A stretch of 55,354 nucleotides of DNA from Gracilaria domingensis (taxonomy: Eukaryota > Rhodophyta > Florideophyceae > Gracilariales > Gracilariaceae), in assembly GCA_022539475.1 (NCBI GenBank), contig VCMS01000350.1, positions 1 to 55,354 of the forward strand, read 5' to 3'. The notes under the pieces are model-generated. The model was not told the origin of the DNA. It ran no database searches and worked only from the letters and a program-made list of their open reading frames with translations. Below, one piece after another: positions 1 through 55,354 of this stretch. Position numbers and translations under genes: made by a program. Position 1 is the stretch's first letter; every line of letters starts with the position of its first letter.

Positions 1-1048
1 GCCAAAGCTGTTCATCTGGAACTCTTACATTCTGGACACACAATAGAGCATCCCATTAGCATACAATTTTGCGCAGTCATTTTTCGTAATACCTCCCGGC
101 TGTCCCAGCCGGCGCATCCTGGCGCGCCATTCTTCGCTCCAACCACACACGAGCATATTTGCACTCGCCCTTCTGGAACGTCACCCTCAATGAAATCAAC
201 TTGGACATCTCTTAGGCTGCTTTCCACAGCACAGTTTTTAATCGCGCATCCTTTTGCCGCCTCCATATCACACATCTCTCACAGTACTCTAAATAGTTCA
301 TAGCCTGAAAGCCACGAAACGTACCCCCCGCTGATCTAGGCGCGATCTTAGGCGCATCCGTCGCGTATGCAACTTGCTTTCTGGGAACTCGGACTGCCCT
401 TCTCCGTTTCTTTCCAGGACGTGCATACGGAAAGTGTCTCTGCAGTTTTCAGGCCTCCGATACGCTTCGAGTCTCATCATATCCCGAGTAAGTGTTCTCC
501 CTTTTGCATATCTGCCGCGATCACGCTTTTCTCATTCGACATCTTTGCGCGGAGATTCTATCTCTTCCCAATTTGTATGGGCTCCCTCTTTCTCTGACAT
601 CTTGCCACCGCGGCTTCTCGTAGTCTGTGAAATCTTCCTCAGCCTCTGTGCATAGTCGTTCACTACGTTTGCATCCTGGAGCACCGACGTTCTGAGACTT
701 GCAGATAGTTCCGAAGTAAGCATTTCAAAGCTCTTCTCGTTTCCTGCGACGCATGTCTTTACACAACTAACCGTGAGTGTTCCTGTCATATATATATGTC
801 ATCAATCTCACCAGCTCATCGTTAAATGACCTTTCGTGTTCTGCAAGGAGTAACTGTCGATAGTCAGCGCTCATTAGCGCAGGAAATAACCGGAAACTCT
901 GGGAAACAATCCTCTATTCTAGCCTCAATTACTATTGGTTTCCATCAGCTTCCGAGAAGCGAAAGATGAAGGATTCAGATCGTCCAGGAGTGCCACCGGA
1001 GCGGCTATTTCTTCACGTTTAGTGTTCAACCGTTTGTATCGCAGACAG
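1..1048. other. No confident gene; degraded or intergenic stretch
   Basis: Only short open stretches are seen. Three lie on the minus strand (about 12-275, 298-480 and 532-789). The first encodes a cysteine-rich segment with Cys-x2-Cys pairs. They sit divergently upstream of X-prime, as the transposase does relative to gene X in element T, so they could be remnants of a diverged partner gene. I see no sequence match that proves this. Confidence 0.3.
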
Positions 1049-2076
1049 ATGGGCTCTAGGGCCCCGTCTTGCAAAGACTATCCTGTGTATTCGGAGATGT
1101 CAAACGCTGCGAAAGATCTCATCAGGCAGTTAATGTACCAGAAGATGAAGCTCAAGCGGGGAGAGCGAACCTTCATGTCGATAAAGATTGAGTACGCTTC
1201 GCAACTATCGCAGCTCAAGAAGAAAGTGGTGGAAACCTTCCCTATTCTTGCTGCCGCTCAGAACTACTGGATAGTCACGGAGTTCATCAAAGAGGCCATT
1301 CAGAGAGATCGCAAGGCGAAAGTGGAGGCTTCTAAGAAGGTGCGAAGAAGAAAAATGAAGTTCGTCGTCAAGGAACCAACGGGAATGTGGTCGGAGGTGG
1401 AGCAGACGGTGCTACTCGTGATCCATACTCCGCTTCGCACAATTTCAACCACGACAATGGGGGTACCGAACGCGCGTCTCTTCGCAATGCGGAGAATGTC
1501 GATTTTGTTGCACCTGGTGGTGAAAGCGTCCGTGCCCCATCTGACCAGAGGAACATGATTGCTGTTGCAAGGTCTGAGGCAGAAGTATATGCAGGCGGCA
1601 ATGATCACGGTTCTTCTGCACCTAATCACTGTCATGATGAAGTTGTCGAAAGGAGTAGCGTCTACATGGAGGATGATGACTCGCATGAGAGAGAGGTAAC
1701 GCGAAGAGTGCGGGAAATAGGAGAGGCTACAGCGTGTCTAACAAGCGAAAGTACCTCGTTCATGAAGACGAAGGGGTTGATGATGACTCGCATGAGATAG
1801 AGAACAGGAGAGGATGCCGTATGGTCAACAACCGCAGGTACTCCGTTCATGGAGATGATGGCAATGATGGCGATGAGATTGAGGATGAGAGTGGTGATAA
1901 CGGGTACATTTCCAAAGCCTTTCAACATAAGGCATCTAGGAAGGGCAAGAAGAACGGGAAGAAAGTCGCTAGACAGGCCCACTGCCATGCCGAACGTCAA
2001 CGTGCGGGAGGGGATGATGTCGACATGTCCGATGAGACAGAACAATCGGAGCAGAGCAGCTCATCTCACTACAGTC
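1049..2076 (+). pseudogene. Gene X-prime, 5' part, interrupted by an LTR retrotransposon
   Basis: Unrecognised protein, distantly like gene X of elements T and T3. The shared segment, around 1200-1320, has a pattern L-x3-(I/V), then an aromatic-rich stretch, then I-x-EA-x2-RDR. The first in-frame ATG is at 1049. The reading frame changes near 1390 and again near 1730, so it is already broken or mis-assembled. The middle is acidic, with an imperfect internal repeat (V-H/Y-x-DD...SHE-x-E) seen three times between 1660 and 1890. The coding frame stops at 2079-2081 only because the LTR of the inserted element begins at 2077. The remainder lies at 12777-12919. Function unknown; an acidic middle plus a basic tail would suit a nuclear or DNA-binding protein, which is inference. 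Confidence 0.55.
2072..2076. repeat. Target site duplication, left copy (CAGTC)
   Basis: CAGTC immediately precedes the left LTR. The same five bases follow the right LTR at 12772-12776. This 5-bp duplication marks the insertion site of the chromovirus. Confidence 0.93.
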
Positions 2077-2624
2077 TGTGAGATAGTGCGCGCGAGCGAC
2101 TACTCAAGAGAATGTCCGGGAACGGTGGTGTGGATGCGCAGCACACGGGGTGTAAGGCCGTGTGAGCTGCCGAGTCGGAAAAGACGGTCGTTGAAGGTGC
2201 GGAGTAGTCCACGGCACTCTGTGGTGAAACCGAGTACGGAGACACGCGCAGTCCAGAAAGGTACCACGCGCCTAGCCAGAAAGCCGGTGCAACGGTAGTG
2301 ATATCGCCGCAGAACAGCCTGTGCAGGTCTTAGACAAGCTGGGTTCCTACTACGACTTAGGATCCGTGCCACGGGAAACAAGACGAAGAACCTAGTAGGA
2401 AGCACCTTGGTTTACTGTCATGGTGGCTACAGCCGAGCTGGCGAAAATAAATACCTCGTCTGGCGTCGCCACACACGGGTACGACTTACCGATCACGGGG
2501 CACTAGCTGCCACCGGCATACACGTGGACTACTACTACTACTATATCTACTACAACAATGTCATCCGACGAGCGGGTTTCCTTACAGTGCCACCACTGCA
2601 ACCGTCACGGCACAGTATCTTACA
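2077..2624 (-). repeat. 3' LTR of the chromovirus
   Basis: Starts TGTGAGATAG and ends TATCTTACA on the plus strand, with TG/CA-type termini. It matches 12224-12771 over 548 bp with about four substitutions and no indels seen. It contains a short TAC microsatellite near 2530 and an AT-rich TATTTATTTT on the minus strand near 2450 that could serve as a TATA-like element. Confidence 0.95.
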
Positions 2625-2625
2625 G

Positions 2626-2639
2626 ACCCCCCTTCTTAG
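2626..2639 (-). promoter_or_regulatory. 3' polypurine tract
   Basis: The minus strand reads CTAAGAAGGGGGGT directly upstream of the 3' LTR, with one further base before TGTAAG. It is the expected primer for plus-strand DNA synthesis. The same 14 bases recur at 5473-5486 and 8852-8865. Confidence 0.85.
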
Positions 2640-2826
2640 CTTGTTGTCCGTCCTCGGACAACGATTCCCTCAAAAACGCTAAATCCGATTTCGGGATCTA
2701 CATCATACAGTGCCCCACCCAGTTCGCCTTGTTTTTTTGCTCATAAAACTTCCGACTTCCGGTACCGCCAGCTCTTGCTTTTCTAAACAAATCCTGTCTC
2801 CTCCTCCGCAACGGTTCCTCACAGCT

Positions 2827-4707
2827 ATGCCTCAGAGTGGTAACCAATGGGTAAGTCCGGATACGGAGTTTGAGCATCGACGCTTAGGCAACCGCAACCC
2901 AGTTGGTGCGCGCTCAGTGGCACTACCGTACTCGGTTAATCATTATGTATCCCTTGGCGGGGAATTCTTCGACGCTCAGCGGTTTGCAGCAATACCATCG
3001 AATCCCGAAAGGGGGTACTTCTTCAGCAACAAACGCCTCCGTGATGGTGCCTGGAAAGCGCGGTGGGCCCACATGCGAGTTAATCCTCTTCATTCCGACA
3101 TCGGTGTCCGCCTGGATCCTGGTCTTCCAACGGATATGCCATGGGTCCGTTGTCTGCCGGAGCGAGAATACCAAAGCCGCCTGGTCGCGATACTACTCCT
3201 GCTTCGCGCTCAGTTTGGAGATCCCTCCGTTTCGGTTGCCGCAGGACACTTCCCTCTTCCTGGTCATAACATCCTCGGCTTGGTAGCGTGGACACCGCCG
3301 TTCGATGAGATATACTTCTTCTCGAATCGAGACCACTGGGGCGATGACGTTAGCACCGAAGCTCGCATCCGGGACGGCCATGGCTTCTTCTTCTCTTGGC
3401 ACAACCAAGAATTCCATGATCTGCTTCGCCCTTTGCGCCAAGGTCGTTATGTCACAATTCCGGAATCGGGTGTCTTCGCGGTGAGCCGGTATCTCTGCGT
3501 GCCGACGCCACCAATCATCTCCTACTTTTCCGCGTTGTTACTGACCGAGAACCGCCTTGTCACCCTTGCGTGGCAGGTACTGAACGCGGAGTAGATCGTC
3601 TTGGAATTCCTGAGCTTTCTTTTTGCCGCCCGATACGGTATGCGCATGCAGCTCAAGTTTAGCGACTGGAGACTTGGTCATGATCGTGATTTGAATTGCC
3701 CCGCAGGGCGTCTCTTTCGCCTCCCACCTGAGCTAGTGCGTTTAATCCGTGACGTCGGGGTTCAAAACATTGTTCGAGGAACGGAGTTCAAGGCTTCCGA
3801 AGCGGATTCTCTCCTTGACTATGTCTGTCAGATCGATTGGGACAGGACTCCAAGACCGGGCTTTCTTTGGTATGATTACGACTCCGACAGTTTTCCGGAC
3901 ATCCCTCGACATCCTGCGATGTGAGATGATGGGAAAGAGTACTTGCACAACCCTCCGTACCTTCCCGAGGCGGAATGGATGGATGCTCCTAGGAAGAGCG
4001 TTCAACTATACTTTCCGAGGGCGGCAGGGTTCGTAAAGGAGTCACTACCTGGTGGGCACCTCGGTCCTGTTCTTCGCTCAGTGCTGCTTGATTCTGATCC
4101 GGTCATAACTGCGGCTGCGCAGGTCTTCCCGAAAGAATCCGTTTTGGAAGGCAATACGGATGACGTTCAAACTGCAGTTCCAGTTTCAAGTCCGAACATC
4201 GAAGCTCCAGAAAATGAAGTTCAAAGGACGCAAGTCGCAGCAGGAGCCGACAAGAATGGGCAGCCTTCGAGTCTACAGCTTCCTCACACAAACAAGCCCG
4301 AGACAGCGGATGAAGATGAGACCGATGCGGCTGTTGCCACTGCGCTGCAGTCGCTGAATGATGAGTGCGAGAGGCTCGGTTTGCCGCGATCCAATAGTGC
4401 GGTACAGGCTCTCCAACGGGCCAAAGAATGGGCTGGGAGCGCATCTCGATTGCGAGAGTACGCGAGCCAGTTCAGCGAGTTCCGTGACCGGTTTGCAAGG
4501 CGTGCGATAGATGTCCACAACGACATGTGCAACGCGATGGATGGTATCCTCCAAGGGGCGCAAGCAAGCCTCATTGAGGATGTGACAGATACGTTTCGAT
4601 TGGCGCCATGGACGGGCGAAGCACTCAAACCAGAACTTGCTTTGTACCCAACGGTCACGCCACCGCAGTCTCCAATACCGGAAGCGAAGGACGTTCCGCA
4701 ATCGTAG
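2827..4707 (+). pseudogene. Antisense accessory gene inside the retrotransposon, unknown function
   Basis: One reading frame runs from ATG 2827 to TAG 4705-4707 on the strand opposite gag-pol, broken by TAG at 3592-3594 and TGA at 3922-3924 with the frame kept throughout (about 627 codons). It lies between the end of pol and the 3' LTR, tail to tail with pol. No signal peptide or membrane segment is clear, so it does not resemble an envelope gene. The first 250 residues are rich in aromatic residues and arginine. The last 150 are acidic, then helical with possible coiled coil (about 4330-4600). Extra genes between integrase and the 3' LTR, including antisense ones, are known in some plant Ty3/gypsy lineages, but I do not recognise this protein. 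The two stops mean it is either decayed or read through. Confidence 0.6.
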
Positions 4708-4749
4708 CTGTTTCTGGACCTCAAGCTCGACTGCGTGATCAAGTTTGGT

Positions 4750-4770
4750 TGCATTGCGCAAAGCAATGCA
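4750..4770 (+). terminator. Small hairpin after the antisense gene
   Basis: TGCATTGC pairs with GCAATGCA around a five-base loop, 43 bases after the antisense gene's stop codon. It may mark the transcript end together with the AATAAA just downstream. Confidence 0.4.
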
Positions 4771-4785
4771 CAGCGATGTACACGA

Positions 4786-4791
4786 AATAAA
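4786..4791 (+). promoter_or_regulatory. Polyadenylation signal AATAAA for the antisense gene
   Basis: AATAAA lies 79 bases downstream of the stop codon at 4707, on the same strand as the antisense gene. This supports that gene having its own transcript. Confidence 0.5.
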
Positions 4792-5140
4792 CGATTGATT
4801 TTTCGAAGAATGCCGTACTGAGATGCATCCATTGTGCGCTTAGTAGCCGAATCGGTTGCCAGTAATACGCGTAGGGCGCGCGCGCTGGCACTCAAAAAAT
4901 CCTAAGTATTTTGAGCGCGCCAGGAGCGCAAATCGCGTGTTTTCAGCCTCTGAAACGGCTTCGTTTCCGAGATATCGGACAAACAAGTAATCGCCGTTTT
5001 TGACCGTTTGCGGAGTTGTAATTTCCCCAACAAATATTTTGATTATCCTTGCAAGTAGCCTCTGGCGCTTCCAGGCGCTCCCTGCTGTATACGGGCCTAG
5101 AGAGCATGCGCGCATGGTACTGTCGCTCTCCGTGGCGTGG

Positions 5141-5230
5141 CGCGTCCTTGCTGGGAGCCGCCGCGTGCATCGCGTCCTTGCTTTGCGCCACCGCGTGTGC
5201 CGCGTCCATGCTGGGCGCCCCCGTGTGTGC
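5141..5230 (+). repeat. Three imperfect 30-bp tandem repeats
   Basis: Three adjacent GC-rich 30-base units start at 5141, 5171 and 5201, each beginning CGCGTCCWTGCT. They lie in the non-coding spacer between the antisense gene and the end of pol. Reading frames across them are repeat artefacts. Confidence 0.75.
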
Positions 5231-5472
5231 CGCGCGTTGAGCACATTGCTGTAAAGCTGTCCGGGTTGCTTTTTTCTCAATCTGTTCCGATATACGGGTT
5301 GTTTCTCAATGTTGTTGTTACATTCTGTGCTTCATGAATGTGATGGTGAGCACAATAGTAACCCGCGCCAGCTGTTGTCGCTTTCCAATGCCGGGATTCG
5401 GAGAAACGCTTCTGGAATGTTGGAGGCGGACTACCGTTTCAGGATTCTTTGCTTCCGTGTTTGGCGTTTCGT

Positions 5473-5486
5473 ACCCCCCTTCTTAG
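5473..5486 (-). promoter_or_regulatory. Internal copy of the polypurine tract, end of pol
   Basis: The minus strand is CTAAGAAGGGGGGT, identical to the 3' polypurine tract. It falls just after the chromodomain, where it encodes PKKGGT. It may be a second plus-strand initiation site. Confidence 0.5.
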
Positions 5487-8400
5487 GTTGCGATGCGTCC
5501 TCGCCAGCCGTTCGTCGGAAGTACCGTTCTACAAAGTTGTGTGGAATGTTGCGGCTCGGTTCCCACGTAGACTTCTTGAAACCGTACCACTTCACTCGTA
5601 CGAGCTTCTCACCGTCTTCGGCTGTACCGTGGCCGGTGACCTTCTCCACGACCCATTCTCTTTCCGTCTCTGGGTGAGTAGAAGCCGTGGTCGGCTGAGA
5701 TGTAGGCGGAGTCGCGTGTGCAGCGAGCGGCGTATCGGAGGTACTGTCTTCAACCGGAGCGGGTTCTTCCAGCGGCTGTGCAGGGGTGGCCTTCGAGTGC
5801 GGCGCTTCTGGGCGAGCGTTCGGTTCCGTAGCGGCTCTTCCATTATTGGTTTTATCAGCCATATTTTCCCTCTCTTCGGAAATAGGAGGGGTGGCCGATT
5901 CGGAACCAGAATCGGTGACGGGGGCGGGGGTTGCGCTCTCCTCGGAAACAGGAGCGGGCGCCGCCGTCACTCGGTCAATACTAACAATATCGTGTAACCC
6001 GTCAATATCCAGTGTGACAGTAGTGTCGGTAACACGAACGACCTTATACGGACCTTCCGAAGCTGGCAGCAGTTTCTTGACGATATCCTCGTACTCAGTT
6101 GAATTCTTCTTCCGAGGCGGAGCGTCCAAGTAAACCATATCCCTTCCTTAAAGGTTGGAGTGTACCGTATCCGGGAATCAAAGGACGCTTTGTAGCGCTC
6201 CTGCGCTTTGCCTAATTTGGTGTAGGCTAGCTTGATTAGTTCCGATATTCGGGCCCGTGTTACGCGACGGGTCTCAGCCGTTGTCGGGTGGAGAGATGCC
6301 GTTTGCGGGAGAGCTGACGTAGGCTCGTCGAGCACGATCCCGGGAGGGTGCCGCGTAAGAGAGAGGTCGAAGGAGTGAATCCGGTTGAGCGGTGAACCTG
6401 CAGGTTGTACCCGTACACCAACGGCTGGACCAACTTATCCCAGTCCTTCTGGTGCTCTGCTACGTAATGCCGCAAGCGGTTCACCAAAACCTTATTGAAC
6501 CTTTCGGCCTGCCCGTTCGTCTGCGGATGATATGCCGTCGTGAGAGCGTGCGTAATACCGAGATCAGCAGAGAGCGACTCGAAGTACTTGGCGACGAACT
6601 GCGGGCCATTGTCGGTGAGGAGGTAAGTAGGAATCCCGTAAGGGTAGACCCAATTCTCGAGGAACGCGATAGCGATATCAGCGGCCTTCGTGTCCGACAG
6701 CGGTATGGCTCGAGTGAGCTTAGTAAAGCGGTCCGTTATCACCAATATGTATCTCTTTCCGCGTCCGGTTTTCGGCAATGGTCCGAGTATGTCCATGGCC
6801 ACAAACTCGAAGGGACCCGTTGCCAGGAACAACTTCAAGTATTTTTGGTTCCTGAAATGAGTTCCGCGAACGGCTCGACACGGTTCACACCGAGGGACGG
6901 TCTCAAATACATGCTGCGACATGAGTGGCCAGTAGAAATCCCGACGTAGGGTGTAGTACATCTTGATTGCACCGGGGTGTCCAGCCAAGCGTTGGAAATG
7001 AGCGAGTTCAAGAACTCTTTTCCGTAGGGACTCCGGTACGACTCTCTGTACTGCTCTGTCGATCGGTGATATTCTGCACAGTATCCCGGGACGGTTGTAG
7101 TCAAACTGGGACTTAGGATCTCCGACGGATTCGGCCTTAGCTTTGCAGAAAGGGTCCCTCGCCTGGGCGGCAATGAACTCTTCAACCGTTATTGGAGTGA
7201 CGTCAGGTTGCTCCGGGACGGTTGTGAATACATGCAAGGGCTCACCGTCATCGGTGATTGTTGGCCAGTTGATCAGCGCGTCCTTGATGACTTCTCCGTT
7301 AACGAGGACATCTGCCACAACATAGTCCGTGTCGGTCTCCATCTCTTCTATGAACAGGCATGGGATTTCATCCTCCAAAGGCGTCTCATCATTTCCGTCG
7401 GTCGGCATCCGTGACACTGCGTCGGCAGGAAGATGTTTTATGCCGGGTCGGTAGTGTACCTCAAAGTCAAACTCTGCGAGGCGTAGACGCCACCTCGCGA
7501 GTCTTCCCGTAGCGTCGGTTATATTGAGGAGCCAGCGCAAAGCGTTGTGATCCGTTCGAACTACAAAACGTTGTCCTTCCAGGTATGGCCTTAGAAGTAG
7601 CATGCTCCATACGATGGCCAGGCACTCTCGCTCAGAGGTGCTGTAGTTCCTTTCCGGCGCGGTTAACGAACGGCTCCAGTATCCGATTGGGCGGTAGTCT
7701 TTCTCATCTTCTTGCTGCTGTAGCAGAGTACATCCGACTTGACGGTCACAGGCGTCCGTCTGCAAGATGTAGGGCTTTCCGGGTTTCGGTAAAGATAGAA
7801 TTGGAGGGGAGGTGAGCCTCTTCTTCAGTTCTTCGAACGCCTCCATATCTTCTTCCGAAAACGGTTCGAGGTCGACAGGTTGGTCCTTCTCAAGCTTCCG
7901 GTTCAGCGGGTGGGCGATCCTTGCAAAGTTCGGCACGAAGCGTCTGTAGACATTGGAGAGACCTAGGAACGCCCGGAGCTCGGTCTGTGTCCGTGGTGGT
8001 TTAGCTTTTGTCACAGCGTCACAAGTCTTCGACATCACTTTAAGCTTCCCGGGTCGGATCACATGTCCCAGGTAATCAACTGCTGACTGGAAGAAGAAGC
8101 ACTTCTTCAACTTCAGTGTTATTCCGGCTTCTCGGAGTAGATCAAGTACCTTAGCTAGGTGTCGGTAATGATCCGTGACGGAGCTCGAGTAGATTATGAC
8201 ATCGTCGAGATACACGATAGCAAATTGCCAACGAACCTTATTCAGGATGACATCTATAGCTCTTTGAAACGTCGCAGGGGCGTTCTTCAAACCAAATGGA
8301 ATCCGAATAAAGCGGTAGAGACCCACGTGGGAGGTGAAAGTAGTTTTGTCCCTATCGGGCTTGTCTATTTCCACTTGCCAATACCCCGAGTTGGCGTCAA

Positions 8401-8851
8401 GGGTAGAGAACACTCTTGCGTCTCCCAGTGAATCAATGCATTCATCCATCCGTGGTATCGGGTAAGAGTCACGAACTGTGACGGCGTTGAGCTTTCTGTA
8501 ATCGATGCAGAAGCGCCAGGAGCCATCCTTCTTCAAGGCGATGACGACGGGGCTAGCCCACTCTGCCGAAGACGGTTCAATTACTCCTTCCCTCAACATT
8601 TTTGTGATTTGCTCCTTCTCCCATTCTCGGGACTTCTGACCGGATCGGTAGGGGGCTTGGTGCACTAGACGTGCATCAGGATCTAGTTCAATCCGATTTT
8701 TTGCGGCCGAAATTGTTCCCAAGTGTCCGTCCCACATATCAGCGTACTCGGAAAGCAGCTGAATGATCTTATTCCGCTGCGGCTCGTACTCTTCACCGAT
8801 GTGCACTGTCGATGTCCAGTCCGCTTCCGGTGACTCAATCTCGTCTTTTGT

Positions 8852-8865
8852 ACCCCCCTTCTTAG
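8852..8865 (-). promoter_or_regulatory. Internal copy of the polypurine tract, between protease and RT
   Basis: Identical 14-base purine-rich sequence in pol, again encoding PKKGGT, between the protease and RT domains. With the copy at 5473 it divides the element into thirds. Confidence 0.5.
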
Positions 8866-9759
8866 GGCTGTCGACGTCCTCGTCGACTTGTGTGATAGTG
8901 GGGTTGGTGATGGAGAAAAGAGCAGCGGGGGCTGGTTGAGCTTCGCCGACTACGGTGTTTTTCGATAGAGTTGTGGGTCGTTCGCTCATGTTGGCCACCA
9001 ATACATGGAATGGCCGGTTCGGAAGAACTTCGGTCACTCCATTTGCCAGTAGTTGCAGGTTCCGGCGAACGGTTTGAATCTTGTTCTGTAAGTAAACCAT
9101 TCCACTTGTATCGGTTTGAACCAAGACAGCCGTCTCAGACATAGGAGGGAGCATGATGGAGCGAGCGACACGAAGCTTCTGTGATGCCGTGTGTCTCGGG
9201 ATGCGAGCGGGGATGGGCTTCCCATCTCGAGAACCTTTGTGTGCGTCAAGAAGGGCCACGGGTGGTGAGTTGTAGAACGAAATTTTCCGTTCCCCGGGGT
9301 AGATCGCTTTGATGTATCGATCTATAAAGGATGTGCCCAGGATACAGTCCACTGCCAGGTTGGAAGATACAAGAAACCGGATCCGTACCTTCAAGTTACC
9401 GAGTCGGATATCCAGGGGTATTACGCCGAGAATATTCATCGAACGGTTGGACGCATCCGATACAGGGGGAGCCTTGATCGGTAATAACTAAGACTCCCAT
9501 CCGGGCGGTAAAGCGCGGGTGTGTACCAGGTTTGGGGATGCTCCTGTGTCCAGAACACTTGTGATCATCCGTGTTAAGCGGGGCTTGTGATACACGGCTG
9601 TCAGGACTTTGTAGTTCTGACTCCTAAACAAGTAAACCGGTTCGGAAGTGTCAATCTCACAGTTCAACACTTCATGATGGAGTCCTTCTTCCGCAACGGC
9701 TTTCCGTTCAACGGCTGGACCTCCATTGAGGCTGTCATCCTTGACAGGGCGCGGCGCCT

Positions 9760-12126
9760 CTACGCGTCCTGCTGAGCGTTTTCCTCCTCTTCAGGATGAT
9801 GTGGTTCTTCCTCCTCCAGGATAAAGGCCGAACGGCGGGGACTTCTATTGGCTGGTTGAGAACTTCCGGGGATCGGAGCGCTGTTGTCGGCGCGACTTCC
9901 CTGGCTACCGACATTACCGGGTCGACGTCCCTGGCCTCCAGTAAATGGCATCCGACGGCGGAAATAACCTTCATCAACCCGATGGGTGTAATTTTGCTCA
10001 CGTTGCTGGAGCAACTTGTTCCGGACTTCGGCAGGCATCCACTCGCAGCAAGGGCGGGTAGTTGACAAGCATAAACGACATGCTGGGTTCCGGTTCGGGT
10101 CAAAGGATTGTCGAGGGGTTTGGTATGCCGAGTACGGTGTTGAAGGCATCGTGCTCTGACCCATCTGGGAAGGTGAAGCGGTACTTGTCGCTGGTATCGA
10201 CGGGAAGGAGACGCTCGGCGAGGGCAACACTGCTAGGGCCTCTCCAGCCTGGTCTTCTACTACTCCGGACTCCGTACTAGTATCCGTTTCGGTAAGGAGA
10301 GCTCGCGTACGCGACTTGCGTGCGTCACGGGCTTTCTCGATCGTGGAATGAACCTTCTTTCCGCCACGGTGGGTATCTCCTAGACCTTCTGCAAATAGTA
10401 CCAACTGCCTGAATCCGATCTTCGGGTGTGTTGCAGAATGATTGCGGACCGAAGCGCGGATCGCTGGTAGTAAACCTTCCACGAATAAAGCCTTCAAACG
10501 CGAATCAGTGAATATGTTACCGCAGCGGAGATTCTTCTTCCACAAGCGGTCCGAGAATTCACTTTCCGTAATTCCGGAACTCTGCCGATAAGTTGTTATA
10601 TCGTGATACGCTTCCGCGATGACTTCGTCAGTAGCGTACGTCTCCAGGAGATGGTTCACGACCTCCGGATAGGGTCGTAGAAGCTCATCGTCCTCATCCG
10701 AATCCACGGCTCCTGACTCGCCCGAGATACGGTTCTTGACGAGCTCTAAAGCCGAGCTGGATGTGAAAAACTGAAAGAGCCAGACTGCAGCTCCTTCATG
10801 AATGCCGTTCTGGTTGCATGCGGTTTTAAACGCACTGAGAAACTTGAGGACCGTGATCGGATCGTTCCCACTGAACTTCTCGGGAATCTGCAATGCCATC
10901 CGTTTAGCGGACTTCGCGACTGTCCGGGCCACTTTAGCATTGTACTTTCCGGAACGGTTCATCAAGCGGTAGGTCTTGAAGCTCAGGACCTTGGCGAACT
11001 CCCGATTGTTCGGCTTGATTCGCCGGATACGGGAGACATCAGATTCGTCTTCCGTATCACTGGATTGACTCGAATCAGAGTCAGAATGCTCCGAGTCGGT
11101 ATCGGAGTCGGAGTTTCCATAACGAGTATGACGCGACCCTCGACGCTTCCTATTACGGTTCTTCCTTTTGTTACGCTTCTTTTTGTCCGGGTTCGGGATG
11201 ACGTTCGGCGTGCCCCGCGCAGTCTCCCTACTGCGGAGGAGGCCATCCGAATCCGGTACCAGAACTGGATCGACGTTCGACGTGCCCCGCACAAGTTCTT
11301 GATTGTGGAAGAGGCCATCCGAGTTCGGGTTCATCCGAGCCGGTAAGGGGTTCGACGTGCCTCGAATGGTATCTGCTTCATTGAGGAGCCCTTCCAACCT
11401 CGGGTTTCGAGCGACGTTCGACGTGCCCACCGCGATCTGCCCATCACGGGGGAGGCCGCCCGCATTGTATACTTCATCCCTTGAGGGTTCAGCGCGAGTT
11501 GCTCTGTCGGGGTGACCAAGTTGCTGCACCACATCCCTTGCGGGTGGAGGTTGAGGGTATGATCCAGCAGGCAGTAGGCGATGCCTGCGGAGTTGGTTCG
11601 CGACTTCACTTTCCACAGTTTCAACCACCACATCGGTTACAACCGAAGCATTCCAAAGACGGGTGGACACAGTCTCCACGATCACAGGGAGCTGCGTTTC
11701 TATACCGGACCGGACCCGTTGTTCAAGGACACTGTCTACCTGAACAGGCACACGATTAGAGAGTTCCTCCGTTAACCACCTCTCTAACTGGGGTAGGAGG
11801 GAGGCAAAATCCGAGACGGTCGCTGCGTCTAACATGGCGGAGATTGCCGATTCGGGGCCACGGGTCTGCACACGAGGTGCTGGTCCAGGGTCTCCTCTTC
11901 CAACTTCCGTGTTCTGGGGTGCTTCTCCGGTGCGGCGGAGCAAACGCTCCGGGTTATCCACTTGTGGTACGAGTCCTTGCGGCTCATTGCGGCTACTGTT
12001 CGACCGCGGGGGCGGCAGAGAGAGCGCAGGTGGGTTCGATTCGGCCCTGCCGGTAGTCACACGAGCCGAAACAGACTTTGGACGAGCAAGCTCGTCGAGC
12101 CGAGAGAACTTCGACTTTGAAGACAT
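9760..12126 (-). CDS. gag: gag structural polyprotein of the chromovirus
   Basis: A 788-codon open frame from ATG at 12126 to TAG at 9760-9762. The N-terminal half is proline- and serine-rich with repeated (R/P)GTSNV-type segments at about 11190-11420. A basic stretch (KKKRNKRKNRNRKRR) near 11130-11185 is followed by an acidic serine tract. The conserved gag capsid domain lies around 10340-10910 (IPEKFSGNDP...FLSAF...GLLPAIR). A cysteine-rich segment (CRLCLSTTRPCCEW) lies near 10030-10080, but it is not a standard CCHC zinc knuckle. pol overlaps the last 30 bases in the -1 frame. The gene is intact, unlike pol. Confidence 0.9.
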   Translation of the reverse strand: MSSKSKFSRLDELARPKSVSARVTTGRAESNPPALSLPPPRSNSSRNEPQGLVPQVDNPERLLRRTGEAPQNTEVGRGDPGPAPRVQTRGPESAISAMLDAATVSDFASLLPQLERWLTEELSNRVPVQVDSVLEQRVRSGIETQLPVIVETVSTRLWNASVVTDVVVETVESEVANQLRRHRLLPAGSYPQPPPARDVVQQLGHPDRATRAEPSRDEVYNAGGLPRDGQIAVGTSNVARNPRLEGLLNEADTIRGTSNPLPARMNPNSDGLFHNQELVRGTSNVDPVLVPDSDGLLRSRETARGTPNVIPNPDKKKRNKRKNRNRKRRGSRHTRYGNSDSDTDSEHSDSDSSQSSDTEDESDVSRIRRIKPNNREFAKVLSFKTYRLMNRSGKYNAKVARTVAKSAKRMALQIPEKFSGNDPITVLKFLSAFKTACNQNGIHEGAAVWLFQFFTSSSALELVKNRISGESGAVDSDEDDELLRPYPEVVNHLLETYATDEVIAEAYHDITTYRQSSGITESEFSDRLWKKNLRCGNIFTDSRLKALFVEGLLPAIRASVRNHSATHPKIGFRQLVLFAEGLGDTHRGGKKVHSTIEKARDARKSRTRALLTETDTSTESGVVEDQAGEALAVLPSPSVSFPSIPATSTASPSQMGQSTMPSTPYSAYQTPRQSFDPNRNPACRLCLSTTRPCCEWMPAEVRNKLLQQREQNYTHRVDEGYFRRRMPFTGGQGRRPGNVGSQGSRADNSAPIPGSSQPANRSPRRSAFILEEEEPHHPEEEENAQQDA

Positions 12127-12203
12127 GAGGGGTTGTGCAGCTTTTTAGGCTACTCCTTACTTCCGATACGGCAAAAACGAATCTATTCTTCCACGAGAAA
12201 CCG

Positions 12204-12221
12204 TTCTAAGTCGGGAGACCA
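12204..12221 (-). promoter_or_regulatory. Primer binding site
   Basis: Two bases inside the 5' LTR the minus strand begins TGGTCTCCCGACTTAGAA. TGG is the complement of a tRNA 3' CCA end, in the position expected for minus-strand primer binding. I cannot name the tRNA. Confidence 0.7.
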
Positions 12222-12223
12222 GT

Positions 12224-12771
12224 TGTGAGATAGTGCGCGCGAGCGACTACTCAAGAGAATGTCCGGGAACGGTGGTGTGGATGCGCGGCACACGGGGTGT
12301 AAGGCCGTGTGAGCTGCCGAGTCGGAAAAGACGGTCGTTGAAGGTGCGGAGTAGTCCACGGCACTCTGTGGTGAAACCGAGTACGGAGACACGCGCAGTC
12401 CAGAAAGGTACCACGCGCCTAGCCAGAGAGCCGGTGCAACGGTAGTGATATCGCCGCAGAACAGCCTGTGCAGGTCTTAGACAAGCTGGGTTCCTACTAC
12501 GACTTAGGATCCGTGCCACGGGAAACAAGACGAAGAACCTAGTAGGAAGCACCTTGGTTTACTGTCATGGTGGCTACAGCCGAGCTGGCGAAAATAAATA
12601 CCTCGTCCGGCGTCGCCACACACGTGTACGACTTACCGATCACGGGGCACTAGCTGCCACCGGCATACACGTGGACTACTACTACTACTATATCTACTAC
12701 AACAATGTCATCCGACGAGCGGGTTTCCTTACAGTGCCACCACTGCAACCGTCACGGCACAGTATCTTACA
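12224..12771 (-). repeat. 5' LTR of the chromovirus
   Basis: 548 bp, nearly identical to the LTR at 2077-2624. Offset between the copies is a constant 10,147 bases along the whole length. Transcription of the element would start here on the minus strand. Confidence 0.95.
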
Positions 12772-12776
12772 CAGTC
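12772..12776. repeat. Target site duplication, right copy (CAGTC)
   Basis: Matches 2072-2076. Collapsing the two copies rejoins the X-prime reading frame. Confidence 0.93.
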
Positions 12777-12919
12777 AGCGACCCAACAAACGTAGAATGG
12801 TTGGCAAATCCCGCTCCACCCGCAAGAGTGGGCGTCGTCAAGTTCCGAAGGTGAAGAATGTGAAGCATGCGAAGAAAAACCGCTCTGGTTTCCGCGCCCC
12901 GCGTTCCACAAACCATTAA
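12777..12919 (+). pseudogene. Gene X-prime, 3' part
   Basis: With the chromovirus and one CAGTC removed, the frame that ends at 2076 continues through 12777 to TAA at 12917-12919 and adds about 47 mostly basic residues (for example NKRRMVGKSRSTRKSGRR). The clean rejoining shows that the retrotransposon hit a coding region. The basic tail resembles in composition the tail of gene X in T and T3. Confidence 0.7.
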
Positions 12920-12921
12920 TG

Positions 12922-13044
12922 TGGTATCGTGCCGCAGTACTCACGCAACCTTGACTATCATATGGTATCGTGCCGCAGTACTCCTGCAACCTTGAGTATC
13001 ATGTGTTATCGTGCCGCAGTACTCACGCAACCTTGACTATCATT
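12922..13044 (+). repeat. Three tandem 41-bp repeats
   Basis: Exactly 3 x 41 bp, each with the core TATCGTGCCGCAGTACTC, beginning two bases after the X-prime stop codon. The copies differ at only a few positions. This may be a 3' untranslated or element-terminal structure. Confidence 0.85.
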
Positions 13045-13988
13045 TGGAAGTGGACCTTCAATCTCCCTAAGGTATGTATTGCTAGTTGTTTTGCACTCCC
13101 TGCAGCCCCTGCGCAACGTTGTCTCTAACCATTTGACTTGTCATTTCCGTGCACTAGACTATGAATGTTTCAGTTCTACACCGTCAGTGTTTATGAATTG
13201 GGTTCCTGTCCCTTCTATTCTTCTTGCTCTTTTCATTTTCTGTCTTTGTTTTTTGCTCTATGCGACGCAGTGGTTCACCGCAGGTTCAGATCTTTTCAGG
13301 ACTGTGATCGACACATGAGGTTGTGGTAGCCATTGATGGCCACGGGTGTCATCACGTAGATACCTATGTTCTCAGTTGACTGTTTCAGTTATTTCTCACA
13401 TTGTGCCAAGTGTTGCTTGTAAACGGGGTTTATGGTCCTCTTGGTGGCCAGAGTGGTCGCTTTGACCATCATCACTCCTATTCAGAGCAGCATATATATC
13501 ATATATGGGACGATTGAAAGACAAACTTGCCCTGTCAGCGATCCACAGTGGTTCCATATACGAGCAAATTTTGCTCAAAGCCAGTCTACATTTAGAGCTG
13601 TCTTCAAGCCACGACGGTTCCTTGTGGGCATTTTTGTTTGCATTTGAGCTATAATTGGAGCTGTATCAGACTAGTTTGTATCCAGCTTTAGCTATGGGTT
13701 TGTACCAAATACGAATATGTTTAAGATGAATTCTGATCAGTGTCCGTACATAAGGCGTCAGCTTATGAATATCTTTCGTTCACTCAAGACTGCACTGCTT
13801 TCGACCATATACCGTACCAACCTTGCCCTGCTCTAGTTGGCACTATTTCGTCCTACGCTAAGCGGCTTAATATCGGCCATTTTATGAACACATTATGTCC
13901 TTTTTTCGGGCACGAAATTAAGGCCGTTTATCGGCACAGTAACGGCCCATTTTCGGCCATATTTGGCTAGGTGACATTGCGCACTAGG
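13045..13988. other. No gene recognised
   Basis: AT-rich sequence with short open stretches only. It includes a run of GGCC/GGCAC-type words around 13860-13970. No domain, RNA gene or repeat family is recognisable. Confidence 0.4.
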
Positions 13989-14255
13989 GCTACGGAGTGC
14001 GGTACGGTTGAGCTCACAATAATGAAAGAGCTGTTGAAGATAGTTTCGCTTAAGACAGGTACTACTTTCAACCTGGAAGAGACCGTTGGGCGACTTCCTG
14101 CATATGGGAAAACTCTCGTCTTCCCTACTTCTTTCTCCGACTTTGAGTCTAGGAACGCGTACTTCTACAAGTTTTCCCGCCAAGAAAGAAACATCGTAGG
14201 CGGTGACCCCGCTCCTTTTCATACAAACTACGTCAACGTTGTTAAAGAAAAGTAA
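13989..14255 (+). CDS. Small duplicated reading frame, copy 1, unknown function
   Basis: The open frame covers about 89 codons of the duplicated unit and ends TAA at 14253-14255. The core is ELLKIVSLKTGTTFNLEE and, later, FSRQERNIVGGDPAPFH. I do not recognise the family. No ATG lies at its head, so it may be an exon or the tail of a longer gene. The neighbouring copy keeps the same frame across nearly its whole length, which suggests the segment was coding when duplicated. Confidence 0.45.
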   Translation, partial: ATECGTVELTIMKELLKIVSLKTGTTFNLEETVGRLPAYGKTLVFPTSFSDFESRNAYFYKFSRQERNIVGGDPAPFHTNYVNVVKEK

Positions 14256-14421
14256 TCCCCCTCGCCATTCCTCCAGCTTTGAAGTTAGAGCACATGGCTT
14301 CTCGGTGTTCTAGACCTTATGGATGTGGGTAAAACGTTTTTAAAGATAGTTAAACATTAAATATACTTTATCTAAATGACCTGTTCTTATTACATTACAT
14401 TACATTAGAGGTTTCATTCCT

Positions 14422-14730
14422 ATGGACGTAGTCGCTACGGAGTGCAGTAAGGTTGTGCTCACAATAATGAAAGAGCTGTTGAAGATAGTTTCGCTTAAGA
14501 CAGGTACTACTTTCAACCTGGAAGAGACCGTTGGGCGACTTCTTGCATATGGGAAAACTCTCGTTGGCTTCCCTACTTCTTTCTCCGACTTTCAGTTTAG
14601 GAACGCGTACTTCTACGACTTTTCCCGCCAAGAAAGAAACATTGTAGGCGGTGACCCCGCTCCTTTTCATACAAACTACGTCAACGTTGTTAAGGAAAAG
14701 TTATCCCCCTCCCCATTCCCCCAGCTTTGA
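14422..14730 (+). CDS. Small duplicated reading frame, copy 2, unknown function
   Basis: Starts ATG at 14422 and encodes 102 residues nearly identical to copy 1 for 85 residues. It differs by one inserted Gly and by a lost stop, which extends it by eight residues to 14730. The same unrecognised core is present. Frame preservation despite the indel is the only evidence for coding. Confidence 0.45.
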   Translation: MDVVATECSKVVLTIMKELLKIVSLKTGTTFNLEETVGRLLAYGKTLVGFPTSFSDFQFRNAYFYDFSRQERNIVGGDPAPFHTNYVNVVKEKLSPSPFPQL

Positions 14731-14870
14731 GGTTAGAACACATGACTTTTCGGTGTTGTAAACCTTTTAGAGATAGTTAAACATAAAAGTTACTTTATCG
14801 AAATGACCTGTTCCTATTACATTACTTATATTGTTCGTCCTTCTGTGGTTCAAATATGCCCCTTTAAATC

Positions 14871-15357
14871 CTACATCCCTTATCACTAATACTTCGCTAA
14901 GATTTTGCTAGATAGAAAATGGTCATTCCATATCATTAAAGTGCACGATACTAGTAACGAAACAAGTACAAAAATTGTCATATTTCTGAAGAACTAAGCG
15001 TTTGCATTACTTGGGGCACCCGTATAAAGTAAGGTAAACCTTTTACGGGTTTCAACCCGTAATGGAGGTTGTTTTACTCTTCTTGATTTCTAAGCTCATG
15101 TTAAAGATATTTACAGTTTTCTTTACCCACTTGAACCCGTACATATAATTTATGACTAAATCATCCTTTCTTTACTTCAAATCGATGCAAAAACTTCTCC
15201 TCCTAGGAACGTTTTAAAACAGTACTACAATACCCGTATATGGTCGTTCTTAGACTCTTTTTATACTACGAAACACCTTGTGACCATCAATCACATCCTT
15301 CTCATTTGTATACCCACACCCATTTGCAAAACGAACCCTTTCGAAAGCTTTCAAAAC
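14871..15357. other. AT-rich spacer, no gene recognised
   Basis: Low-complexity AT-rich sequence between the duplicated unit and the HAD-like gene. A small imperfect inverted repeat lies near 15040-15062 (AACCTTTTACGGGTTTCAAC...). Nothing else can be supported. Confidence 0.35.
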
Positions 15358-15795
15358 ATGTATAACTCAGAAGTTAGAGCCCAAGAAGTAACTCCTCAGC
15401 AGCTGGCTAACGAAATATTCGAAAATGGCTACGCCGTGATTAGTGATGTTGACGGTACTCTGAAAAGAGCTGGGGAGAACATTCCTGCCGAAACAGTCAA
15501 ATGCATGAAGTACATCAATGCACGCGTTGGTTTCGGAATTGCTACTGGGCGAGATATAGAGGATGCCGAGAGTTTCATGGAGCACCTGGGTGGCTACACT
15601 TTTGGTATATACCTACCGGTGCGATGCCTGGTTGGTTATTTCATGACCAGTAAAAAGCAGGTTTTGAAGACGACACTGTTTATCCCACCAAGAGCTTTAA
15701 ACCCATTTGAAGTCGTTATATACTTATCACACCTCGGCCACATAACGGGAGAGAACGACAACATCAGAAGGATGAAGAAGAAACAACCGAAATAG
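15358..15795 (+). pseudogene. Truncated HAD-superfamily (Cof-like) phosphatase
   Basis: From ATG 15358, residues 26-80 carry HAD motif I (DVDGTL) and motif II (GIATGRD), as in Cof/IIB sugar-phosphatase-type hydrolases. Family members are about 250-300 residues and need motifs III and IV (Lys and Asp pair). This frame is 145 residues, and after about residue 88 it no longer resembles the family. It is probably the 5' fragment of a gene cut by rearrangement, followed by unrelated sequence. Confidence 0.65.
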
Positions 15796-16145
15796 AAACG
15801 AAAAGTGAACCATGCACCATCTGTGTACAGGCCCACTTTTACGTCGTTATCTAAACACAACTGTGATCGACTGGTATTTGCTATCAGTGAGGTCGTATGG
15901 GCATGGAGTTGTTTTGCGGCTCATCTTGGATACACGAACGTTCAGCACATGGTGAAACCATACATTTACATGAATATGCAGACTTTAAAGTATACAGCGC
16001 TAGAGACACGGGAGTCTGGTTATGCCCCGCCAAGCCAGAGTACTCGATTCAACACACAGGATGTGCCACAGAGCAGTACTAGTGGATAGGTGGAGACCTT
16101 GACCGATGAATGCGATACAAACCTCCGAATACTGGCTAAAAACTT

Positions 16146-18345
16146 TTGACAGACCTCGAAACCATATGCACTCACGATAGCCTCTATAGCTTACGGGTTG
16201 ATCAGATGAGGAACTGGATCGGGTTTTCGGAGATACGGATGGATACCGTATCTGATTCTGACTCCGGTGAGTTCCCTGCACGATTTCAGAACTTTTCGGA
16301 GTTGCTATGGAAACCGATACAGGATATGCGTCATGCGGCAGGGTTCAATGTGGGCATTCACGCGAAACCCGATATTGAACTGACGAATACCCCTAAAACT
16401 TCCGGTAATGCCGAACCTTCTTCGACCAAGTCTGCCCCACCCTCACCTCGTCGAGAGTATATGGACGTCGTGAGCTCTGATATCAACGACATTGAGAACC
16501 CGGTGAATTTTGCGGAGCATGAATCTCGGTTTGCCGGGTACAACTTCCAAAAGACTGGTATTGAGCCGCCCATGAAGGGGATATCCAGTCTCCTTCGAAT
16601 GAATATGGACAAGGTGTGGAAGGGGATGAGAAAGTCGCACTTTGTAGCGTACAACTGTGACATGAAAGACCTGAGGCACACACATGAAACGTTTGTGAAT
16701 CAGAGTGAGATTTTATGGGGTGAGGCACAGCTTGTCCTAACAGACCCTCCCTTTAACACTCGAAGGAAGAGAAGCAAATGGAATAGTGCTCACGATTTCT
16801 TCAGTGAGGAAGACATGATCCGTACGGCAGACTAAGTTCCGCGCTTCGGTCAGGTGGGCACTTCATTATATTCTGTGCCATGGCACAGTTTCATGTTTGG
16901 CACAGGATACTCTCGGAAACGGCGAGTACGAAAGATGACGCTGGAAGCGAAGGTAAGCCAGAACTCATGCCTTCGTTTAAAGTGGATGGGAATCCACTGG
17001 TATTCATCCGGGATCGAAGTAATGTCGGCGGGAATCCACGGAAGTTTGGGATACAGCCCGTAACGGAGTACGCCGTTCATGTGGTGAAGCGTGGATTGCG
17101 GCCATCGGAGGAAGCCAGTCTTACTCCATTGAGGAGAACAATTTCATTCCTTCTACTTTCCCGGCAAACAGGAATGTAAGTGACCGGGTACCGAAACCGA
17201 GAGCGGGTGAGTGGTTGACATGGAAGGTAAATGAGCCAGGTAGTTCAGTACCAAGTGGGCAGTACATAAGACCGGAGCAGAAGTCAAGGGAGTTGATGAA
17301 AGAGTTGATATGTCGTTTCACAAGACCGGGTGATCTTGTCATGGACATGTTTGTGGGAACCTTTTCTACGGGTATGGCGTGCCTATCGCTGACAAAGCAT
17401 AGGACGTTCTTAGGGTGCGAGAGGAATAGGCCATGTTTCAGCCATGCGAAGCACCATATAACGACTCTTATGGCCAAAGTTCTTTGCGGGGGGAAAAATG
17501 ACATTTTGGTTGAACAGGAGGTGGTGGATGCTGCTTCAACGACTTATGAACGGGTTCCACATCGGGACCGAGTTCGCCTTGAATGGGAGGCTCCATTTGG
17601 ATACCCCAAGTACCAAGTGATGCCTGCACATATTACTCAGTTCCTAGGAAGATACTGGAAGGACTGGGAGTTCGTCGACAATTGTGGACAGCATACTGTA
17701 GATCTTTGGGACGAGAAGTACCGAGGAGTTCTGAATCTAATGGATATGCATATGCTGTTGACTGTTGAAGCCAATCGCTATCGCTTACATGTAGCATCTC
17801 CTGAGATTCGACATCCCCATGCTGGTATGGGGGTGTTCACGCAACACAAGATATTGGCTGGGGAAACTATCTGTCATTTTTATGGAACTTTGGTATACAC
17901 GGATCTGACGAACCGGAAGGAAAGACACTTAACGTATGGAAGTGGCTGTCTCGGAGCAACTCCTGTGCGGTACAAGTTGTTTTCTGTGATGGTCACTGTG
18001 ACTGGTTCGGAGTTTCTGCACCTGAGGAACAGACCAGGACAGGCTCAGGATAGAAAGGAGAGCAAAGTCTACATTGTCCCGGCGCCTTTTTGTATCGAAA
18101 GCTACATTAACGACGCCGGATATCATGCCGGGGATCCCGATTTATCGCAGCCCCGGTCCAACAGGACTCGAAGTGCCAATGTGCAGATGGTGGAAGCAAA
18201 GTCCGTAATACAGTTTACGTCCGACCTTTCTAACTATGCTCTACTTCGTAGTAGAGCAGTAAGAGATATTGAGAGGGAAGAAGAGTTGTATTTCAACTAC
18301 GGAGAGCAGTACGCGGGGGACTGGGCTCTGACATTGGAGCAATAG
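16146..18345 (+). pseudogene. DNA N6/N4-methyltransferase fused to a SET domain
   Basis: The first frame (to TAA 16833-16835) carries methyltransferase motif IV, DPPF, at 16743-16754. After a frame change near 16855 comes GHFIIFCAMAQFHVWHRIL (16856-16910), a conserved strand-helix of N6_N4_Mtase enzymes. After another change near 17110 the frame stays open to 18345. It has the SAM-binding region (EQKSRELMKELI, then GDLVMDMFVG at about 17325-17355), so motif IV precedes motif I, the beta-type order. A SET domain follows at about 17818-18340: GVFTQHKILAGETI, FCIESYINDAGYH...NV, ALLRSRAVRDI, EEELYFNYGEQYAGDW. SAM would be the cofactor of both parts; one would modify DNA and the other histone lysine. 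One stop and two frame changes make this copy probably inactive, unless introns or assembly errors explain them. Sequence from 15805 to 16145 shows no clear extra domain. Confidence 0.75.
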
Positions 18346-18578
18346 ATGAGTGCAGTACTGAATAAAAAGTAAATACGCTTGTGAATATTGCAGCTGCCTG
18401 CAATACGCGTTGGAGATGTACACTAGAGCTCTTCATCTATTTGTAACGGCAATATTTGTGACCTATTGCGCACCTCAAATTCGTAAAAAGCAGAAACTGC
18501 GGTGTCTCCTGGAATATCTGAACCAAGCACCCCTGCGCCCCAAGTATTTCGTTTCCTTACCCCGTTTATCTCCACAAC

Positions 18579-18724
18579 ATGGGAATAACGCCGAGAAAGC
18601 GAAATAGTATGCAGCGGAACAAGAGTGGACAGAAGAAGATAAGAGCATCGGATGATACGAATCAGGCTACAAGCACCGCACTTCCTAAGCGGAAGTCGTC
18701 TACGACGAAGGAGAGAGTCAGTGG
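18579..18724 (+). pseudogene. Gene Y: basic reading frame cut by element T3
   Basis: From ATG 18579 the frame encodes about 48 strongly basic residues (PRKRNSMQRNKSGQKK...PKRKSSTTKERVSG) and then runs straight into the T3 terminus at 18725. It resembles the basic tails of X and X-prime in composition only. It is probably the start of a gene interrupted by T3; the other half was not found. Confidence 0.4.
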
Positions 18725-19158
18725 CCCAGAAAGGCATGTGGATATGCGACGGATATTCGAGTGATGTACGGGTGATTATGCTATCAAGACTGCTCCAAGG
18801 ACGTGTTTGGATATTCAGTAGATACCCGTGTGATACGCGCTAGATGGGGGTGTGATATGCTTAAAGATGTGCAAGATGATGCACGGGTTCTGCCCCATGG
18901 TTGTAGCAGATGATGTAGCAGTTGATACACGGTAGATAGTTTTGCTAAAACTTTGAAAAATAAGGGCACAATAAAAAACACTGGCTTTTTTTTCAGAATC
19001 TAGTGCGCACTTGAAATATTTTGTTTAAAATAATTTTTATTAATTATTATAATAAGTGATTAAGGTAATGTCACCATTTTTGACACGCTATGGGTGACGA
19101 GTCTTCGTCACATATGTTTCATCGTCACGCCAAAACGTGGTCTAATTCAAGTCACGGT
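18725..19158 (-). repeat. 3' terminal and subterminal region of T3
   Basis: Begins CCCAGAAAGG, followed by a dense series of GATAY-type words (GGATATGCG, GGATATTCG, GGATATTCAG, AGATACCCG, TGATACGCG, TGATATGC), then AT-rich sequence and a 7-bp-stem hairpin at 19094-19111. It is nearly identical to the inverted copy at 37734-38166. Arrays of short subterminal motifs are typical of CACTA elements and serve as binding sites for the element's own proteins. Confidence 0.8.
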
Positions 19159-21117
19159 CTACCCAATGACACCACCGAGCCGTACCGAACTACCAAATTC
19201 TGGCATCCGCGGATCCAAGAAATGCCTCCTACCACAATGATCCAGGAACGTAATTGAGTGAGAAATCGAGGTGATGTCTTCAACAGTATGCTTCGTATCA
19301 CGAAGGCTGCCACGTCTCGGTCCCGATGATAGATCCACGGAGGGCACTCTAGTTATTCGATCTGTTTTCATCCCATAAACCCAATCCACCCGCACCATGT
19401 TCATCATTCTGGTGTAGATAAGCTGCTCCCCGGGTCGGCGAAAAGACACTTTGGCACTCCAAATTTCATCAATGCAGCCATAGAATACTTCTTTTTCAAC
19501 CTCACAGCTGTTCGAAAATTCTGGTGCACCCTCCTCCGCTTCAAACACTCCAGCTATCCAGCATCGCTGACGCGCGCGCTGTGTATCTTGTACGAGTCGC
19601 CGTCGATACTCCGACCGTCCTTCCAAATGGACCTCAACCTCACCGTCTGATATCAGCGCTTTAGGAAACAGTCGGAGGCTTGCGATGCGAATGTCATAGC
19701 TCGTTACGGAGAGGGCACCACGCGCGTAGTCCAGAGCTTGACGCAGTCGCTCAGAACCCTGAACCAAATAACTCCCGCCTTTCATACTCCGCACTGCTGC
19801 CTCAGCAACGCCTCCAGAATCCGAAGAGAGCTCGTTACTCTCCGCAGAGAACTCTTTCTGATTGCGATCCTGCAGCTCGAGTGCTTTGTCATTACAGCGT
19901 TCAGTATTCCAGTGTCTGCCAACATCAATACGCTCAATATTCGAATGTTGTTCAGGCTTGTTAATTTTCTTATCGAAGCCGCCATTGAACAAACGAAGAG
20001 CAAAGAGTGTGTGCGTCTTGTGAAACAGATTGGCCTCGGGCCAGTTAGTAGATGTCGTCATGTCCCCAAGTCGCCCTGCCACCCGCTCGACTATGAATTG
20101 AGAAACATTTCGAAGAAGACCACACTCCTATAATTTGTCATGTAAGTGGAGAGCAGCGTGGGTCGTTGGCGTTAAGCACAATGAATGTTCCTCATTCACG
20201 TAGAAAATATCAACGAAAAGGGAGTGAGCCATCTGCAGGAGACTTCTTAATTTCTTGATATGCGACACCGAAGAGCTAGTATCGAAAAGAACATGCGTTA
20301 TCCTGCAAGTTGCATACCACAGTTTGCTAATGCGAACATCAATTCACAGTCCTCGGAACAAGACAGGTCCATAGTACAAGGCAATATTCTTGTAGTCCTC
20401 TGCCTTAAAACCTGAAATGTAATCGAAAGACTGCGGTTGTCTTCCTCACTCTGCAGGATACCCCTGGTATCCTCTTTTTAACGATTGGTTGATGTGATGA
20501 ACTGTAAAGCGGCGCAACACAAATGGTGAGTTTCTTCGGATATATTGTTTGTGGGATCCAATACAAAGCGATGTCACGTGCTTCACCCATCCGAGGAGCC
20601 ATTGGTGCATCGGGTCATATGGCGTTCCTTTGACCACATCGATAGAGAGTTTTGATATCTCTGGACATCTCTTCATACCTGTGCTTTTCGTCAACCTCTC
20701 CAGTTCGGCACCACTAAGCAATGATGTCGTTGACTTATGCCTCCTCCGAACATCCGCCACCTCTTGATGTGTTCTTTGGCGCCGGTATTCGGATGTAATC
20801 CATGTGCTTCGCTCCCCTAAAAGCTCTCCTGTCATGGCCTGCTTTCTATCCTTTGTTCCCAGCTGCGGTAGTAAGCGCAAAGAGTTTCTAACGCTTTTCG
20901 CCTCTTTCTTGCACCTTCGACAAGGATGCTGCGCGTTGTGACCTTTCATGCCAATGAGTTTACTGGCTGCAGGCCAGTCTGCTGTGATAAACAGTACAAA
21001 CGCATACAAAATCCTCTGCTTTCCATCAGCGCAGTGCAGGCTGATACCGTTTTCCAGTTCTCTGAGATCCGCAACAACTGGTTGCAAGAAGCTGTCGAAC
21101 AATGTTTGGTCATGTGA
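19159..21117 (-). pseudogene. T3 transposase (tnp2 family), C-terminal half
   Basis: Continues the frame of 39567-38167 across the insertion of T. It includes LFDSFLQPVVADL, then ADWPAASKLIGMKGHNAQHPCRRC, then GTPYDPMHQWLLGWVKH, all typical of Transposase family tnp2 (a DDE-type catalytic region is expected here). It ends with a 307-codon C-terminal stretch (20082-19159). In-frame stops are TGA 20446-20448, TGA 20344-20346 and TAG 20128-20130. The last is shared with the copy in T. TGA on the plus strand at 21115-21117 is the target duplication flanking T. Confidence 0.85.
21115..21117. repeat. Target site duplication of T, left copy (TGA)
   Basis: TGA precedes CCCAGAGA at 21118 and is repeated after the right end of T at 38167-38169. 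Three-base duplications are usual for CACTA-type transposons. Confidence 0.88.
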
Positions 21118-21310
21118 CCCAGAGATGTACCTAGATACCCGTTGGATGGCGTGGAGATATGCGGTTGACATACTGTAGATTTAGTGGATATCCGTGAAAT
21201 ACACTTAAGATATCCCAAATAATCTTCCTCAAATTTATTTGACTCCTCAGGATATGCGTTAGATACCCCTGCCACATTCTTGATGTGCGAAAGATATGCT
21301 ACTGCAGTAG
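21118..21310 (+). repeat. 5' terminal and subterminal region of T
   Basis: Starts CCCAGAGATGTACCTAGATA. Within 190 bases there are at least seven GATAY words (for example AGATACCCG, AGATATGCG, GGATATCCG, AGATATCCC, GGATATGCG), many followed by (C/G)CG. This is the same motif type as at the other end, so both termini would be recognised by the same protein. Confidence 0.8.
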
Positions 21311-21366
21311 GTCCCTAGAACTGCCTCAAGAAGGAATTAAAAAACACGTATTTGGCCTACATGTGT

Positions 21367-21429
21367 TACAAAATACTGCATGCGGTATTATTTCTCTCTG
21401 AGAAATAATACCGCATGCAGTATTTTGTA
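21367..21429. repeat. Perfect 30-bp-stem hairpin
   Basis: Positions 21367-21396 are the exact reverse complement of 21400-21429, with a 3-base loop (TCT). The stem contains GCATGC and is otherwise AT-rich. It sits just inside the 5' subterminal region of T. No coding explanation. Confidence 0.95.
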
Positions 21430-21721
21430 GCAATCCGTAGATTCTTTCGCTATTGTCGTTTTCAAACTGTATCAAAACAAGAATCACATCAAAATTTGCG
21501 TGACAGTGGACGTGCAGCTGTTTGGCCCGTTCCAAGCACGGAGGGACACACTCGTCATCGTTGCCGCTTCAGCTCTCGCTCAATCCAAGGGCTCCGCGCG
21601 GTGAATCCGTGTTCTGCCTGCCAGCGAACCCATACCCCCCACAGCACCACCATGGCACGGCGGCTGCTTTCTTCCTTCGCCACGGCTGTGGGCCTAAAGC
21701 GATTCGGACGAAACACGCGCA

Positions 21722-22963
21722 ATGGAGCGAATGCAGCCTGGCGAGCCTCTCGGTGGCTTCAGAAATGTTGTGGCCGAACTGGATTCGATTCCCACTTTGT
21801 TGGCGACACTGGCGGTTGTCCTGGCTACCTTGGAAGGCGTTCTATGTCTTGAATCAGTTGATTCTTGTCGCTTGTCCAGAAGAAAGATGAATATCTTGCT
21901 TGCGTTTGGAGTTGTAGAGATCTCTGTCTTGTTGTGCTCAGAACTAGTATCGTTCTTAGAATTGCGTGATGCGTTTGAGCGTGAATTTTCACGTTTGCAG
22001 TTTTTTGCGCCATGTTTGTTTGCCGCCGGCGTGTTGTAGACACTTTCGGATGTGTATATCACGCTGGCCGTTGTAACAAAAAGTTGCATCTCGTGGATAC
22101 CGGTTTCAAATATGGGCTCAAGCAATGCATTGTTCGAGATTGTGCCTCTCACAATTTCGTTGATTCTCTCGCTGATCTTCATAGGCTGACGCTTCCGCTG
22201 GTGGTCTCGCGCGAATGCCGTCACGGCACAGGAAGCGCTCGCCGCTAAGGAGTCTGAACCATCTCTCCGACATGGTTTCATGGCGTTTGCAGCCAGATGG
22301 ACCGTGGCTATTAGTGGCATGCTTGTGGTAATTATGTCGCACTCCGATTGTGGTGAAGACGGACCCAGTTACTTTGCTGGTCTTCGCTATCTGTGGCATC
22401 CCGAGCAATGGATTGACGAGCAACATATTGGTACTAAGTTCTGTTACCATCGATACGAGAATTCAGATCGGGCCCTGGATGAATACATTGCTTCTGCGTT
22501 ACTGGACAGTACGTTACCAGTACCGAATGACCCTCGCCAAGTACATACGCTTCTCGAACGAGCACCTCAACATGTCGGGAACGCCATCGTTGGTACAGAC
22601 AGAGACTTTTGCAAAGAAGAAGAAAAGATTGCCTCTCGTCTTCAAAAAGTTGTGTTGATTGCCGGACACCTTGTTGTACTTCCTTTGCTTTTCGCGATTG
22701 TGGTTATCTTAGCGCGGAACTATGATAATTTGGATCAAGTTCACTATGAGGCGTTGGCGCCGCTTGCCGATGGCGCCATTATTCTTGCGTTCGTGGAGTT
22801 CTCCATCGGTATTAAGAACTTGCTCTGGGGTCTGAACGGCACCGCGAAAATGGAAAGAGCTGGGGTGTCTAATGAGGAAAGGCTGTGTACAATTCGCGGC
22901 TTGTCAGCAACTTCCCGTGATGCTGAAAGCAATTCTTGCGATTTCGGGATCAAGGTTGACTGA
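21722..22963 (+). pseudogene. Multi-pass membrane protein remnant, unknown family
   Basis: A single frame from ATG 21722 to TGA 22961-22963 (about 413 codons) is interrupted by TAG at 22037-22039 and TGA at 22187-22189. Hydrophobic spans are visible around LLATLAVVLATLEGVL, ILLAFGVVEISVLLC, LTISLILSLIFIG, WTVAISGMLVVIM, VVLIAGHLVVLPLLFAIVV and DGAIILAFVEFSIGI, so about six or seven membrane segments. Frame conservation across the stops says it was one gene. I do not recognise the family. It lies inside T and looks like captured cargo. Confidence 0.55.
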
Positions 22964-23801
22964 GACCTCTTTACCAGTACTGCCGTGACTCTTTGAGTAA
23001 TACAAATTATAACGAGACCGAAGAAAATCAGCCGACGTTTGCCGTGCACTCTTCCATCGCGCATAGTCTTATGACGGATCAAAACCTGCTTGCGTGTTTA
23101 TCATTCAGTTGTCATAACTGCCTGGTTGATTGTTGATTGGGGGTTCTGAATCATTTGAATGCTATCTAAATGGTGCAAGTGTTGCTCGAAAAGAGTTTGT
23201 TCCCGAAAGACACGTCATTGCTGGTTTGATGATCTCGGGAGCTGATGCTAGTTTACATTCTGTCACAGGACTGCAGATATAGCCGTATTTCGGATTCCGA
23301 AACCTCCATATGGTTACGCGCGAACCTCGTTCAAATGCATTATGCAGACATCAGAACCCGAGACTCGCGGTGCACACCTTCGAGTTCTTGGGACCCTTTG
23401 TACAAAGGGTTGTAGAAGCCTTTTACTGGCGCGGTGAAGAGTCGAACGAACGAGACTGCCCGGAAGTCCCGAACTTGAGACCCAGCAAACTAGTTATTGT
23501 AATTTGAAGATTTGAATTTGGGCCACAGGCCAGTTCCGCGTTCCTGGCAGAACGTTTTAGCAAGCTGTACAGTGGCTTAGAAACGAATTGCTGACCTTTT
23601 TATCCAATGTATCAAGTCTTCGTCCGTTCTAGATGACTGGTAGAGGCTTGGGATGAGTGTATTTGCCGCCCCACTCAGAACCGCGTACAATTCTGGCATC
23701 GAGAGCGGATGGTAGTTCCGAAATGCCGAAAAGAAGTTCGATTTTTCTCCGAGCGTATTCAACGGGTTTGTACGAAGATTGAATCTTTGTGTTTGCAAGA
23801 T
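22964..23801. other. No gene recognised
   Basis: Spacer within T between the membrane protein and FUN14 remnants. Short open stretches only. A local inverted word GGGACCCTTTGTACAAAGGGTT near 23390-23412 (CCCTTTGTACAAAGGG palindrome) is the only structure noted. Confidence 0.35.
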
Positions 23802-24259
23802 ATGCCTTCGACAACCTTCAAAGTGACGATTGCTGCTGGAACTGGTTCTTTTGCGGCAGCTGATGATTCAGCAAGAGAAGAGAGCGAAATGGTGCACAGC
23901 AGGCCACACTACCCGAGCTTGATCCGCTCGACCTCTCAAGTGAAAGAAAGCCAGTAGTTCAGTCTTTAGGTGAAAAATTGTCGTTCGGAGCCGTGGTTGG
24001 GTTCGCAACTGGATATTCAATCAGAAAAGTGGGAACACTTGTCTTGTTCCTCGTTGGCACTGAAGTGGTCGTCCTGCAGTATATGGCGTATCGACAATGG
24101 ATTGTGATAGATTGGCGACGTTTAGGGAGAAATATGTCTCCCAAATTTGACCGTTTAGCCTGGGATGGTTTGATGAATGTATTGCTGTATAAAATGCCGT
24201 TTAGCGCCGCTTTCTCTGGCGGTCTTGTAGCTGGCTTACGTCTTTCTTATCAAAAGTGA
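23802..24259 (+). pseudogene. FUN14-domain protein
   Basis: The FUN14 domain is in the frame ending TGA 24257-24259. From about 23930 it reads LGEKLSFGAVVGFATGYSIRKVGTLVLF, then QYMAYRQWIVIDWRR and FSGGLVAGLRLSYQK. The G-rich helix, the (I/V)DW motif and the terminal G-x2-AGLRL match FUN14/FUNDC proteins, small mitochondrial or plastid outer-membrane proteins with two or three membrane segments. That frame is closed upstream by two TGA codons at 23861-23866. A plausible N-terminus from ATG 23802 is in another frame, so there is a frameshift or an unrecognised intron. Probably cargo of T. Confidence 0.7.
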
Positions 24260-26312
24260 AGATCTGTTTCCTCGACATTCACTCAACGTGTGAAAAATCT
24301 TTGTTTTCGGAGTGACATCTTTGGGTAGACTGGTCAGAAGTGGTGTCTTACAAAGTTTGCTAGAATGCGTTCGATGTCAGGATCACGCATGTGAAGAGAC
24401 TTCTTCCGTTTTTGTGCCAAATATTTGCACGTCACATGCTTTTCGCCTTATCCTCTTCATGGCGAGCTGGTCTCATGTCAGACAAGCAAAAACTATTGTA
24501 GTAGCACAGAATGTTCGTCAGTGTGTTGTTGTTATTGTCGCGAGGAGAAATGATATGGATGCTGATACATAGCTCTTGACTGCGTAATTCTTGTTTTGGT
24601 AATAGTCTTGTTGGTGTGAACAAACGTGATTTGCGAAAGAGGAAGTGACCAAGTCAGTATCCATTTAAGTGATGGTCTCGAAGGGCTACAGTGTGTGATT
24701 CGGGGCTGTCGTTCCGCTCTGTGAGGACTTCCTGCATGGGCATTAGAGGTAGCTTAAAGTTTGAAAAAGAGCAAAAGGGCAACGCGAGAGTGCAATCTCG
24801 GTTAATGCACGACATCATACCTTGCGTATATAGAGAGTATCTTGTTAGCTTTTTCTTCATTCAATCGTTTCGTTTGTACTGCACGTGTGCGTCTTTTTGG
24901 TTCCGGCTGTAAAAAGACGGAGCCCATCTGTCATGTGGTCCAGCATCGGGCGATGTCTTCCAAATGTGTGGTGTAGGGGCAAACTTTGATTGTGAGAACC
25001 ACTGTTCCCCTACCTTACGGGTGTTCCAGACACATGTGTTCTTTCCTCCATAACAATACCGACCAATAACAAGGGTACTCTATATCAAATTCTGTCTTGT
25101 CTCTTTGTACTCCTGGCATGAGAAGCTTTCAAGAAGTCCTACGCAGCGAACAAGCTCGGAGTTCAATGTTTCTACAATACTTGTAGTGTCCACCATAATT
25201 GGCATCAGAAGCTGATTTCAACGTTCGTGAATAAGTTAAGTAAGCTTAGCACTATGCCGGAAGGAATTCCCTGCATGGGAAGACGCCTGCTCACAACCTT
25301 CCATTTCACGTTTCTGTCATGGGTTTTCTGTGAAATGGTGCAGGAGACTTTGTAGTGGCTGCTTCATACGCTGACTGGTACCGATAAAGCTCGAACGAGC
25401 TTCTTTTTAATGTAAAGTCCTTCGCGTACACGGCTTTATGGTTCTCAATCGGGTTCCTACTGGACTACAAAAACCTGTTCAATTGGTATTCAAGATGTGG
25501 AAGATATTCGCACATCTTTCACTGCGTTCTATTCCCAGTCTTCATTGGTTTCAAAACGAACGAACTTGTATATTGATATGAATACGACGCGATAGAAACT
25601 TTTGCAAGTGACTGTACGGTGGCGAAAGAAGTCAAGGTCACGTTTTCGAAGTTTTGCACAAGGCTACTCATCAGTTGGAGTCTTTACCTTTGGCGAAAGC
25701 CATTTTGATAAAAGTACTAACTGGTGAAAGTCTTTCGAGAAGTTTGCGACGCTTTCAGCTGTAGATACGGGTTGAGACGCAGAAGTACTAATCTTCAAGT
25801 ACATTGCTGCGCGATCGACGAGCGCACACTCCCGTACACATTGAAAGCCGTGCAATTCTGGGGTCTAGAGCTCGTTCTCCGGAAAGCGGGTGGACGCGTC
25901 TTGACGTATGGACATGGGATAAGTATAGGAGCAGAGCACCAGTCGGAAACCTGGATGGGAAGGAAAAGTGGATCCGTCTACGGCTGTACATTATCGGCTC
26001 TTTCACGGGGAACTGGAAAAGAGTCGATAGTATTGACTCGATACAGGTAGGTACGACCTTTGGATAATGTACAGGCTCCTTACAGCGAATCCGCTCCAGA
26101 TAAAAACTTGGGGGTCAGTGAAATGCCACGTCGGCTCAGATCGATGGCAAAACACGTCGGCACCGACCTGCGAAGGTAGGGGCCCCAACGCGAGGGGGAA
26201 GGTTGCGGAAAGAGATGTACGGCGCCTCGAGATACGGTTTTCGAAGAACAGCAGCGGCCACCGCGCTGCTTGTTCCAACGACAGACGCAGCGTAGAACTA
26301 CGACAAGCATGG
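24260..26312. other. No gene recognised; spacer inside T
   Basis: About 2 kb of AT-rich sequence with only short reading frames on both strands. The last 250 bases (from about 26060) are weakly similar, in inverted orientation, to 44330 and below in T3, and probably contain the degraded 5' end of the sulfite oxidase gene. Confidence 0.4.
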
Positions 26313-27546
26313 CGACGTTAGGCCGTCATGGTGTCAGCAGTACAACGGGCAGTGGGCCTTCACTTGGTATCAACGTCTGCTTCCACGCGCGCTTGCTGAG
26401 ACCGCAGTACCGCTAGAGAGGCCGAGGAGCATCCGTGAGAGGATTAAGAATCGTCTTCCTGAACTGCCAGACATTCCAGCGTCGCAGGTGCGAGCATGCG
26501 GTCGAGGGGCGGAGATGATCTTGGTGACATACGGAGATGGCGTGTTTGATATCATCGAGTTTGTCGAGAGCCATCCAGGAGGAGATCAAATTCTTCTGGC
26601 GGCCGGGGGTCCGCTTGAGACGTTTTTCGAAACATACGCGCTGCATCAGAACTTCTGATTCAAAAGTTCTTTGTGTACGAAATGTAGGAAGAAATGCGCG
26701 TGGGCAACTTGGTAATGGATGAACAATGGCACAAGCTGCGACAGGAAAGGAGCAAACAGGCAGCGCCAGCAGCGTACGCAATCGAACCGAAACGAAGCAA
26801 GCAGTTGATGGTGCGCTCTCAGCGCCCCTTCACGGCGCAGCCAGCCGCAGATGTTCTGGTGGCATCGTAGCTGACTCCCAACGATCTGTTTTACGTGCGC
26901 AACCACATGCAGGCGCCCGTGATCGACGGCGAGGACTACGAGTTGACGGTCGTGAGGCTGGAGGGCGAAGTGTTCGGAGAATTGGCGCTCGAAGATCTGA
27001 ATACCAAGTTCCCGAAGCATACGGTGGCGTCGGCGCTGCAGTGCACGGGAAACCGACGGACGGAGCTGAACGAGGTGCGGACGGTGAAGGGCGGCACTTG
27101 GGACGTGAGCGCCATCGGCAACGCCGTTTGGAGCGGCACACGACTGACGGACGTGCTCAACTACGTGCAGCAGCAGAACGGGAAGGGCGCGTTGATGGCC
27201 GGTGTGCAGCACGTGTGGTTCGAGGGCCTGGACGAGGAAGTTGCGTCGCAGACGCGCTACGAAGCTAGCATCCCGGTGGACGTGCTGCGTAGGGTGAGCG
27301 ACGTGGTGCTGGCGTACGAAATGAACGGCGCGGAGCTGCCGCGCGACCGCAGGTACCCGATCCGGGCGTTGGCGCCGGGCGTGGTGGGCGCGCGCAACGT
27401 GAAGTGGGTGGGCAAGGTGGTGCTGGCGGCGGAGAAGAGCGCGTCGCACTGGCAGCGCAAGGACTACCGCTGCGTAGGCGGCGTGGACGCGGCGGGCGAG
27501 GCGGGCGAGGCGGGCTACGGCGCGGCGCCGAGCATCCAGAAGATGC
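26313..27546 (+). pseudogene. Sulfite oxidase remnant in T, truncated by a retrotransposon
   Basis: The cytochrome b5 heme domain is at about 26470-26658: VTYGDGVFDIIEFVESHPGG, then LLAAGGPLETFFETYALH, with the HPGG heme histidine. The frame then stops (TGA 26656-26658). The molybdopterin domain runs in another frame at about 26845-27546 with LTPNDLFYVRNHM, KFPKHTVASALQCTGNRR (the cofactor-binding Cys), VWFEGLDEE, VLAYEMNGAELPRDR, PGVVGARNVKWV and SHWQRKDY. This b5-plus-Mo order is that of animal-type sulfite oxidase rather than nitrate reductase. TAG at 26868-26870 is CAG in the T3 copy. The dimerisation domain is missing because the inner retrotransposon starts at 27547. Confidence 0.88.
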
Positions 27547-28738
27547 TTACGATCCCTACGATGAGGCAGTGTCCAAAATTGGCCATGAACTGTTTGACCT
27601 ACACGTCAGAATCGAGAAAATATTGCGCCCGCTTGCTTCTCTCGATAAGCCACAAAGTCTTCAAAAGTTTACAAAGAAAGCCAACAAAAGCTCCCCCTCA
27701 ATATTTGCAGCCAAAGACTTAGCCTTTGGCAAGTTTGCCACCGTCACCGCGCTTGTGAACATGCTCTTCGATGAAGACAAAAACTTGCAGCCCCCACAAG
27801 TTTCCAACCACATTAACGACAACCCCACAAAAGGTCATACCGCGCACACACCCAGTGAACCAAACGCAAACGATATAACGTATGCATCCATGGTCCGCCG
27901 CCAAATCCCGCCACCAGCAGCCACCCCAAAGCCGTCTCGGCTCCCGAGCATCAATCCCAATATTGACTCAGGAGAGCAGGAGAAAGACATCGACTTCAAC
28001 GACTTCACGATATCTCGGAAAAGTCTCAAACAAATGCGCCCCATTGCAATTGGCGCCTGTGGGTACGAACAAAAAGGATTTGCCTTGCTCCATACTCATC
28101 CCAACTTTCCGGCCCTTCGCAATGCAAAGTTTCTCACATCTATTCTAGCCAGAGGTGGACTGCGGGTTCCACTCACCGTTATGAGAACGTCAGACACCCA
28201 CACGTTCCTGGCCTACGCACCACTCAGTTGCCTCCCGAACATAGAGCAAGCGTACTCCCGCTTCCGTGAGTTAAATATCCGCCAAGGCGGTTTCCACGGT
28301 CTTCCTCCGTTAAAGGCTAAAGCCCTACAAAACATAACTGACGCCTGCGAAGGCGCTGAGAATGGCACCGAACTCTTCCACATAATCCACAGTCTCCGCT
28401 CTGAAATATACCGTTTGGAAGACAAAACGCTCTCTTGGAGGCCCAAGCAGTACTTCTCCGACGCCCTACGTTTGCATGAGGAAGACTGCTATAACAAGTT
28501 CAAGAACAGACACCCCGACTCAAACCTACAACCAGTCAATCCACCTCCTCGCTCCAGAAGCCGTCAAGCCGCCAACGATGGAGGAAACGGTGAAAACGAC
28601 CGCCCACAACGAGAACTGCTACGCCGATGCACCACAGCCACGGATGCAGCTCATCGAACTGATGCCTCTTTAGACAACCCTTTGCGCAACACAGCCGAAG
28701 AGACGCTCCCCATCCCTTCTGGTTCACCTGCCCTCTGA
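27547..28738 (+). CDS. ORF1 of the non-LTR retrotransposon, possibly 5'-truncated
   Basis: About 395 codons from the element's left edge to TGA at 28736-28738. No retrotransposon-derived start codon is visible at the edge; the frame happens to read in from the sulfite oxidase sequence. The protein is hydrophilic with a middle domain (RPIAIGACGYEQKGFALLH...RVPLTVMRTSDTHTF) and a basic tail (PPRSRSRQAANDGG). No zinc knuckle was recognised. By position it would be the nucleic-acid-binding, particle-forming protein. Confidence 0.55.
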
Positions 28739-28970
28739 CGCCAGTCGACGCTGAGCGGAGCTTTGCGGCTACCTCCATCCCAGCGTGGGCAATCGAATAC
28801 GAACGACGTTGTAATGGTGCCCAACGCAGCACAGGTTGGGGACTCAAACAACCGCTTCAGCGCATTGGGTGCTGCTGAGGCGGCAAACAACCCAGAGGAC
28901 GGGGTAGGCGAAAACGATTTGTCGCTTGAGTAGAACCCTCAAGAACCTTCCTTTTCGCTAACCGATTACA

Positions 28971-31412
28971 ATGTCTCTACCTCCAACCGTAGGTGACTGC
29001 CCCCATCCTGATCATATATTCAACTACAGAATCCCCACGATGGAGTACGTTCCTCGCACGCTTCTACGCGACTTTATAGAACTCTACTTTCATCTCCTCT
29101 ACAATTACAACACCGCACACTCCATCACCATCCAACACCACTGCCTTAATCGGATAGTTGCGACACCCAAACTCGTTTTCCGGAAGGATGGTAAACGAGA
29201 GCCTCGAAACCGCAATACACCCTCACTCCATCGGTGCATCAAACGTCGCATATCGATGGCACTCAGAGGAGAATGGACTACCCTTCTCGACGAAGCGCTA
29301 TTGGCACACATGCAGCAGCCCAACACCCCACATCAGCAACGTGACCCACACCTCCGTCGCTGCCGCAAGGCCTTCATGGCAGGAGAGTACACAAAGGCCA
29401 CCAACGCCCTTTGCTCACACACGCCACCAGTGGCACCATCCTACCAGGCCCGTGACACTCTCCAGGAGCTCCATCCACAGCCCACGATCCCTGTCAGCCC
29501 CACGCCCCGACAACACCTGCCAATCCCGCTGAAGATAGGAGAAGACACAATTCGAAGAATCATTCGTCGAATGGCTGTCACTCCAGGCCCCGGTCCCGAC
29601 GGCATGCGTCCCAGGTTCTTGAAGTACCTTCTGGCATATGCAGGGGGTCAACCCCCCGATAGACCGATATGCCAAGAGCTGACCGAGTTTACGAACGCCA
29701 TCATAGCGGGTAAACTACCGCAAGGAACGCAAACCTGGTTCGCTACTGGAACCTTGATTGGCATCCAAAAAAAAGACCCCTCGAAACTTAGACCGCTCGC
29801 AATGGGTCTGGTTTGGAGAAGATTTGTCGCACGAGTCCTGGCCGTCAGTGTGTCTCGCGACCCGGACTTGCTTGCGTACCTACAACCCCACCAATTTGCA
29901 GTCGGAATGGCATGCGGAACCGAGGCGGTTATACACATACTCCGCGCATCATGCAACAAACTGAGACAAAAGGACCTCGTGGTGATCAGCATTGATGTGC
30001 GAAACGCGTTTAACTCAATAGAACGCCAATGTATTCTATCCGAGGTCACACAACATTGCCCGGGTATTGCGCGCTTTATCCATTATTGCTACGGTTCAAC
30101 AATACCGCTTCGATTTGGCGAGTTCGTCATCAACAGTGTAACAGGCACCCAACAGGGTGACCCGCTCCGTCCACTTTTGTTCGCGCTCGCGCTTCACCCA
30201 TTAATCCTGGACATCCAGTCGAGGTTCAGCCCTATTCTCAACTTGTTCCTTGCGGATGACGGCACCCTACTTGTCCCAAGATTAGAAGCGACAGCTGTGA
30301 TGAATTACGTCGTACAGAAAGGCGAGAAAAATGGGTTCGTACCCAACCTTGAGAAAACAGACGCTTGGTGGTGGGCAAAGCCAACAATCCCTTCTTTCCA
30401 AGCTACCATTACATCTGCAGCGGCAATCCCAGTTCTCGGCTCTCCGCTCGGTCATGCCGATGCTTCGACGGTAATGATGAAAGAAAGAATCAAGAAACAG
30501 GAACGGTTGGTGAACGCATTAGCCTCCTTGAACGATCCACACATGGCGTATCTTCTGTTACGATTCTGCGCCGGAACGTGCAAAATGATCTACACAGTGA
30601 GAACGACACCGCCGCATTTGACCCGTGATATTGTCAAACTCTTTGACGAGGCACAGCGAAGTGCGTTCCAAACACTGCATAGAAAACTTTCGCCGCCCGC
30701 CTGGGAGCAGGCCTGTCTCCCGTTGGGCAAAGGCGGACTGGGACTGACTAAACTCGAATGGATTTACCAAGCAGCCTACACTTCGTCCTTTTTGGCTTCT
30801 TGGTCACTTATACAAAGTGCTGTGCACACCGCTCTCACGCGTTTCCAGGTCATATCCTCTTACCAAATCGACCTAGCCCGAATAGCAGGCTCCGTGCAAA
30901 ACACTTATAATCTTCCCACTGAGTTCTCCTATGACCACCTTACGACGATGGCGCAACAGAAAGGCGCGATTCCGCACTTCCAACACACCTACAGCGAGGG
31001 AATTATCAACCATATCTTCGACAAACAAGCACCAAAATGGGACTCCACAGCGCAGCATGTGCGCATGCGAATAGCTAGAATGCGCTCAACGAGCACCAAT
31101 GAAGCCTGCTTGCCATTCACGTCCTTCGTGAATGCAGTTTTTAACCCGACCACAAGTCCGGAGATTTGGAAAACAATGATCGAATTGCGCATCAGTGAAG
31201 TTATGTTCAGCGCCAACACACCCTGTCCAAGCTGCGCTGCGGCGGCCTACACGACCGTTCCAAAGCTGGATAAACTGGGTTACCACGCTATGGTGTGCCC
31301 AGTAGGCGTAGGAGCCACGCGCAGGCACAACGCCTTACGCGATGTCCTTTACACCTTACTCAAAAGACCGCCATTGTGCCTGAATGTGTGCAGAGAATGG
31401 AAGTTCCCTTAA
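28971..31412 (+). CDS. Reverse transcriptase of the non-LTR retrotransposon
   Basis: An 813-codon frame from ATG 28971. RT motifs in order: TPGPGPDGMRPRFLK (about 29580), RPLAMGLVWRR, VVISIDVRNAFNSIER (catalytic Asp, about 29990), GTQQGDPLRPLLFAL, and LADDGTLL with the ADD catalytic pair at 30252-30260. After the thumb comes CPSC...H...C with RRHNALRD at about 31220-31340, the cysteine-histidine motif that precedes the endonuclease in restriction-like-endonuclease elements. The frame then ends at 31412, because the endonuclease continues in another frame. Confidence 0.9.
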   Translation: MSLPPTVGDCPHPDHIFNYRIPTMEYVPRTLLRDFIELYFHLLYNYNTAHSITIQHHCLNRIVATPKLVFRKDGKREPRNRNTPSLHRCIKRRISMALRGEWTTLLDEALLAHMQQPNTPHQQRDPHLRRCRKAFMAGEYTKATNALCSHTPPVAPSYQARDTLQELHPQPTIPVSPTPRQHLPIPLKIGEDTIRRIIRRMAVTPGPGPDGMRPRFLKYLLAYAGGQPPDRPICQELTEFTNAIIAGKLPQGTQTWFATGTLIGIQKKDPSKLRPLAMGLVWRRFVARVLAVSVSRDPDLLAYLQPHQFAVGMACGTEAVIHILRASCNKLRQKDLVVISIDVRNAFNSIERQCILSEVTQHCPGIARFIHYCYGSTIPLRFGEFVINSVTGTQQGDPLRPLLFALALHPLILDIQSRFSPILNLFLADDGTLLVPRLEATAVMNYVVQKGEKNGFVPNLEKTDAWWWAKPTIPSFQATITSAAAIPVLGSPLGHADASTVMMKERIKKQERLVNALASLNDPHMAYLLLRFCAGTCKMIYTVRTTPPHLTRDIVKLFDEAQRSAFQTLHRKLSPPAWEQACLPLGKGGLGLTKLEWIYQAAYTSSFLASWSLIQSAVHTALTRFQVISSYQIDLARIAGSVQNTYNLPTEFSYDHLTTMAQQKGAIPHFQHTYSEGIINHIFDKQAPKWDSTAQHVRMRIARMRSTSTNEACLPFTSFVNAVFNPTTSPEIWKTMIELRISEVMFSANTPCPSCAAAAYTTVPKLDKLGYHAMVCPVGVGATRRHNALRDVLYTLLKRPPLCLNVCREWKFP

Positions 31413-31837
31413 GAAAGCTCTCTGCCAGAGTGCGAACAGCCCGACTAGATCTGCTGATCGATGATTTGAGACTTAGCAATGTTCCAATTGGCATCCATGT
31501 TACGGTTGTGAGCCCCAGAACGGCTGCATATTTGCCCACAGCGGCAAAGGAGGCCGGAGGTGCCGCGTCAAGAGCTGAGAAAGCCAAGAGTACAAAATAC
31601 GCTGCACAGTGTGAAACAAACGGCGTGCGCCTGGTGCCGTTCGGCTTTGACATCCACGGGGGAGTGGGGCGCGAAGGCAAGGCCTTTGTACGAGAACTGG
31701 CAGAGTACACCAGCACATTACGCGGTACAAACCCCGCACAGGAGTACAACACAGTACTACTCCGAATGGAGCGTACTATACTCCAGTACACCGCGGCCGC
31801 TGTAAATCAAAGGGGCCTTTTGCCTACAACTGTCTGA
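31340..31837 (+). pseudogene. Restriction-like endonuclease domain, frameshifted from RT
   Basis: Shifted by -1 relative to the RT frame near 31355-31370. It reads LRKLSARVRTARLDLLIDD, then PIGIHVTVVSPRTAAYL, KAKSTKYAAQC and LVPFGFDIHGGVGREGKAF, and ends TGA 31835-31837. The layout follows the PD-(D/E)xK nuclease of R2/NeSL-like elements. Where an Asp is usual in the (I/V)DVTVV strand this copy has His, so cleavage activity is doubtful. In an active element this domain would nick target DNA for target-primed reverse transcription. Confidence 0.75.
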
Positions 31838-31896
31838 CAAACGGTCGAGACCCACCCAGCCCGTCGTAAATAAAGCCAACATCATCATCATCATCA

Positions 31897-32882
31897 ACCC
31901 CTCACCGACGCCCAAGAGATGAAGTCGAACGGATACAACCATCCCTCTCGTCGTCCGTTCTCGGAACTACAACCCGTACGCCGCGTACTTCGCGCAGCAA
32001 GACCACCACGCCAAGTCGCAGCCCCCCTGGCTGCAGGCGCCGCCGTCCTCGCAGTACGGCGCGCGCCCAGCGCGCCACCCATGGCGCCCTTCGTGTTCAG
32101 CGCATACAAACCATAACGAAACTGGCTGCAGCACTTCTTGTGGGCTGTTGTTAGATGTTGTACGAGTTTCAGCTTCTCTTGCTGTCTTGATGCTTCCTTC
32201 TGACCACAGCATTTCTCAGATTTTGTCTAGCATCTAGAGATCTCTCGCACTCTTCTGACACCATGGCTCCCCTGCTGATCAATCTGACATTCAACCTGAT
32301 TCTCTACACTCGGGTTCAGCACGCAAATGCGTAATCGTATAGGGTATACAACTTCTCTCATGTTTGTGTTGGAACGTCTTCAATCTGGAGACTGTCATTA
32401 CGTAGGGTCGAAAAGTGCGTCTTCATTTCGCTTACCCTATGTTCCTTTCTAACCTGCGAGCTAACTTCATTACGATTATGCAGCCATAACACTGGCTACA
32501 AACGTTTGTGACAAACCAATGTATATTTAATATTGAGGCTGTGCAATTGCCGATAAGATATACGTTTTGCGAAGTGCATGGAACAAGCCAAAATTTTGTG
32601 CATGGTAGAGAGTCGGACTTTGTGTGAAGCGAGCGTGTACTGGCACTAGCAGCGCTGCGGATGTGGAAAAAGTAAAAGTCAACGGCTGTTGGCGACAAAG
32701 GTATGTACAGGCACTACCATCATCTCAAGTCACTTTACTATCAAATTTTGTGAAGATGTGATACAAATCACATACAACTGTACGTCATCTATTTACCGAA
32801 TGCATATCACATACAAAAGTGCTATGGGTAGCGGTTGGAACCAAACTGTTACGGCTGATCACCCACGGTGTGTCGCTCGTAA
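31897..32882. other. Spacer of T shared with T3; short YNPYAAY-encoding segment
   Basis: The sequence from 31900 matches T3 (about 42290 down to 41060) in inverted orientation. Near 31965-32100 both copies can encode a short YNPYAAY(F/Y) stretch followed by a proline/arginine-rich tail, which might be the end of a captured gene. The rest, to gene X, is AT-rich without a gene. I do not recognise a family. Confidence 0.4.
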
Positions 32883-33869
32883 TCAGCGCTGGCCTGGGAC
32901 TCTCTTTGAAATTGAACCACGAGGGCGAATCGAAGCACTCGTCAAATTGGATCGACGCAGCGCTCTGCGAGCCCCACGTGCTCTCTGAGGTATAGAAAAA
33001 ACTTCACCTCTGTTCAACTGTTGCATTCTAGATGTACGTTGTTGTGATGTTTGGAGAACCATAGCACTGTGGGTGCTAGTGGCAGCAGACGCATTTCTGC
33101 GAATGTCATCAGGTGCACGAACTGGTAGTATCTGGTCTTCATTGTCGTAAAGCTGCGAATTGGCTGGTGCCCCATTCTCATTTTCAACCTCTGCTGACTG
33201 GGCCACATGCTCATAACTGGCATTTTCTTCCGATCCTTGAATTTCTTGCGCTCTGTTCAATGTATTTGTTGCTAGGCGAGCTCTTGCTTCCGAAGAAGCA
33301 GCGACATTTAACGTGCTTGGCACCTCGGCTATCTGCTGTGAAGTCTCTGCTGGAACAGTATTATTGTGAACAACGGGGCTTGACCTGCTTGTCGCTTCTT
33401 TGCTGCGAGGCCCAGTGTAATTTCTATCTCTGCGCATGGCCTCTTGAATTAACATGTTCACTGCCCATTGGCCTTCTGCGTATTTCAGAACGCGATAGTG
33501 CTTCTCAATCTTTGATCGGAGCTCAACCAAGATCGTGGGATGTTCCCTCTGAAGTATGCGGTACGTTAACTTTCCAATAGCGGCAAGCTGAAGAACATTA
33601 TAAACGTGTTCACGAATACTGCTCATGACTGACCTGACGAATTCTTCTGAGAGTGGTTTTATAGCGTCATACTCTCTGTTCTCCAAATCCGCGAATTTGC
33701 GGTTGAAGATCTCCCTCATGTTGCGCTGTGATCCCTTCCCAGCCACCCCATATTTGTATTTGTGGCGTGAATCAATCCGGGTAGGTATCGAGATACTGCG
33801 CTCTATGTTCTGGGTAGGGGCACTGTCACTTGCGGTGCTGCGCACCAACTCTGAGGAAGCTGGGTTCAT
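32883..33869 (-). CDS. Gene X of element T, accessory protein of the transposon
   Basis: Intact frame of 328 codons from ATG 33869 to TGA 32883-32885, divergent from the transposase gene (463 bases between starts). Residues about 35-165 form a conserved, charged, probably helical domain (NREYDAIKPLSEEFV, ILVELRSKIEKHYRVL, LIQEAMRRDRNY). The middle is low-complexity and the tail is arginine-rich (RARGARRALRR). The T3 copy is about 89% identical over the first 170 residues by eye. X-prime at 1049 is a distant relative. CACTA elements commonly encode a second protein that binds subterminal repeats, and X is placed to be that protein; this is inference. Confidence 0.6.
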   Translation of the reverse strand: MNPASSELVRSTASDSAPTQNIERSISIPTRIDSRHKYKYGVAGKGSQRNMREIFNRKFADLENREYDAIKPLSEEFVRSVMSSIREHVYNVLQLAAIGKLTYRILQREHPTILVELRSKIEKHYRVLKYAEGQWAVNMLIQEAMRRDRNYTGPRSKEATSRSSPVVHNNTVPAETSQQIAEVPSTLNVAASSEARARLATNTLNRAQEIQGSEENASYEHVAQSAEVENENGAPANSQLYDNEDQILPVRAPDDIRRNASAATSTHSAMVLQTSQQRTSRMQQLNRGEVFSIPQRARGARRALRRSNLTSASIRPRGSISKRVPGQR

Positions 33870-34331
33870 CGTTGACACAAGAAGCCCCAACTGCGGAAGA
33901 GTGGCAGAGTATCCTGAGAAGACAGCGATTTGCAGGTCCAGAAGCTGCCTCTGTCAAGACGAAGTGAACAGAGTGCTTCAAATGCAGTGGGATGTACGAT
34001 TTTGGGTAACCGTGAGAGGAAGAAAGAAGTGGGTTATCTGAAAAGTTGATGGGGAACTACAAAGAGGGTAGGGTGGTACGATGTGGAGCCATTGTGTAGT
34101 AGGACACCAAACCGATCGGGGTCGGGGGGCGAGGATGAAGGACATGGTGGGCTCTTAAATAGGCGAATGGTATGTGTACAGTTTCGTTTCGAATTGGCGC
34201 CATTTATGATTCAACCGAAACAAAAAGTCAGGTCAAGGCGTGAAGAAGATACTAACTTTCTTCGTATATACTAACACGTGCAGGTTGGAGTGCTTATGAT
34301 CTCATTAGAAGGTACATAAAATCAGGGGCAA

Positions 34332-37300
34332 ATGAGAAGGAGTCTGAACACGGATGAGGTGCAACAACCCGGGTTGCCAAAAAAACATCGCTCCGCACAC
34401 CGGCCTTTATCTTCGTCCCAGAACACTCTATCCTCTAAATCGATGTATGAGAACTCTTGGGAGAATGACATAAGAACAGATCACGCAAGAGATCAGACGA
34501 CCCGCGCAAGGCACACAGAAACCTCCCATGATCATTGCATCTCTTCAGAACACAGCCAGTCAGAACCCGCTGATAGTGACTTAATTTCATCGGCGCCGCT
34601 CCGTTGCTTCGCACAACATGCTCCACTACCTCAGGAAAGCAGTAGTTTTTTTAGACTGCCAAGCGCCCCCGCTCAATTTCGACAGCCCAGAATGACTCAC
34701 AATTCCCGTGTACAGCTCAGAAGAGCTCGACTGAATGACCAATAGCACACTCAGGATCCGAATGATGAAATTGGTTCAAACAGGCTTGACAATATAGTTC
34801 ACAACTCGGAGCATGTTTCGCCCGACAATCTATTGGCCCCAAAAGGTTCATCTCTTCCTTTGCAAGTCGCAGTTGACTATGAGAGCAGCTGCCCTCAAGC
34901 GTCTCATACCGATTTCAACCTTTATCCGAATCCCAATGACGAATTCACACAATTCGTATCACGTGATGAAGGCCATGCTGCAACCACATCGCCTGGAAGT
35001 AACGAGGCCGAGAGTGTACAAACTTCGAAAACGAGAAGTAACTACTCATCATCAGCACTGCGTAACACAGACGAATATTCGTCAGCACCAGAGCATGTTC
35101 TTGAGCATGACTTCTACAATGATGGCAAGGAAAGAGAACTTTGCAGATTGATGGATGTAGTAAAAATTGTCGAATACAGTGGAATGTCAAAGAACCAGTC
35201 TCGAGCCCTACTCCAAAAAAACATTTTGCAATCTCGGTATAGCTATGATGCTTTGATTCGACATGCTCTCTCGAAGTCTGCTGTTAGCAAACATTTTGGT
35301 GCGATATGTGCTGAGGAACACGTAGCAGTGTACACAACACACGAAACAGAGCAGGGATGTTGTCCTTCTGAAATATGTGATCGAAACGTCTCCAAGAATC
35401 GTAAGTTCTGGTACCGTAAACCGTCTGAGATGTTGAAATCCCTATGTGCTCAAAAAGACTCCTTTTCCGCTCTAATGGACGGTTGTGCGGAAGCGAAGGC
35501 CAGCATGCAGTCAGGTGGTGTAGAAGAGGGTGGATATATCAAAGACTACTACAGTGGCACATATTTCCGGAAGAGGTTCGGGAAGAAGGTACTCCATTGG
35601 AAGCCCGAGGAAGAGTTGTATATCTTTTTGACGTTCTCTTATGATGAATTTGAGGTCTTCAAAGGACGGAAGACCACCAAATCTTCATGGCCAATGATAT
35701 TTGTTGTTCTCAATTTCGACTGCAGACTTCGCTTTCAGGCATCGAACACATTTATAACAGCATTTGCGCCAGGGTCAAATGACCCAACATTGTTCGACAG
35801 CTTCTTGCAACCAGTTGTTGCGGATCTTAGAGAACTCGAAAACGGTATCAGCGTGCACTGCGCTGATGGCAAGCGGAGGATTTTGTATGCGTTTGTACTG
35901 TTTATCACAGCAGACTGGCCTGCAGCCAGAAAACTCATTGGCATGAAAGGTCACAACGCGCAGCATCCTTGTCGAAGGTGCAAGAAAGAGGCGAAAAGGG
36001 TTGGAAACTCTTTGCGCTTACTACCGCAGCTGGGAACAAAGGATAGAAAGCAAGCCATGACAGGAGAGCTTTTAGGGGAGCGAAGCGCATGGATTACATC
36101 CGAATGCCCGCGCCAAAGAACACATCAAGAGGTGGCGTATGTTTGGAGGAGGCTTAAGTCAACGACATCATTGCTTAGTGGTGCCGAACTGGAGAGGTTG
36201 AAAAAAAGCACAGGTATGAAGAGATGTCCAGAGATATCAAAACTCTCTATCGATGTGGTCAAAGGAACGCCATATGACCCGATGCACCAATGGCTCCTCT
36301 GATGGGTGAAGCACGTGACATCGCTTTGTATTGGATCCCACAAACAATGTATCGGAAGAAACTCACCGTTTGTGTTGCGCCGCTCTACAATTCATCACAT
36401 CAACCAATCGTTAACAAGAGGATACCAGGGGTTTCCTGCAGAGTGGGGAAGACCACCGGAGTCTTTCGATTACATTTCAGGTTTTAAGGCGGAGGACTAC
36501 AAGAATATTGCCTTGTACTATGGACCTGTCTTGTTCCGAGGACTGGGAATTGATGTTCGCATTAGCAAACTGTGGTATGCAACTTGCAGGATAACGCATA
36601 TTCTTTTCGATACTAGCCCTTCGGTGTCGCATATCAAGGAATTAAGAAGTCTTCTGCAGATCGCTCACTCCCTCTTCGTTGACATTTTCTACGTGAATGA
36701 GGAACATGCGTTTTGCTTAACGCCAACGACCCACGCTGTTCTCCACTTACATGAAAAATTATAGGAGTGTGGTCTTCTTCGAAATGTTTCTCAATTCATA
36801 GTCGAGCGGGTGGCAGGGCGACTTGGGGACATGACGACATCTACTAACTGGCCCGAGGCCAATCTGTTTCACAAGACGCACACACTCTTTGCTCTTCGTT
36901 TGTTCAATGGCGGCTTCGATAAGAAAATTAACAAGCCTGAACAACATTCGAATATTGAGCGTATTGATGTTGGCAAACACTGGAATACTGAACGCTGTAA
37001 TGACAAAGCACTCGAGCTGCAGGATCGCAATCAGAAAGAGTTCTCTGCGGAGAGTAACGAGCTCTCTTCGGATTCTGGAGGCGTTGCTGAGGCAGCAGTG
37101 CGGAGTATGAAAGGCGGGAGTTATTTGGTTCAGGGTTCTGAGCGACTGCGTCAAGCTCTGGACTACGCGCGTGGTGCCCTCTCCGTAACGAGCTATGACA
37201 TTCGCATCGCAAGCCTTCGACTGTTTCCTAAAGCGCTGATATCAGACGGTGAGGTTGAGGTCCATTTGGAAGGACGGTCGGAGTATCGACGGCGACTCGT

Positions 37301-37733
37301 ACAAGATACACAGCGCGCGCGTCAGCGATGCTGGATAGCTGGAGTGTTTGAAGCGGAGGAGGGTGCACCAGAATTTTCGAACAGCTGTGAGGTTGAAAAA
37401 GAAGTATTCTATGGCTGCATTGATGAAATTTGGAGGGCCAAAGTGTCTTTTCGCCGACCCGGGGAGCAGCTTATCTACACCAGAATGATGAACATGGTGC
37501 GGGTGGATTGGGTTTATGGGATGAAAACAGATCGAATAACTAGAGTACCCTCCGTGGATCTATCATCGGGACCGATACGTGGCAGTCTTCGTGATACGAA
37601 GCGCACTGTTGAAGACATCAACTCGATTTCTCACTCAATTGCGTTCCTGGATCATGGTGGTAGGAGGCATTTCTTGGATCCGCGGATGCCAGAATTTGGT
37701 AGTTCGGTACGGCTCGGTGGTGTCATTGGGTAG
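34332..37733 (+). pseudogene. tnp2-family transposase of element T
   Basis: One frame of about 1,130 codons from ATG 34332 to TAG 37731-37733, with in-frame stops TAG 34743-34745 (CAG in T3), TGA 36300-36302 (GGA in T3) and TAG 36762-36764 (also TAG in T3). The N-terminus is serine-rich and acidic. The central part has LFLTADWPAARKL-like sequence (FITADWPAARKLIGMKGHN), a CRRC cysteine pair and GTPYDPMHQWLL, hallmarks of Transposase family tnp2. The C-terminus, about 307 codons, is 97-98% identical to T3 by eye. It would cut and reinsert elements with these termini. Because of the stops, movement of T may have relied on another source of transposase. Confidence 0.85.
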
Positions 37734-38166
37734 AACGTGACTTGAATTAGACCACGTTTTGGCGTGACGATGAAACACATGTGACGAAGACTCGTCACCC
37801 ATAGCGTGTCAAAAATGGTGACATTACTTTAATCAATTATTATAATAATTAATAAAAATTATTTTAAACAAAATATTTCAAGTGCGCACTAAATTCTGAA
37901 AAAAAATCCAGTGGTTTTTAATGTGCCCCTATTTTCAGAGTTTTAGCAAACTTATCCACCGTGTATCAACTGCTACATCATCTGCTACATCCATGGGGCA
38001 GAACCCGTACATCATCTTGCACATCTTTAAGCATACCACCCGCCCATCTACCGCGTATCACACGGGTATCTACTGAATATCCAAAAATGTCCTTGGAACA
38101 GTCTTAAGAGCCTAATCACCCGTACATCACTCGAATATCCGTCGCATATCCACATGCCTCTCTGGG
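37734..38166 (+). repeat. 3' terminal and subterminal region of T
   Basis: Inverted match of 18725-19158. It contains the hairpin GTGACGA/TCGTCAC at 37782-37799, an AT-rich stretch, and a cluster of GATAY words read on the minus strand up to the terminus ...TCTCTGGG at 38166. Confidence 0.85.
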
Positions 38167-38169
38167 TGA
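38167..38169. repeat. Target site duplication of T, right copy (TGA)
   Basis: TGA directly after the right terminus of T. It also serves as the Ser codon (TCA, minus strand) of the interrupted T3 transposase. Confidence 0.88.
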
Positions 38170-39567
38170 CCCTGGCGCAAATGCTGTTATCAATGTGTTC
38201 GATGCCTGAAAGCGAAGTCTGCAGTCGAAGTTGAGAACAACAAATATCATTGGCCATGAAGATTTGGTGGTCTTCCGTCCTTTGAAGACCTCAAATTCAT
38301 CGGAAAAGAAAGTCAAAAAGATATACAACTCTTCCTCGGGCTTCCAACGGAGTACCATCCTCCCCAACCTCTCCCGGAAATATGTGCCACTGTAGTCGTC
38401 CTTGATATATCCACCATCGTCTACACCACCTGACTGCATGCTGGCCTTCGCTTCCGCACAACCGTCCATTAGAGCCCAGAAAGAGTCTTTTTGAGCACAT
38501 AGGGATTTCAACATCTCGGATGGGTTACGGTACCAGAACTTACGATTCTTGGAGACGTTTCGATCACCTATTTGAGAAGGACAACATTGCTGTTCTCTTT
38601 CGTGTAACGGGTACGCTGCTACGTGTTCTTCCGCACACATCACACCAAAATGTTTGCTAACAGCAGACTTCGATAGAGCATGTCGAATCAAAGCATCATA
38701 GCTATACCGAGATTGCAAACTGTTTGTTTGGAGTAGGGCTCGAGACTGGTTCTTTGACATTCCACTGTATTCGACAATATTTAGTACATCCATCAATCTG
38801 CAAAGTTCTCTTTCCTTGCCATCATTGTAGAAGTCATGCTCAAGAACATGCTCTGGTGCTGACGAATATTCGTCTGTGTTACGCAGTGCTGATGATGAGT
38901 AGTTACTTCTCGTTTTCGAAGTGTGTACACTTTCGGCATCGTTATTTGGAGGCGATGTTGCTGCAGCATGGCATTCATCACGTGATAAGAATTGTGTGAA
39001 TTCGTCATTGGGATTCGGATAAAGGTTGAAATCGTTATGAGACGCTTGAGGGCAGCTACTCTCACGGCCAACTGCGACTTGCAACGGAAGAGATGAACCT
39101 TTTGGGTCCAATAGATTGTCGGGCGAAACATGCTCCGAGTTTTGAACTATATTGTCAAGCCTGTTTGAACCAATTTCATCATTCGGATCCTGAGTCTGCT
39201 GTTGGTCATTCAGTCGAGCTCTTCTGAGCTGTACACGGGAATTGTGAGTCATTCTGGGCTGTCGAAATTGAGCGGGGGCGCTTGGCAGTCTAAAAGAACT
39301 ACTGCTTTCCTGAGGTAGTGGAGCATGTTGTGCGAAGCCACGGAGCGGCGCTGATGAAATTAAGTCACTATCAGCATGTTCTGAATCGCTGTGTTCCGAA
39401 GAGCTGGAATGATCATGGGAGGTTTCTGTGTGCCTTGCGCGGGTCGTCTGATCTCTTGCGTGATCTGTTCTCATGTCATTCTCCCAAGAGTTCTCATACA
39501 TCGATTTAGAGGATACAGTGCTCTGGGACGAAGATAAAGGCCGGTGTGCTGAGCGATGTTTTTTGAC
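38167..39567 (-). pseudogene. T3 transposase (tnp2 family), N-terminal half
   Basis: Open from ATG 39501 down to the T insertion, about 93% identical by eye to the T protein (RARLNDQ, SSALRNTDEYSSAPEHVLEHD, FYNDGKERELCRLMD). Upstream homology reaches about 39590, but a one-base difference in an A-run near 39560 puts the matching start in another frame, so the true start is uncertain. It ends with FAPGS, where the Ser codon is the duplicated TGA/TCA. The protein continues at 21114. Confidence 0.82.
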
Positions 39568-40071
39568 AACCCGGGCTGTCGCACCTTATCCTTGTTGAGA
39601 CCCCTTCTCATTTTCCCCTGATTTTATGTACATTCGAATGAGGTCATAAGCCCTCCAACATGCGCGTGTTAATGTTTACGAAGAAAGTTAGTATCTTCTT
39701 CACGTCTTGCCCTGACTTTTTGTTTCGGTTGAATCATAAATGGCACCATTTCGAAACGAAACTGTACACATACCATTCGCGTATTTAAGAGCCCACCATG
39801 TCCTTCATCCTTGCCCCCAGAACCAGATCGGTAGTGTCCTACTACACGATGGCTCTACATCGTACCATTCTACCCTCATTGCAGTTCCCCATCAACTTCT
39901 CAGAAAACCCATGTCTTCCCTCCCCTCACGTTTACCCAAATTCGTGCATCTCACTGCATTTGAACCACTCTGTTCATTACGGCTTGACAGAGACAGCTTC
40001 TGGACCTGAAAATCGCTGTCTTCTCGCGCTACTCTGTCACTTTTCCGCGGTTGTGGCTCCTTGTGTCAACG
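39568..40071. other. Divergent intergenic region between T3 transposase and X
   Basis: Homologous to 33870-34331 in T. It would hold promoters for both genes. No TATA box can be assigned with confidence. Confidence 0.4.
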
Positions 40072-41057
40072 ATGAACCCAGCTTCCTCAGAGTTGGTGCG
40101 CAGCACCGCTGGTGACAGTGCGCCTCCCCAGAACATAGACCGCAGTATCTCGATACCTACCCGGATTGATTCAAGCCACAAATACAAATATGGAGTGGAT
40201 GGGAAGGGATCACAGCGCAGCATGAGGGAGATCTTCAACCGCAAATTCGCGGATTTGGAGAACAGAGAGTATGACGCCATGAAGCCACTCTCAGAAGAAT
40301 TTGTCAGGACAGTCATGAGCAGTATTCGTGAACACGTTCATAATGTTCTTCAGCTTGCCGGTATTGGAACGTTAAGGTACCGCATACTTCAGAGGGAACA
40401 TGTCACGATCCTGGTTGAGCTCCGATCAAAGATTGAGAAGCACTATCGCGTTGTGAAATACACAGAAGGCCAATGGGCAGTGAAAATGTTAATTGAAGAG
40501 GCCATGCGCAGAGATAGAAATTACACTGGGCCTCGCAGCAAGAAAGCGACAAGCAGGTCAAGCCCAGTTGTTCACAATAATACTTTCCACTGGAGAGTTC
40601 ACAACAGATAGCAGAGGTGCCAAGCACGTCATATGTCGCTGGTTCTTTGGAAGCGAGAGCTAGCCCAGCAACAAATACATTGAACAGAGCGCAAGAAATT
40701 GAAGGATCGGAAGAACATGTCAGTAGTGAGCATTTGGCCCAATCAGGAGAGGTTGAGAATCAGAATGTGGCACCAGCCAATTTGCAGCTCCACGAGAACG
40801 AAGACCAGATACTACCAGGACGTACACCTGATGACATTCGCAGAGATGCGTCTGCTGCTACTAGCACCCACAGTGCTATGGTTCTCCAAACATCACATCA
40901 ACGTACATCTAGAATGCATCAGCTGAACAGAGGTGAAGTATTTTCTATACCTCAGAGAGCACGTGGGGCTCGCAGAGCGTGGCTTCGATCCGGTTTGACG
41001 GGTGCAACGATTCGTCCGCATGGTTCAATTTCAAAGAGAGTCCCAGGCTGGCGCTGA
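40072..41057 (+). pseudogene. Gene X of element T3, one-base frameshift
   Basis: ATG at 40072 corresponds to ATG 33869 in T. The frame is colinear with the T protein to about 40585, where one missing base (ACTTTCC versus ACTGTTCC-type sequence) shifts it. The remainder is open in the next frame to TGA 41055-41057, ending RGSISKRVPG-like as in T. Same conserved helical domain and arginine-rich tail. Confidence 0.65.
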
Positions 41058-42479
41058 TGATGAGCGACATCAAAATACACCCCCGTAGGTGATTATCCAT
41101 AACATTCTGGTTCAAACCCCCATCCAAAGCATTCCTCTATCTGATACGCATTCTTTAAATGGATGACGCAATGTTATATGTGATTTGTCTCGCATCTTGA
41201 CAGAAAATGAACGTAAAGTGACTTGAGATGATGACATTGTTTGTACATACCTTTTTCCTGGACTGCCTTTCACTTCTAGTTTTCCACATCCGCAGCGCTG
41301 CTAGTGCCGATACAAGCTCGCTTCACAGAGAGTCTGATTTCCTACAATGCACAATATTTCGGCTTGTTCCGTTCAGTTTGCAAAGCACATATCTCATCAG
41401 CAATTGCACAGTATTAATATTTAATTTACATAGGTTTGTCGGTAACGTTTGTGGCCAGATTTATAGCCGCATAATGGTAATGAAGGAAGCTCGCAGGTTA
41501 GAATGGTACACAGGCAAAAGAAAGAAATACGCACATTTCGATCTTACGTAATGAAAGTCTCGAGTTGAAGAAGTTCCAACACAAACATGAGACAAGTTGG
41601 ATAGCATATAAGATTACGCATTTGCGTGCTGAACTCGAGTGTTGAGAAGCAGGTTGAAAGTCAGTTTGATCAGCAGTGGAGTCATTGTGTTTGAGGAGTG
41701 CGGTAACTCTCAAGATGCGAGGCCAAACATCAGAAATGCTGTGGCCACAAGGGAAGCATCAAGAGACGAGGAGAAGCTGAAACTCGTAACAGATCTAACA
41801 GCAGCTCACGAAAAGTGCTGCAGCCCGTTTTGTGATGGTTTGTATGCGCTAGAGAACATAGAAAAGGAGCGCGCGCCGGTGCTGTTGGGTCACCTTGCCT
41901 TTGACATTTGCTTTCATCGTGTACCGAACGCGACGGCCTTACGCGGCGCCCATCTGCTGGTACGTCATCTGTGTAATGGCGCGCGGGCCGCTGACAAAGT
42001 TGTTTTCGACGGCACCCGTGTCGTAACCGACGGCGTAGAACGGCGCGGTCCGCGCGAACGACAGTGGTTAGCAGCTGAACAAGGGCGGCGTCATGGGCGG
42101 CGCTCTGGACGCGCCCATGGCGTTTTACGTGGCATGCGTGCCGTACCGAGGCCAGCGACGCCTGTGGCAGAGGGCGCTGCGAGTTGGCGCGTCGGTCTCG
42201 CCGCCCGTAGTACGCGGCGTACGGGTTGTAGCTGCCGGGAACGGACCGGAACGTGGTTATATCTGGTCGACACGATGTGTTGGGCGTCGTTGGGGGAGTG
42301 GGGAACGAAGGGAGCGGAGAATGGCTGCGCCGCGCGTTTCTGGCAGCGGAGGGAGGTCGGCGACACGGGGGCGAAAGAGCGCCGGCAGCAGTCTAACACT
42401 GCGCTGTGCAAACCGCGGGTTGGCGTGCAGCCACGCGGCGCGTATCTACATCGCGGTATAATTGCTGGAATCGTCTGCC
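41058..42479. other. T3 spacer; part matches T 31897-32882
   Basis: Inverted homologue of the T spacer. A 362-codon plus-strand frame here (41639-42727) is the antisense of GC-rich sulfite oxidase sequence and is not treated as a gene. The YNPYAAYY-encoding segment lies near 42200-42235 on the minus strand. Confidence 0.4.
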
Positions 42480-44250
42480 GCGTGGCCACTACGCGCCACG
42501 TGCCGCGAGTTGTTGAGCAGCTCGCGCGCGTTTCATACGTAGCGCTTCCAGCGCTCACAGCGCGGCTGCGAGTTGTTAGCCGCCTCGCGGGCTGCGCGGC
42601 ACATCAGCCGCACCTCCTTGCCCCGTTCCTGCTACCCAGCGCGACCTCCACGAGCCACAGTGTCCAGTCGAACCCGTCGCGCCGTGCCGTGCTGTGCCGC
42701 GCCGCTCTCGCGCGCGCGCAGCTCTGACACCACCGCCAGTCATCCATGCTCACCTCCGCGCGCACGATCGCCTTGCTGTAGCCCGAGAACGCGTAGACAC
42801 CTCGTGCCGCGGGACCGCGTCCACCTCGTGCTAGCAGAAGGCCAACATCACCGGCATCTTCTGGATGTTCGGCGCCGCGATGTTGTCCGCCTCGCCCGTC
42901 GCGTCCACGCCGTCTACACAGCCATAGTCCTTGCGCTGCAATTGTGACCGGCTCTCTTCCACCACCAGCACCACCGTGCCCACGCACTTCAAATTGCGCA
43001 CGCCCACCACGCCCGGCACCACCGCCCGGATGGGTACCCGTGGTCGGGGCGGCAGCTTCCCGCCGTTCATCTCGTATGCTAGCATCACGTCGCTCAGCCT
43101 GCGCAGCACGTCTTCCGAGATGCTAGCCTCGTAGCGCGTCTGCGACGAAACTTCCTCGCCGAGACCCTCGAACCACACGTGCTGCATGCAGTCCACCAAA
43201 GTGCCCTTCCCGCTACTCTGCTGTAGTAGTTGGGCTGGTCTGTCAGACGTGCGCCGCTTCACTCTGTGTTGCTGATGCCGCCCACTTGTGCCGCCCTTCA
43301 CCGTCCGTTCGTTCAGCTCCGTCCGTCGGATCCCCGCGCACTGAAGCGCCGCCTCCACCGTGTGCTTCGGAAACTTGGGCTCGAGATCTTCGAAAGTCAG
43401 TTTACCAAGCACTTCTCCATCCGGCCCCACGATCGTCAACTCTTAGTCGTCGTCGTCGATCACGGCAGCGGCATGTGGTTGCGAGCGTGGAAAAGATCGT
43501 TGGGATTCAGCTGCGATGCTATCAGAACATCTGTGGCCGCTCCGCCGTGAACGGGCGCTGAGAGCGTAAGATCAACTGCTTAGTTTCAGTTCTCTTGCGT
43601 ACGCTGCAAGCCCTGCCTGTTTGCTCCTTTCCTGTCGCAGCTTGTCTCTTTGTTCACCGACTACCAAGTTGCCCACGCGTATTTCTTCCAACATGTCATA
43701 TACAAAGAACCTTTGATGCAGTTCGTATGCTTCGAAAAATGGCACAAGGGGACGCGCGGCCCCCAAAAGACTTCAATTTCCTTCTGGATGGCCCTGGACA
43801 AACTCGTTGATGTCATCCCAGGCCATCTCCGTATGTCACGAAGATCTTCTCCGCTCTCGTCCACATGTTCGCACCTGCGATGCCGGAATGTCTGGCAGCT
43901 CAGGAAGACGGTGCGTAGATCTCTCACGGATGGTCTTCGGCCTTTCCAGCGGCACTGCGGTCTCAGCAAGCGCGCGTGGAAGCAGACATTGATACCAAGT
44001 GACGGCCGATTGCCCGTTGTACTGATGACACCATCACCGCCTGACGTCGCCATGCTTGTTGTAGTTGTACGCTGCGGCTGTAGTTGGGATGAGCAGCGCA
44101 CTGACCGCTACCGTTCTTCGAAAAAAGTATCTCGATGCGCAGTACATCTCTTTCCGCAAACTTGCACCCGGTGCTTTGGAACCGCAAGGGATAGCGAACA
44201 TACCTTCGTACGAAGATAGATCTGTGCCGAAGTGTGTCCCCGGCGATCTG
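42480..44250 (-). pseudogene. Sulfite oxidase remnant in T3, including dimerisation domain
   Basis: Homologous to 26313-27546 in T, on the opposite strand. The N-terminal region is at about 44000-44250. A decayed b5 domain (VTYGDG; then GAARPLVPFFEAYELHQRF at 43710-43766) is followed by a Mo domain around 42890-43480 with KFPKHTVEAALQCAGIRR, MQHVWFEGLGEE, VMLAYEMNGGKL and PGVVGVRNLK. The part missing from T follows: YAFSGYSKAIVRAEVS and WTLWLVEVALG (about 42650-42800), then NNSQPR and ARELLNNSRHVAR (about 42490-42570), matching the C-terminal dimerisation domain. Several frameshifts and stops. It was once a full-length gene. Confidence 0.85.
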
Positions 44251-44559
44251 AGCTGCGCCGACTTGGGGTTTGCATAACTTTTGTGTGTAAGCTTCTCGAA
44301 GGTGAGATCGATCCAGGTTTCGCGTCAAATACTGACGACCTCAAGGCCGAAGGCTATGTACTTTCTTGGTACACCTACCCGAGGTCAGAGGGTATTATGT
44401 TACAAATGAATCACTTTGATGTATCCAATAACATGAGATATGGGAGGTTTGAGGCTGGACAGCAGTAGACCCAGTCGGTACGAAGGAAGCGGAAAATGGA
44501 TGAGTTAAGCAGTATAGCGTTGCGTTTATCTACCCTTCTAGTAAATTAGTCAACTCCAG

Positions 44560-46237
44560 GAGCTGTATCTAATGCGACATAGAGGGCATTGCGCAGATGG
44601 AAAAGAACAAGAGACGAATCAAAATATCTCTTGTCATTCCCACCTTCCATTCTTTTTACCAATCAAAAGCAAATTGGTCTTCGTCGCTAATTGTTCACGT
44701 GGAAACGGCCCGACGCGTACTACGTCAGCCCCATGTAGTTCGGATATATCTGACCGACATACATCAGAAGAGCTTACTATTTTTTATCGTGCTTCAAGAT
44801 GCATCATTAGATCCCTCATCCGTTCTTATAAGCCCTGTTTCTCAAACTCTAAGCCTGCCAACTCTTGTTTCAGTCTTTCAACTTCTGCGTTTCATGCCTG
44901 CTTGTCCCTAAGCAGAGTCTCGTTCAATCTTTTGAGAAACGCGTTCTTATCCTTGAAGCTTCTCATTTCCTTTTCTGTTTCTGAGGACGTCTTATGGGAA
45001 TTTCACCGTAGCTTGTTCATTTGCCGTAATTCATTTCGAAGACTGCTATTGTCCTGTGTCAACTTGCTCTTCTCTGTCTGGTGCTCTGCCTCCATGCGTT
45101 ACATCTTAACGCGATACTCGTCAGCAACAGCTCCATGCGGCTTGCATAGACAGCAGCCTGGAACGTATGATTTTGCTCATCTTCGACAATACTATATCAC
45201 TCATTAGCAGCACAACAAGTATCAGCAGCTGACGAACTAGTCGCCTCTGTATTCCCTGGTGCGACATGATGAACCAACTCCGCAACTTTCCCATCATTGC
45301 TAATTAGCAATCGATTGACAAACCTTTCAGACACGTAGTCCCATACAGACCCTTGGGGAACTTTCTCACTACTCGAAAACGTGCAGTGTTCCAGGTCCAG
45401 TTTAAATGGATGCTGTGTCTCAGCGAAATGTGCTTGCACATGTCTCTTTTTGTAAGAGCCGCATCCCACGTAGGTGCAGACAACGCACATCCAGAAATCA
45501 TCCCTGTTACTGCACTTCATACATGTTGACGCTTCAGGTGTGAGTTTATGTGTATGTCGACATACAGAGCATCGATTAAGATCCCATTGCGCCATGAAAT
45601 ATGCATGCAATGTGTGGTTACAGAATGTTGTGACATGGATGATGCTGTGAAAGTAGGGTTCGCAGGTGCTTTTTCGAAGTTTATGGCTTGACGCTTCGAA
45701 GAACGCATGTTTCTTGCACAAGTCCATGTAGGAAATGCCTTCCACCATACATACTGGCAAAGTCGGCAGGTTGCTGGGGCGTTCGAAACTTGAGTATGAC
45801 TATATAACGATTTCGTTCGGTTCGTATAATCGTAAAGAACGGATAAGCAGAATAGTGTCAAAGAATGAACGTACAAATATACAAAAGTCCGGAGATGTCA
45901 TCAAACCCGGTACTGACTCAACAATGATTTCAGAGGACACATTTGATACAGGAGCTAGGTCAAGGGTTTCATGAATAGTGGAGTGTGTTTTAGGGTTGCC
46001 TGTTTCGAAAGCGAGGTTTCCGAAGCAAGGGTTGTTTGTTCGGGCGAGGGCGAATTTGCCATTTGCAACCCTGGAGCAGTTGAAGACGGAGACGCTACGG
46101 AGGCGCTTACGACGGGCGCGCTCGATTGCGACGTCTCTCCGCCTGAAGATAAGGTTGTTGAAATGGTACGCGGCTGTGAAGAAGGGTTTAAAATTTGTGT
46201 GTGAGGTTGGCAACGTTTGTCCTATTCGCGGTTTCAT
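44560..46237 (-). pseudogene. BRAP2-like ubiquitin ligase remnant
   Basis: From ATG about 46237. A short BRAP2 N-terminal (RRM-like) segment (VPGLMTSPDFCIFV) is followed by TAG at 45800-45802 in the same frame. A degenerate RING (TTFCNHTLH...CSVCR, about 45540-45650) comes next, then a well-kept ZnF-UBP domain at about 45300-45535 (CMKC, FWMCVVCTYVGCGSYKKRH, HFAETQH, VWDYVSERFVNRLL). Below 45197 the sequence carries broken, Lys/Glu-rich coiled-coil remnants, as expected for the BRAP2 C-terminus. BRAP2 is a cytoplasmic RING E3 that binds ubiquitin through this zinc finger. Position suggests T3 cargo, but this is not proved. Confidence 0.72.
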
Positions 46238-47063
46238 GTGAATACGATGAAAGTCGCGGCGCTGAACAAAACTTCTGCCAAGAGTGATTCGAGCGACTGC
46301 TGCCAAGTATACCACTTAATCCTGTATCAGGTCTCTGCAGAAGACTGACGGGTGTGCAAATTTTGAATAAAGCACGTGAAGCGGGATAGAAGGCTTATAG
46401 AAACTTCTGCGGACGTCTTGAAGCTGCACTGGGGCCGGGATGGAGTCGAGTTCGAGGCTAGACTTCTGTGGAGCCTCTCACTCTGGGTATATGCAAAACT
46501 CTGCTGTTGGAACTTCTATTCTTTGATACAGCCCTACCTCTGCCTCGTAATTGGGGGCTGATGACCATAAATGAGAGAGAGCGAGAGATTGCTTTTGGAA
46601 GCAAGGGCAGGCAGAGTAGTGGGGAAAAGAAGCCTTACCTTCTTGTAGTACTCCGGTTGTAGTGACCCAGAGAAAAAGAAATATAATTTGTTCAGTACTG
46701 CTTACCTCGAAACCAAATGAGGCAGAAGTGTTCAAAAGTAAGTCCATTTTGCCGTCATGGGCCTTCTGTTTTCTCCATGCAACGCGTAAATAGCATTGTA
46801 CACGAATCTTAACAACTTTGGAAGGTAAACCCTCTCTCTCTCTCACACATACATACATTCTTCTATGAGTATGCTAGGCTTCCTTTTGAGCCCAGAAGTG
46901 ATAGAAATTTCAAAGCACAGCATATCCTGATATGGAAAGCAGTTCAAAAGTTTCTTTTGTTCTTTTTGTACTTGTATCTTTCCAACGGATTCTGACCCAA
47001 AGTCGCATCGATTATATTGACATCACATGCATAAAAACTTCTTTCTCAACCTCTCCAAGATAA
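46238..47063. other. No gene recognised
   Basis: Spacer with short open stretches, a (CT/CA)-rich microsatellite near 46828-46855, and a chance-looking TGACCCAGAGA at 46663-46673 resembling the T terminus but without the subterminal motif array. Confidence 0.35.
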
Positions 47064-48269
47064 ATGCTTCCCTTTCAAACGCTTCCCAGTGCCTCTAGAT
47101 TCTCGCAAAAGTGGCAAAACGATCCTCACTTCGTTCTCGAATTGCAGTCATATTTGGATATAATCATAATACAATACACAAGCTGGCATCGGGAACAACA
47201 GCGAATATGTGACTTTTACTCGACGCATGCTCGCAACCTACCATTACTTGTTTTCCGGTACAATGGGCACGTTGGTGTCGGAGATCGGATTCCAGCGATT
47301 CTCTACGCACACCTCATAGCAGTGGCACCGAAACGCTTGTTTTTGATGTACTGGAAAGAGCCACTTCCCGGCACTAACTTGCTATAAAGTCCGCCTGAAT
47401 ACAATTTCACTTTTGATAACTCTTTGTCTAAGTCTCGTAAAGAAGAGACGGAAATCATATATGGTCCATCAAAATAGGCTAATATTGACATCTACTTGTC
47501 CTCAAAACGAGTGCTTATTGAGAGAATGGTCAACAGGTTCAGGTTCAAATACTTCTTGAGTGTGCGCGGTCGTTATCATGAACTGGAGCTATCGCAGAAA
47601 ATAAGAACGGCAAAGCTCGAACACTTTAAACTGGACAGAAACGAAGTGGCACCGTTCATTCTGCAAGCACTTTTCCGAACTATGCCGTCGTTGCGGGAGT
47701 CGCTTGAGAATCTAGTCCCGTTCAGGGGGATAACGTATATATCTGTGCACGCGCGTCTCGGTCGGGGCCTAGGAGAGAATACTGGACGTTTCGATTTCAA
47801 AAAGAAGGGACTCCCTCTTCGCAGCGTATCGAAGTTTCTCTGTATCTCGGCACTTAAGCATGGGCATGAGCGAGTGTTTGTGGCAGCAGACACAGATGAA
47901 GCAAGAAAGTGGGTAGAGGCAGGCATTCACGATGTATTGCCGCAGGCAGACGTTGCACATAGCTCGATCAGAGCCACTCATTTGAAGACACTGCACAGTC
48001 GTAGCAGCTTTTTCGAAGCTCGTGAGAAGTGGACAAAGTTCGAGGGCGTGTTCTCGGATCTGGGCGTGCTGGCATTGGCAGAATCGATGGTGTTTTTCAG
48101 ATCAGGTTTTGCGGATGCAGGGGTTTGGATTGGGGCGATGACAGACGCGGTAAAATTGAACATCAACAATAGTGGACAGCTCGTGGGAGCGCGTAGGAAC
48201 GCGTCACAACTGTTGCATCAACGACGACCAGAAGAATTCAACGATCTGGTCTGCAGCTACACATTTTGA
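47064..48269 (+). pseudogene. Fucosyltransferase-like glycosyltransferase
   Basis: A single frame of about 401 codons is interrupted by TAA 47385-47387 and TAG 47475-47477. The first part has VGVGDRIPAILYAHLIAVAP and LFLMYWKEP, resembling the G-x-GDR-x-RG entry motif of fucosyltransferase-type folds. The second has ISVHARLGRGLGE (basic donor-binding motif), RVFVAADTDEARKWVE and DLGVLALAESMVFFRSGFA, matching the GDP-fucose-binding half of GT-B enzymes such as alpha-1,6/O-fucosyltransferases. Such enzymes act in the secretory pathway; no signal anchor is clear here. The subfamily is uncertain. Confidence 0.6.
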
Positions 48270-48339
48270 AAGGAAGCGCGAGAGACGTGATCGCAATTTT
48301 TGTGCTAACGAAGGTATAATTCGAATAATGCATGACGAC

Positions 48340-48960
48340 TAAGCTCTCTCGCGACAGCGCGCCAGCTCGACAGCGCGCGTGAGCATCGCGGGAGGCCGTC
48401 AACAAAGCGACGTGGGGGAAGCGCCAAGGCAGAAGTGCCACGCCGCGCTGACAGCGCGCCGGACACATCAACAGCTTGTACCTTTGTAGCTTGAGTTACT
48501 TGACCCACCGCTGAAAAGCGCCGAGGGCCGCTGCGCGACGAGCACAACGACCGCCAGCGCAGGTGAGCACGGCGGAGCCGTGATGAACGATCAGCGCTCA
48601 CTGCCGCCGAGGGCGGTCTCCAGCGCGGCAGCGGGCGGGACGTTCCACGGCGGGGCCAGCGCGCCGTTTCCATGCCGCGTTCCGCACCGCACACGCGCAA
48701 CAAACGTGTCACGCGGCACGGCGCGTCAGCGCGCGCGCTTCCAATCAGCGCGGCTCGACCAATCACGGCGCCGTGTCCACAGGAGCGCGCCCGACCCCAA
48801 TAAATGCTGCGATTGACAACTACTGACAAAACGCCGCCGAGCGCAACACGAGTCAAGTCGCCTCCGCGCTCAAATCGGGCCGCCTCCAGTTTTCGCTGAC
48901 TTCGAGTAGAGTGATGTGGTCGTGCAGTTTTATGGCGCCGCTCGTCGTTAGTTTTCTCCC
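48340..48960. other. GC- and CpG-rich segment
   Basis: About 600 bases very rich in GCGC words, unlike the flanks. A 229-codon arginine-rich minus-strand frame (48305-48994) is explained by this composition. It could be a promoter region for 48964 onward. Confidence 0.45.
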
Positions 48961-48963
48961 ATC

Positions 48964-49587
48964 GTGCGTGGAACCGCCCCATTTCAGTTCTCATCGTCGA
49001 TAGATTGCAAGCTGCATACTGCCGAACCTCGACATTCCTTCGTGCTCTACGCGTTGAATTCTCGCTCCGTCAACTTCAACAACAATGCAACCGCCCTCTT
49101 CAGCTTCTCCATAGACACCGCTCATATTTACAACCAGCTGCAATCTACTCCGGAGCACACGCTCCATTTGGTCGTCACCTCAGAAAGCGGACTACAACTT
49201 GCGTACGAAACATCACTGAAACCACCGTTATGCACATTCACGGAGGAAGATTCCGTGATCTCTGTCGTGGACAATAAAGTCTTATCCATCTCGACGTCCG
49301 ACTCTCGCCCAACGTCGCGTCCGGTCGATCTCAGTTTCTCCAGCATGTCGGAGGAGGGAGATTCAGCCGATGATGATTCCTCACTTGCCTCTGATTCCTT
49401 CTTATGGAAGCGATCGAAGCGACATACTGAAGTACGCTTCTATGAATCGCTTCAATTCGTCCCAACTAATCACCAACTCAAAAAGGATGCTGACAACGCG
49501 GCCGGTTCGAACGCGCTAATCTCTCTCGCTCTATGTGCGATCTTGCCTCCCAGCTCTCTCAAATGCAGCAGCCACTGCGAAAAGTGA
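48964..49587 (+). CDS. Hypothetical protein, beta-rich N-terminus and acidic middle
   Basis: A 207-codon frame. The N-terminal 90 residues have alternating hydrophobic/polar strands (HSFVLYALNSRSVNF, ALFSFSIDTAHIYNQL, HTLHLVVTSESGLQLAYE). They are followed by an acidic serine stretch (SMSEEGDSADDDSSLASDS). No family recognised. The same frame reopens after three stops at 49642-49950, so it may be part of a longer, broken gene. Confidence 0.45.
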   Translation: MRGTAPFQFSSSIDCKLHTAEPRHSFVLYALNSRSVNFNNNATALFSFSIDTAHIYNQLQSTPEHTLHLVVTSESGLQLAYETSLKPPLCTFTEEDSVISVVDNKVLSISTSDSRPTSRPVDLSFSSMSEEGDSADDDSSLASDSFLWKRSKRHTEVRFYESLQFVPTNHQLKKDADNAAGSNALISLALCAILPPSSLKCSSHCEK

Positions 49588-49641
49588 AGCAAGCTGTGGC
49601 AGGTGCGAAGCAGCAACCCCTAGTACAGCCTTTGTCTTCTA

Positions 49642-49950
49642 GTGCGAAACGAAGAAGAGTTGTTCTTGATGGCCACTCCGACGCGTACAGTTACGAAGGA
49701 GGAAAGTTTAGACCGCACGGGATCTCTTTTTGCGTTACAGTGTTGTAACTACAGAGGATTTAACGCAGTGGAGGTCGTATCGAAGCACGCGCTAGAGCTG
49801 GGCAAGTCATCGCGAGAAAGTTCGCAAGTTGCAGTACTTGGACAGCTTGTTGACAGTGGTTTGGTTGCCGTAACCTGTTCGCATTCAAGAAGGGAAGAGT
49901 TCAAGCTTAGGTGTGCTCAGGGACACAAATGCGTACATGGTGTCCAATGA
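49642..49950 (+). CDS. Hypothetical reading frame, possible continuation of 48964
   Basis: 103 codons in the same frame as 48964-49587. It carries CNYRGFNAVEVVSKHALELG and ends soon after a Cys/His-containing CAQGHKCVHG. No function can be assigned. The shared frame is weak evidence of a common gene. Confidence 0.3.
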   Translation: MRNEEELFLMATPTRTVTKEESLDRTGSLFALQCCNYRGFNAVEVVSKHALELGKSSRESSQVAVLGQLVDSGLVAVTCSHSRREEFKLRCAQGHKCVHGVQ

Positions 49951-50772
49951 GCATTTGAAAGCTGGAGCTGTTGCAAGATCTCCAAATCGAGAGCAACGTC
50001 GAATAAAAACGTTCCTGGACTCGCGCAGAATACCCTTCATATTCATTGCAAATGAATTTTTGCAAACTTCACCATCGCTACGGCCTTCAAAATCATCAGA
50101 ATGCCTACACAGAGATTCATTATAACTTACAAGTGTGTCGTTTTGGAATGCTATTCATGTGCGTCCTATGCTAAAAGAGTTTGTTTGACCGAGAACTGCA
50201 TGTTATGGACGGATTACCGACGTGGCGTCGCGAAGCTCTGCGTACCTGGCATTTGGTCCACGCCGCGACCAGGAGGCTTTAATAAGCCCTATATCGGCAT
50301 TAAACCGCATGCTTCCAGTACGTCTGTCTCTTGCAGATGCTAGTTTTTGGCGAGGGTCGTCCAGAAATTGGCAAGGGTCGTCCAGAAATTGGCAAGGGTC
50401 GTCCAGTAAATTTTTTGAAAAAATATCGAGATCAATTATTTCAAAATTTGCAGATAATTGCTTGGGTCGTCCAGAATCGCTGTGCAGTAAATACTGGTGG
50501 GTTTTCCACTCGTGCTAGTTCTTTAGTCGAGGGCTACCTGAACTGTATTTCGCGAAGTCTAGGTTCAGTTTCCATTAAGGTGCACATTACACGATACCTT
50601 CTGCGGAATGATACCCTGCAACGCATGGAATACTAGTGCTAGTACAGATGATGCCCATTATGAAATCATACCATTTTATTCGTATCTATTCTTCTATCGA
50701 CCGCTTTTGCTAACCACTACTTCGCTATATTACATGTACCATTTCCCCATGATGGATCGGGTGTAGGCGCAA
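49951..50772. other. No gene recognised
   Basis: Short frames only. It contains the 21-bp tandem repeats listed separately and AT-rich sequence. Confidence 0.35.
50349..50411 (+). repeat. Three 21-bp tandem repeats
   Basis: Units with GG(C)RAGGGTCGTCCAGAAATT start at 50349, 50370 and 50391. A fourth degenerate GGGTCGTCCAGAA word occurs near 50465. In frame they would encode repeated G-(E/K)-GRPEI. Confidence 0.8.
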
Positions 50773-50792
50773 TCTGCGGCAGATGCCGCAGA
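50773..50792. repeat. 8-bp-stem hairpin
   Basis: TCTGCGGC pairs with GCCGCAGA around AGAT. First of three hairpins within 150 bases. Confidence 0.7.
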
Positions 50793-50839
50793 GGGCACCT
50801 GCACCAAATTGCGGTAACGGTAGAACACATACGCACTCC

Positions 50840-50872
50840 GAGAGGATGAGGCGCGAAGCGCCTCATCCTCTC
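50840..50872. repeat. 15-bp-stem perfect hairpin
   Basis: Positions 50840-50854 pair perfectly with 50858-50872 around the loop GAA. Confidence 0.9.
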
Positions 50873-50882
50873 CGTTCGTCAT

Positions 50883-50916
50883 GTAGGGAACCATGCCCAG
50901 ATGCATGGTTCCCTAC
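50883..50916. repeat. 14-bp-stem perfect hairpin
   Basis: GTAGGGAACCATGC pairs with GCATGGTTCCCTAC around a six-base loop, ten bases after the previous hairpin. Confidence 0.9.
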
Positions 50917-50970
50917 TTGAGGAACCTGCACCTGCGTCTCGTGAGCTACGTACGCATCAAAAGTCATTTA

Positions 50971-51110
50971 CCTGTATACGCAAGCGGAAGGTATCCATAA
51001 GTTAGTCAATGATTCGTTGGATATATTTGAAATGCGATGGAACGTACCATTGATAAAGCAAAACAGAAACGTTGCGCTAGAAAAGTCGAGGGACCTAGTA
51101 ACTCGCAAAA
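50971..51110 (+). repeat. Direct repeat of about 140 bp, copy 1
   Basis: Begins CCTGTATACGCAAGC and is repeated at 51344-51484 with a handful of substitutions and one inserted base. Copy 1 lies at the start of a basic open frame (to 51318), which the repeat partly explains. Confidence 0.85.
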
Positions 51111-51343
51111 TGAAAAAGAAGAAGGAAAGGGATCGGTTAGATTACCAGCCCACCATCATCGTAAAGCGCGAAAGGTGTCGGAGCGAGAACTCACAACCAA
51201 GGACACCAAGAATGCCCAAGCAGAAAACATACCGCAAGATGCGATAAACGAGAGAGCAGCCTATGTCCCAACCAACTACCAGAATCGCCTATCCCGAACA
51301 GCCAGAGATCGATCTTGAGAGACGAAATGAAATTGGTCGTTTT

Positions 51344-51484
51344 CCTGTATACGCAAGCAGAAAGTATCCATAAGTTAGTCAATGCTCCGTTGGATGCAGT
51401 TGAAATGCGATAGAACGTACCATTGATAAGAGCAAAACAGAAACGTTGCGCTAGAAAAGTCGAGGGACCTAGTAACTCGCAAAA
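51344..51484 (+). repeat. Direct repeat of about 140 bp, copy 2
   Basis: Second copy, offset 373 bases from the first. It ends ...GTAACTCGCAAAAG, after which the sequences diverge. Confidence 0.85.
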
Positions 51485-51747
51485 GTAACCCAAAGCCTTT
51501 TTCCTGCCGTTTACATGTCGCAGAGCGCGAAGAGACGTGGTGAGGATTGGTTAGTTTAGAACAAAGATACGTAGAAGGAAATGGAAGCACGTACGAAAAG
51601 ACTGCACGGAAAGACTGCACGGAATACATCCGTGAGATACGGATGCTGTCCGCTTTATGGAGGCGTCCGACGAGGGCGGAGAAAGAGAATAAGGTACGCT
51701 CCATGTCCGCTTAATGGAATCCATTCTCAGCACGCTACTTCGTAATC

Positions 51748-51809
51748 CGTCGTACTTTTTTCCGCCCTCGCACTTCGTAGCGAGTGCGAGGGCGGAAAAA
51801 CGTACGACG
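51748..51809. repeat. 27-bp-stem hairpin with one mismatch
   Basis: 51748-51774 is the reverse complement of 51783-51809 except for one base, around an 8-base loop. The arm contains CCGCCCTCGCACT. Fourth strong foldback in this 1-kb segment. Confidence 0.92.
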
Positions 51810-52249
51810 AAGCGGAGTAGAACGCGAGGATGGCACGGATCACGACGGTAACAAAAGATCGGACGTCGGACGGGCGGGGGCGGCGGCGGAGGGAAGAGAT
51901 TTATTTTTCTGTGCGAGATTGGACAAGCGTACAGCGTACAACGTTGGGAAACTAGAGGTTTATAACCAGTGGTAGATAATACGAGAAGTACACCCTTGTG
52001 TTGAGGTCGACGTGTACCTACGTTCCTTTTTGAACGAAAGCACGTGATTTAAACTCAAAATATATTCTCCGTTCTGAGCAACACCTCGATATTGACTGTC
52101 GCTCGACCTCCTTCTCCCTTCGGACGCCCTTCCCTTGCAGTCTTTGTCGTCGTTTCTCGTTCATTTCTTCTTCCCATGCTCTACTACTGTACACATAAGA
52201 AGCGTGGTGCCCCTTCGTTACTCGCCGAGGAGTCTTATCTCTTCAACAG

Positions 52250-55237
52250 CCTGTCAACCATTGCCCGTTTCGTCTGAAAGCAGCGCTGGAAGACGACAAT
52301 AGCCGGGCCATTCGGAGAAGCAAGCGTCTCAAGCTTTCCGCGCCCGCGCCCGCATCTTCCGAAACGGTCACTGCCCCTTGTCGCCTTCCCGAGCCTCCAG
52401 TGTCCGAGGACATCGTCGACCCCACTCCGTGCGCCCCTCCCATTCCGGACACTTCGCATTGTGTTTCTCCTTCCCCGGGTCCCGCGTCATTAGAGCGAGA
52501 ACACGGAAGCAGTTCCCGCCCAGTGCCTTCTGAGGAGGCCCTTGGTGATTTGCATATGGATTATCTCACGGTTTGTCTGGCTTCAGTAGCTTTAAACCTT
52601 GGTCATCGTGAGGCTGACAAGCTAATTGGGCTACTTCGGGACCCGCGATTCTCGCAAAAGCGATTCAACGAGACCATAACAAGTTCCAAGCGCTGTACAG
52701 AACTGAAGAACGCCATTTTCGAACGATACGCCTCAAAGGACGGTTTCAATCGAAGAACTGTCTCGCCAGAAGGATGTAAGTTCAGCGCCACCCTCTACAC
52801 GAGAGACCCCGTTCAGACACTTGTGAAACAGCTCCAGTTGGCTAACAACGAAAACACATTCTTCCACCCTATACCTCAGACCCACTCCACGAAAATATCT
52901 CACCCCATGTCCGGCTCTCTCGCAAGAGACGCCACCTCAAAACTTAAGGAAATGGTCATGGGCTCTTTGGATAGTAGAATAGTGTGGTACTCCAAGAAAT
53001 AAGTTACAGTGAATCTTTCGTAGGTCTTCTGCAGGTATACACCGATAAGTCTTCAACAACTCTAAAGCAAACATCGGTTACCGCCTATCCTCTTCACCTC
53101 ATATTTCTCACTTCTCTGACGAGCTTCGCCGTAAGTGTATCCGTGATGACTTCACAGTAGTGGCATACTTCCCTACCACACTGATCGAGGTTTCCGTATC
53201 TGAAGCAGACGCAATGCCATTCGTTTCTAGCAAGTCTCTACGCGAGTCCAGGATGCAAATCCTTCAAGAATCTCTTCGTCAAGTCCTGGAGCCAATTCTA
53301 AATCTCACGCAGAAAGGTTTTCAGTTCATCGGCGAAGACAAACTAAGTCGAGTGTGCCATCCTCTGCTTGCAAGTTATTGTGCGGATATTCCTGAGGCTA
53401 AGGACATTCTGTCCATTCTTCATGGGACCAAAACGGAAAGCCCGTGTCATAGATGCAAAGCCCCTCGCTCATCTTTATGCAGTCCTATTCCCACCTCATT
53501 CAACGGACGTTCTCAAAAGCACACGAAAAGCATCCGAAAGACATACACAGCTATCTTGCAACATGCCACAAAAAGACGAGGCGGAAAGACGTCCATGTCG
53601 TGCAAGGGAGAGGAGATCCCAAGCGGATACTCTGATGCGTTCAAATTCCATATCTCTCATTCCTTCGTTCCTCGAAACTTCCGTAAGCCTTGGAATGATC
53701 CCGGGATTGTCTCCATACAGTCTGTTCTCATTCGAACCATTACACAACTTGCATCTCGGCATCTCAAAGTTGATAAAAACGGCCACAATCGAGAGACTGC
53801 AGTCAGACATTCTGTGCACCACAATAGGAACATCTGCATCGCGTTCATTTCGAACGATAGGCACCCAACTCCTCAACCATGCAAACGCAATTCTAGCTGC
53901 CATAGAACGCGATTCTCCTGCCAAGGTTTACATATCGATTTCTCCACGCAGGAGAAAGGCAAATCTTTGAATGGTATCTTCACGAAAGACGGTCTCCGTG
54001 GAATGCTGGAGGCCAAAAACTACAAAGCACTTGACATGGTCTTTCCCTTCATAGGAGCATTCTTTGACATATGCTGTGGAGAACAGGACGTTGCCCCAAT
54101 CACAACCGTTTTCTCTCAGTACTCGGACTTGCTCTCGACCTTATTCAGATACAATCGTGACCCGTATTGGACTGAAAGCTGTCTCCTATGTCTTAGTTCG
54201 GAGATTGAAGCCTTCAAGCGTTCCGCAACAAAGACTCTGGCGGATTTTCATCCCTCCAGACTGAGAACTCTGAAGTTTCATCTTCTCGATCATCTCGTGG
54301 ACGATATTCGCCGTCTGGGAAGTATCAAGTACTACGACGCAGGCATATACGAACATGCACACCTGCTATTTAAGAGACACTACAAAAAGACGTCCAGAAG
54401 AACAGCAACGGCTGTGGAGGAGACTATTCGCTCCATTAAGCACGGAAATGTTAGAAAGCAATGGAATGGCAATACTCCTTACCAGCGTAATCCAGGTTTA
54501 CCAGGAACTTCCACACAGCTTCCTCGGTTTGGCAATGAGAGGGCGTTCTTTCACTTTACGAGCTCTTCAACATTGTGTTTCAAGTATGTCCAGTTCAAAA
54601 ACATGGACTGCCTGTTAGAGAGATGTTCTCAAGTACGAACACAAGTCGATTCTTGATCAGATTGGTGAACAGGCCCTTCCTCCTTTCCTCAGTCTCGTGA
54701 AAGAACACTGGATGAGCACTCTATTACATACTTCCAGAAAAGACAAGGATAACTCTGGTGAATTCGGCCCTCGTGAAAGGCGGTTTCGTTCCGATTCTTG
54801 AACACTTCGATTCCGTCTTCTATGGCACTTAAGCTGGGACACCCGAAATACAACCCATCATCCAACGTGTCTTCGCTTTTCAGCATTCTGCGGTCGCCAG
54901 TAGAAGCCAAACGTTCTTCCACTGTATTCGGCTAAGCTCGCGAGCAGATTCAGAGCACTTGGGGCTTAGACCTCAGCGTAGCTCGCTCTGATTTGAAATC
55001 TCGTCGTCCCTTCCGTGATTCTGCACTTACCGCGGGACCCAGAGGTTGTCATTCGTCGGGCTATTTCGAAGGTTTACCCCGCAACAAACTAGACCACATA
55101 TTGAACATGCAGTATCTTTCGGTGGCTACAAACGTAGTGAAAACAAACCCACTCTTCGTTCCTCGTCATTCATGAAGGGAGCGACTATCGTAGAGTTAAC
55201 TCGCTTGGTACACGGGATGGTTCGCGGTTCTGCCTAG
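52250..55237 (+). pseudogene. Second tnp2-like transposase lineage, multiply frameshifted
   Basis: Fragments in changing frames follow the family order. N-terminal part 52250-53002 (basic and proline-rich, then LGDLHMDYLTVCLASVALNLG). QVYTDKSSTTLK...TAYPLHL near 53035-53100. FSDELRRKCIRDDFTVVAYFPTTLIEV at 53115-53190. DIPEAKDILSILHGTKTESPCHRCKAP at 53390-53470. FSFEPLHNLHLGISKLIKT at about 53720-53780, in the +1 frame. RLRTLKFHLLDHLVDDIRRLGSIKYYDAGIYEHAH and KKTSRRTATAVEE at 54260-54420. Tail (NSALVKGGFVPILEHFDSVF) after 54750. The pattern resembles Plavaka/CACTA-type transposases and is clearly different from T and T3. No termini found. Confidence 0.7.
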
Positions 55238-55302
55238 CAGAGGAACTGTTTCCATGTTCGTTCGATCAACTACCTGCCTCACCTTTTTGCCTCACCTTCA
55301 AT

Positions 55303-55325
55303 GGTTTTTTTTTTTCAAACAAAAA
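55303..55325 (+). other. T-rich/A-rich tract at the window edge
   Basis: A run of eleven T residues followed by CAAACAAAAACC. Possibly a poly-A-derived scar on the minus strand or a simple repeat. Confidence 0.3.
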
Positions 55326-55354
55326 CCGGGGCGATTTCTATACATCAATCGATT

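Follow-up and report, generated by a model that had tools for sequence, protein, structure and literature searches.

A tnp2 transposon nested in an older relative's tnp2 gene carries captured host genes in Gracilaria domingensis

The window analysed here, 55,354 nucleotides long, is an entire contig from Gracilaria domingensis, a red alga. In it, a tnp2 element (T) is nested in the tnp2 gene of a related but older element (T3). T3 in turn lies inside a methyltransferase/SET repeat, giving three levels of nesting (Table 1). The original prediction had covered the inner nest; our analysis adds the captured host genes, the third, outer level and the loss of the far end of T3. We regard as very probable the joint account in which T is nested in T3 and a block of host DNA was captured once, amplified, is decaying and later exchanged sequence with its donor. 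In this account T is a cut-and-paste DNA transposon on the CACTA/EnSpm side of the CMC group. It ends in CCC..GGG, has arrays of subterminal repeats, and encodes a tnp2 transposase (~1,130 residues) together with a second gene on the other strand. Scans of the window with Rfam (gathering scores) and for tRNAs gave 0 matches.

Table 1. Parts of the nested elements in the window.
Feature	Position	Strand	Remarks
T, inner tnp2 (CACTA-like) element, 17,049 bp	21118..38166	+	ends CCCAGAGA / TCTCTGGG; identical ends in C267, C39, C18
Target duplication TGA, left copy, 3 bp	21115..21117	+	
Target duplication TGA, right copy, 3 bp	38167..38169	+	
T left end as far as capture boundary	21118..21482	+	short GATAYSCG-type subterminal repeats
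T captured host DNA, block 1	21483..25041	+	remnant of 421-aa membrane-like protein gene ~21698-22960
T captured host DNA, block 2	25085..25239	+	
T captured host DNA, block 3	25413..27546	+	disabled sulfite oxidase copy from 26215
Later insertion in T	27547..31897	+	reverse transcriptase ORF 28962-31412; in C337 too, not in C18
T captured host DNA, final block	31898..32102	+	EF-hand gene region, 5' part
T ORF2, second element gene	32883..33953	-	no Pfam domain; apparent coding constraint between subfamilies
T tnp2 transposase frame	34332..37733	+	in-frame stops 34743, 36300, 36762
T right end, subterminal repeats	37967..38166	+	inner limit approximate
T3 part 1: right end and 3' part of tnp2	18725..21117	-	right end CCCAGAAA at 18725
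T3 part 2: 5' part of tnp2, ORF2, captured segment	38167..44168	-	left end absent
T3 tnp2 frame past insertion point	20446..21114	-	
T3 tnp2 frame ahead of insertion point	38167..39585	-	
T3 ORF2 copy	39988..41057	+	broken
T3 captured segment	41940..44168	-	disabled sulfite oxidase copy
Third, outer repeat (DNA methyltransferase + SET ORF), target of T3	15604..18724	+	left limit provisional

The borders of T and the TGA on either side, as first predicted, held on inspection. The outer half at 18725-21120 aligned in reverse to the tnp2 region of T (38166-35772; 96.6%), and the half at 38167-41850 aligned in reverse to T at 35777-32099 (89.8%). As T and its target both continue with CCC after the duplicated TGA, the two alignments overlap by 6 bases (TGACCC). 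T alone would also permit a 6-bp reading; since other copies keep the CCC next to different flanks, the duplication is settled as 3 bp. The outer tnp2 halves join in one frame, as had been claimed, the pieces (measured separately) being 1419 bases with 0 stops and 669 bases with a stop at the last codon only, each a multiple of 3. The tnp2 copy within T had been described as uninterrupted, which stands in that the gene holds no insertion, but three in-frame stops cross it; with its transposase broken, T would have been helped in trans or broken after moving.

Copies elsewhere in the genome stop where T stops. In the close family, similarity at the right end runs exactly to the terminal base in 7 of 8 cases (C337 is 22 bp short), and 4 of 5 left ends begin at base 1 (C121 lacks 9 bases); in a weaker relative, C200 (86%), the left end begins at base 3. 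Neither outcome named beforehand as fatal to nesting, similarity running across 21118 or 38166 or the lack of any other copy, occurred, and the proposed genome search did find same-ended copies with 3-bp duplications. Perfect duplications flank all two-ended family copies (4/4: T, TGA; C267, TCA; C39, TTC; C18, TAA), the sister-family element C37 (GTT on both sides) and 4/4 small elements, which were selected for showing an end at both sides. Overall, 9/9 two-ended copies were duplicated (chance ~6e-17 at 1/64 each). C121, whose left end is lost, showed no target duplication. The unoccupied site was seen in 7 related copies. We propose that T inserted through a 3-bp staggered cut (TGA) in the T3 tnp2 gene. 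An inverted segmental duplication, which the long inverted arms (97% alike) might suggest and the original prediction had already set aside, is next to impossible given the exact recurring ends, the 3-bp duplications, further T copies at unrelated places, similarity that halts at both borders and the related empty sites.

T3 appears to have inserted into the abundant methyltransferase/SET repeat, and all fetched copies of this repeat (3/3) continue through the T3 insertion point. The target duplication of T3 is not visible because its left end is lost: between 44169 and 55354 we found no repeat array and no fitting end, and an exact CCCAGAGA at 46666 has the wrong orientation. C337 was considered as sharing the site of T3 in this repeat and was dropped, as orientation and join differ.

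We then compared the ends across families. CCCAGAGA is the end of T, C267, C39 and C18 and of 8 sister left ends; the right ends of C139, C96 and C227 are the same as this type of end, and those of C37 and T3 differ by one change. CCC..GGG ends also occur in a relative whose transposase is 42% identical, as well as in 433-bp non-autonomous elements. The pattern CCCAGARANRNACCTAGA at 2 mismatches was near background overall (129 vs 104 in the control), and only the 12 listed matches with 0 or 1 mismatch were used. Ends starting CACTA, or even CAC, are absent from T and the relatives examined. The idea of a distinct group finds support within this genome, in that several families have CCC..GGG ends in common. 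With a subterminal motif set of our own choice, the 500-bp bins at the window's three element ends gave 11-13 matches each, no other bin having at least 11 (mean 2.3), and several subterminal repeats of C267 are spaced 11 bp apart.

Coding content places T near CACTA/EnSpm. PF02992 matched the open 1137-aa frame of C115 (2.8e-15; 56.5 bits, cut-off 28.6) and T (4.5e-13). The tnp2 frame of C267 is open, with TAD at 540, CRRC at 561, HAVLH at 815 and PEA at 855, the C(2)C and H(3-4)H motifs sitting between TAD and PEA; by our reading, the acidic residues of TAD and PEA are putative catalytic residues, and the transposase would act on the CCC..GGG ends by a DDE mechanism. Solved structures similar in sequence to the transposase were absent up to E 0.1. 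In the tnp2 core, dN/dS was 0.26-0.32 for C267 against C39, C115, C337, T, C18 and T3, and 0.66 against C121. ORF2, a candidate TnpA-type gene, had 0 Pfam matches; its dN/dS of 0.30-0.40, vs 0.97-1.24 in shifted frames (C337, T, C18, T3), indicates coding constraint between subfamilies, and its protein may bind the subterminal repeats.

CACTA/EnSpm elements (CMC group, Transposase_21), as described in excerpts of PMC12730594, PMC4158355 and PMC5105172, share with T a tnp2 transposase, C(2)C and H(3-4)H motifs, 3-bp duplications, subterminal repeats and a second ORF. The ends differ. In the excerpted text of PMC12730594, EnSpm families end CAC..GTG, the wider group mostly CA..TG, and the fungal Plavaka TGT..ACA or CATCA..TGATG, against which CCC..GGG is unusual; the Plavaka ends were not in T or the relatives examined. 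PlavakaB, by the same excerpts, resembles T in its 3-bp duplications, and Plavaka in a weak transposase match to PF18759 that falls below the cut-off (23.4 and 25.4 bits vs 26.3). CACTA-type ends have been treated as nearly fixed, packFinder having searched Arabidopsis with CACTACAA (PMC8903248, in part), and end-based annotation tools would miss a large CCC..GGG clan. Among the literature matches listed (titles and starts of abstracts, with subscription journals mostly outside), no CCC-ended CACTA element and no red-algal gene capture was named.

Elements of the family hold an 8.57-kb block of host DNA that matches contig C149 and comprises a membrane-protein gene, a sulfite oxidase gene and the front half of an EF-hand gene. 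The sulfite oxidase cargo matches the chicken enzyme 1sox at 3e-108. This block is present in two subfamilies, and tnp2 sequence accompanies it in C267, C39, C121, T, C18, C337 and T3. We propose that the common ancestor of T and T3 took it up from C149 before they separated, and that it was then amplified along with the element and now decays as pseudogenes. A single capture is most likely, judging from shared derived sites. In the alignment, the left capture edge is identical in the 5 copies reaching it (C267, C39, C121, T, C18), and the first 750 bp hold 23-31 shared derived sites vs <1 expected (six pairs among these copies). The last 1.07 kb hold 32-130 vs 5-7 expected (five pairs among C39, C267, C121 and T3). 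Several independent captures of one locus, which we consider unlikely, would fit the few derived sites that T shares in the last block with C39 (3; 1.0 expected, 160 sites), C121 (4; 1.1 expected, 197 sites) and T3 (6; 1.2 expected, 194 sites), and the fact that in mid-block C39 and C267 lie far nearer to C149 than T does; C18 shares 9 with T3 there (3.4 expected). The right edges vary too (in C149-stretch coordinates, 11222 in C39, C267 and C121; 11049 in T3; 10916 in T; 10853 in C18 and C337), the shorter ones being, in our reading, later deletions. The common left edge and the many derived sites beside it speak against repeated capture.

Could C149 instead be a truncated transposon copy, with sulfite oxidase an original transposon gene and useful cargo? 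It does carry the same gene block, and of the 8 places with sulfite oxidase matches, 7 are element copies; we nevertheless find this very unlikely. In the 12 kb of C149 examined, similarity to the elements is confined to 2656/2668-11222 and does not include their end or tnp2 parts, and neither block boundary has an exact element end. The one exact CCCAGAGA is internal to the block, at 7250; words with a single mismatch were seen at 6 further places, the nearest 440 bp beyond the right edge. The similarity of C39, C267 and C121 to C149 halts in each case at base 47279, within an EF-hand frame that is intact across the boundary; beyond it, any matches to C149 DNA elsewhere in the genome are short and weak. 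All three genes have open frames in C149, although a G-run breaks the final part of its sulfite oxidase frame (the only such gene found outside transposons). Within 500 sulfite oxidase codons there are 0 stops in C149, 0 in C39 (with frame shifts) and 1 to 5 in each of the remaining six element copies. The reading of sulfite oxidase as a gene conserved in the transposon was dropped, the C149 frames and boundary alignments marking an intact donor locus.

Selection might still have kept the sulfite oxidase copies as working cargo of the element. C267 has an open frame of 541 aa, dN/dS against C149 is 0.33-0.60, and all copies (8/8) keep the cysteine of the QCAGNRR motif, which we take to be the molybdenum ligand. 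However, stops and/or frame shifts occur in 7/7 element copies, dN/dS between decayed copies reaches 0.74, and C39 and C267 look youthful only where synonymous sites match the donor too (dS 0.011 and 0.022); working cargo is in our judgement highly improbable. A synonymous match to the donor with flanks differing by up to 20% is what exchange predicts.

Capture by CACTA elements is already known in plants, and the T family is a variant of it. Pack-CACTA elements and the Tpn1 family of morning glory also spread host gene segments between CACTA-type ends (excerpts of PMC13317346, PMC8903248 and PMC5105172); Pack-TYPE elements are non-autonomous by definition, whereas the T family carries its block together with tnp2. 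A fungal hAT element with histone H3, in the part of PMC6710886 available, is similar in that a DNA transposon amplified a housekeeping gene whose copies are dead and whose original is intact; it belongs to another superfamily and has hundreds of copies of an intron-less H3, unlike the few copies of a genomic multi-gene block here. With donor, capture edges and graded decaying copies all in one genome, capture and later exchange between gene and transposon can be studied directly in red algae.

In two element copies, tracts with 97-100% identity to the donor adjoin others at 80-89%, a pattern suggestive of later exchange between the donor and the transposon; some copies would have swapped sequence with the intact donor locus, in a direction that is likewise conjectural. 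A bolder reading is that a red-algal lineage of the CMC group replaced the CA/CAC end by CCC..GGG, and that one of its families still exchanges its multi-gene host block with the chromosomal donor, so that transposon copies and the only sulfite oxidase gene found in the alga would partly undergo concerted evolution. We hold this tentatively, as somewhat likelier to fail than to stand. A CpG-decay signature was rejected, C-to-T changes being barely commoner at CpG (0.043-0.099 vs 0.036-0.087 elsewhere; T, C18, C121, T3). To gauge the direction of exchange, sites shared within groups of copies were compared with outgroups: P0002 agreed with C149, the group or neither at 18/4/4 sites for T+C18+C337, 4/4/1 for T+C121 and 0/3/0 for T+C121+T3; for outgroup P0003 the counts were 13/1/8, 3/1/4 and 0/1/2.

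The window forms an entire contig (C350:1-55354) of the 77.9-Mb assembly in the genome search and encodes the database protein FGB62_350g08. Direct reading bore out the original prediction that the inner tnp2 element, T, ends at 21118 and 38166 with TGA on either side. Its outer flanks are an opposite-strand copy of the same element (T3), and two self-alignments of the window (96.6% and 89.8%) agree with the proposal that they are the halves of another minus-strand tnp2 gene. The two T3 tnp2 pieces, of 1419 and 669 bases, are in the same phase, as had been anticipated; even when joined, the frame would still stop at 20446, and T3 is therefore damaged elsewhere too. The tnp2 copy within T, which had been described as uninterrupted, does align with the outer halves but carries three in-frame stops. 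The empty target site suggested as a check was found in seven copies, named here by contig: T (within its own tnp2), C115, C337, C267, C121, C39 and C18. The two alignments overlap by six bases, TGACCC, in which the duplicated TGA is followed by a CCC common to target and T; this sharing is chance, and the duplication is 3 bp, not longer, because other copies fix its length. The right end of T3 (18725) sits in a repeat with a methyltransferase/SET reading frame, and all three retrieved copies of this repeat cross the insertion point uninterrupted; this demonstrates a third level of nesting, though on one side only. To the right of 44168, neither a fitting far end of T3 nor a fourth subterminal array was found.

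Features of the window (C350) and of related contigs
Feature	Contig	Position	Details
LTR retrotransposon	C350	2072-12771	direct repeats 99.1% identical; 1075-aa reverse transcriptase/integrase frame, minus strand
Methyltransferase/SET repeat	C350	15604-18724 (+)	also L078:25-3192 (a retrieved copy); encodes 1055-aa protein
T	C350	21118-38166	ends CCCAGAGA and TCTCTGGG
T3 against T, reverse orientation	C350	18725-21120 vs 38166-35772	96.6% match
T3 against T, reverse orientation	C350	38167-41850 vs 35777-32099	89.8% match
zf-UBP region	C350	44264-46400	domain on minus strand
Plavaka-type transposase	C350	53049-54656	PF18759, 46 bits, above cut-off
Distant tnp2 element	C37	455835-471753	starts CCCAGAGA, ends TCACTGGG; GTT on either side
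Similarity to elements	C149	55845 to 47279	8,567 bases
Membrane-like protein	C149		421 aa open frame; no Pfam match
Sulfite oxidase	C149		539 aa open frame
EF-hand protein	C149		335 aa open frame; annotated FGB62_149g013, 227 aa

Alignment of the ends, also proposed as a check, showed that seven of the eight close genome copies of the right 600 bases of T (T and T3 included) extend to the terminal base, C337 stopping 22 bp short, and that four of five close left-end matches begin at base 1, C121 being without its first 9 bases. A weaker relative, C200, begins to match at base 3. Other copies with these termini and 3-bp duplications were likewise found, and all four copies with both ends have perfect duplications (T, TGA; C267, TCA; C39, TTC; C18, TAA); C121 has none. 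The claim that the termini are of a CCC type rather than CACTA extends to more distant families. Right ends of C139, C96 and C227 (59–60% transposase identity) also finish TCTCTGGG, an element on C37 has 42% transposase identity, and eight left ends read CCCAGAGAGGYACCTTGA, with a tnp2 match on six of their eight contigs. Small elements of 433 bp have the same ends, with perfect 3-bp duplications in the four retrieved (TTG, TAC, GAC, CTG), and a search with their end pattern gave 60 hits, against 0 for a reversed control. Of 264 candidate tnp2 relatives, 83 were scored; they gave at least 84 matches, some copies being counted more than once. Counted over both strands of the genome, CCCAGAGA is found 2557 times and its reversal 2000 times, an excess that hints at several hundred element ends.

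The tnp2 frame is open, stop to stop, over 1137 aa in C115 and 1147 aa in C267; it matches PF02992 (2.8e-15), with the Plavaka profile below its cut-off, and holds, in order, CxxC and HxxxH, motifs given for the CACTA/EnSpm group (excerpt of PMC12730594). Core dN/dS of C267 was 0.26–0.32 against six copies and 0.66 against C121 (N-terminal part 0.36–0.70, C-terminal part 0.26–0.93). The strand opposite tnp2 carries a second gene, ORF2, which, in the C267 register, has no stop after Met36 in 5/7 copies (C267, C39, C121, T, C337). Against the four tested copies of the other subfamily (C337, T, C18, T3), C267 ORF2 gave dN/dS of 0.30–0.40, versus 0.97–1.24 for the two shifted frames; constraint is visible only over this longer distance, because values within the C267 subfamily are 3.0 (C39, 11 changes) and 0.77 (C121). 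We filed the element as working like, and related to, CACTA/EnSpm, from which it departs in one defining feature, its end. By analogy with maize TnpA, a subterminal-repeat binding protein (excerpt of PMC5105172), we infer that the ORF2 protein may bind the subterminal repeats. Judging from the family, the transposase, probably with the ORF2 protein, would pair the CCC ends and cut; the element would be joined to a 3-bp staggered target, and repair there would yield the duplication.

Both T and T3 have a sulfite oxidase match, aligning with the chicken enzyme at 3e-108. Its best relative is P0002, an unnamed transcript protein (74%), and its best named relatives are red algal (Agarophyton chilense, 61%; Chondrus crispus, 53%). 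A host locus on C149 explains the match in both elements. Similarity stops inside the EF-hand frame, at the same base in C39, C267 and C121, and its limits therefore define the captured host DNA; past 47279, nothing but short, weak similarity to the C149 DNA turned up in the rest of the genome. Since other enzyme-domain matches are distant (C385, 37%, and C144, 33% identical to P0002) or short and weak (C12, 26 bits, 27% to P0002), C149 is the only non-transposon sulfite oxidase gene found, in a possibly incomplete assembly. Nearly the whole block is kept in C39 and C121; T, C18 and C337 have lost ~1.6 kb from its middle and right edge taken together, and C267 has lost 3.9 kb.

With C149 as reference, the first 750 bp contain 23–31 shared derived sites (<1 expected) in six tested pairs among T, C18, C121, C39 and C267, and the last 1.07 kb contain 32–130 (5–7 expected) in five pairs among C39, C121, C267 and T3. 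In this last part, T pairs share only 3 to 6 (~1 expected; <200 sites), except those with its close kin C18 and C337, which share 15 and 18. These shared sites point to one capture, with decay afterwards. Per 500 sulfite oxidase codons, in-register stops number 0 in C149 and C39, 1 in C267, 2 in C337, 3 in T and C18, 4 in C121 and 5 in T3; C39, despite its 0 stops, has frame shifts. T, C18 and C337 have a 14-bp frame-shifting insert in common, and T and C337 a ~4.35-kb insert with a reverse transcriptase frame. Elements with dead cargo thus went on moving, and transposition does not need the cargo.

C39 is 97–100% identical to C149 over ~3400–10150 of the 12 kb retrieved around the donor locus, 92–96% before and 80–88% after, and C267 reaches 98–100% only over ~8156–10150 (91–96% where present before, 81–89% after). 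Within these stretches, few derived sites of T and C121 (0–6 per block) also occur in C39 and C267. A chimaeric assembly could also place donor-like stretches in elements, but would require two different breaks; the pattern fits ectopic exchange between donor and element. Divergence between subfamilies is uneven as well (dS 0.41–0.46 in ORF2 and 0.46–0.59 in the tnp2 N-terminus; lower, 0.09–0.12, in the tnp2 core, T3 0.22, and 0.04–0.09 in the C-terminus), a further sign of recombination.

Host gene capture by CACTA elements is well described in plants (excerpts of PMC5105172, PMC8903248, PMC13317346), and in fungi a transposon-amplified housekeeping gene has dead copies (excerpt of PMC6710886). 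The present case differs in its CCC..GGG end and red algal host, in the tnp2 beside the captured block, and in a visible donor with exchange tracts. By analogy, capture may have followed the proposed Pack-CACTA model, aberrant excision of neighbouring elements (excerpt of PMC13317346).

The abundant repeat hosting T3 combines a DNA methyltransferase domain of the N6/N4 type with a SET domain in one protein; a 440-aa query gave at least 98 matches, from 96 of 821 candidates scored. By sequence, the nearest solved relatives are DpnA and CcrM. Some DIRS retrotransposons carry adenine methyltransferases (excerpt of PMC5890265). The short right end of the C337 copy adjoins another copy of this repeat (C337:49818 region, L054 1-1319). 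The Plavaka-type transposase in the window apparently belongs to a different element. Right of the T3 remnant, the zf-UBP region resembles C22:409042-411283 and part of C662 (86–94% identity) and is possibly another duplicated host gene.
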